Source: Bacteroidota bacterium (GTDB lineage: Bacteria; Bacteroidota; Bacteroidia; Chitinophagales; Saprospiraceae). From it: 40,506 nt of DNA. The DNA lies in contig JAFMBH010000029.1 of assembly GCA_017858735.1 (NCBI GenBank), forward strand, positions 1 to 40,506. The letters are read 5' to 3'. The notes under the pieces were generated by a model that had not been told where the DNA came from, made no database searches, and worked only from the letters and a program-made list of their open reading frames with translations. A program made the translations under genes and the position numbers. Shown here piece after piece: positions 1 through 40,506 of the stretch. How positions within the stretch are numbered: position 1 is the first letter of the stretch; every line of letters begins with the position of its first letter.

Positions 1-1535
1 TCCAGATTAAGAATACCATTTGTAGTATTAAAAACCCGGCCATTTAAGGATAGAGTAAGTTTATAAGGGCTTGTTCCGCCACTTATCATCACTTTCGCTT
101 TACCAGTAGTATCTCTCGGGCAAAGAACCCCTGTGGTGGTTACGTCAACAGCCAGCGGCACCAGTTTGTATTCTATATTAAAACAAGTATCTACCGGACA
201 AGAAGAGTTATCACTAACCTTCACGCAATACTTACCTGTGACCAATGTTTCAATGGTAGAAGTAGTTGCCCCATTATCCCATAAAAATGTGTAGGGTGCT
301 GAACCACCTACCACAGAAAGTGATATTTGACCATTATTATTTGAAGGAGCCCCTGTAACATGAGTTATGGTTGGCGTTACTCTTGGTTTACTTTGTTCTG
401 TCAAGGTTACAGACAATGATAACGTTGCATTTTGTGCATCGGTAACCGTCACTGAATAATTACCCGAACCTAATCTACTTAAATTCTGGACGGTTTCTCC
501 GTTACTCCATTTGTAAGAAAAAGGAGCAACGCCACCAGACAGTGATAAGGTTACTGAACCGGTACTTGATCCCTCGCATGGATTAACGACTATGGCAGGA
601 GCAAATTGAAGTTTACGAACCATTCTGACGCAAATCTCTGCTCTACAAGCAGTTGTATCACGAACTATAAGGCAATAATTACCTGTATCCAGATTTGATA
701 TATTCTTAGTATTTGCTGTATATGTGCCTGGTCCTGTCCAATTATAGTTAACCAGACCTTTTGTTCCCTGTACTGTTAAATCTATAGCCCCGTCATTTCC
801 ATTGTTTATATAGGTAGGTTGAACAGCGGAAATAGTTATCCCATCCGTTTGACCTATGGTGATGGAACGAAATAGTTGACACCCTGTTGCGTCTGTTAAC
901 GTTACGTTATAATTATCGGGCGCAAGATTTGTTTGATTTGCCTGAGATGGAAGACCTTTATCCCAAAGATAGGAATAAGCTGCTTCACCACCGGTAACTG
1001 TCAGCGCGATGGACCCCGTATTTCTCCCTAAACAAATGGCATCCACCTTTTGAGTAGAAAGACTAAGATTAGACTGTCTAATAACCTGTGGCGTTGACAC
1101 AATAGCGCAACCCAATGCGTCCGTAAGCGTTAATTGATAGGTACCCAGCGGAACGTTTTTAAGTTCTGGCAGAGCAGATAGCCCGCTACTCCAGGCATAA
1201 GTATAAGGTTTTTGTCCTCCTGTAACCACTGCTTTCAAGGTACCTAATTCTTGATTTGCACAACCTGCATCCGTTTTGGATACCTGAGAAATCAACGCAG
1301 AATCAGGTCCTGGCACAACAAAAGTAGCGATAGCATTCAGAGGATTTCCAACATTGGTTACGGTAACTGTGTAAGAACCCTTTGCTACATTTTGTAAATC
1401 TTTTGATGTTGCCTGATTACTCCAAAGATAAGTAAAGGCACCTGTACCTTGTGAAACTGAAATACTAATACCTCCTGTGTTGGAACCAAAGCAAGAAACT
1501 GCTTTAATGGTAGCGCCAGGTGCTATGACTGGTGG
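1..1535 (-). repeat. SprB-like repeat array (coding, at least seven units)
   Basis: Seven units of about 72-78 residues lie in the giant surface protein, at roughly 1535-1315, 1320-1085, 1085-855, 855-620, 620-405, 405-180 and 180-1 (the last cut by the window edge). Each carries a cysteine-containing first strand ('..C.G...G'), a GG-P-Y/F turn before a Tyr/Trp strand, and a terminal 'G.Y.V.V.D..GC' strand. This matches the SprB repeat family known from Flavobacterium gliding adhesins. Function here is inferred. Confidence 0.75.
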
Positions 1536-3869
1536 TACTAAGTTACCAGAACGAACGGTTCCTGGAATAAACTGATAAGGGACGGACGTTTCGTTTTTAT
1601 CTAAAATTTCTGTCGTAACCGATGGGTCGTGAGTTACTCTGGAAGAACCATTTTCACTTAATACAAGAAAACATAATTTAAATATCACCGTATTATTTGG
1701 CACTGAGACCCCTGCTACATTAGGATCTAACCAGGAAAGTTTGATTTTTCCCGGAAGATTTGTTCCAGTTCCAGGTAAACCAAATTGTGATTCATTTAAT
1801 CCAGCAAGATTAAAATCAGATACAGTTTCAAATTTTAGTCTTATTGGATCATAAGCCAGACTAAACTCAAGACCAAGAATATCCTTGAAATTTAAAACTG
1901 AAACAGGCATACAAACCTTATCGCCAACTACCCCCGTTGCATCGCCTACCTTAACGGTGAAATCAGTCGTATTCACTAAACCTTCTATGAATACTTCACC
2001 GTCTGTAAATCCGGGAGTAAGTTTATTTTGCACGCTATCTAAAACTTCAAAATTGCTCTTATTAAAGCGAATGGGTACTGAACCAGCACCTTGTGCTGTA
2101 AAACAAGCTTTAAAAAGAACTGTATTATTGGCAACCGAAATACCTTTTGTATCTGAACTGGTCCATGACATCCTGATATTTCCAGCGACGTTGGAACCTT
2201 GTCCGGGTAAACCAAAAGAATTGATACTTAAATCTTGCAGTCCGAAGCGGGTAACAGAATCAAAGCGTAATTGAGCGGCGTCATAAGTTAATGTAAATTG
2301 AGTCGCTGAAATTTTATTAAAAGCTGTTGCACTAATATCAATACAAATGGGTTCATTTGCTTCAACGGCCCCACCAGTAACCTTAAAAGTAGGCCCGTTT
2401 ACTGAAGCACCACCACTACCCGGTTTACCCAGGGAAATCGTACCTGATTGCGTGGTATAGGGAAGAAGTACATCTGAAGCGTTGATAATTTCACCCGTTG
2501 TAGGAATCGAAATAGAGGTATTTCCGGAAGAATCTCTTGCTGTGAAACATAGTTCAAACAATGAAGCTCCATCGGCAAGTGTCGTTTTTTGACCTCTGCT
2601 ATCAAACCATCCTAAGATAAGTGATCCGGGTCTATTTAAGCCATCACCTGGTTTTCCAACGGCTGATTCCTCAAAACCTCCAGGAGATAAGGTACTATTA
2701 AAATTCCGAATTGATTTGAACAATAGTTTAGTTGAATCGTAATTCATTTTAAATTGTAATCCAATAATATCTTTAAATCCCTCTATAGTAACGGGAACAC
2801 AAACCTCAGAACCAAATCCAACCGATGCATTTCCCACTAAAACCTTAAAATTATCAGAGGTAGTTGCCCCACCGGCACCTACTGTAATCTGACCCTGTCG
2901 CCCTTCAAAAACAACTTCTTTGTTACTTGAATCAATAATTTCTGCAATAGCATCAAAAGTAATATTGGTTGTTCCATCCGTTTGTTTAGCTGCGAAACAG
3001 ACTTGAAAGATAGAAAGATTATCTGCCAGGGTTACTCCTTTTGCTTCATTATCAAACCAGGAACATTTAATTTTTCCCAATGGATTTGTACCCCGACCCG
3101 GCATTCCAAATTGTACGGTATCAAGCCCGGGAACCTGAAAATTTCTCAATGAGTTGAAGGTCAACAAGTTGGTATTATAATTCATAGTGAATTCCATACC
3201 GGCTATTTTAGTAAAGTTTTGGGTATTCACATTCAAACAAAAACTTTCCCCTTTTGCTACCGTTTTATCTTCAATGTCAAGTATGAAGTTGCCCACATTG
3301 CCCGTACTTCCGCCTCCACCGGTGCTTCCGCCCCCACCGGTGCTTCCGCCTCCACCAGTTCCACCTCCAGTACCTGTGCCGCCTGCCCCAATGATAATAA
3401 CAGGAGTATTTACGGTACTGGGAACCACAGCCTCTGAAAGATTTATAATTTCAATATTATTTACTCTGATAGTATCTTGTGCATCAGCATTAACCGCGGT
3501 AAAGCAAACTTGAAACAAGGTACTTGCAGCGGGTATAGTGATTCCCTTCAACTGGTCATCAAACCAAGCCATATTTAACTTGGCAGATTTACCATCAGCT
3601 GCCACAACATTGTTAAAAGCACCTGATAAACCCGACACTGCAGGATTAAATCCCTGCACCTTACTGTAGGTTAATTTTTGAGGATTATAATTCAGCGCTA
3701 ATTGAAACCCAATCAAACTGGTAAAATTAGTTACCGTCACATTTGAGCAAAAAGCAGCCCCTTTAGCCACTGTGGTATCTTTAATAGCTATGTTTAACGT
3801 TTGCGCGTTTAAGAAATGACTGAAAATTAAAAGCCCAAAAATAAGAACCCGGCTAATTGTTAACTTCAT
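1..3869 (-). CDS. Giant cohesin-array / SprB-repeat surface protein (3' end outside window)
   Basis: An open frame runs from an ATG at 3869 to the left edge, 1289 codons without a stop, so the C-terminus is missing. A signal peptide (MKLTISRVLIFGLLIFSHFL, then NAQ) predicts export. Residues about 24-160, 193-328, 338-480, 492-620 and 636-770 form five repeats of one cohesin-like unit, each with a 'G(F/L)(Q/E)F.(L/M).Y(N/D)' strand, then 'W(F/L)D...KG(V/I)' and '(L/I)F..CF'. A Gly4-Ser-Thr linker separates repeats 1 and 2. From about residue 778 onward come at least seven SprB-like repeats, marked by 'G(S/A)..(L/V)(T/S)V.GG..PY.(Y/F).W..G' and 'L..G.Y.(V/L).(V/L).D'. Cohesins bind dockerins in cellulosomes, and SprB repeats occur in gliding adhesins. 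A scaffold or adhesin role is inferred. A T9SS CTD is expected beyond the edge but cannot be seen. The small ORFs on the opposite strand are shadows. Confidence 0.85.
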   Translation of the reverse strand, partial: MKLTISRVLIFGLLIFSHFLNAQTLNIAIKDTTVAKGAAFCSNVTVTNFTSLIGFQLALNYNPQKLTYSKVQGFNPAVSGLSGAFNNVVAADGKSAKLNMAWFDDQLKGITIPAASTLFQVCFTAVNADAQDTIRVNNIEIINLSEAVVPSTVNTPVIIIGAGGTGTGGGTGGGGSTGGGGSTGGGGSTGNVGNFILDIEDKTVAKGESFCLNVNTQNFTKIAGMEFTMNYNTNLLTFNSLRNFQVPGLDTVQFGMPGRGTNPLGKIKCSWFDNEAKGVTLADNLSIFQVCFAAKQTDGTTNITFDAIAEIIDSSNKEVVFEGRQGQITVGAGGATTSDNFKVLVGNASVGFGSEVCVPVTIEGFKDIIGLQFKMNYDSTKLLFKSIRNFNSTLSPGGFEESAVGKPGDGLNRPGSLILGWFDSRGQKTTLADGASLFELCFTARDSSGNTSISIPTTGEIINASDVLLPYTTQSGTISLGKPGSGGASVNGPTFKVTGGAVEANEPICIDISATAFNKISATQFTLTYDAAQLRFDSVTRFGLQDLSINSFGLPGQGSNVAGNIRMSWTSSDTKGISVANNTVLFKACFTAQGAGSVPIRFNKSNFEVLDSVQNKLTPGFTDGEVFIEGLVNTTDFTVKVGDATGVVGDKVCMPVSVLNFKDILGLEFSLAYDPIRLKFETVSDFNLAGLNESQFGLPGTGTNLPGKIKLSWLDPNVAGVSVPNNTVIFKLCFLVLSENGSSRVTHDPSVTTEILDKNETSVPYQFIPGTVRSGNLVPPVIAPGATIKAVSCFGSNTGGISISVSQGTGAFTYLWSNQATSKDLQNVAKGSYTVTVTNVGNPLNAIATFVVPGPDSALISQVSKTDAGCANQELGTLKAVVTGGQKPYTYAWSSGLSALPELKNVPLGTYQLTLTDALGCAIVSTPQVIRQSNLSLSTQKVDAICLGRNTGSIALTVTGGEAAYSYLWDKGLPSQANQTNLAPDNYNVTLTDATGCQLFRSITIGQTDGITISAVQPTYINNGNDGAIDLTVQGTKGLVNYNWTGPGTYTANTKNISNLDTGNYCLIVRDTTACRAEICVRMVRKLQFAPAIVVNPCEGSSTGSVTLSLSGGVAPFSYKWSNGETVQNLSRLGSGNYSVTVTDAQNATLSLSVTLTEQSKPRVTPTITHVTGAPSNNNGQISLSVVGGSAPYTFLWDNGATTSTIETLVTGKYCVKVSDNSSCPVDTCFNIEYKLVPLAVDVTTTGVLCPRDTTGKAKVMISGGTSPYKLTLSLNGRVFNTTNGILNL
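1570..3800 (-). repeat. Five tandem cohesin-like domain repeats (coding)
   Basis: Within the giant surface protein the same domain of about 130-145 residues occurs five times, at roughly 3800-3390, 3293-2886, 2858-2432, 2396-2012 and 1964-1562. All copies share a start like '(N/D)F.V..G...', a central 'Y(D/N)...L.F.S...F' and the 'SW.D...KGVS' strand. Copies 2-5 also share an 'FG.PG.G.N..G.I' loop, while copy 1 has a different sequence there. The copies are diverged at DNA level, so the duplications are old. Boundaries are approximate, read by eye. Confidence 0.75.
3307..3378 (-). repeat. 18-bp tandem repeat encoding a Gly4-Ser-Thr linker
   Basis: Three near-identical 18-bp units (3307-3324, 3325-3342, 3343-3360; plus-strand cttccgcctccaccggtg with one to three changes) and a degenerate fourth (3361-3378) encode Gly-Gly-Gly-Gly-Ser-Thr-type hexapeptides between cohesin-like domains 1 and 2. 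A multiple-of-three unit can gain or lose copies by slippage without frameshift, changing linker length only. Confidence 0.9.
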
Positions 3870-3919
3870 AAAAATCGGTTTTGGAATGAATGCTTAAATA
3901 AAAATGCAGCAAAAAAGCA

Positions 3920-4723
3920 TCAATTTGCTGGCATATATATGATTTGTTGATTTGACTGAAAATTACCTTGTTTAATTTGCAAATTATAGTAGCCTCTTGC
4001 TGGAAAATCAGAAACAGGCATTTGCAGAAATTGGACCCCAGAGCCAATTTTATTTAACCATCTTTTTATCACACTCCCTTTAACGTCCGTTAAGGTGTAT
4101 TCTACGGTACCTGGAGCAGACGAAAACCAGTTTACGGAAACATCCCCAGAGGAAACTGGATTTGGGTAAACTTTATCAATCCTTAACTGCTCTGAATCAA
4201 TACCTTGTGCCGAAGATGTTGCTCCCATTTTTAGAACCACGAAACCGTCAACATAGAATGCCGTAATCGCTTTATATGAGCTATCAGCCGTTTCCCTAAT
4301 ATTGGTAGGCGTGTCAATGAAAGTTATAGGAGATTTGAGACCTCTCAGACCTTTTACTTTAAAATAAAGAGAAAAAATAGATTTTTTATCGGGCAGGGTC
4401 ACTCCTTTCAACGACTCGTCAAACCATTGGAAGCTAAGTACTCCTTTTGATTTTGAAACCAAGCCAAAATGATCATCCAACTTCAAAGGCAAACCAAAAT
4501 TCCCTACGCTATCTAAAACAAGTAGGGTTGAATCCCAGGCAACATTGAATTGTGTGCCCACAATAAATTTGAAATTACTTACTTGAATATCTGCTTTATA
4601 CACATCAACATTTGACATAATAGAATCTTTGGGTGCCCAATAAGAAACATTCTGGGCCACCATGTGATTCAGAAAAACAAAAGACAATAATAAACCAACA
4701 TAAAGAGATAACAACTTACTCAT
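3920..4723 (-). CDS. T9SS-secreted single-cohesin protein
   Basis: This 267-residue protein starts with a signal peptide (about residues 1-24, ending MVAQ). A single cohesin-like domain follows (about 30-165), whose strands match those of the giant neighbour: 'NFKFIVGTQFNVAWD', 'SFQWFDESLKGVTLP' and 'SIFSLYFKVKG'. The last 85 residues begin 'IDKVYPNPVSSGDVSV', a T9SS type A sorting domain, so the product is probably secreted through the outer membrane and attached to the surface. The stop lies 50 bp upstream of the giant cohesin gene on the same strand, so the two may be co-transcribed. One cohesin plus one surface-sorting tail suits a cell-surface anchor for a dockerin-bearing partner, but binding is inference. 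It could instead be a structural protein with an Ig-like domain. Confidence 0.85.
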   Translation of the reverse strand: MSKLLSLYVGLLLSFVFLNHMVAQNVSYWAPKDSIMSNVDVYKADIQVSNFKFIVGTQFNVAWDSTLLVLDSVGNFGLPLKLDDHFGLVSKSKGVLSFQWFDESLKGVTLPDKKSIFSLYFKVKGLRGLKSPITFIDTPTNIRETADSSYKAITAFYVDGFVVLKMGATSSAQGIDSEQLRIDKVYPNPVSSGDVSVNWFSSAPGTVEYTLTDVKGSVIKRWLNKIGSGVQFLQMPVSDFPARGYYNLQIKQGNFQSNQQIIYMPAN

Positions 4724-4763
4724 TTTCTAAATTTTAATTTAACACATTGAACCAAAACCATTA

Positions 4764-4771
4764 CAAAATTA
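4764..4771 (-). promoter_or_regulatory. Candidate Bacteroidota -7 element (TAATTTTG)
   Basis: The minus strand reads TAATTTTG here, matching the TAnnTTTG consensus, 41 nt upstream of the 4723 start codon. No clear TTTG -33 element lies at the right distance, so this is only a candidate. Confidence 0.3.
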
Positions 4772-4805
4772 AGGAAATAAGTTAAAAAATATGACCATTT
4801 GTGCG

Positions 4806-7800
4806 TCATTCAAATTTGACCATTTTTAGCGTCCTTTTATACTCTGCAGATTCTATGGTAAAATAATAAATACCTGGGGAATGAAAGGTATTTTTTTCAA
4901 AATCCAGCACATGTTCCCCGGCACTAAACCATTGATTTGACTGCTTGATTAATCTTCCAGTAACATCGGTAATACTCCAATTCACTAAACTTTGAGAAGG
5001 AATTTGAAACCAAACATGGGTAGTTTCGGTAAAAGGATTCGGGAAATTTTGCTTTACTTCCGTAAAATCAATCGATTTACTTTTTTCTATCCAACCTAAC
5101 TCTAAACGCAATAAATCATTATTTATATATGCCTCAGGGGACATAAATCTGGAATTTAAAGAAAGGGCGTCTTTAATAAAGCCATCCTTTTTAGCTTTAA
5201 GCACAATGGTAGTCAGCGCTGTATCGGTAGTGCTTCCATTCCAGCTGGCTGTTAGCAGACCATCCTGAGGAAAAAATCCAAAAAATTCTTTGGACGCCAG
5301 ACCTTGTTTCATTTCAACCCAATCAAACACCTTATCATCGAATTGCAATGCAAATTGGAATCCTTCCAGACCCTTTGTATTTTTTAATAAAATTGGAATT
5401 TCTACTAACTGACCTGCCTCAAAAAATTCATTTTCTAAAAATAAATTCCAGGTTCCCGTTTCCTCACCACTTCTTATTCCGGGAGTAACCGGACCATTAA
5501 TTTGTGCAGAACCATTTACATCTCCGATTTTAATACCTATAAAATCAGCCCTTTTGTGCCCATCAATGGGATTGTAAGAAACCTCTTCAGGGAAAGGTGT
5601 TTTCCAGGGGTTATTTGGATCCGGGAAAACAAAAGAGGAGCTAACAAACCGCCAGCTTTCATTCGACTGGAAAGATAAATCAACTCCGAGTATCAACTTT
5701 CTTAACTGAATCAAATCGATGGTACTCAGTGTTTTTGAATTATTTACATCGGCCGCTATAATTTTATAGGGAGAATCAAAAGGCTGTACATTCAAAATAT
5801 GTTTACTTATCAGCACTAAATCGAAAGTAGTTATCCCATTTAAAAAGCCTTTATTAAGCGAAGGCCTGGCAGTATAATTTCTATTTAAAGTCAGGGACGG
5901 AATAGAATATCTTCCATCGATGGCAGTATTCACTGTCGATGTAGAGGTGCCTGACAGTCTTACTGAAACGCCTTCGAGTCTCGCTTGATTTTCATTGGTG
6001 ATAATCCCTGATATTGATGCAGAGCCACTACCTTTACAAATATTAATGTTATCTTCCACATTGATATAAGTGGTACAAAAACTGTGATTCCCTTTGTTAT
6101 CCCATGCATGAATTTCAACAAAAACCAAGCCTGCCGTATCTGCACACGTTAGCATAATATCTTTAGAATCTCTATTAAATGGCGTACCTACTCTATTGAT
6201 TGAATAATGGGTAATTTGATTCTGCCTGTTATTCTGCGCATTAACTGCACCCTGACCATTACAATCAAAAACAGCAGCGCTAATAAAATCTGAAGCCCAG
6301 ACGACCATCATCCCCTCTCCATCCAACCCTGGCATTAAACCAGTAACCACACCATTTAAACAAAGCGGGGTTGTGGCTATTTTATCAGCAACCACGAAAG
6401 GAATCCTACTAACGGCAACATTACCACAACCATCTCTTACAGACATCAAAAGATCATGCTTCCCTTCAGGTAAATTTTTCAATTTCACACTTCCCGTTGC
6501 TAAAGAATCTGTAGTCATACTGGTGTTTGCCGCTAAGGTCCAATCAGATTGAAAGGTGATAGGTGCGGCTACTGCAGTACCTTGATTTAAGGCCACACTT
6601 ACAGCCGTTATAGTTAGGTTACTTGGACATAGATCGGCGGCTTTGAAACGCACATCAATATTAGCCAAACAGGTATTGGGAAAAGTAGGAAAAGTATCTG
6701 GCACAGGCACATTTATAATAGGTGGCGTGGCATCAAATATTTTAATTATCTGAGTATATTGGTAAGAAAATGCTGGCGTAGAATCTCTCGTAAACGTAGG
6801 CCATATTGGATTAGGAAGAAAGCACGATTTGTTATCATTTTTAAATACAAAAGGCGTTCCCAGTGGTTTAGGTGAGTTATCCTGAGTGGCAGGGAAAATT
6901 CTTTCCCTATAATTAAAAGCGGAATAATTGGTTGGAACTCTGTCCTTTGAAATAAAGAACTCTTCTACCCCGTTTGTGCCGGGAGTTGTTCCTCTTGTGA
7001 AGGTGGTATTATTTAATTCCCTGTCTCTTACGAGTAAAAAATATCCAGAACCCTCCGCGACATCATATTGGTCAGAAAAATTCCCATTCCCATTTTGATC
7101 CCATTTTCGTGGAAGCACCTGTGTAAATTTACCCGGATCGATGGTATTCGGGCATGAACTGGCCCATTCACCAAATTCGCACCAATTAATAACGGTATAA
7201 GTTCTATACTCTTTGGAACAAACATTGGTTTCAGAACTATCCGCTGCAAATTTTGTGATGGACAGGTTGACTGCTAAAATATCACAGGCCACCTCATACG
7301 TTTCCATAACAGGAATAGTCATAGGAACCTGACAATTTAAATTGATGTCGGCTGGTAATAAAATATCATATTCGTGAACAGGCAATACTCTTACTCTTTG
7401 GGTACAAAGATTAGTTCTAACAACCTCCCCCTTTACTGTCTTAACTGCCACCCATTTTCTTGTATAAAAACCTGCGCCGCAAGTCAAACTTGAATCTAAT
7501 GAATACTCCACTGTACCAGAACATTCCAGCCCACCGATAATAGGTGTTCCAAAACGTGAGTTGGCCGTTTGAACATCGTAGAGTATAAAACGGTCTTCAG
7601 GTTTATTACAATAAAAGAAAGCTTCCGCAGGCGCCTGGCAGACCGGAGTAGTCTTGTCTTCTATATTTAACATTAACCAACAAAAAGAAGTATTACCCTG
7701 TATATCAGTCCCGTGTAATTCAACCATAACGGGATTAAAAACATCACAACAAAAAAACTCGGCGAAATCTACTAAGGGTGTGTAGTAATTACCCGCCATA

Positions 7801-9434
7801 TCACCCGTAGTAATCAAGGTGAAATGTTCCCTTACATCCCCGTCTAAATCTAAATCATACTTCGTATTGGTAAGAAAATTATCGAGGCAATCGGCCTTAA
7901 CCGTCCTCCTCATTTTTAATTGAGCTACAGTACAATTATCCCTGGAACCCTCATTTATATCACTTACTGAAATTCTTGCATACGATAATCCTGCATTATC
8001 GCCATCGTAAAAACTACTCCCCGATGGTGGGGTTAAGGTAACATTTAATTGATCGTCACATATCATAGTAGGAGGCACCCTATCCACTACGTTAAAATAA
8101 AAGGTATCACGGGTAATATTCTGACAATTGTCATATACATCCAAAATCAGTCGATGCCTTCCAAAAGTGATACCCGTATAAAATATTTTACCATTTCTGG
8201 TAACGGCTGGATAAACACCATCGAACCAGGTAGTGCTGGGTTGAGGAAACCCATTGGTAATTCTATCTAACGATTGAATTCTATAACCAAAAGTTAATCT
8301 CGTAGCACAATTATCTGTAATTTTCATTCCCCATAAGAACGCCAAATTCGCAGTATCCACGTTTAATTCCGCTTCACAGGAAGTGGCAGCAGTTGATATA
8401 TCTACGGTATCTTTGAGCGTCGTAATTACGGGCTTTTCGATATCGAAGGCTCTTATCATCATGGTATCTTTAAAACGATTCCCTGTACACCAATCCCAAA
8501 TTTCTACCTGGACCAAAACTTTCTCGCCTGATTGACAGACAGGGATGGTATTTTTTACAACAGAAGTCGTATATGCGCAAGTTAAATCAAATAAACTGAC
8601 ATCGCGACCTGTTCTTGGGTGTACCGCTCTATAATTTGCTCTGATAACGCTATCGATACCTCCCTGAACCTGAGAAGATGAGCAAACATTATAAATAAGG
8701 GTATCTCTGGATGGTGGTGGTAAAAATAAAGCAGAAGAAGGTCTTTTAAACCTTATAATTTGATTGATTGTCGTATCATTTGAACGGGAGTCAATAGCCT
8801 GAAAAGACCTTCTTATGGTAGCAAAAATACTATCTGTCGAACAATTCGTTTGAGACAAAAAATCAGTTACTTTAATTTGAATTTGTCCGCCGCAAAGATC
8901 TGTAAATGTTGGCATACCCATATAATACCGATAGCCGGGCACCCGCCAGCTACCATCGACATTATTCACAAAACTAACATCATTACACCATAGGTCGATA
9001 GTATCAATTAAAGCAAAAGCAGCAGCATTTAATACCGGAGGTGCTTCATCTGTAGCCGTTATGGTACCTTGACAGACAACGAGCGTTCCTTTAAAAACAG
9101 CATAAGTCCAACCATCACCCTGAGGACTAATGCCATCAATAATATTATTGTTAATAGAATTTAAATCGGCAATTTTAAGAACCATTCCTGTAGTATCACA
9201 AGTCCCGGCTGTATTCCCAGCGTTCAGAAATATATTTTTAAGAAATAAGGTACGCTGACAATTATCATTTAGCGTGACGTTTAAATCGGTACAACCACAA
9301 GGATTATTTTGTCCCCTTAAGGAAGGTAGATTAGTGAATAGTAATCCAAGAATTAACAATACAGAAGGAACCCTTAAAGAGACCTTTTTGATTGAATACT
9401 GGATATGTAAAATGGCGTTAAAATTTGTCTTCAT
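4806..9434 (-). CDS. Giant HYR-like / CNA-B / dockerin / cohesin / CTD surface protein
   Basis: A 1542-residue secreted protein with an N-terminal signal segment (hydrophobic stretch about 23-36, cleavage near SLRGQ). Residues about 45-1130 are a Cys-rich mosaic of HYR-like beta domains, visible from recurring boundaries such as 'ATDEAPPVL', 'VVDRVPPTMIC' and 'FDATPPIINV'. Then come a CNA-B/carboxypeptidase-regulatory-like domain (about 1136-1195, 'ISGIITNENQARLEGVSVRL'), a dockerin-like pair of hands ('TTFDLVLISKHIL', 'DVNNSKTLSTIDLIQLRKLI', about 1198-1250), a 'KIGDVNGSA' segment, a cohesin-like domain (about 1322-1440) and a T9SS type A CTD ('NFPNPFTETTHVWF', about 1460-1542). The tail from CNA-B to CTD has the same order as in the peroxidase at 11896-14760. 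Having both cohesin and dockerin on one chain could allow chaining, which is inference. No enzymatic domain was recognised. Confidence 0.85.
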   Translation of the reverse strand: MKTNFNAILHIQYSIKKVSLRVPSVLLILGLLFTNLPSLRGQNNPCGCTDLNVTLNDNCQRTLFLKNIFLNAGNTAGTCDTTGMVLKIADLNSINNNIIDGISPQGDGWTYAVFKGTLVVCQGTITATDEAPPVLNAAAFALIDTIDLWCNDVSFVNNVDGSWRVPGYRYYMGMPTFTDLCGGQIQIKVTDFLSQTNCSTDSIFATIRRSFQAIDSRSNDTTINQIIRFKRPSSALFLPPPSRDTLIYNVCSSSQVQGGIDSVIRANYRAVHPRTGRDVSLFDLTCAYTTSVVKNTIPVCQSGEKVLVQVEIWDWCTGNRFKDTMMIRAFDIEKPVITTLKDTVDISTAATSCEAELNVDTANLAFLWGMKITDNCATRLTFGYRIQSLDRITNGFPQPSTTWFDGVYPAVTRNGKIFYTGITFGRHRLILDVYDNCQNITRDTFYFNVVDRVPPTMICDDQLNVTLTPPSGSSFYDGDNAGLSYARISVSDINEGSRDNCTVAQLKMRRTVKADCLDNFLTNTKYDLDLDGDVREHFTLITTGDMAGNYYTPLVDFAEFFCCDVFNPVMVELHGTDIQGNTSFCWLMLNIEDKTTPVCQAPAEAFFYCNKPEDRFILYDVQTANSRFGTPIIGGLECSGTVEYSLDSSLTCGAGFYTRKWVAVKTVKGEVVRTNLCTQRVRVLPVHEYDILLPADINLNCQVPMTIPVMETYEVACDILAVNLSITKFAADSSETNVCSKEYRTYTVINWCEFGEWASSCPNTIDPGKFTQVLPRKWDQNGNGNFSDQYDVAEGSGYFLLVRDRELNNTTFTRGTTPGTNGVEEFFISKDRVPTNYSAFNYRERIFPATQDNSPKPLGTPFVFKNDNKSCFLPNPIWPTFTRDSTPAFSYQYTQIIKIFDATPPIINVPVPDTFPTFPNTCLANIDVRFKAADLCPSNLTITAVSVALNQGTAVAAPITFQSDWTLAANTSMTTDSLATGSVKLKNLPEGKHDLLMSVRDGCGNVAVSRIPFVVADKIATTPLCLNGVVTGLMPGLDGEGMMVVWASDFISAAVFDCNGQGAVNAQNNRQNQITHYSINRVGTPFNRDSKDIMLTCADTAGLVFVEIHAWDNKGNHSFCTTYINVEDNINICKGSGSASISGIITNENQARLEGVSVRLSGTSTSTVNTAIDGRYSIPSLTLNRNYTARPSLNKGFLNGITTFDLVLISKHILNVQPFDSPYKIIAADVNNSKTLSTIDLIQLRKLILGVDLSFQSNESWRFVSSSFVFPDPNNPWKTPFPEEVSYNPIDGHKRADFIGIKIGDVNGSAQINGPVTPGIRSGEETGTWNLFLENEFFEAGQLVEIPILLKNTKGLEGFQFALQFDDKVFDWVEMKQGLASKEFFGFFPQDGLLTASWNGSTTDTALTTIVLKAKKDGFIKDALSLNSRFMSPEAYINNDLLRLELGWIEKSKSIDFTEVKQNFPNPFTETTHVWFQIPSQSLVNWSITDVTGRLIKQSNQWFSAGEHVLDFEKNTFHSPGIYYFTIESAEYKRTLKMVKFE

Positions 9435-9526
9435 TTCGTATCATATATATTATCAGGTCTGATTGTCAATCCAAAAAGCATACCATTTTTTTATTATACA
9501 TAGTATTTTTAGAAATAAAATATCAG

Positions 9527-9540
9527 CGTGTTTAAACACG
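9527..9540. promoter_or_regulatory. 14-bp perfect palindrome (possible operator)
   Basis: The sequence cgtgtttaaacacg equals its own reverse complement. It lies 93 bp upstream of the giant surface protein's start, where a dimeric regulator could bind. No regulator gene is adjacent. Confidence 0.3.
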
Positions 9541-9575
9541 TATCACCGATATATGCACATACCAAGACAATGAAT

Positions 9576-9595
9576 CTGGTTATTTAACTAACCAG
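9576..9595 (-). terminator. Hairpin downstream of fadH-like gene
   Basis: CTGGTTA and TAACCAG form a perfect 7-bp stem with a 6-nt loop about 240 bp past the fadH stop. There is no U-tract on the minus strand, so termination is uncertain. It could equally be a 5' leader structure of the next gene. Confidence 0.25.
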
Positions 9596-9837
9596 GACAC
9601 CTAAAATGTAGGTTTTTTTTGAGAGAGACTATAATATATCGGCAAAACGCCGTTAAAGTATTCCTTGAAAAACGCACAAAAAAATTTAAAATTATAAGTT
9701 CGTCGAAAAAAATACTTCATGCAAATATATAAATAGAAATAATATACAACTACATTAAAATGTATTTTTTACAAATTTATTTTTATCATACTTTGAATAT
9801 CAAATAAATAAAAGGATTTGAACAGCGGAGAGGATCA

Positions 9838-11883
<2,046 letters not shown>

Positions 11884-11895
11884 TCAAATTACATG

Positions 11896-14760
11896 TTATT
11901 TTTGCAGCATCCAAATTTTGCCCGCACTTTTATGTCCCGAATCGGTAACAATATTATAAAAATAAAGGCCACTATGAGAAAGTCTGTCTCCGGAAATAAG
12001 CCAGTTTCCCCTTCCCGATGCCATTAATCTTCTTTCTTGCAAAACTACTTTTCCCGTTAAATCAAATACATTTAATACTCCAAAGGTAGATGCATCAAGC
12101 GTGTAGGGAATATTAGTTTCCTCTACAAATGGATTAGGATAAGGTGAATAGGTAGTAAAATCATTAATTTGATTTGGCAAAATAGTCATATTTATCTTTC
12201 CTGACGTCGCATCAGGCTGATAAATTTCCGGGGAAAGACCATCTGTTGCAAAGGATACCGCTTCACTAAAATAGCCCTGTTTTTTTGCTTTTAATTTCAG
12301 GTTAAATAACAACTGATTTTTTTCAAAAAAGGGAATATTGGTTCCAGAATAATTCCAGGAAACGTGAACTACATTTCTTTCTTTATCCCAATTAAGATTT
12401 GCCTCAAAAAAATCAGGTAAATTTGAACGTTGAATATCTTCCAGTTCAACCAAATCAGCATTTATTGCTAACGAAAATTGAAAACCACCCCAACGTCCTC
12501 CTTCTGAAAATTGAATGGGATAATTTACCTGTTGACCAGCAATAAAATCATTTTCACCGATAACAATAGAAGCCGCAACAGACGCTGCAGGAACTTCATT
12601 GTACCAATCACCATCGACATCCCCCTTTTTAACCAGGTAAAAATCTTGACGAGTACCATAAGGATTACTCTCTAAAAACTTTACCTTATTTGGAAAAGCC
12701 CCCATGTCAGAGGCCAGTGAAGAGACGTATTGCCAGCTATTTTCTTCTACGAAATTTGAGGAATAACCAAGGATTAATTTTCGCAACATAATAATATCCA
12801 AGGAAGAAACTCCACCAGAATTATCAACATCTGCGGCAACCAATGAAGGAATAGATTCAATTCTATTATTACCGAGGATATGATTTTGGATCAAAAGAAT
12901 ATCCTTAGTGGAAATGCCAGCTAATGGATTGGCTACATCGGTGGCGAGAACAAATTCGTAAGTTTTACAAGCCGATAAATTTTTTACTGAGAATTCCCCT
13001 AACGCATTAGTCGAATGAATCACCTGATTTGAAAAATACACGCCCATATTAGAAATAGGCACTTCGTTCACATTTTTGAAACTAAAAGAAGCTTCCATCT
13101 CCATTTTTTCACAAACCTCAGAATAGTTCACCTGATTAAAAATCAGCGACTGCATTTTTTTAATGGCTGTATTAGCTAATACCAAATGGCTAAACTTCAC
13201 TTCACGAATTAAATTTTTATCATCGACACTTAAGACGGGATCCACCTCGTAATAGAATCTATCGCCATCTCTTAGATTTGTAAAGGTAACGATTAAAAAA
13301 TGCTTCATCGTTTCTCCAAAAATAGTACCCTCTGACTTTCTTTCCGAGAGCAGGGCCACCCATAAATCGATAGCTTCAATATCTCTGAAAAGAGATTCCA
13401 GTTTTCTGGTCAGGGTTACATTATCGGGATTAATATCGGCAATAGATTTATATGCCGGCAATTGTAGCGCTTTTCTCAACTCATTTATGGAAGGCAGACC
13501 CCTTTCCCGTCCTCTTTGAATATTAATAGCAGCCAGATCGAAACCTCCCTGTCCTGGTTTACCGAACAAAAAATTACGAATATCGTCCACTATTTTTGAA
13601 TCAAAACGCTGTTGAACCTGTGAACCCATGCCTTGAAGAAAAGGCTCAATTCCGCCACTTTCTTTAATCGCTGATACTCTAAAGAATACATCCCTCAATT
13701 TGAGGTCAGGCACACCTTGAAAAGGAGTGCCATCTGTATTCAATCTTCTTATTTTACTACTCAACAGAGTGTGACCCAATCGAAAACCGGCTCCTGTAAA
13801 CTCGTTACTTACTGTTGGGTTAATATTATTTTTGTAACCTGAATACGCAGGCAAATGAATACCTACCGACGACAACCATTCATTAAAAAGAATTTGCTGA
13901 ATAAAGCCCCCTACTATTTTCCTGGCATATTGATAAATTTCTTCATCGGACCAGGTTGGATTTTTTAATTTGATTAAATCACACTGTCTGTTATGTTCCC
14001 GAACAAAAAGGGTATGAACGGAGGTTAGCAGAGGATTTTCATTGGCACGGACATCGCCTGCAACGAACAATTTAGACTCTTCCCTGGTATCATTTCCCAT
14101 CTGTGGTGCCAGAAGATCAACAGGAGAATCTAATTCTCCGCTTAATGTATTGTAAGGCATTAAATTACCTTCGGACACCTTAAGTTTTCCATTTTTAAAT
14201 GACCTTAACCAATTTGCCCTACTTATATCTGAGCCATAAACAGCCGAACCGTCAATAAAGGAAGTAACCATATTGACATGTTGCCTGGGATTAGATACGG
14301 AATTGCCAGAATTTTTATCAAAAAGGTTGCGTTTCATTTGAATAACCGCATCACCCTCATCATTTGGATCAAACCAAATATCTCCTGGTGGCACGGAGAT
14401 ATCAAATCTTTCTGAATTATTTGGTGTTAATCCAAATTCATGATCTATAAACTGTCCAAAAACCCAACAAAAATCACTTAAATTTGATGGATCTTTTATA
14501 TCAACTTCATCTTGAGCAAAAATTTCATTACTAATAACCCTGCCACTGATTCTCCCTGTGAAAGGTTGAAAAATACCATCCTGATAGGCAGCCTTTCCGA
14601 GTCTGACCAGATTTGTACCTGTTGCGCCCCAGGAAGGATTCGAGAGGTTATTAAAAGTACCGTCAATAGTTCTACATTTGTTATCTAAGGACGCCTGTGA
14701 AAACCCCAGCTCAAATAACAAACCATTCACTAAAATTAATAGTAGTAATTTTGGGTACAT
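11896..14760 (-). CDS. Animal-type haem peroxidase with dockerin, cohesin and T9SS CTD (peroxidockerin)
   Basis: The ATG at 14760 is preferred because it places a signal peptide (MYPKLLLLILVNGLLFELGF) at the N-terminus; an in-frame start at 14823 would put 21 residues before it. The 954-residue product carries an animal haem peroxidase domain (about 25-560): distal 'GQFIDHEF' with His107, 'SFIDGSAVYGS', catalytic 'REHNR' near 254, proximal 'RLGHTLL' with His330, and 'NIQRGRERGLPS'. A short CNA-B-like domain follows, then a dockerin ('ISTKDILLIQNHILG', 'DVDNSGGVSSLDIIMLRKLI', about 605-665), 'KKGDVDGDW', a cohesin-like domain (about 724-857) and a type A CTD ('PYPNPFVEETNIPY', about 870-954). 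Bacterial peroxidases with dockerins are known as peroxidockerins in the peroxidase-cyclooxygenase superfamily. It probably oxidises halides or phenolics with H2O2 at the cell surface. Substrate is unknown. Confidence 0.9.
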   Translation of the reverse strand: MYPKLLLLILVNGLLFELGFSQASLDNKCRTIDGTFNNLSNPSWGATGTNLVRLGKAAYQDGIFQPFTGRISGRVISNEIFAQDEVDIKDPSNLSDFCWVFGQFIDHEFGLTPNNSERFDISVPPGDIWFDPNDEGDAVIQMKRNLFDKNSGNSVSNPRQHVNMVTSFIDGSAVYGSDISRANWLRSFKNGKLKVSEGNLMPYNTLSGELDSPVDLLAPQMGNDTREESKLFVAGDVRANENPLLTSVHTLFVREHNRQCDLIKLKNPTWSDEEIYQYARKIVGGFIQQILFNEWLSSVGIHLPAYSGYKNNINPTVSNEFTGAGFRLGHTLLSSKIRRLNTDGTPFQGVPDLKLRDVFFRVSAIKESGGIEPFLQGMGSQVQQRFDSKIVDDIRNFLFGKPGQGGFDLAAINIQRGRERGLPSINELRKALQLPAYKSIADINPDNVTLTRKLESLFRDIEAIDLWVALLSERKSEGTIFGETMKHFLIVTFTNLRDGDRFYYEVDPVLSVDDKNLIREVKFSHLVLANTAIKKMQSLIFNQVNYSEVCEKMEMEASFSFKNVNEVPISNMGVYFSNQVIHSTNALGEFSVKNLSACKTYEFVLATDVANPLAGISTKDILLIQNHILGNNRIESIPSLVAADVDNSGGVSSLDIIMLRKLILGYSSNFVEENSWQYVSSLASDMGAFPNKVKFLESNPYGTRQDFYLVKKGDVDGDWYNEVPAASVAASIVIGENDFIAGQQVNYPIQFSEGGRWGGFQFSLAINADLVELEDIQRSNLPDFFEANLNWDKERNVVHVSWNYSGTNIPFFEKNQLLFNLKLKAKKQGYFSEAVSFATDGLSPEIYQPDATSGKINMTILPNQINDFTTYSPYPNPFVEETNIPYTLDASTFGVLNVFDLTGKVVLQERRLMASGRGNWLISGDRLSHSGLYFYNIVTDSGHKSAGKIWMLQK

Positions 14761-14799
14761 GGTTATATAGATTAACCGATATTGAAAATAATAAGCGAA

Positions 14800-14807
14800 C
14801 AAAAATA
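14800..14807 (-). promoter_or_regulatory. Candidate -7 element (TATTTTTG) for the peroxidase gene
   Basis: The minus strand reads TATTTTTG, fitting TAnnTTTG, 40 nt upstream of the preferred 14760 start. It falls inside the extra codons implied by the 14823 start, which favours the shorter protein. No well-spaced -33 TTTG was found. Confidence 0.3.
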
Positions 14808-14923
14808 CTTTTTTTTTCGACAAAATGTTTGAAAAACAAGTTAAAATAACGGGGAGACCTATTGAAATATAAAGTTTTCAACCAGCAAGCTCCACGACAA
14901 AAAGTTTGAAAATAAAAATAGGT

Positions 14924-17900
14924 ATGCCTAAATGGTATTTTTTAATATGTTTATTCCTTTCATTCAATGTTATGTCACAAAACATATCAGATTGGGGAAA
15001 CATGCATGAAAAAAAAATCATTTTCCAGGGGGACGACATATTATTGGACAGTTTACCAATTTTTTCATCCTCAGTTAGTATTTTTCAAATCAACCCACTT
15101 ATACCAGTACCTGACAGCTTGTATTTTATGGTTTCCGGCATTTTAAAATGGCGAAACAGTCAATTATTTAAAAAGGGTACTCCCCTGCTTATCCGATACA
15201 GAACTTTTCCTAAGGAATGGATCAACACCAAATCCTCTGATTTCCTGCTTATTCCCGATACCCTTGAAACCTTTTTTTTGATGGGAAAAGCTGAGTTCGA
15301 GTCTTTTTCTATGGCCGACGAATTTCGACGGATTGACTACAGCGGTGGCTTTATGAGAGGAATATCTATTGGTAACAGGCAAGATCTTGTGCTTAATTCC
15401 CAATTAAATCTTCAACTTACGGGTGAAATTGCGCCTGGTTTCACCATCAGAGCTGCTATAACAGATGAAAATTTGCCTATTCAAGCCTTTGGAAATACCC
15501 TGCAATTACAAGAATTTGATAAAGTATTTATTGCCCTCGAAAAAGATCAATTTCATTTTACCGCAGGGGATTTCGAAATTCAAAGAGATCAAAGCCATTT
15601 CAATAATTTTTATAAGAAAGTGCAAGGTCTGAAATTACATTTTTTTGACAAGGAAAATAAATGGGAGACGACAGGTAGTGCCTCCTTTTCAAGAGGACAA
15701 TTTCAACGGATTACCTTAGATGTGTCGGAGGGAAACCAAGGTCCATACAGAATTTCAACGCCAGCCACAGGAGCCATCACCGTTATCCTGGCAGGTACTG
15801 AAAAAGTCTTTATCAATGGAAAAAAAGCAATCAGGGGTACTTCCGGAGATTATATCATTGACTATAACCGGGGTGAAATCATTTTTACCCCCAACCAACT
15901 GATGTTAAGAGAAACCAGGGTGGTAGTAGAGTTTGAATATGCAAATACCGAGCAAAACAGATCTATCCTGGCTTTCAACAGCCAATATCAGCATAAAAAT
16001 GGCACCTTTTTTATAAACGGACTCACGCAACAAGATAGTAAAACTAGCCATAGGTACAGAGATTTAAAGGAGGATGATGTAAATGCTTTAGCAAATTCCA
16101 CCTCGGCGTTAGAAAAGCTTTATCTTCCTGGTTGGGAATCGTCCGCTGATAACGATCCTACCCGAACCTATTATACCCGGCGAGACACGCTTTTGCCCTG
16201 CGGTAAAATAGACACTTTTTTTATATATGTTAATCAATCTTTATCAGATAAATATACTGTAAAATTTGGCGTCCCCTCTTCAGGAAAGGGAAATTACAGA
16301 CTGTCTACTCAGCTCATTGGTAACGATAGAATCTACGAATATGTACCTCCTGATCCAATTACCTGTGAGCCTCAGGGTCAATATGAGCCCTTCATCCCTA
16401 TTTTATTTCCTTTGGCAAATAGCATCTTAACCATAGGACAGGAAAGTAAAATATTCCAAAAAATGAGTTGGCGAACTGAAATGGGGCTTTCCCTTCAAGA
16501 TAATAATCGCTTTTCATCTTATAAAAATACAATGAACACAGGCCTGGCGAGCTGGAATGAATGGAAATGGCAATCTCCTCTAGGCGCTTCTGAAAATCTA
16601 ATAGATATAACCCTAAGTCATGAGTTTGTGAGTAAAAAATACTCCGCCTTAGAACCCATTCGCCAACCTGATTTTTTAAGAGACTGGGGCCTCACAAACC
16701 AGTTAGGAAAAGCTGAGCTCCCTGAAAATAATGAAAATACCCTCCGATTAAAGATAAATTATAACAGTCAGCAAGGCATCAAATTAGACTACCAGATAGA
16801 ACATTATCTCAGACAGGGACTTTTTAATGGTTTACGACAAAATGCGGCCGCCACCTGGGCCAATAAAAATTCCTCTTTTACTGGCGCTTTTAATCAGGTA
16901 ACAGCAAATTATTCTGGTGAAAAAACCTCTTTCTCCAGACCCAATATTCAATTTATACATACCTTGCCAGGCAAAAATAATTGGCAATTTAGTGGTCAAA
17001 TGGAAGGTGAGAGAAAAGTACAACAGAACCCGGCAACTTCCCTGATTCACTCCAGTAGCTTTGCTTTTCATCAGGTACAATTTTCCGTAAAATCGCCTGA
17101 AAAAAAGGTAAATACCTTCGCACTACGACTCCAGGACAGAACAGATTTTTTACCTGTTAAAGAAAATCTTCAGATGAGTTACAAAGCGCGATTTGTCAAG
17201 TTGGAAGGAACGCATACTTTTAGTAATCATTTTAAAATGAAACAAATATGGCAATACAGACATTTGTCCTTTATGGACAGATTAACAAATGATATTTCGT
17301 CAAAAGGCGTTTTACTTGGACAAGTGCAGGGAGATGGCTCGTTTTTAAAAGGTTTAATTCGGGGGAATACGGTGTATGAGAGAGGAAGTGGTCAGGAACC
17401 AAGACTGGAATATACTTATATAAAAGTTGCTCCGGGAGAGGGCACGCATATTTGGCTGGACTCGTTGTTTAACCAGGATGGCATTTTACAACAACAAGAA
17501 ATGATGATTGCCCCCTTTCAAGACCAGGCAGATTTCATCAGAGTGAATACCCTAAGTAATCAGTATTTACCGACCAGGTTTCTGCATTTCACCCAGTCCG
17601 TTACCGTTGACCCCGGCAGATATAAAGGCAAATTATTTAAAAAATATGCCCGTTGGCAATGGAACTCAACCTGGCGAATGGATAAAAAAACCACGGCTGA
17701 CCAGGGATTAATATCCTTTAATCCTTTTTCCGTCAGCATAGATGACCCAAATGTTGTATCTCTAATTTACCAGCAAAGGAATGTTTTGATTGTAAACAAG
17801 GGTCATAAATTATGGGATATACAGCTTGGTAATAATCAACAGCTTCAAAAATGGCTACAGACTATCGGCTCAGAAATGCGGGTACAACAAGAGACCTTTT

Positions 17901-18412
17901 TAAAATTACGTTGGAATATATCGAACAAATGGTTGCTCCGAACGGAGCTGGGTAAAGGCGGCAATGCACAGAAAGCAGAAAGATTCCCAGAAAAGAATTT
18001 TGATATGAACACTCAAAAAGGTAGTTTATCGCTTCAGTTTTTACCGTCCAACTCCTTTCGTTCCCTGTTAACATTCACAAACGACCAGAGTACGCCGCGG
18101 GAATGGAGCGAAAACACCGGAACCCTGAATAAAAGGGAAGTAAGTTTTTCTACGACCTGGAATGCAAAGGCAGGTCAATCTGTCCAGGGACAAATGTCAA
18201 ATATTTTTATTCAGTACAGTGGCTTGAAAAACAGTCCAGCGTCTTTTGCGCTCTTACAGGGTTTGCAAACAGGAAATAATTGGCAGTGGACCCTTCAATT
18301 TGAAAAAATAATAGGAAGAAATATTCGTCTTTTATTCAAATATCAAGGACGAAAATCAGCCACCGGACCTATTTTTCATATAGGTAATCTTCAGCTTGGC
18401 GCTACTTTTTAA
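14924..18412 (+). CDS. Large outer-membrane beta-barrel-like protein with SprA-like motif
   Basis: The frame opens with TTG at 14906, but the ATG at 14924 directly starts a good signal peptide (MPKWYFLICLFLSFNVMSQ), giving 1162 residues. The sequence is rich in alternating polar/aromatic strands and ends in Phe ('IGNLQLGATF'), as expected of an outer-membrane barrel. Residues about 165-215 contain 'LNLQLTGEIAPGFTIRAAIT' and 'FTAGDFEI'. Near 300-340 lies 'GDYIIDYNRGEIIFTPNQLM' followed by 'RVVVEFEYA'; the same type of 'DY.RGEI.FT' motif recurs in SprA-like and other large Bacteroidota barrels. No plug domain or TonB box is evident. It is divergent from the peroxidase gene and heads a plus-strand run of four genes. 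Function is not known; a surface assembly or export role is a guess. Confidence 0.75.
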   Translation: MPKWYFLICLFLSFNVMSQNISDWGNMHEKKIIFQGDDILLDSLPIFSSSVSIFQINPLIPVPDSLYFMVSGILKWRNSQLFKKGTPLLIRYRTFPKEWINTKSSDFLLIPDTLETFFLMGKAEFESFSMADEFRRIDYSGGFMRGISIGNRQDLVLNSQLNLQLTGEIAPGFTIRAAITDENLPIQAFGNTLQLQEFDKVFIALEKDQFHFTAGDFEIQRDQSHFNNFYKKVQGLKLHFFDKENKWETTGSASFSRGQFQRITLDVSEGNQGPYRISTPATGAITVILAGTEKVFINGKKAIRGTSGDYIIDYNRGEIIFTPNQLMLRETRVVVEFEYANTEQNRSILAFNSQYQHKNGTFFINGLTQQDSKTSHRYRDLKEDDVNALANSTSALEKLYLPGWESSADNDPTRTYYTRRDTLLPCGKIDTFFIYVNQSLSDKYTVKFGVPSSGKGNYRLSTQLIGNDRIYEYVPPDPITCEPQGQYEPFIPILFPLANSILTIGQESKIFQKMSWRTEMGLSLQDNNRFSSYKNTMNTGLASWNEWKWQSPLGASENLIDITLSHEFVSKKYSALEPIRQPDFLRDWGLTNQLGKAELPENNENTLRLKINYNSQQGIKLDYQIEHYLRQGLFNGLRQNAAATWANKNSSFTGAFNQVTANYSGEKTSFSRPNIQFIHTLPGKNNWQFSGQMEGERKVQQNPATSLIHSSSFAFHQVQFSVKSPEKKVNTFALRLQDRTDFLPVKENLQMSYKARFVKLEGTHTFSNHFKMKQIWQYRHLSFMDRLTNDISSKGVLLGQVQGDGSFLKGLIRGNTVYERGSGQEPRLEYTYIKVAPGEGTHIWLDSLFNQDGILQQQEMMIAPFQDQADFIRVNTLSNQYLPTRFLHFTQSVTVDPGRYKGKLFKKYARWQWNSTWRMDKKTTADQGLISFNPFSVSIDDPNVVSLIYQQRNVLIVNKGHKLWDIQLGNNQQLQKWLQTIGSEMRVQQETFLKLRWNISNKWLLRTELGKGGNAQKAERFPEKNFDMNTQKGSLSLQFLPSNSFRSLLTFTNDQSTPREWSENTGTLNKREVSFSTTWNAKAGQSVQGQMSNIFIQYSGLKNSPASFALLQGLQTGNNWQWTLQFEKIIGRNIRLLFKYQGRKSATGPIFHIGNLQLGATF

Positions 18413-18455
18413 AATCTTATGAATAAGGTTCTTATTTTTGTATTATTATACCCTA

Positions 18456-21400
18456 ATGAAAAAAATATCTATGTTCTATTCACGCGCTCCCCTTTTCGTT
18501 TTGTTTTTATTTTTTTTCAGTTTTACCTCGGCTCAATCCTATTGGAAAAGTCAATGGGTTACCTTGCAGGTCAATGTTAAAACATTAAAAACAGATAAGG
18601 GAAGACGTTGGAGCGTGGACATAGATCTATTTAAAAAAGCCTTATCCCCAAAAGAAAAAACAACTATTTTGCTACCCCATCCCAATGGGGAATTAATTTC
18701 CTTTGACCTAAAAGAAGAAAAGGTAATGGCAAAGGAGCTTGCTGATAAATATCCTAATATTAGAGCGTTCTCGGGACACGCATCCTCAAATAAACAGGGA
18801 TCCATACGTTTGGAATTGAATTCCCAACAAATATTCGCCGTTGTTAAAAAAGACGGAGAAGAATGGTATGTCGAACCTGACCCCAATAACGATTCATTTA
18901 TAATAAGTTATGATGCTCAAAACAGGATAATACCCGAAGCCTCCTCGGTACAATGTGAGACAAAAGAAAAGAGCATTGAGGACGTCATAAGAGCGCAGGA
19001 AAATGCCCTTTCATTTGGTAGTAGTTTAAGAAATGCCAAAGTAACATTAAAAAAATATCGATTTGCTCTTTCATGTACGGCTGAATACGCCAAATCCAAA
19101 GGGGGTACCATCGAATCGGTATTGACCAGTTTTGTCACGTCGGTGAACCGTATGAATCAAATTTTATTGCGGGAAGCAGCGGTACAACTGGAGTTGATTG
19201 CAAAAAATGATTCCTTAATATTTTTTGATGCCGAAAAGGATCCGTTTCCAGAACCCAGCAATCTTCCCCAGCTGTTAAATCAGAATGGCGCGGTTATAAA
19301 CAGCATGGTTGGGGCAAATAGTTACGATATTGGCCATATATTCACTTCGGGATGCAGTGGTGGCGTGGTGGGTATTGCCACATTGGGGAATGTATGTAGC
19401 AGTGGCAAGGCCCGTGGCGTTACCTGTCATTATTCATCCAATTTACTGAGCATCACACTTAACGTATTTGCCCATGAATTGGGGCATCAATTTTCCTGCG
19501 CTCACTCATTTAACAGTTGCGCTGGAAATCAGGATAATGTGGCTCCGGCAGACGGTTTTGAACCAGGAGGAGGTTCTACCATCATGTCTTATGCAAGTGC
19601 TTGTGGTGCTGATAATTATCAATTCAGCGTAGATGACTATTTTCATGGAGGAAGTTTGGACGACTTCATTCCCTTTGTCCAAACGGGTTCCGGTGCTGGT
19701 TGCGGTATAAATATACCAACCCCGAATGATGTACCCGAGTTAACTTTAGCTTATAAGAATGGGTTTTCGATTCCTATTTCCACACCCTTCAAACTGGAGG
19801 CGATGGCAAAGGATGCCGATAATGATAAATTGACTTATAATTGGGAACAGATGGATTCCGGGCCTACGACCCCCCTGGGAGAGCCCAAAAATAATTCACC
19901 CCTTTTCCGCTCATTCCCCGCCAGGGAAGAGTCCTTTCGTGTTTTCCCTCAAATGCCAGGTTTACTTGCAGGAAGCGCATCCAGAGTGGAAATTTTACCA
20001 AATTATGCCAGAAACTTATCTTTTCGTTGTACCGTAAGGGATAATAACCCTCAAGGTGGTGCTGTCATCTGGAAAGATGTACAATTTAAAGTGACCGATC
20101 AGGCTGGTCCATTTATAGTAAATTCGCCTGACTCAAAAGCAGTGGCAGGGGGAACCCTCAACGTTTCGTGGCAAGTTGCCGGAACCAATAAATTACCTGT
20201 TAATTGTCAGTTCGTACATATAAAATTATCGGTAGATAAGGGATTAACCTTCCCATTTACATTGGCTTTGAATACACCAAATGACGGGAATGCCCTCGTT
20301 ACTCTGCCTCAGGTAAGCTCCGGAAATGCCAGACTTTTAATCGAAGCAGCTGATAATATATTTTTCCAGGTTTCGGAAAAAGAATTTGTCATTGAAAATC
20401 CGACCGCTCCTCTTTTTTCCTGGAAATTAGAACCGGCAGGTATTCCCTTGCATTGTTTACCAAATAATGCCGTTTTTAACATCACCACCAATAGTGCCCT
20501 GGGATTTGATTCCACCCTAACCCTCGGTGTTCAAAGTGGTCTTCCTGCTGATGCTACCTTTTCATTCAGCAAAAACCCTGTAAAACCTGGCGATTCTGTT
20601 CAATTGACTCTCTTTTTTAAAGGCATTCGCAGAGATACCTTACCATTGGTGCTTACAGCGAAAACATCTGCCGGAACAGTGTATCTGCAGGAGGCCTTTA
20701 TTCAAACTTTATCGACCGATTTTAATGGCTTGAAAACTACTAAACCATTTAACGGGCAGTCAGGAATTATACTTTCCACCCCTTTTGAGTGGGCCACTTT
20801 ACCGAATGCCGAAACGTATGATTTTCAATTATCAACCTCACCCCGCTTCGGTCAAGACGATTTGGTAAGTAGTTCCCAAGGCTTAAAAACAGGAACATTC
20901 ACTCCCACCGCATTTCTGTCTGACAATCAACTATTTTATTGGAGAGTACGCGCAAATAACGCGTGTATTGCCGGTGATTGGTCCCCGGTTTCAACTTTTC
21001 ATACTGCAGTTACTAAATGTGAAGCGAGCAGAAATACTAATCTTCTTACTATTCCAGGACAGGGAACGCCTACCGTTGAGAGTTCCATCGTTATAAATGA
21101 AGATGGAAACATAAAAGATATTAATATCCCTCTTATAAAAGCAACATTCGAATATGTGAGAAATTTAAGAGTCTCCCTCGTTAGCCCAAAAGGTACTGAG
21201 GTAATCCTTTTCGACCAAAGATGTGCATTGACCAATAAATTCATCCTGGGTTTTGATGATGAATCACCTAAAGATCTAATTTGTCCTCCCGATGATGCTA
21301 TTGTTTTCAAACCCAATCAACCTCTTTCTGCTTTTAAAGGGGAACCTTTAAGAGGCACCTGGATTCTTCGCTTTCGGGTGGTTAAACGGGAAAGTATTAC

Positions 21401-22058
21401 CGCAGGATCCATTGAAAGCTGGAACATTGAATTTTGTTCCACTTCCTCGCCCCAAATGCCAACTTTAGCAAAATCAGATACCTTGTTGGTTAAATCAGGG
21501 GGTAAAAACTTCATCACTCCACTAAATCTGACAGTCAATAGTCCTGGAATTGCCGATACCGCTTTGAAATTTATCATTACCTCATTACCAAAAAACGGGG
21601 CGATCCTAAGAAAAACAGACACCTTAAAAATAGGCCAATTTTTTACGCAAGCTGAAATAAAAGGCAGCTTAATCAATTATGTACATACGAATACAAATAG
21701 TATTCAGGATGTTTTTGGATACATACTTTCAAATGGGGCGGGTGGTTTTATTCCACTAAATTTTTTATATGTTAAAATTGATAATTCGGTCAATACGACA
21801 ACTTTGCCCCCTGCGCTTACCTACACCATTTTTCCAAATCCAAGTGCCGGGATTATTCAGGTGGAATGGGATCTTAAGGTTAAAAATGACGCACTACTCG
21901 AAATCCATGATCTTTCTGGTAAACTTATTTTCAAACAATTATTTCCTTCCATTCAGGAAAAAATACAGCTTGATGGTACCCTTTGGGAAAAAGGAACGTA
22001 TGTATTAACATTACAGGGCAACCAGCAACGTATCTCTACATTGTTTATAATCCATTAA
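18456..22058 (+). CDS. Secreted M12B-type (reprolysin-like) zinc metalloprotease with P domain and T9SS CTD
   Basis: The ATG at 18456 (1200 residues) is preferred to an in-frame TTG at 18438, because the TTG overlaps a TATTTTTG -7-like element at 18433-18440 and the ATG leads into a signal peptide. A propeptide-like region is followed by the zinc site HELGHQFSCAH (His340, Glu341, His344, His350) and a Met-turn 'STIMSYASACG'. The glycine usual in HExxHxxGxxH is Ser here. Later come Ig/FN3-like domains, including 'FEWATLPNAETYDFQLSTS'. A proprotein-convertase P domain follows ('INIPLIKATFEYVRNLRVSL', ending 'GTWILRF'), then a cadherin-like stretch ('NGAILRKTDTLKIGQFFTQA') and a CTD beginning 'YTIFPNPSAGIIQVEW'. 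It should be exported by T9SS and degrade external protein. The stop lies 3 nt before the next gene. Confidence 0.88.
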   Translation: MKKISMFYSRAPLFVLFLFFFSFTSAQSYWKSQWVTLQVNVKTLKTDKGRRWSVDIDLFKKALSPKEKTTILLPHPNGELISFDLKEEKVMAKELADKYPNIRAFSGHASSNKQGSIRLELNSQQIFAVVKKDGEEWYVEPDPNNDSFIISYDAQNRIIPEASSVQCETKEKSIEDVIRAQENALSFGSSLRNAKVTLKKYRFALSCTAEYAKSKGGTIESVLTSFVTSVNRMNQILLREAAVQLELIAKNDSLIFFDAEKDPFPEPSNLPQLLNQNGAVINSMVGANSYDIGHIFTSGCSGGVVGIATLGNVCSSGKARGVTCHYSSNLLSITLNVFAHELGHQFSCAHSFNSCAGNQDNVAPADGFEPGGGSTIMSYASACGADNYQFSVDDYFHGGSLDDFIPFVQTGSGAGCGINIPTPNDVPELTLAYKNGFSIPISTPFKLEAMAKDADNDKLTYNWEQMDSGPTTPLGEPKNNSPLFRSFPAREESFRVFPQMPGLLAGSASRVEILPNYARNLSFRCTVRDNNPQGGAVIWKDVQFKVTDQAGPFIVNSPDSKAVAGGTLNVSWQVAGTNKLPVNCQFVHIKLSVDKGLTFPFTLALNTPNDGNALVTLPQVSSGNARLLIEAADNIFFQVSEKEFVIENPTAPLFSWKLEPAGIPLHCLPNNAVFNITTNSALGFDSTLTLGVQSGLPADATFSFSKNPVKPGDSVQLTLFFKGIRRDTLPLVLTAKTSAGTVYLQEAFIQTLSTDFNGLKTTKPFNGQSGIILSTPFEWATLPNAETYDFQLSTSPRFGQDDLVSSSQGLKTGTFTPTAFLSDNQLFYWRVRANNACIAGDWSPVSTFHTAVTKCEASRNTNLLTIPGQGTPTVESSIVINEDGNIKDINIPLIKATFEYVRNLRVSLVSPKGTEVILFDQRCALTNKFILGFDDESPKDLICPPDDAIVFKPNQPLSAFKGEPLRGTWILRFRVVKRESITAGSIESWNIEFCSTSSPQMPTLAKSDTLLVKSGGKNFITPLNLTVNSPGIADTALKFIITSLPKNGAILRKTDTLKIGQFFTQAEIKGSLINYVHTNTNSIQDVFGYILSNGAGGFIPLNFLYVKIDNSVNTTTLPPALTYTIFPNPSAGIIQVEWDLKVKNDALLEIHDLSGKLIFKQLFPSIQEKIQLDGTLWEKGTYVLTLQGNQQRISTLFIIH

Positions 22059-22061
22059 TTA

Positions 22062-25000
22062 ATGAAGATAAAAACAGGCATTTTATTTGGAGGTAGCTCC
22101 AGGCATAGAGAAAAGTCGTTCTTGGGTGCTCAGTTTATAAACTTGCATTTACCAGGTTATTCCATTGAAAAAGTACTCATTTGGATAGACAAAGAAGGAA
22201 AACTTTTTCATATAAAGGAATCTTGTTTTGTCTCTGGAGAATTAACGGACCATATAATAAAAGAAATAGACCCTTCCACTTTAGGGCAGGACATTAACAT
22301 TGCTATCATTACTCTTTCCGCCGATGATAAAAAGGTGAGCTCATTATTTCAAATTTTAGGTCAGTTAAATATTCCAAATAATTTAAATCTTCCTTCCATA
22401 ACCTTTGCTCAGGACGTTGAAAACTGGTGGAATGCGCTTAAAACATTTAACTTCAGGAGTCCCTCTTCCAAACAACTTAGTTTAACGGATTGGGACAATA
22501 GCTCCCCAGAAATCATTTCCTCAGCATTGAAAAAGGAGTTAGGTGAGTTCATACAGATTATTCCTATGCCTTACTCTTCCAAAAATGGAGGAAGTTTTAT
22601 TGTGCCAAACACAAAAATTGATATCTTCCAGGAAAGGATAAACCGGGCGTTTTTCAGGGACTGGATAAATAAAACGGATTGGCAGAATAGAACAGGGTAT
22701 GAAAAAGAGGCATGGAAGGAATGGCTTTCAGATCCATTGGAGGGCCCCGATTTTCCTTTGTTTTTGGTGACCCAGGGAACAAAAAAGGTAATAATAGAGC
22801 ACCCGGAAGAATTTATCAGTCATTTAGATAATTTATTTGCCAATGATTCATCTGACGAATTTATCATAGGCATAGAGCCAGCAAAGGAAGAAGCTCATAT
22901 CCAACTGGTCAGTATTCCAAATGGGATACCTTTCCATTCGATTATCTGGTTCCACGACGGTCATTGGCATTGTTTACCCCCTTTGACTAATAATGATGCG
23001 TTTTTGGGTAAAAAAAATGAAACTGTAACGCTCACAGAACTGCAGACAACGGAAATTTCTTTACAAATGATCCAGTTGGGTCAAAATTTTCAATTTAATT
23101 CCCCCCAATTAGTTTCGGGATTTGTCACCACATCAGGAAAGTCCTATCCAATTGAAATTCAATCATTTATTGAAGTTATTGATGAGAAAAACTGGTTTGA
23201 GCATTTAGGCTCTATAGATCAGACACCCACTTCGTTTTTAGAAATAATAATAAAACAAATATTACATTTTCAGACATTAACGGGAGGCATTTCAGGTAAA
23301 ATTGCTTCCCAACTGACCCAGGTTTTAACAGAAAAAATTCAAACAGATTATCTTGTTTTCCCTCAGGCTATCATGCTTGATTCCATGGAAAGTGTGAACA
23401 AAAATCATTTGTCGGAAGCGATTGGCTGGCATGAAAAACTAGCTATGGCGGGTACTTTAGAAAATATACTGATTTTTTCTGAAAATAGTAGTTTGGGGGT
23501 TATTCTATATAGGGTTCCAGCACGATGGATATACCTTACTATTCAAAATAGTTTGGAAATACCTGTATTATTTAATAAAATAAGAAATCATTGCCCTAAA
23601 ATAAGTGTCGCTGAGTTAAAGGAAAAAGAGTATCGAATGATACCCATTACCTCAGGAAAAATAGCTGCGACAGGAACTCTTTTCCAATGGTTTGAAAAAG
23701 AACAGCTACCTTATTGGGGGGTAGCCTCAGCCTTTTCAAAGGTAAATTATAAGAGAAGTGCACAGATACAATGCTTGAATAAAAATGGTATCAAAACCGT
23801 TCCATTCTGGCAAATTTCAATGTGGTTAAACGAAAAAAGCCCCTCTGATAATGCATATTTTATAACTACTGACGAATACCATTATGATAAAAAAAGAATT
23901 GAAATCTCCGGGGAACATGAAATAAATGCCTTCAAGGATTTTGTAAAAAATACCCCCCGCCTTCCTGAAACACAAAGGAATCGGAAAATCTGGCAACTTT
24001 TTTTTGAAGAAATACAAGAATCTAACCCCTCCAACGCCTATATACTGCAGGCATTGGAAGAAGATGAATTAATCATTAGTTTTTTTCATCTGAAAAATTC
24101 GGAAGATTCATTTGAACGATTTTACCTTACCCCCATTCATGCCAAAAAAGGGAAGGACGATCAAATAAAATTCCTTTATCATCCGCATGAAAGTACCTTA
24201 CTCGAAAAAATTTCCTCTGTATGGACTGAATTCATTGAGCAAATAGAAAAAGGACTTCAATCTTTAGGTTTTAATGGTCCAGGCTATGCTACTTTGAATG
24301 CTACTGTATTTGAAGATAAAAGTTTTCAAATTTTTATCAGGGAAGTTAACCCTATATTTTCTGTCCAGGAGAAATGGATAGATAAAATATTGTTACATAA
24401 TCAGATTACCTGGTATCAGTTTATTTATAATCAAAATGAATTTGCAAAACATAAAATGCCTTTAGACATAGTTTTAGAGGAAACTGAAGAAAGTAATATT
24501 CTAATTGAAGAAAAAAAATTACCATTTCAACACGTAAATTCGGACATTGTGGTCGTAAAGGAAGAAACAGTGGAAGAAGCGGTGGTAGAAGAAGTGGAGG
24601 ATGAAAGAGAAAACAGAATAAATGAAGCCATGAATAATTTAGCCCCAACCCGATTTTCAAAAAACTTTAAGGATTACGCCTCCGGAGCTTTTCGATTTTT
24701 AACCTCCTGGTTTTTTATAAAAAATCTGTTGGCTTTCATTATCAGTATTTTTATTGTCATCAATCTGGTAAAAGGGGTCCTTTACTTTTACACCAAGCAT
24801 GGATCTGCTAAAGAAGTAATTGATTATTCAGGTATGCGTTTTGATTCTGCTTTAGAAAAAGCTGACGCCCAGGGTTTCAAACTTGTAGCTAGTGATGAAG
24901 TGTATGTTTTAAACAGACCAGCGGGAATCATTATAAGTCAGGTTCCGGAAAAGGGCGCTAAAATCAAGTCGGGAAGAACTATATATTGTGTCATTACAGG

Positions 25001-25490
25001 TGGAGATGCTCCATCGGTCACTTTACCAAAACTTTCTAATAACGATGAATATGAGGCTTATCAAAAACAATTGCTGCGTTTAGGCATTTATTCAAGAATA
25101 CGGGAGGAACGATTTGAATCAGAATATGAAGAAAAGACCATTTTAGAGGTTTATTTTGAAGGAAAGAGGCTTTCAAACAGTAGGATAAATGCCAGTTTGG
25201 TAAAACTTCCGAAAGGCAGTTATTTAGATTTTGTCATCTCTGTGAGAAACACAGACCGTGCACCTGTTCCCAATCTGATTTGTAAAACGTACGAAGAGGC
25301 TGCTACCAATATCATTGCCAATGATTTAACTATTGGAACTATCATGGGGCCTGAAAGTAATGTTTCGTTTGCTGGCATGTATGTGTATAAACAAGAACCT
25401 ATGCCGGGAGAGGGCGTCTTTTTACCAAAAGGCAGTCCTGTTATTCTTTATTTGCAACCAGAAAGACCGGCTGAATGCCCGGAATATTAA
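22062..25490 (+). CDS. D-Ala-D-Ala-ligase-like (probably inactive) protein fused to TM helix and PASTA repeats
   Basis: A 1142-residue chimera. It opens 'KTGILFGGSSRHREKSFLGA', like the N-terminal domain of D-Ala-D-Ala ligase ('VLFGGRSAEHEVS'). Residues about 560-790 again look ligase-like: 'LPYWGVASAFSKVNYKRSAQ' resembles the ligase 'LPYTG..VLASA...DK' stretch, and 'IREVNPIFSVQEKW' resembles the terminal 'EIN..PG...S' metal loop. The Arg and Asp expected at 'GYARVDF' appear as Thr and Asn ('GYATLNATVF') and no intact 'KP..GSS.G' loop is seen, so catalysis is doubtful. A Glu/Val-rich linker (about 805-858), one transmembrane helix (about 885-907) and three PASTA-like domains (about 918-982, 983-1065, 1066-1138) follow, predicted periplasmic. 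PASTA domains bind peptidoglycan or muropeptides. A separate PASTA gene often neighbours ddl in Bacteroidota; here they are one chain. A cell-wall sensing role is inferred. Confidence 0.72.
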   Translation: MKIKTGILFGGSSRHREKSFLGAQFINLHLPGYSIEKVLIWIDKEGKLFHIKESCFVSGELTDHIIKEIDPSTLGQDINIAIITLSADDKKVSSLFQILGQLNIPNNLNLPSITFAQDVENWWNALKTFNFRSPSSKQLSLTDWDNSSPEIISSALKKELGEFIQIIPMPYSSKNGGSFIVPNTKIDIFQERINRAFFRDWINKTDWQNRTGYEKEAWKEWLSDPLEGPDFPLFLVTQGTKKVIIEHPEEFISHLDNLFANDSSDEFIIGIEPAKEEAHIQLVSIPNGIPFHSIIWFHDGHWHCLPPLTNNDAFLGKKNETVTLTELQTTEISLQMIQLGQNFQFNSPQLVSGFVTTSGKSYPIEIQSFIEVIDEKNWFEHLGSIDQTPTSFLEIIIKQILHFQTLTGGISGKIASQLTQVLTEKIQTDYLVFPQAIMLDSMESVNKNHLSEAIGWHEKLAMAGTLENILIFSENSSLGVILYRVPARWIYLTIQNSLEIPVLFNKIRNHCPKISVAELKEKEYRMIPITSGKIAATGTLFQWFEKEQLPYWGVASAFSKVNYKRSAQIQCLNKNGIKTVPFWQISMWLNEKSPSDNAYFITTDEYHYDKKRIEISGEHEINAFKDFVKNTPRLPETQRNRKIWQLFFEEIQESNPSNAYILQALEEDELIISFFHLKNSEDSFERFYLTPIHAKKGKDDQIKFLYHPHESTLLEKISSVWTEFIEQIEKGLQSLGFNGPGYATLNATVFEDKSFQIFIREVNPIFSVQEKWIDKILLHNQITWYQFIYNQNEFAKHKMPLDIVLEETEESNILIEEKKLPFQHVNSDIVVVKEETVEEAVVEEVEDERENRINEAMNNLAPTRFSKNFKDYASGAFRFLTSWFFIKNLLAFIISIFIVINLVKGVLYFYTKHGSAKEVIDYSGMRFDSALEKADAQGFKLVASDEVYVLNRPAGIIISQVPEKGAKIKSGRTIYCVITGGDAPSVTLPKLSNNDEYEAYQKQLLRLGIYSRIREERFESEYEEKTILEVYFEGKRLSNSRINASLVKLPKGSYLDFVISVRNTDRAPVPNLICKTYEEAATNIIANDLTIGTIMGPESNVSFAGMYVYKQEPMPGEGVFLPKGSPVILYLQPERPAECPEY

Positions 25491-25501
25491 TATAAAACAG
25501 C

Positions 25502-26017
25502 ATGAAAAAATCTATATTATCTTCCCTAAGTATGAGAGAATTACATAGATATCTCGGGTTCTTTTTAGTCGGAATCATGTCAGTTTATGCCATTAGCGGC
25601 GTAGTACTCATCTTCCGTGATACAGATTTCTTAAAAAAGGAAAAAGATATTTCCAAGGAAATTTCCCTGAATGCCAATCCTCAGGAACTTGGCACTTTAT
25701 TGGGCATAAAGGGATATAAGTTAATAAAGACGGAGGGTGATATCAGTTATTTTGAAAACGGACAGTACGATGCAAGCAATGGTATAGCCCGTTATAAAGT
25801 AAAGGAATTGCCATTTATCTTGGATAAAATGACGCATTAGCATAAAGCAAAATCGGTAGATCCCCTTTACTTTTTCAATATATTTTTCGGTTTTTCTCTG
25901 CTGTTTTTTGTCATATCCTCTTTCTGGATGTTTTTACCTTCTACCAGCATTTTCAAAAAAGGAATGTATTTTTCGCTTGCCGGCATCATACTTACCTTAA
26001 TTCTTCTGTTTATATGA
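25502..26017 (+). pseudogene. PepSY-type membrane protein interrupted by an in-frame TAG
   Basis: The first 112 codons give a PepSY-associated membrane protein start ('MRELHRYLGFFLVGIMSVYA', then 'SGVVLIFRDTDFLKKEK'). A TAG stop sits at 25838-25840 after 'LDKMTH'. The same frame then continues for 58 codons to a TGA at 26015-26017, encoding 'HKAKSVDPLYFFNIFFGFSL' and two further hydrophobic helices ending 'LAGIILTLILLFI'. The continuation is membrane-protein sequence in frame, so one nonsense change fits best; TTG (Leu) to TAG would explain it. Intact relatives that I recall from Bacteroidota are about 170 residues with two or three TM helices. The gene is 11 nt after the PASTA gene and converges on the beta-lactamase-like gene 17 nt away. 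A sequencing error or strain variant is possible. Confidence 0.75.
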
Positions 26018-26034
26018 GGGTAAATCCAAGGTGT

Positions 26035-27303
26035 TTATTTTAAAGCCTGATAAATAGCTACATTAAATTTGTTTTGTAATTCGCCCCATTCCGGACCAGC
26101 GCCTAATTGTTGCGTCAAAAGAACAGCTACTATATTTTCTTTAGGGTCGGCCCAATAAGTAGTAGCAAAGGCACCTCCCCATGAAAAAGTTCCTACATTT
26201 CTAATATCATCGATATTAGCGGGCGTAACTATTGAAAATCCCAATCCAAAATGCGTATCACCCATTAGCCGTCCGGAATGATTACTAAGTATCATTTCCA
26301 CGGTTCGGGGAGAAAGTATTTGTTTGCCATTATAGGATCCTTTATTCAGTAACATTTGAAGAAAAATTCCATAATCCTTTGCGGTGGATGACAGACCCGC
26401 TCCCCCTGAGAAGTAGCTTTTATTCAAATTTGGGAAATTGGGGGATATCGGACTTTTACCATCTTCCATTTTAGTGAAGAAGCGGAGGCTATCTCTTGTG
26501 TAAATACTGGTCAATCGCGGTTGTATGGCCAACGGAAGGTTAAACCAGGTGTCTCGCATACCTAAAGGTTCGCAGATCATTTTTTGAAAAAACGATTCCA
26601 ATGATAATCCGGATACTAATTCAATAATATGGCCTAACACATCGGTATTTAGCCCATAATTCCATCTTTCACCGGGCTGATATTCCAATGGAAGCTCTCC
26701 AAGCCTGAGCATTGTAGTATGGATATTGGCATCTGTTTCTCCAATACCCGCAGAAATTTTATTCTTGGCATAAATGGCTTTCATGGCAGGACTACCAATA
26801 CCCGCATAACCCAAACCTGAGGTATGGGTCAATAAATCTTTAATGGTGATATCTCTTTTTGCGGGAACCGAGGTATAGGTAGAGTCCTTTTCAGAAAAAG
26901 TATTCAGAACCTTAAGATTTTTAAAGGTAGGGATGAATTTGTGCACAGGATCAGATAATAATAAATCGCCAGATTCCATGAGCATCATTATACCAACAGA
27001 GGTTAATGCTTTAGTTTGTGAGGCAATTCTAAAAATAGCATCCTTTTCCATTTTCTTCCCTGTACTCCTGTCGTCTACGCCATAACCTCTATGAATTAAC
27101 AGTTTACCATCTTTTGAAACCAAAGCCACCGCACCAACTATTTTATTATCTGACACGAAATCCTGAATGACTTTGTTGACTCTTTCCAATCGCTCCGGAT
27201 GAACCTCCGGATGTGGTAAAACCGCTGATGAAAGTACTTGCTGGCCTAAAAGAACCAAAGAAAAATTCAAGGTAAAAAAAGAGAAAACAAAAAACTTTTT
27301 CAT
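26035..27303 (-). CDS. Beta-lactamase-family serine hydrolase (class C / esterase-like)
   Basis: This 422-residue protein has a signal peptide (about 1-20, ending LLGQQ) and a serine beta-lactamase/transpeptidase fold. The SxxK motif is Ser95-Gln-Thr-Lys98 in 'FRIASQTKALTSV'. Other family signatures are 'ITIKDLLTHTSGLGY', 'YQPGERWNYGLNTDVLGHII' (holding the catalytic Tyr), 'GGAGLSSTAKDYGIFLQMLL' and a late 'FSWGGAFATTYWADP'. Members act as periplasmic or secreted esterases, D-amino-acid peptidases or, more rarely, beta-lactamases. Sequence alone does not choose among these. It follows the PepSY gene on the same strand with a 44-bp gap that contains its own candidate -7 element. Confidence 0.9.
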   Translation of the reverse strand: MKKFFVFSFFTLNFSLVLLGQQVLSSAVLPHPEVHPERLERVNKVIQDFVSDNKIVGAVALVSKDGKLLIHRGYGVDDRSTGKKMEKDAIFRIASQTKALTSVGIMMLMESGDLLLSDPVHKFIPTFKNLKVLNTFSEKDSTYTSVPAKRDITIKDLLTHTSGLGYAGIGSPAMKAIYAKNKISAGIGETDANIHTTMLRLGELPLEYQPGERWNYGLNTDVLGHIIELVSGLSLESFFQKMICEPLGMRDTWFNLPLAIQPRLTSIYTRDSLRFFTKMEDGKSPISPNFPNLNKSYFSGGAGLSSTAKDYGIFLQMLLNKGSYNGKQILSPRTVEMILSNHSGRLMGDTHFGLGFSIVTPANIDDIRNVGTFSWGGAFATTYWADPKENIVAVLLTQQLGAGPEWGELQNKFNVAIYQALK

Positions 27304-27322
27304 AACCGTTATATTAGAAATT

Positions 27323-27330
27323 CAAAAATA
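27323..27330 (-). promoter_or_regulatory. Candidate -7 element (TATTTTTG) for the serine hydrolase
   Basis: The minus strand reads TATTTTTG, matching TAnnTTTG, 19 nt before the 27303 start codon. This would give a very short leader. No clear -33 element. Confidence 0.3.
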
Positions 27331-27347
27331 AGGTAGTTATATTAAAA

Positions 27348-27905
27348 TCAGACACTTCTTTTCTTTTGATTCCGAATGGCAATAGGACCATACCAAAGCC
27401 AAAAACCAGTGACGGTAAAGACAAACAGGGCTAAGCCAGCGACAGAAGTATAAAATAATTTAAAAGGCTCTCCCACTGTTTTAAAATAAAAATCAAGAAA
27501 AGAACCGTCGTGCACGTCCTCAATAAAATCGGATCTTCTGGTATGAATTTGCAATAATTCGCCGGTAGCTCCATCCAATTGAATTTCCTGATAGTGATTC
27601 GTAAATACAAATTTAACGATACCCTTATCGGGTCTGACATCTATTCTGTCGAGCTCGTTCGAAAAAGTCGGCCCCAGGGAGTCTTTTAATACTAGGAAAG
27701 CATTTTTCTTTAAAGAATCAAGGGAGATCCATTCATTTAAAACGGTAGAAGACCCCTTGGCCGATTTGGGCAAAATGATACCTCCACTATTCTTTTTCCA
27801 ACCTAATAAGAGGCCAGAAATAGAAATAACGAAGAAAAAGATAAACAAAAAGGCACCGGTGGTTCGATGAATCTTTCTAAAGACACGTAATAATTTAACT
27901 TGCAT
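27348..27905 (-). CDS. PepSY-domain membrane protein
   Basis: From the ATG at 27905 the product has 185 residues. An upstream in-frame ATG at 27956 would add 17, but a TATCTTTG -7 element lies between the two (27934-27941), so the inner start is preferred. Residues about 8-36 give a 'FRKIHRTTGAFLFIFFFVIS' basic-then-hydrophobic first helix typical of PepSY-associated TM proteins. A periplasmic PepSY-like part follows ('NHYQEIQLDGATGELLQIHT', 'FIEDVHDGSF'), and then a second helix ('LFYTSVAGLALFVFTVTGFW') ending in basic residues. Such proteins often accompany iron or siderophore reduction and uptake genes, but none is seen nearby. It resembles the interrupted gene at 25502 in class, so the two may have been partners. 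Confidence 0.85.
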   Translation of the reverse strand: MQVKLLRVFRKIHRTTGAFLFIFFFVISISGLLLGWKKNSGGIILPKSAKGSSTVLNEWISLDSLKKNAFLVLKDSLGPTFSNELDRIDVRPDKGIVKFVFTNHYQEIQLDGATGELLQIHTRRSDFIEDVHDGSFLDFYFKTVGEPFKLFYTSVAGLALFVFTVTGFWLWYGPIAIRNQKKRSV

Positions 27906-27933
27906 ACCAGTGGAAAAATAACGTTGAATACTC

Positions 27934-27941
27934 CAAAGATA
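27934..27941 (-). promoter_or_regulatory. Candidate -7 element (TATCTTTG) for the PepSY gene
   Basis: TATCTTTG on the minus strand matches TAnnTTTG. A weak TTCG lies 22 nt upstream, the same spacing as in the helicase promoter. It sits inside the codons of the longer gene model and so argues for the 27905 start. Confidence 0.4.
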
Positions 27942-28150
27942 ATCATTCATTCCCATCGAATGACGAAGTACCTAGAGAATTAACTTAATCTTTTCGAGGT
28001 AATAAATTAAGAAAGACACTCACATCCAATTAATTTTTCTTAAAACACTGGTAATTAGAGCGTTTAGAGATTCATTAGCCCTTTACATTTCGCATAATTT
28101 CTTTATTGCCAATGTTGAAATTAATGGTCTTAAGCTTTTAATTTTAAATA

Positions 28151-28184
28151 TTTGACGGTGAATCATTAAATGAGTGTATCTTTG
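28151..28184 (+). promoter_or_regulatory. Bacteroidota-type promoter for the DEAD-box helicase
   Basis: TTTG at 28151-28154 and TATCTTTG at 28177-28184, with a 22-nt spacer, fit the Bacteroidota primary sigma consensus (TTTG / about 20 nt / TAnnTTTG). Transcription would start near 28191, about 18 nt before the ATG. Confidence 0.6.
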
Positions 28185-28208
28185 CGGTTTTGAAGGTAAA
28201 ACCAAATC

Positions 28209-29486
28209 ATGGTATTTGAAGACTTAGGCATAATGCCTGCCATTCTCGAGGCATTAAAAGGAGAAGGATATATTAATCCAACCCCAATCCAGGAAAAAGC
28301 GATTCCTATATTAATAAAAGGTAAAGATTTACAGGGTTGCGCCCAAACGGGCACAGGTAAAACGGCCGCTTTTGCCATACCCATTTTACAACGGTTATCG
28401 CAGCATCCTTTACAGAAAAACGGACCTAAACCTATTCGCACCTTAATACTTACCCCAACGCGGGAACTTGCCATTCAAATCGGTGAGAGTTTCTCCAGTT
28501 ATGGGAAAAATGTAAATATTAATCATACGGTTATTTTTGGCGGTGTATCCCAAGGTGCACAAGTTGATGCGCTGCGCCGCGGTGTTGATATTGTTATTGC
28601 TACCCCTGGACGATTAATAGATTTGAATAATCAAGGTCTTGTGGCCTTGAATAAAATCGAAATTTTCGTTTTAGACGAAGCAGACAGGATGCTTGACATG
28701 GGATTTGTAAATGATGTTAAAAAAATCATAAAATTGATACCTAAGCACAGGCAATCAATCTTTTTTTCCGCTACTATGCCTGATTCTATTACCCAGCTGG
28801 CATCTTCTATTTTAACCCAGCCTCAATATGTAGAAGTAACACCCGTTTCTTCAACGGCTGAGACCATAGCACAAGAACTTTATTTTGTGGATATGGTAAA
28901 TAAGCGCGATTTACTCCTTCATATGTTAAAAGATAAGGAGTTAAAATCTATCCTGGTGTTTACCCGTACCAAGCATGGTGCCGACAAGGTGGTTAAACTA
29001 CTAGAACGCGAAAGTATTAAAGCTGCTGCAATACATGGAAATAAGTCACAAAATGCAAGACAAAAAGCATTAAACGATTTTAAGGATAAAAAACTTAGGG
29101 TTTTAGTTGCCACCGATATTGCAGCGAGGGGCATTGATATTGATGAATTAGAATTAGTCATCAATTATGAAATTCCAAATATCCCTGAAACCTACGTTCA
29201 TAGAATAGGAAGAACGGGACGTGCAGGACAAGTAGGAAAAGCCATTTCTTTCTGTGACAGTGATGAAAGGATTTATATGAGGGACATCCTGAAATTAACT
29301 AAAATTAATATTCCTGTCGCCACTGAACACCCTTTTTTGCCAGCTGACGGAAATACAGATTTAAGTACAGCGGTAAAAGCAAAGGCCAAGGCGCCGCTAC
29401 CTCGTGAAAACAGGCCTCGCAACCATGCGTATGGATCTACTTCAAAAGGTGGTAATGGGCAAAGGAAAAGAGAAAATAGTTTTTAA
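28209..29486 (+). CDS. DEAD-box ATP-dependent RNA helicase, RhlE-like
   Basis: A complete 425-residue DEAD-box helicase. Motifs appear in order: Q motif region 'GYINPTPIQEKAIPIL', Walker A 'AQTGTGKTAAF', 'PTRELAIQIG', 'TPGRLIDL', 'VLDEADRMLDMGF', 'FFSATMP', 'ILVFTRTKHGADKVV', 'ATDIAARGIDIDELELVINY' and 'YVHRIGRTGRAG'. The tail (about 375-425) is short, basic and low-complexity, as in RhlE-type proteins. It unwinds RNA in ribosome assembly or mRNA decay; Bacteroidota carry several paralogues, many induced by cold, so the exact role is open. The gene stands alone with its own promoter and a downstream hairpin. Confidence 0.95.
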   Translation: MVFEDLGIMPAILEALKGEGYINPTPIQEKAIPILIKGKDLQGCAQTGTGKTAAFAIPILQRLSQHPLQKNGPKPIRTLILTPTRELAIQIGESFSSYGKNVNINHTVIFGGVSQGAQVDALRRGVDIVIATPGRLIDLNNQGLVALNKIEIFVLDEADRMLDMGFVNDVKKIIKLIPKHRQSIFFSATMPDSITQLASSILTQPQYVEVTPVSSTAETIAQELYFVDMVNKRDLLLHMLKDKELKSILVFTRTKHGADKVVKLLERESIKAAAIHGNKSQNARQKALNDFKDKKLRVLVATDIAARGIDIDELELVINYEIPNIPETYVHRIGRTGRAGQVGKAISFCDSDERIYMRDILKLTKINIPVATEHPFLPADGNTDLSTAVKAKAKAPLPRENRPRNHAYGSTSKGGNGQRKRENSF

Positions 29487-29519
29487 CTATTTATTTTTAT
29501 GCGACTGATATTATAAAAG

Positions 29520-29550
29520 GAATTCCCGATACGAAAAGTGTCGGGGATTC
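29520..29550 (+). terminator. Hairpin terminator after the DEAD-box helicase
   Basis: Arms gaattcccgata (29520-29531) and tgtcggggattc (29539-29550) pair with two weak positions around a 7-nt loop, 33 nt past the stop codon. The following U-tract is poor, so efficiency is uncertain. Confidence 0.5.
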
Positions 29551-29864
29551 TTACTAAGATGGCGGGGCGATGCCCCTGTTAGTATTCGGAAGATTATCCG
29601 TGAAATCCTGTAATCCTTAAAATCCGTGATTCAAAAATTATTTACAGGAAATACCTCCCCAAAGCACTAATTTCTACTAAAATACATCGGGCACCCGCAA
29701 GGGGTGCTCCACTACCCGAATACTGTGTACCCATACTTGGGTGGAAATTATACGTACAGCAGCTGGATGTTTGAATCAGGATTTACAGGATTTCGAGGAT
29801 TAACCATAACGTCGTTGGTATGAGTGGGAAGGTTATTATTACATATTGCTTTCAATGCCAGGCC

Positions 29865-29893
29865 TTTCGCCGATGTGTTACACATCGGCGAAA
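29865..29893. repeat. Strong hairpin with a 14-bp perfect stem
   Basis: Arms tttcgccgatgtgt (29865-29878) and acacatcggcgaaa (29880-29893) are perfect reverse complements around a single central base. In RNA the innermost pairs would open to form the loop. It lacks a U-tract on either side and is far from both flanking genes. Confidence 0.7.
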
Positions 29894-29942
29894 AGAAGGG
29901 TAAAAAGTAATCTTCTACGAATGACCATTATACCCAAACCGA

Positions 29943-30011
29943 AGACGTCCTCTGTAATCCTCTAAATCCTGAAAATCCTGATTCAGAACCGAGCGAAAGA
30001 GGGTAAATTTA
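29943..30011 (+). repeat. 69-bp direct repeat, copy A
   Basis: Near-identical to 30065-30133 (offset 122 bp, about five substitutions). The core reads ctgtaatcctctaaatcctg followed by aaaatcctgattca. This AATCCTG-rich element is a familiar type of dispersed intergenic repeat in Bacteroidota and cyanobacteria. Confidence 0.85.
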
Positions 30012-30064
30012 TAATATTTACCTATCGGGGAGAAGACGCGAGGCATCGTGTCTCTACTTTGCAA

Positions 30065-30133
30065 AGACGTTCTCTGTAATCCTCTAAATCTTGAAAATCC
30101 TGATTCAAAACCGGGCGAAAGGGGGTAAATTTT
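30065..30133 (+). repeat. 69-bp direct repeat, copy B
   Basis: Second copy of the element at 29943-30011, separated from it by 53 bp that contain the 30034-30053 hairpin. The differences are single transitions, mainly C/T and A/G. Confidence 0.85.
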
Positions 30134-30150
30134 AGCTATATAACCACCAA

Positions 30151-30181
30151 AAAGAGGCTACCTTTTTTAGATAGCCTCTTT
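30151..30181 (-). terminator. Rho-independent terminator of the Gfo/Idh/MocA gene
   Basis: Arms aaagaggcta (30151-30160) and tagcctcttt (30172-30181) form a perfect 10-bp stem with an 11-nt loop. On the minus strand the stem is followed by a run of T, 6 bp past the oxidoreductase stop. Confidence 0.75.
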
Positions 30182-30187
30182 AATATA

Positions 30188-31645
30188 TCAATCTAAAGTA
30201 AGTTTTTGATATGGTTCTCTATACTCTCTTTGAACATACTGATTTGCGGGTTCAAAGTTCGTAACCTTCATATCTGCGGCATCCCATAATAATTTTATAT
30301 ATCTGCCCGGATAATCGAAACGACCTGGACGGGTAGGAGAAGGAGCTCTGTAATCATAGCTTCTAATGGCCAGATTTCCAATTAAAACCATTTCGGTAAG
30401 GAAACCAGCTATTTCGAAAGGTGAACTTAATTCTTTATTACCATAACCGGCCATGCAACCATCGACCCATTGCTGATAATGGCCTTCTGGTACTCTCGCA
30501 TATTTTTCAGGCACTTGCACCTCCTTTGTTTTAGCAACGGGAATCAAGCGAGGATTAATACCGTAAGTATTTGCCATCATTTTACCTTTATCACCGGTAA
30601 AAATGATACCATTCCCACCATCACCCATCATTTCAGAAATCTCCAGTTCTTCAGGACGTTGAGGGATAATACCTCCGTCCATCCAATGTAATTTAAGATC
30701 AGGCTTGCCTGGTCTTGGAAATTTAAAATGGATCGTAGAAGACGCGGGACAACTTTCCGGATAGTGCGCCATGGTAAAATTATCGGAATAAATAGTGGTT
30801 TGGCTACATTCCACCTCTGATGGATAACCAATTTTAAGCACGGAGAAAGCAGATTCTACAATATGGCAGGCCATATCACCGAGGGCACCTGTTCCGTAGT
30901 CCCACCAACCTCTCCAATTGAAAGGCACTAATTTTTGCACATATTCTCTATATGGAGCTGACCCTAACCAAAGATCCCAGTCTAATTCTGCGGGAACGGC
31001 GGCTGACGTCGTTGGCCAGGAAATCCCCTGAGGCCAAACAGGTCTGTTGGTCCAGCAATGCACCTCATTTACCTCTCCAATAACCCCAGCTTCATACCAT
31101 TCCTTAAGTTTACGAACACCGTCACCTGAAGCACCCTGGTTTCCCATTTGAGTCACCACTTTGTACTTTTTGGCTGCTTCGGTAAGCATTCTTGCCTCAT
31201 AAATATCATGCGTAAGAGGTTTCTGAACATAAACATGTTTGCCCATTTTCATAGCCATTAAAGCTTGAATGGCATGCATGTGGTCAGGTGTTGAAACGGA
31301 AACGGCATCAATTCTGCTACCCTCCTTTTCCAACATAACTCTAAAATCCTTGTATTTAGGTGCCTTAGGATGTAATGCATAAGTTTTAGCGGCCTCGCGA
31401 TCATCAACATCGCAAAGCGCCACCATATTTACCTTTCCTCCTTTTACAAATTCGGCGATATCACTGGCACCTTTTCCACCTGAGCCGATGGCAGCAACGT
31501 TTAGTTTATCACTTGGAGCTACATAGCCTTTACCACCAAGAACATAGCGAGGCACAATCATAAATCCTGCGGCGGCCAATGTTCCTGTTTTGATAAAATC
31601 CCGACGCTTCAGCGAAAGATCCTTCTTTTTATTTTCAGTTGACAT
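30188..31645 (-). CDS. Tat-exported Gfo/Idh/MocA-family oxidoreductase
   Basis: The 485-residue protein starts with a twin-arginine signal ('LKRRDFIKTGTLAAAGFMIV'), so it should be folded with its NAD(P) cofactor and exported. A Rossmann domain follows: 'LNVAAIGSGGKGASDIAEF', 'MVALCDVDDREA', 'DAVSVSTPDHMHAIQALMAM' and 'KHVYVQKPLTHDIYEARML', the last in the family's EKP region. The C-terminal alpha/beta domain contains 'WWDYGTGALGDMACHIVESA'. Family members oxidise or epimerise sugars and other polyols, and exported ones are abundant in Bacteroidota and Planctomycetota. The substrate cannot be read from sequence. It lies 36 bp downstream of the lipoprotein-like gene, probably in one transcript, and ends at a strong terminator. 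Confidence 0.92.
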   Translation of the reverse strand: MSTENKKKDLSLKRRDFIKTGTLAAAGFMIVPRYVLGGKGYVAPSDKLNVAAIGSGGKGASDIAEFVKGGKVNMVALCDVDDREAAKTYALHPKAPKYKDFRVMLEKEGSRIDAVSVSTPDHMHAIQALMAMKMGKHVYVQKPLTHDIYEARMLTEAAKKYKVVTQMGNQGASGDGVRKLKEWYEAGVIGEVNEVHCWTNRPVWPQGISWPTTSAAVPAELDWDLWLGSAPYREYVQKLVPFNWRGWWDYGTGALGDMACHIVESAFSVLKIGYPSEVECSQTTIYSDNFTMAHYPESCPASSTIHFKFPRPGKPDLKLHWMDGGIIPQRPEELEISEMMGDGGNGIIFTGDKGKMMANTYGINPRLIPVAKTKEVQVPEKYARVPEGHYQQWVDGCMAGYGNKELSSPFEIAGFLTEMVLIGNLAIRSYDYRAPSPTRPGRFDYPGRYIKLLWDAADMKVTNFEPANQYVQREYREPYQKLTLD

Positions 31646-31647
31646 AT

Positions 31648-31686
31648 CTTAGGTTAATAGGATTAATAGGATTTTTTAGGATTAAT
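31648..31686 (-). repeat. Short AGGATTAAT direct repeats between two genes
   Basis: The plus strand carries three close copies of an aggatta(at) word (around 31659, 31668 and 31678) in the 36-bp gap, the last running into the 3' end of the lipoprotein gene. It is related in composition to the AATCCTG elements at 29943 and 30065. Confidence 0.45.
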
Positions 31687-32095
31687 TTTCCTTTGTTCCT
31701 GTAAGAACTACAGCACCACCACCAACAGATATTTTAATATTTGATACATTTCCAGCTGTTCTTGTAAAACTTACCTCGGCATCGTAGCCCTGAATATTTG
31801 CTGTAAATACATCAGCCTTTCCAGAGGCTTTTAATGGAGCAGAATCACCCGTATCAGCGATTAGAGCCAATGAGCCTTCTTTTACGCCTACGCTCACTTT
31901 TTGAACGTACTCGTTCGATTCCATTTTAAATGAACCGGCATAAACTTCCAAAGCTGCGGCAGATACCTCAGGTGCTGCTACAGGTGCAGCTGTCATAGTT
32001 GCAGGTGGAGCTACCGCTTCCGTTTTTGAAACAGCTGCCTTTTTAGTACAAGCTAAAGTGGTTAGTAAAACCAAGACATAAACAAACTTTTGCAT
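31682..32095 (-). CDS. Small Ala/Pro-rich lipoprotein-like protein
   Basis: A 137-residue protein with a short basic start, a hydrophobic stretch and a Cys ('MQKFVYVLVLLTTLACTKKA'). The spacing suits a lipoprotein, although Thr at the -3 position is not the favoured residue. An Ala/Pro/Thr-rich linker (about 25-45) precedes a compact beta-rich domain (about 50-137) with 'VYAGSFKMESNEYVQKVSVG' and 'YDAEVSFTRTAGNVSNIKIS', which faintly recalls the beta domain found after beta-lactamase-family proteins (DUF3471-like). I do not recognise a specific family. It lies upstream of the Gfo/Idh/MocA gene on the same strand. Confidence 0.75.
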   Translation of the reverse strand: MQKFVYVLVLLTTLACTKKAAVSKTEAVAPPATMTAAPVAAPEVSAAALEVYAGSFKMESNEYVQKVSVGVKEGSLALIADTGDSAPLKASGKADVFTANIQGYDAEVSFTRTAGNVSNIKISVGGGAVVLTGTKEN

Positions 32096-32194
32096 AACTT
32101 TCTTTTTTTGATTAAAAATATCTTGCTAATTTAATGAAATAAAATAAATAATGAAAGGCATTTGGAGATGAAGCAATAATGTCATCCACAATAT

Positions 32195-32240
32195 GCCTGA
32201 ATCAACTGGTTTTTACGCATTTTTCAGGCGACTAAACCAG
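32195..32240. other. Two interleaved 7-bp inverted repeats (possible pseudoknot or 3' end structure)
   Basis: GCCTGAA (32195-32201), CTGGTTT (32206-32212), TTCAGGC (32223-32229) and AAACCAG (32234-32240) occur in the order a, b, a', b'. Both pairs are perfect. The block begins 5 nt past the stop codon of the DUF5009-like gene on the minus strand. It could fold as an H-type pseudoknot or as two alternative hairpins, possibly at the transcript end. Confidence 0.5.
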
Positions 32241-32245
32241 AAAAG

Positions 32246-33601
32246 CTATATTTTCCAAAACAAACCTTTTTTAGTAAAATAATGAACTATGGCTCCCAAT
32301 ATTATGGTAACAATAAAGGCTCTGAATAGCAAAACCAGCGTAGATTGTCCAAAAATAGCTAACAATCCAGAAATATTAAACAATGGCATTAAAAGAAATC
32401 CAGCCATAAAATAAGCCATTAAAGCATTTTTACCAATACTTTGTATGGGATATAAGAAAAAAGATAGTTTACTTGTTTCCATTTTCATAAAGGCATGCAC
32501 CCAAATAAAGGCGATACCACTGCTAATGAAAAAGTAGCTCAAAGTAGATGGATCTTTTTTAACACCCCCTTGAAAAGGCTCCATAAAAAGGCCACAGAAA
32601 AGAATAAAAATACCTGCGTAAAAGATTTTATTTTTATCAGTAGAACCCCTTTTTTTCCATTTTTGGCGATAATAAAAAAAGGAAACGGCCAATAAACACG
32701 ATAATAAGGTAAGCTCAATACTTCTATTAAACAAGCCCATTATAACAAACAAGGTTAGAGCGATAGAAAGAATAAAATAATCCCATTGAAAAGTAATCCT
32801 TTCTACGAGGGTTTCTTTTTTCAACAGCCAATCTCCGGCCAGTGTACCAAGTAAGAAAATGATCAAATATTTTAATAAATAAGGACTTACCAAATGCCAT
32901 GGATCTTGCCATCTCCAAAAATTTTGCGTATAACCACCATCCATATCACCTAAATAGGCTGCTAAAACCATAAAAATAAAGCCCACTCGAAGCAACTCAT
33001 TTTCCTTACTTACATACCAAAGGAGGGCACCAAAAAAATAGACATTAGCCAGTACCCGCAAAATGGAGTCATTATTTTTAATATCCAGACCGCCCCAGAA
33101 AACCATTTTCATATAAACGAGCCCCAAAAGAAGGAAAATGCCCGAAATTTTGAGGGAAAGCGCACGCTGGGGTAGCCAATCAGGGTGTTTGAAAAATACT
33201 AGAAACAAGCTGGCATAAGCAGCTATTCCCGCTATATCAGCTACATCACCCGCGCCAAGATTCCTCAGTGGGGCAAAATTAAATGAAAAAACAGCTAAGG
33301 CCAGTAACAGAAGAAATCTCTTGAAAAGCTGAAAAAAGGTATTTTTAAGTCCTTGTTTCTCAATATTTTGAGGTAAAACCGCTGGAATAACCGCTCCCAT
33401 AGAGAAAAGAAAGAAAGGAAATACCAAATCTACCCAGGTGAGCCCGGGAAGATTGGGATTAAAAATATGCTTAGGGGGTGGTACCTGAGCGTGATACATC
33501 CAGGCGGGTAAAGCGCCATTGAAGGGAAGTATCCCGGAAAAGACCATGCCAATAACGGCAAACCCTCTTAAAAGATCAATCTCGTGTAACCTATTTTGCA
33601 T
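32246..33601 (-). CDS. DUF5009 / HGSNAT-like membrane acyltransferase
   Basis: A 451-residue polytopic membrane protein with roughly ten to twelve hydrophobic segments. The start 'RLHEIDLLRGFAVIGMVFSG' and 'GLTWVDLVFPFFLFSMGAVI' are hallmarks of the heparan-alpha-glucosaminide N-acetyltransferase-like family (DUF5009/DUF1624 clan), which in animals moves acetyl groups from cytosolic acetyl-CoA to lumenal glucosamine. In bacteria the acceptor is unknown; a periplasmic sugar or muropeptide is plausible. The start overlaps the S9 peptidase gene's 3' end by 11 bp, so translation is probably coupled. Confidence 0.85.
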   Translation of the reverse strand: MQNRLHEIDLLRGFAVIGMVFSGILPFNGALPAWMYHAQVPPPKHIFNPNLPGLTWVDLVFPFFLFSMGAVIPAVLPQNIEKQGLKNTFFQLFKRFLLLLALAVFSFNFAPLRNLGAGDVADIAGIAAYASLFLVFFKHPDWLPQRALSLKISGIFLLLGLVYMKMVFWGGLDIKNNDSILRVLANVYFFGALLWYVSKENELLRVGFIFMVLAAYLGDMDGGYTQNFWRWQDPWHLVSPYLLKYLIIFLLGTLAGDWLLKKETLVERITFQWDYFILSIALTLFVIMGLFNRSIELTLLSCLLAVSFFYYRQKWKKRGSTDKNKIFYAGIFILFCGLFMEPFQGGVKKDPSTLSYFFISSGIAFIWVHAFMKMETSKLSFFLYPIQSIGKNALMAYFMAGFLLMPLFNISGLLAIFGQSTLVLLFRAFIVTIILGAIVHYFTKKGLFWKI

Positions 33602-35669
33602 TGGATCCCATTTTTTCTGGCCATGTGTATTTATCTATGAAATCGAACGTAGCCTGATAGGCTTTAATCCAATGTTGATGCATCAGAAAAGAGTGTACTT
33701 CATCAGGAAATACCAGTTGCTCTATGGCAATGTTCCGACGGCGCAGTTTTTCAATAAAATAAACAGTCTCATTAAAAGGCACATTTCGGTCATCGTCTCC
33801 ATGTATAAATAATACAGGAGCTTTCCAACCATCTATAAAATTTTCAGGTGATGACTTGAAGGCAAGGTCTGCCGCTTCAGGGTATTTGACTGGGTCATAC
33901 CAGGGGGCAAAGGTGGGAATTTCATCATTCCAGTTATGAACCCCATGAATATCGACACCAGTAAGAAAAAGTTCGCTTCGCTGTGCAAGTCCGTGAGCCG
34001 TAAGATAACCACCATAACTTCCACCCCAAAGGGAAATTTTTGTCGCATCTATATCTTCTATGTCCCTTAAAAAATGAGCCGATCCTATTAAATCTTTCAC
34101 TTCACTGGCGCCCGTTGCTCCATAGTCTTTAGCTTCCCGAAAATTCAGACCATATCCAATGCCGCTTCTATAATTGAGAGAGAGCACGAAATATCCTTTA
34201 TTTGCAAAATATTGATTTAAGGCATAAGCATGGGAGTAATATAAACCATGGTGAAACCCGGCAAACATTTGCCTTCGGCTACCTCCATGTAAAAAGATAA
34301 GGGCAGGATATTTTTTCCCCTTTTGATAATTAGCAGGTTTTAATAACTGCCCAAATGAGGTGAACCCATCTGTTGCTTTAATGGAAACGGTTTCCGGCTC
34401 AACCAGCGTAGCAGGGAAATTGACAGGAAACAAATCTTCTGCCAATGCCCGTTCCTTACCATTTAAAAGAATATGAGGCCAGGCTGGTTTTAGCGCTGTC
34501 GATTTCAAGTAAACCAATCCATCATTCAGCTCATGACATTTCCACGCGATATTTTTTCCACCCACTTTAACTTCAGTGGTATTATTCTCAATATTAATTT
34601 TTCTTATATGTCTCCTATCTACATCGCCGTGGTTGGAAGATATGAACAATGATTTTTCATCTCTTGAAAGTCCCCAGTTTTCAACCTCACCTTCATCTGG
34701 GGTCAAATCTTTCACATTTCCAGTTGCATCATTTCTCGCATAAATATGTACCCATCCTGTTTTTTCCCATGGAAATAATAAATAGTTGTTTTTTGTCCAA
34801 AAAAGCCTGTTTTCTGTTACTGGGAGATCTTCATTAAAAACGGAACCCATCCCATCATCAGCCCTCCAGATTTCTTTGGTTGTGTTATTGGACAAATCGA
34901 TAACTCTGATTTGCCATGGATAAGACTCACGTTTTGGTGAAAAGGGTAAATTAAATCTGATGGGGGCAATCCTTATGAAAGCCAGTTTATTTTCCGTTGG
35001 ATGCCAAACGGGATCTGTATCTTTATCTGCTGAGGGGTCGGGGAAAAATATCTTTTTACTCTCAATATCATAAATACCTATATAGGCATGCATTCCTTTT
35101 TGTAATCGGAAAGCAAGCCGTTTTCCATTTGGGGAATAACGCAGTTGAGACACACTACCCATCACCTTAAAATAAGGATTTACCACATAACCCGATGTTT
35201 GAAAGGTCGCAAGATGAACCTGATTATTCTGGATGAAAGAAAAATCCGTACTATTGGGCGCCCATGCCGGGTCGCTTCCTTTAGCTACCTTCATTTCAGA
35301 TTTATCCTTCAGATTTAGTATATAAATGTGTCTGTCTGTTGGCTCCTGTAATTGTGCAGGATTTGCTGCCAATCCTGATTTATTAACCGCATTACCTCTT
35401 ACAAACAGCAATTTAGTTCCATCCGGAGAAAAGGAAAGATTACTAATCTCTATGCCATCATCCCCCTTAAAATGTGTTAATCTGATAGACTTGTAAGCTG
35501 GGCTTTCCGCAAAATATATAATTCTGCTACCGGCTTCATTAAACACCCAAGCTGTTTTATTCCCCTGTTTGTCAACCGTTAATTCCGTGGGAAATGGGAC
35601 AGACAAGTAATCAGGTAAAGACTGGGCCGATAAGTACATCGGTAAAAAAAGGAACAGATAACGAATCAT
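33591..35669 (-). CDS. S9 prolyl oligopeptidase-family serine peptidase
   Basis: The ATG at 35669 (692 residues) gives a clean signal peptide (MIRYLFLFLPMYLSAQ); a start at 35687 adds six residues. Residues about 35-420 form a beta-propeller, seen in PD40/WD40-like strands ('ISNLSFSPDGTKLLFVRG', 'QLRYSPNGKRLAFRL'). The alpha/beta-hydrolase half contains the nucleophile in 'SLWGGSYGGYLTAHG' (about Ser551), an Asp in 'FIHGDDDRNVPFNET' and the His in 'FPDEVHSFLMHQHW', a complete triad. It cleaves peptides in the periplasm, DPP-IV or acylaminoacyl peptidase style. The gene lies 29 bp downstream of the D-aminoacylase-like gene and overlaps the next gene. Confidence 0.93.
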   Translation of the reverse strand: MIRYLFLFLPMYLSAQSLPDYLSVPFPTELTVDKQGNKTAWVFNEAGSRIIYFAESPAYKSIRLTHFKGDDGIEISNLSFSPDGTKLLFVRGNAVNKSGLAANPAQLQEPTDRHIYILNLKDKSEMKVAKGSDPAWAPNSTDFSFIQNNQVHLATFQTSGYVVNPYFKVMGSVSQLRYSPNGKRLAFRLQKGMHAYIGIYDIESKKIFFPDPSADKDTDPVWHPTENKLAFIRIAPIRFNLPFSPKRESYPWQIRVIDLSNNTTKEIWRADDGMGSVFNEDLPVTENRLFWTKNNYLLFPWEKTGWVHIYARNDATGNVKDLTPDEGEVENWGLSRDEKSLFISSNHGDVDRRHIRKINIENNTTEVKVGGKNIAWKCHELNDGLVYLKSTALKPAWPHILLNGKERALAEDLFPVNFPATLVEPETVSIKATDGFTSFGQLLKPANYQKGKKYPALIFLHGGSRRQMFAGFHHGLYYSHAYALNQYFANKGYFVLSLNYRSGIGYGLNFREAKDYGATGASEVKDLIGSAHFLRDIEDIDATKISLWGGSYGGYLTAHGLAQRSELFLTGVDIHGVHNWNDEIPTFAPWYDPVKYPEAADLAFKSSPENFIDGWKAPVLFIHGDDDRNVPFNETVYFIEKLRRRNIAIEQLVFPDEVHSFLMHQHWIKAYQATFDFIDKYTWPEKMGSNAK

Positions 35670-35698
35670 AAAATTAAATTTAAGCAACTTAAAAAAAC

Positions 35699-37270
35699 TT
35701 AGGGCTTCCTTAAAATTTTGCCAGCGCGAACATCTTCATACATACCATAATCAACCACTATTCTTCCATTTACCAATACATAGGGGATTCCTACTGGATA
35801 CTGATGAGGATTTTCAAAGGTACTCTGGTCCTTAATGGTTTGAGGATTAAAAATAGTGATATCAGCATAATTTCCAACTTTTAAAATTCCCCTATCTTTT
35901 AAACCCATGCGTTGAGCGGGTAAAGCCGTCATTTTATATAGTGCCTGACTTAAGGTAAGTACCTTTTCTTCCCGAACATAATGACCTAAAACCCTGGGAA
36001 ATGTGCCATAAGCTCTGGGATGAGGATGCCCCTTACCTGGCACACTTAATCGTCCGTCGGAGGCTATCATAGTCATAGGATGTTTCATAATACGACGAAC
36101 ATCTTCTTCCGAAATAACATGAAAAATGCAGCCTGCACCCTGATGCAATTGGGCCTGAATAACTAAATCAGCCCCATTTTCCATAGTCGGTTCCAATTTT
36201 TCCTGTATCGCCCAGTCATACAAAGTTTTACCCTCCAGTTCCGGCTTCCAGCTAAACTGACCAAATTGAATCCTTTTCAAATCCCCTCCCCCTCGGTCAT
36301 TTAACAGATTGAACATAATGCCCTTTCTTACCGAATCTCTTAAAATGGGATCTGCCATTCTTGATGAAAAATCAATATTTTTATTTTTCTCCATTGCCCA
36401 GGCAGGAATTAAAACGCCAATATTTGTATAACTTGCCGTGTAAGGATATTGATCCATCATAATATCGAGGTTCACTTTCCTGGCTGAATCAACCAAGGCT
36501 AAAGTTAATTGACTGGCTCCCCACATAGGAATACCAATAGCTTTATGGTGGGTTAAAACCACAGGAATATTGGCTTCCCTAGAAATAAGAATAGCCTCCT
36601 GCACCCCTTCGATCAGACCAAGCCCCTCTTCTCGTAGGTGGGAAGTGTAAATACCCCCCAGATTTGACACCACTTTGGACAGCTCAATCACTTCTTCTAC
36701 TTTAGAAAATGAGCCAGGCAAGTATTTAAGACCAGTGGAAATACCAAAAGCACCCGCCTTCATATTCTCTGCCATAAGCCCCTTCATTTTTTCAAGTTCA
36801 GCTGATGTAGGCGCTCTGTTTTCCATGCCCATTACCTCATTTCTAACGGAATTATGGCCTACCAGATAGCCTACATTTAAACCTATGCCCAATGATTCCA
36901 GCTCTTTAAAATAATCTAACAACGGAAGAGGCCCACCACCATCGGGTCCTCCAAGAGCGGTAGTAACTCCTTGCATCACATGACTTTTTGCCTCCGGATC
37001 GAGCGTCAATGGTTCCAGATGGGCATGAAGGTCTATAAATCCGGGGGAAACAATCAACCCTCTTGCATCAATTATCTTCTTTGCTGAACCTTTAATCCTT
37101 GGAGCAATTTTAACTATTTTACCACCTTTTACACCTATAGAAGCCTCTATAAAAGGTTTAGTAGAGGAAGCCATGTACAGCGTTCCATTTTTTATAATAA
37201 TATCAAATGTCTGTGAAAAACTCACTTTCGTATAAGATAGAAAGAAGAACAGATATATAATTCGCTTCAT
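35699..37270 (-). CDS. N-acyl-D-amino-acid deacylase (D-aminoacylase-like amidohydrolase)
   Basis: The ATG at 37270 (523 residues) is preferred because it starts a signal peptide (MKRIIYLFFFLSYTKVSFSQ); an upstream ATG at 37342 would overlap the divergent neighbour. The amidohydrolase barrel shows the HxH metal motif in 'VSPGFIDLHAHLEP', further ligand regions 'YTSHLREEG' and 'VVLTHHKAIG', and the catalytic Asp in 'MTMIASDGRLS'. The signature 'HPHPRAYGTFPRVLGHYVRE' and the closing 'GNYADITIFNP' are typical of D-aminoacylase/dihydroorotase-like family III. These enzymes free D-amino acids from N-acyl forms. The export signal and the adjacent peptidase suggest processing of external or cell-wall-derived D-amino-acid compounds. 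Substrate is inferred. Confidence 0.9.
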   Translation of the reverse strand: MKRIIYLFFFLSYTKVSFSQTFDIIIKNGTLYMASSTKPFIEASIGVKGGKIVKIAPRIKGSAKKIIDARGLIVSPGFIDLHAHLEPLTLDPEAKSHVMQGVTTALGGPDGGGPLPLLDYFKELESLGIGLNVGYLVGHNSVRNEVMGMENRAPTSAELEKMKGLMAENMKAGAFGISTGLKYLPGSFSKVEEVIELSKVVSNLGGIYTSHLREEGLGLIEGVQEAILISREANIPVVLTHHKAIGIPMWGASQLTLALVDSARKVNLDIMMDQYPYTASYTNIGVLIPAWAMEKNKNIDFSSRMADPILRDSVRKGIMFNLLNDRGGGDLKRIQFGQFSWKPELEGKTLYDWAIQEKLEPTMENGADLVIQAQLHQGAGCIFHVISEEDVRRIMKHPMTMIASDGRLSVPGKGHPHPRAYGTFPRVLGHYVREEKVLTLSQALYKMTALPAQRMGLKDRGILKVGNYADITIFNPQTIKDQSTFENPHQYPVGIPYVLVNGRIVVDYGMYEDVRAGKILRKP

Positions 37271-37290
37271 TTTAAAAATATTTCGTATAT

Positions 37291-37306
37291 TGATTTTGCA
37301 AAATAA
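37291..37306. promoter_or_regulatory. Palindrome with mirrored TTTG elements in a divergent promoter region
   Basis: ATTTTGCAAAAT (37293-37304) is a perfect 12-bp palindrome in the 59-bp gap between the divergent starts at 37270 and 37330. It places a TTTG core on each strand (TGATTTTG plus, TTATTTTG minus), near matches to TAnnTTTG. It may be overlapping back-to-back -7 elements or an operator. Confidence 0.3.
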
Positions 37307-37329
37307 TCTAAAAAATAAGTATTTCAACC

Positions 37330-37659
37330 ATGAATGAATCAAATTTTTCCTTAGACCCCAAAATAGCTGGAATCATCAGCCACTTTACGATCGTTGGCTG
37401 GTTTATTGCCTTTGTCTCCAAAAAAGATGATCAGGAAAATGTATATTTTTATTTAAGACAAACCCTGGGCATTCATCTCCTATCTATAGCTCTTTATTGG
37501 ATTCCCACTTTTATGTTCTTTGGTGGCACGCTCAGACTTATTGGCGGATTAGGTATTTTCGCCTGTTGGATTATTTCCCTTTTAGGCGCCATAAATGACG
37601 AGCAAAGAAGGATTCCCGTTTTAGGTAATTTTTTTCAGGAACAATTCAGGAATCTTTAA
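37330..37659 (+). CDS. DUF4870-like small membrane protein
   Basis: A 109-residue protein with a hydrophilic start ('MNESNFSLDPKIAGIISHFT') and about three transmembrane helices ('FTIVGWFIAFVS', 'LGIHLLSIALYWIPTFMFFG', 'LGIFACWIISLLGAI'). The 'YFYLRQTLGIHL' stretch between helices 1 and 2 is typical of DUF4870/Tic20-like small membrane proteins. Function is unknown. It converges on tcdA, with the two stop codons overlapping within TTAA at 37656-37659. Confidence 0.8.
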   Translation: MNESNFSLDPKIAGIISHFTIVGWFIAFVSKKDDQENVYFYLRQTLGIHLLSIALYWIPTFMFFGGTLRLIGGLGIFACWIISLLGAINDEQRRIPVLGNFFQEQFRNL

Positions 37660-38387
37660 TTTGCTTCTTTTTCTTCAATGAGTGCTTGTATGACATGGGC
37701 TGCGGCATGAAGACCAAAAAGTGCAGGCAAATAGGATATTGTTCCGTAAAATGACTTTTTATACCTATTTCCATCCGTTAATTGAAGAGAGGAAGGTATG
37801 ACCGGAGCATTGGATGCTACGACGGGTATATTCCTTTTCCATCCCATTTTTCTGTATGATTTCCTTATTTGATGGGCAAATGGACAATTCTTCGTTTCAA
37901 AAAGGGAATAAATACCCACGCCAACAGGATTTATTCTACCCCCGGCACCCATAGAACTTATGATAGGTGTGTCAGAATGTTGACAACAAGCCAGTAAATT
38001 AAGCTTAGGTTGAACACTATCAATGCAGTCCAAAATATAATCAAATGGTTCGCTTAACAGTTTTTGCATATCCTCAGGCTCCTGAAAATGGGATATTAAT
38101 GTTAGCTTTATATCTTTATTAATGTCTAGAAGTCGTTGAGCCATTACTTCCGTTTTATGTAATCCCAGGGTAGAATCTAAGGCTATCAGCTGCCTGTTTT
38201 TATTTGAAACATCCACACAGTCACCATCTACCAGGGTCATCGAACCTATACCAGCCCTGCCTAAAAATTCCGCTGCAAAACTTCCAACGCCCCCCAATCC
38301 TACGATTAACACCTTAGAAGCTTTCAAGGTATTTACTGCCTCTTGTCCAATTAAAAGGGCGGTTCTCTCCAACCATGCATCTGCCAT
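37656..38387 (-). CDS. tcdA: tRNA threonylcarbamoyladenosine dehydratase (ThiF/E1-like)
   Basis: A 243-residue E1-like protein. The start 'WLERTALLIGQEAVNTLKAS' and Rossmann 'KVLIVGLGGVGSFAAEFLGR' are followed by 'MTLVDGDCVDVSNKNRQLIA', 'LGLHKTEVMAQRL', 'DYILDCIDSVQPKLNLL' and 'ISSMGAGGRINP', all in the TcdA (YgdL/CsdL) pattern. The enzyme uses ATP to cyclise t6A37 to ct6A37 in ANN-decoding tRNAs. It is slightly shorter than the Escherichia coli protein, with a short C-terminal tail. No CsdE-like partner is adjacent. The gene is monocistronic and convergent with the DUF4870-like gene. Confidence 0.92.
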   Translation of the reverse strand: MADAWLERTALLIGQEAVNTLKASKVLIVGLGGVGSFAAEFLGRAGIGSMTLVDGDCVDVSNKNRQLIALDSTLGLHKTEVMAQRLLDINKDIKLTLISHFQEPEDMQKLLSEPFDYILDCIDSVQPKLNLLACCQHSDTPIISSMGAGGRINPVGVGIYSLFETKNCPFAHQIRKSYRKMGWKRNIPVVASNAPVIPSSLQLTDGNRYKKSFYGTISYLPALFGLHAAAHVIQALIEEKEAN

Positions 38388-38442
38388 AATAGACTATTTT
38401 TGTAATGAATCCATTGTAAAATTTCAAAGTTGATAAATTTTA

Positions 38443-38472
38443 CTTGAATTATGATAAAATAATATAGATTTG
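38443..38472 (+). promoter_or_regulatory. Bacteroidota-type promoter for the SGNH/MBOAT pair
   Basis: CTTG at 38443-38446 and TAGATTTG at 38465-38472 with an 18-nt spacer fit the TTTG / TAnnTTTG consensus. The ATG at 38515 would then have a leader of about 35 nt. Confidence 0.5.
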
Positions 38473-38514
38473 CACGAAAAGAGAAACTACTCAAACTAAA
38501 CAAGTTACTATTAC

Positions 38515-39936
38515 ATGATGCCACCTAACGAAAGCATTCATCAGAACGGCTTTACCAAAGTTCTTTTCAATATTTTGCTTATCGTTCCACTGGTTGTAGC
38601 AGGTTATTTTTATGGATTGGCTGGTATTAATGCGAACGACCAAGTTATATCGGATGATTTTATTTATGATTATCGGGAAATATACACCAATCATGTTCAA
38701 TACCGAAAAGAATGGGGCACAGATTCCTTTTTACTGTTCAAAGTTAAAAAATACTATTTTGGGGTTTTAAAATACGAAAGACCCAGCCTTACAGACCAAA
38801 CCTACGCTGGTCTGGATTTATTATCCTCATTTTTCAATAAACTTACCGAAAAGAATTCCCAGGTAAGAATTGCTTTTTATGGTGATTCCAGCGTGGAAGC
38901 AGATTTAGTCACGCAAACATTAAGAGATAGTTTACAACTAATATTTGGAGGATCCGGCGTTGGATTCATTCCTATTGTCTCCCGCGACCCGGGATTCAGG
39001 CAATCTATTACCCACTATTTTTCCAATCTATGGCGCTGGGAATCATTGGAAAATCCCAGACCCATGAGAAAGAATCCTGGGATTTCCGGAAATTCTTTCT
39101 ATACCCAGCAAATTGATTCCATTTCTGACCAAACCGCATGGATCTCCTATCGGGGAAAATCTTTTTCATCGAGAACGGCTACTTTTCCTACCATGAGATT
39201 TTTTTATGGTAAAAATGAAATCGACCCATCTAATGGATTTCTGGAATGGGAAATAAATAAAACTCAAAAATCGAGTCCGTTAGATAAAAATGAGTTGCTC
39301 AATGAGATCACTTTGTTTGACTTTCCTGTTTCACAAATACGCATAAAAGCTAAGCTTCCAAATAGTTTACCTGTTTATGGTTGTAGTATTGAAAGCACAC
39401 AAGGAGTAATTCTCGATAATTTTGCCTTGAGGGGTATAGATGGTAGCAGATTAACAAGAATTCCCATTGCCTTATTGAAGGAATTTCAACATACATTGAA
39501 TTATGATTTGCTCATTTTTTCTTATGGATTAAATGTAACAAATCCAGCGAGAAGGGATTTTTCAGAATATGAGGAAAAAATACTTCAACTCATAAAGCAT
39601 TATCGGAAAGCATTCCCCGACGTTCCCATATTAATCATCGGTCCGCCAGACAAAGGAATGGGTGGCCCGGGGAATTGGGTATCTGACCCAAGTGTTCCAC
39701 GTATCACTAAGTCAATGCGAAAAGCAGCCATAAAAAGTGAAACGGCTTTTATCAGTTTATATGAATTGATGGGTGGTCAGGGAAGCATGGTAAGGTGGGT
39801 AGAAAAGGAGCGCCCCAGATTAGCGAGCACCGATTATACTCATTTTAATTATGAGGGTGCAGATAAAATAAGTCGGGAATTGTTGCATGTTTTTCTGGCG
39901 CAGACTGGTACAACACATCGTAGAGAACCAAATTAA
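38515..39936 (+). CDS. Membrane-anchored SGNH/GDSL-family hydrolase or O-acetyltransferase
   Basis: This 473-residue protein has one N-terminal membrane helix (about 13-35, 'VLFNILLIVPLVVAGYFYGL') and a predicted periplasmic SGNH domain. Block I is 'FYGDSSVEADLV' (Gly-Asp-Ser at 123-125). The C-terminal Asp-xx-His pair is 'STDYTHFNYEGADKI' (Asp440, His443). 'LLIFSYGLNVTN' resembles block III with its Asn. 'PILIIGPPDKG' follows. It lies 10 nt before an MBOAT gene. In alginate-, PatA/PatB- or Dlt-like systems the MBOAT protein moves acetyl across the membrane and the SGNH partner places it on, or removes it from, the polysaccharide, so O-acetylation of a surface or cell-wall glycan is inferred. 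Confidence 0.85.
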   Translation: MMPPNESIHQNGFTKVLFNILLIVPLVVAGYFYGLAGINANDQVISDDFIYDYREIYTNHVQYRKEWGTDSFLLFKVKKYYFGVLKYERPSLTDQTYAGLDLLSSFFNKLTEKNSQVRIAFYGDSSVEADLVTQTLRDSLQLIFGGSGVGFIPIVSRDPGFRQSITHYFSNLWRWESLENPRPMRKNPGISGNSFYTQQIDSISDQTAWISYRGKSFSSRTATFPTMRFFYGKNEIDPSNGFLEWEINKTQKSSPLDKNELLNEITLFDFPVSQIRIKAKLPNSLPVYGCSIESTQGVILDNFALRGIDGSRLTRIPIALLKEFQHTLNYDLLIFSYGLNVTNPARRDFSEYEEKILQLIKHYRKAFPDVPILIIGPPDKGMGGPGNWVSDPSVPRITKSMRKAAIKSETAFISLYELMGGQGSMVRWVEKERPRLASTDYTHFNYEGADKISRELLHVFLAQTGTTHRREPN

Positions 39937-39946
39937 TCAGGGTACA

Positions 39947-40506
39947 ATGACCACCATATTTTCAACATTTTTCCATGAACTCTGGCAATATGACCCACAT
40001 AATCCGCTACAATTTAGTAGTGTTACTTTCTTAATATTATTTGTTGTTGTTTACTTTTTATATTACCTGATAAAAAAAAATATTCCCTTAAGGAATATAT
40101 ACTTACTTACATTTTCTCTTTTTTTCTATTACAAAAGCAGTGGCTGGTATTTTTTACTTCTCCTGAGCACAGCTTGGGTCGATTTCACTATTGCGCACTT
40201 TTTATTTTATCAAAAGGGAAATACTAAAAAACTATTTATTGCATTAAGTCTGTTCATTAATTTGGGTGTTTTAGCTTATTTTAAATATTCTCATTTCTTT
40301 AGTGAGGTATTTAATGAATTTTTTGGAGCCACCTTTAAATGGGAAGCCCTTTTCCTACCTGTTGGCATTTCATTTTTCACCTTTCAGTCCTTGAGTTATA
40401 GCATTGATGTTTATCGGGGTGATTTGGTTCCATTAAGCGCGGGAAAAACAAGCGTAAAAGGAATAATAATGAGCTTTTTAAATTACTGCTTTTATATAAG
40501 CTTTTT
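39947..40506 (+). CDS. MBOAT-family O-acyltransferase, AlgI-like (truncated by window edge)
   Basis: An ATG at 39947 opens a frame without a stop to the window end (186 codons), so the catalytic His region lies outside. The visible part has several hydrophobic helices, an 'FFYYKSSGWYFLLLLSTAWV' stretch, 'LGVLAYFKYSHFF' and the signature 'LPVGISFFTFQSLSYSIDVY' followed by 'RGD', which is diagnostic for AlgI/PatA-type MBOAT proteins. It follows the SGNH gene by 10 nt and should act with it in transferring acyl groups to an extracytoplasmic polysaccharide. Confidence 0.9.
   Translation, partial: MTTIFSTFFHELWQYDPHNPLQFSSVTFLILFVVVYFLYYLIKKNIPLRNIYLLTFSLFFYYKSSGWYFLLLLSTAWVDFTIAHFLFYQKGNTKKLFIALSLFINLGVLAYFKYSHFFSEVFNEFFGATFKWEALFLPVGISFFTFQSLSYSIDVYRGDLVPLSAGKTSVKGIIMSFLNYCFYISF

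What the first reader, a model, noticed from the sequence alone, without database searches (positions are those of the whole stretch)
1..14760. Candidate T9SS-exported cohesin/dockerin surface assembly
Four large minus-strand genes in 15 kb encode a protein with five tandem cohesin-like domains (array scaffold), a single-cohesin + CTD protein (possible anchor), and two dockerin-bearing T9SS clients (a HYR-type giant and a haem peroxidase). Cohesin-dockerin pairing builds cellulosomes in Firmicutes. Seeing scaffold-like, anchor-like and dockerin-enzyme-like parts together with T9SS tails suggests a cellulosome-like complex on a Bacteroidota surface, carrying an oxidative enzyme instead of glycosidases. 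Domain presence is read from sequence; binding is inference.
Basis: partly seen in the sequence, partly recalled or inferred. Interest (0 to 1): 0.78.

Follow-up and report, generated by a model that had tools for sequence, protein, structure and literature searches.

The report
T9SS-anchored cohesin scaffold with dockerin clients
A family of environmental bacteria seems to carry on its surface a beaded anchor protein and a set of partner proteins with matching plugs, using the plug-and-socket domains of the cellulose-digesting cellulosome but, as far as seen, mostly for adhesin-like proteins and not for sugar-cutting enzymes.

Summary
In detail: five cohesins on one protein, a cohesin+CTD protein, and two dockerin-bearing T9SS proteins (one a haem peroxidase) lie in 15 kb. 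(1) The scaffold is cut by the contig end; its other half (own contig C212, 55-bp exact overlap; intact in relatives) ends, in relatives, in a type-B CHU_C signal, with PorP/SprF next door, so the scaffold probably anchors itself like the gliding adhesin SprB. (2) Both clients carry a cohesin-like domain between dockerin and CTD; AlphaFold2 places it rigidly against the dockerin module (one protein folded, pTM 0.90). (3) The set recurs across the family: of 37 sampled family genomes, 33 have array and dockerins, 1 dockerins only, 0 array only, 3 neither; one genus shows both states. HYR is the commonest cargo (14 of 31 clients scanned); no glycoside hydrolase was found; the peroxidase is a minority client that recurs in six genera. 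Array cohesins mostly carry a cysteine pair that client-tail cohesins lack. Best reading: a Ca2+-dependent surface assembly on a SprB-type scaffold. Trans binding is inferred, not shown; a cis-only role of the Doc-Coh tail is the main rival. New variant of a known kind.

The parts
3..3869 (-). Scaffold gene, 3' end cut by contig end: leader, five cohesins (3405-3794, 2895-3284, 2445-2846, 2001-2390, 1563-1958), then SprB repeats (about 3-1553)
   Evidence: uncut homologues of 1804-1812 aa in L022, L024, L026, L027, CHU_C tail in L024
3920..4723 (-). Single cohesin (4247-4636) + type A T9SS CTD (3938-4171)
   Evidence: directly upstream of the array in 20 of 25 distinct array loci
4806..9434 (-). 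HYR-like giant client: N-terminal region, CarboxypepD_reg (5868-6017), dockerin module with extension (5493-5882), cohesin-like (5094-5447), type A CTD (4815-5045)
Evidence: AF2 model of the tail.
5715..5750 (-). Second Ca2+ loop of the P0003 dockerin, canonical ligand positions
   Evidence: D1 85/85, N or D at 3 85/85, S5 82/85, S/T9 85/85, D12 85/85
9838..11865 (-). OYE/FadH-type FMN oxidoreductase, no CTD match; kept in the genus cluster, role in the system not shown
   Evidence: between the two clients in same-genus loci L025, L027, L028
11896..14823 (-). Haem peroxidase client (likely start 14760): An_peroxidase 13138-14673, dockerin module 12592-12966, cohesin-like 12181-12570, type A CTD 11917-12141

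Best explanation
This is a surface assembly built around a T9SS type-B scaffold. The scaffold is exported by the T9SS through its CHU_C tail, stays on the outer membrane through its neighbour PorP/SprF (as published for SprB and SprF in Flavobacterium), and holds 3 to about 11 cohesins out on an SprB-repeat stalk. Type-A T9SS cargo (HYR/Ig adhesin-like giants, a haem peroxidase) docks onto these cohesins by an asymmetric, Ca2+-binding dockerin module (CarboxypepD_reg-dockerin-extension). Nearly every client also brings its own cohesin-like domain next to the dockerin, which is either a resting cap for the dockerin or a socket for the next client, so clients could be locked, or chained, on the scaffold. 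Shown here: domain content, linkage, co-occurrence, loop conservation, the predicted rigid Doc-Coh unit. Inferred: trans binding, Ca2+ dependence, stoichiometry, and any link to gliding.
For: Gene order in the genus (peroxidase, OYE, HYR-like client, Coh-CTD, 5xCoh/SprB/CHU_C, PorP/SprF, two more Doc-Coh-CTD clients) is unbroken in L024+L025 and seen in parts in the other same-genus loci; the own genome continues on C212 with a 55-bp exact overlap. PorP/SprF directly downstream of the array in 10 of 10 other-genus loci scanned (15 had a candidate gene). CHU_C and SprB on 6 of 6 such array proteins scanned. Order-wide sample of 198 genomes: tandem arrays in 33, all of one family; in that family's 37 genomes 33 both, 1 dockerin only, 0 array only, 3 neither; two members of genus g7 (G012, G215) lack both while four have both. 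The six dockerin-positive genomes without a tandem-array match all hold cohesins (one, G138, has four in one 2183-aa frame); the three dockerin-less family members give none with the array-cohesin model. Dockerins per genome 7-21 (21 scored at most) with an array, 1-4 without. All seven same-genus genomes have a dockerin in a 642-643-aa frame, which in the own genome ends right after the dockerin with no cis cohesin or CTD, and a free secreted cohesin (163-165-aa frames); such proteins need a partner in trans. The genome has PorU at 1199.9 bits.
Against: No binding data. AF2 gives a rigid cis Doc-Coh unit, which could mean that the dockerin is already occupied. Dockerins, in part as Doc-Coh tails, also occur in six sampled genomes without a detected tandem array. 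In the first sample of 40 relatives, 4 genomes had a PF00963 cohesin without the dockerin (G012, G031, G034, G038) and G019 the reverse by Pfam. Co-occurrence is not corrected for relatedness, and g7 may stand for a single loss or gain. The cohesin-CTD gene is missing beside 4 of 24 arrays whose upstream gene is visible (L032, L043, L046, L047). Dockerin loop 1 lacks the position-5 ligand (L or M in 71 of 85).
Confidence: 0.55

Rival explanations
1. Cis-only structural cassette: dockerin and cohesin-like domain pair within one chain, forming a Ca2+-stabilised C-terminal knob that folds after T9SS export and shields or spaces the cargo; array cohesins are merely Ig-like adhesive beads. No intermolecular assembly.
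For: AF2 of the P0003 tail: pLDDT 94.4, pTM 0.90 over three modules although the linker block has pLDDT 66; of 8 own-genome dockerins 6 are followed by a cohesin-like domain by profile and 1 more by alignment alone; so are 95 of 96 dockerin ORFs of the named loci (but these loci were fetched with a Doc-Coh query); Doc-Coh tails occur without a detected tandem array, e.g. in G140, G094, G138.
Against: A dockerin in a 642-643-aa frame (no cis cohesin where read) and a free cohesin are kept in all seven same-genus genomes. Array and dockerins are present or absent together in 36 of 37 family genomes. Tail and array cohesins fall into largely separate groups (low resolution) and differ in cysteines.
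Confidence: 0.3
2. A cellulosome-like degradative complex whose main work is oxidative attack on polymers by the docked peroxidase.
For: Peroxidase clients of about 970-990 aa: dockerin seen in four same-genus genomes (own, G002, G003, G006) and in G007, G014, G020, G021; in G022 the cohesin-CTD part was seen in the frame.
Against: 1 of 31 scanned clients is an enzyme, none a glycoside hydrolase; no CBM match on the scaffolds scanned. Outside the genus the peroxidase lies on another contig than the array (G007, G014, G020, G021) or about 21 kb away (G022); contig breaks leave some doubt.
Confidence: 0.07
3. Unrelated surface proteins that share repeat domains and sit together by chance or common regulation.
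For: HYR, SprB and cohesin-like domains are common in surface proteins of this phylum (general knowledge).
Against: Recurring order Doc-Coh-CTD / Coh-CTD / array / PorP-SprF across genera and joint absence within one genus.
Confidence: 0.05

Closest known systems
Clostridial cellulosome (CipA-type scaffoldin, type I cohesin-dockerin)
   Same: Tandem cohesins on one non-catalytic secreted protein; dockerins on separate secreted proteins; profile matches to cellulosomal cohesins and dockerins
   Different: T9SS export; likely anchor is CHU_C + PorP/SprF; clients scanned are HYR/Ig-type proteins and a peroxidase; no GH and no CBM found; nearly every client has its own cohesin-like domain; dockerin halves are unlike each other
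Cellulosome-like complex proposed for Candidatus Stygibacter (Cloacimonadota), PMC8542988 (passages; section 7 in full)
   Same: Proposed scaffoldin with tandem cohesins and a CTD for attachment to the cell's own surface; dockerin proteins as clients; inferred from MAGs
   Different: There a 3,755-aa scaffold with CBMs and enzymes (GH18, GH57, peptidases); here an SprB/CHU_C scaffold with PorP/SprF, a Coh-CTD partner, Doc-Coh-CTD clients, and another phylum
SprB/SprF of Flavobacterium johnsoniae (PMC9143113 abstract and outline; PMC12618676 abstract and outline)
   Same: SprB repeats, type-B CTD, adjacent PorP/SprF partner
   Different: Here an N-terminal cohesin array precedes the SprB repeats; a motility role was not tested
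Clostridium perfringens NagJ cohesin and its dockerin partners (structures 2jh2, 2o4e, 2ozn, 2w1n; biology recalled)
   Same: NagJ's cohesin is the best solved-structure match that spans the tail cohesin; there too the modules sit on the secreted enzymes themselves (recalled)
   Different: Not T9SS; here a dedicated scaffold exists
Planctosome of freshwater Planctomycetes (named in PMC8542988 section 7; the paper itself not read)
   Same: Non-cellulose cellulosome-like structure
   Different: Another phylum; details not compared

Membership tests
Cohesin PF00963 | Pfam curated score | tested here: met
   Met for the array: five over the cut-off. Not met for P0002 (19.2) and the P0003 tail (18.9), cut-off 24.1; the P0005 tail is not listed at E 1. 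These three are called cohesin-like on profile and fold grounds
Dockerin PF00404 | Two Ca2+ loops each followed by a helix | tested here: inconclusive
   Helices predicted at 71-81, 90-96, 106-117 of the tail; loop 2 canonical in 82-85 of 85; loop 1 keeps positions 1 (84/85), 3 (D or N 66/85), 9 and 12 (85/85), but position 5 is L or M in 71/85. Metal binding not measured
Dockerin PF00404 | Pfam curated score 22.9 | tested here: inconclusive
   P0005 21.1 or 26.8; P0003 14.8 or 21.6
T9SS type A cargo | TIGR04183 CTD and signal peptide | tested here: met
   P0002, P0003, P0005 over the cut-off; N-terminal hydrophobic leaders by reading only; PorU in the genome
T9SS type B cargo anchored by PorP/SprF | CHU_C tail plus linked PorP/SprF gene | tested here: met
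   CHU_C in homologues L024, L037, L038, L039, L064, L097; PorP/SprF 10 of 10 scanned and on own C212. Not visible in the window, which ends inside the gene; the C212 half was not itself scanned for CHU_C
Cellulosome | Tandem-cohesin scaffold plus dockerin proteins in one genome | tested here: met
Cellulosome | Glycoside hydrolase cargo | tested here: not met
   None in 31 clients, in P0003 and P0005, in four other own-genome dockerin proteins, or in the G002 counterparts of the two C212 clients
Cellulosome | Carbohydrate-binding module on the scaffold | tested here: not met
   None matched in the seven scaffolds scanned
Cellulosome | Measured cohesin-dockerin binding | not testable with these tools
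   Needs purified modules; the fold tool took single natural chains, so no co-fold with an array cohesin

The most novel reading that the evidence does not exclude
A new architecture of extracellular assembly: self-capped dockerin clients. Each client leaves the T9SS with its dockerin held by its own cohesin; scaffold cohesins, cross-braced by a disulphide, exchange with the cap, freeing the client's cohesin to take the next client, so chains of adhesins and a peroxidase grow on a SprB-type, possibly mobile, anchor.
Probability: 0.2. Interest if true: 0.82.

Novelty: new variant of a known kind. Interest (0 to 1): 0.62.

Why it matters
Cohesin-dockerin pairing is known mainly from plant-fibre digestion by Gram-positives. 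A family-wide version on a T9SS type-B scaffold would show that the same plug-and-socket logic is used by Bacteroidota to build an adhesive surface coat, would give jobs to many uncharacterised giant surface proteins of Saprospiraceae (abundant in wastewater plants; PMC9304909, start of abstract seen in the listing), and would offer a new, asymmetric, possibly self-capped module pair for protein engineering. It is testable in isolates: Lewinella cohaerens DSM 23179 and Phaeodactylibacter xiamenensis KD52 carry Doc-Coh tails, the latter also an array.

Tried and rejected
Coevolution between dockerin and tail cohesin (mean-field couplings on 85 sequences, Neff 78) was mostly noise: only 37 of the top 120 pairs lay within one domain; not used. 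No coordinates or PAE are returned, so the Doc-Coh interface could not be inspected. Foldseek's best matches are cohesins with TM by query of 0.30 at most, thus about one domain; longer alignments to pilins are poor (rmsd near 15). The idea that the single-cohesin protein is the anchor was dropped: it has a type A CTD, while the scaffold has the type B tail with PorP/SprF. A true cellulosome was rejected on cargo and CBM. Rows dropped before counts: the cargo scan used 31 of 35 complete clients of 450-1750 aa (four near-identical same-genus proteins, of L049 and L050, left out), out of 58 complete among 94 Doc-Coh-CTD ORFs. The cohesin tree used 129 of 279 domains (55 array, 55 tail, 15 Coh-CTD, 4 other) after thinning and random sampling. 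The downstream-gene scan took 10 of 15 candidates. Hit lists are truncated, so positions not printed were not used. One search scored at most 12 candidates per genome and at most 21.
Full report
What is in the window. The window is contig C61 of a 4.23-Mb genome in 222 contigs. The nearest named relatives of its Doc-Coh tail (90-94% identity) are in Saprospiraceae, Bacteroidota and Haliscomenobacteraceae MAGs. Five minus-strand genes fill 1-14823: scaffold (cut by the contig end), cohesin-CTD, HYR-like client, OYE-type oxidoreductase, haem-peroxidase client. Domain calls are from Pfam and NCBIfam, from profiles built here and from profile matches to solved structures.

The missing half. Own contig C212 ends with a 55-bp exact overlap to the window's first bases. 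It carries the SprB-rich later part of the scaffold, a PorP/SprF gene and two more clients with dockerin + cohesin-like + CTD. In the genus the order is seen unbroken in L024+L025; L022, L026, L027 and L028 show parts of it in the same order. The uncut scaffold of L024 is 1809 aa: five cohesins, SprB repeats, CHU_C.

A recurring set. Among 25 distinct array loci (one is the window), 20 have the cohesin-CTD gene directly upstream on the same strand: 12 of the 17 found by cohesin search and 8 of the 8 found by Doc-Coh search, the latter biased. Of the other five, one is cut upstream and four (L032, L043, L046, L047) lack it. The next gene downstream was PorP/SprF in 10 of 10 loci scanned; five further arrays have SprB and CHU_C, one of them cut at its 5' end. 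Arrays hold 3 to 8 cohesins per ORF; in Phaeodactylibacter xiamenensis two overlapping ORFs together hold about 11, one cohesin being split between them.

Co-occurrence. In 198 genomes drawn from the order, tandem cohesins at E 1e-35 occur in 33 and the dockerin module at E 1e-15 in 39. In the window's family (37 genomes) the split is 33 both, 1 dockerin only, 0 array only, 3 neither (chance if independent 4/7770, hand calculation, not corrected for kinship). Genus g7 has four genomes with both and two with neither. The six dockerin-positive genomes without a tandem match still have cohesins, and one (G138) has four in a 2183-aa frame; the three family members without dockerins give none with the array-cohesin model, although G012 has one weak PF00963 match (4.2e-4). 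In the earlier sample of 40 relatives PF00963 matched 27 and the dockerin 24: 23 both, 4 cohesin only (G012, G031, G034, G038), and G019 dockerin only by Pfam, with three tail matches.

The clients. In 31 clients from named genomes 14 match HYR and 9 HYR_4C (overlap not counted), others Ig-like domains; one, from the same genus, is a peroxidase; no glycoside hydrolase appears in the list. Peroxidase clients of about 970 aa recur in G007, G014, G020 and G021 with a dockerin in frame, and in G022 with the cohesin-CTD part in frame; there they are on another contig than the array, or about 21 kb away (G022), so their place beside the array is seen only in the window's genus. Shorter peroxidases in frames of 630-701 aa are also common.

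Dockerin detail. Across 85 tails (2 from the window) the second loop is canonical and the first is altered in a conserved way: D/N1, mostly D/N3, L/M5, N6, G7, S/T9, D12; a histidine of helix 1 is invariant. The two halves thus differ, unlike the near-symmetric halves of clostridial type I dockerins (recalled). The module is preceded by CarboxypepD_reg and followed by a conserved extension. AF2 gives pLDDT 94.4 and pTM 0.90 for CarboxypepD_reg + dockerin + extension + cohesin-like of P0003. Were the cohesin free to move, pTM would be expected near 0.6, because only about 56% of residues would superpose (my estimate), so the model fixes it against the rest. It does not tell which face is used, and no second tail was folded.

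Two cohesin classes. Tail and array cohesins fall into largely separate groups on a low-resolution tree (tail label 3 changes, array 6, against about 42 in shuffles; 25 of 126 inner branches well supported; a long-branch warning touches the P0005 tail). Of 116 distinct array cohesins, near-copies included, 94 have a cysteine near the first strand and one in a 'CF' motif; 0 of 118 tail and 0 of 22 cohesin-CTD domains do. A disulphide across the array cohesins, giving strength under load, is my inference.

How it most likely works. Scaffold and clients leave by the T9SS; the scaffold stays on its PorP/SprF partner, as published for SprB and SprF (PMC9143113, abstract). Clients dock through the dockerin. 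The dockerin-ended protein and the free cohesin protein, kept in all seven genomes of the genus (sequences read only in the own genome), argue that at least some pairing is in trans. What the client's own cohesin does, cap or next socket, is open.

Literature. Searches for cohesin/dockerin with Bacteroidetes or type IX secretion (20 of 104 papers listed), Saprospiraceae (1 of 1), Bacteroidota and T9SS (6 of 6), named Saprospirales genera (12 of 26) and gliding/SprB (10 of 18) showed no description of this system among the titles and abstract starts listed. The nearest are the Stygibacter proposal (PMC8542988, section 7) and a note of cohesin genes in one of three Saprospiraceae MAGs of seagrass banks (PMC8547425, passages). 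Only open-licence papers are held, so absence from print is not shown; Peer et al. 2009 on noncellulosomal modules could not be read.

Noticed in passing
own genome G000:C36, L031:6919-7404 (-): 161-aa protein that is a leader plus a single cohesin with no CTD; matching 163-165-aa frames in all seven genomes of the genus.
   Followed up: partly
own genome G000:C41, L035:7035-8936 (-): 633-aa protein ending in a dockerin with no cohesin and no CTD; matching 642-643-aa frames in all seven genomes of the genus.
   Followed up: partly
own genome G000:C132, L032:6952-12657 (+): Second cohesin array (5 cohesins by the profile built here, CHU_C) with PorP/SprF just upstream and no cohesin-CTD neighbour; a similar array in L046.
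   Followed up: partly
L073:12151-20326: Phaeodactylibacter xiamenensis array is split into two overlapping ORFs inside one cohesin; frameshift, assembly error or real is unknown.
   Followed up: no
L074:2-11071: 3689-aa frame with two Doc-Coh units, one internal (weak) and one before the CTD.
   Followed up: no
window 18438-22058 (+): Reprolysin-like metalloprotease with cadherin-like, P-proprotein and type A T9SS CTD matches, beside the cluster on the other strand.
   Followed up: no
window 26035-27303 (-): PF00144 (beta-lactamase family, which also holds other serine hydrolases) protein; substrate not known.
   Followed up: no
own genome: 20 PorP/SprF matches, some of them fragments, suggesting many separate type-B anchors.
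   Followed up: no
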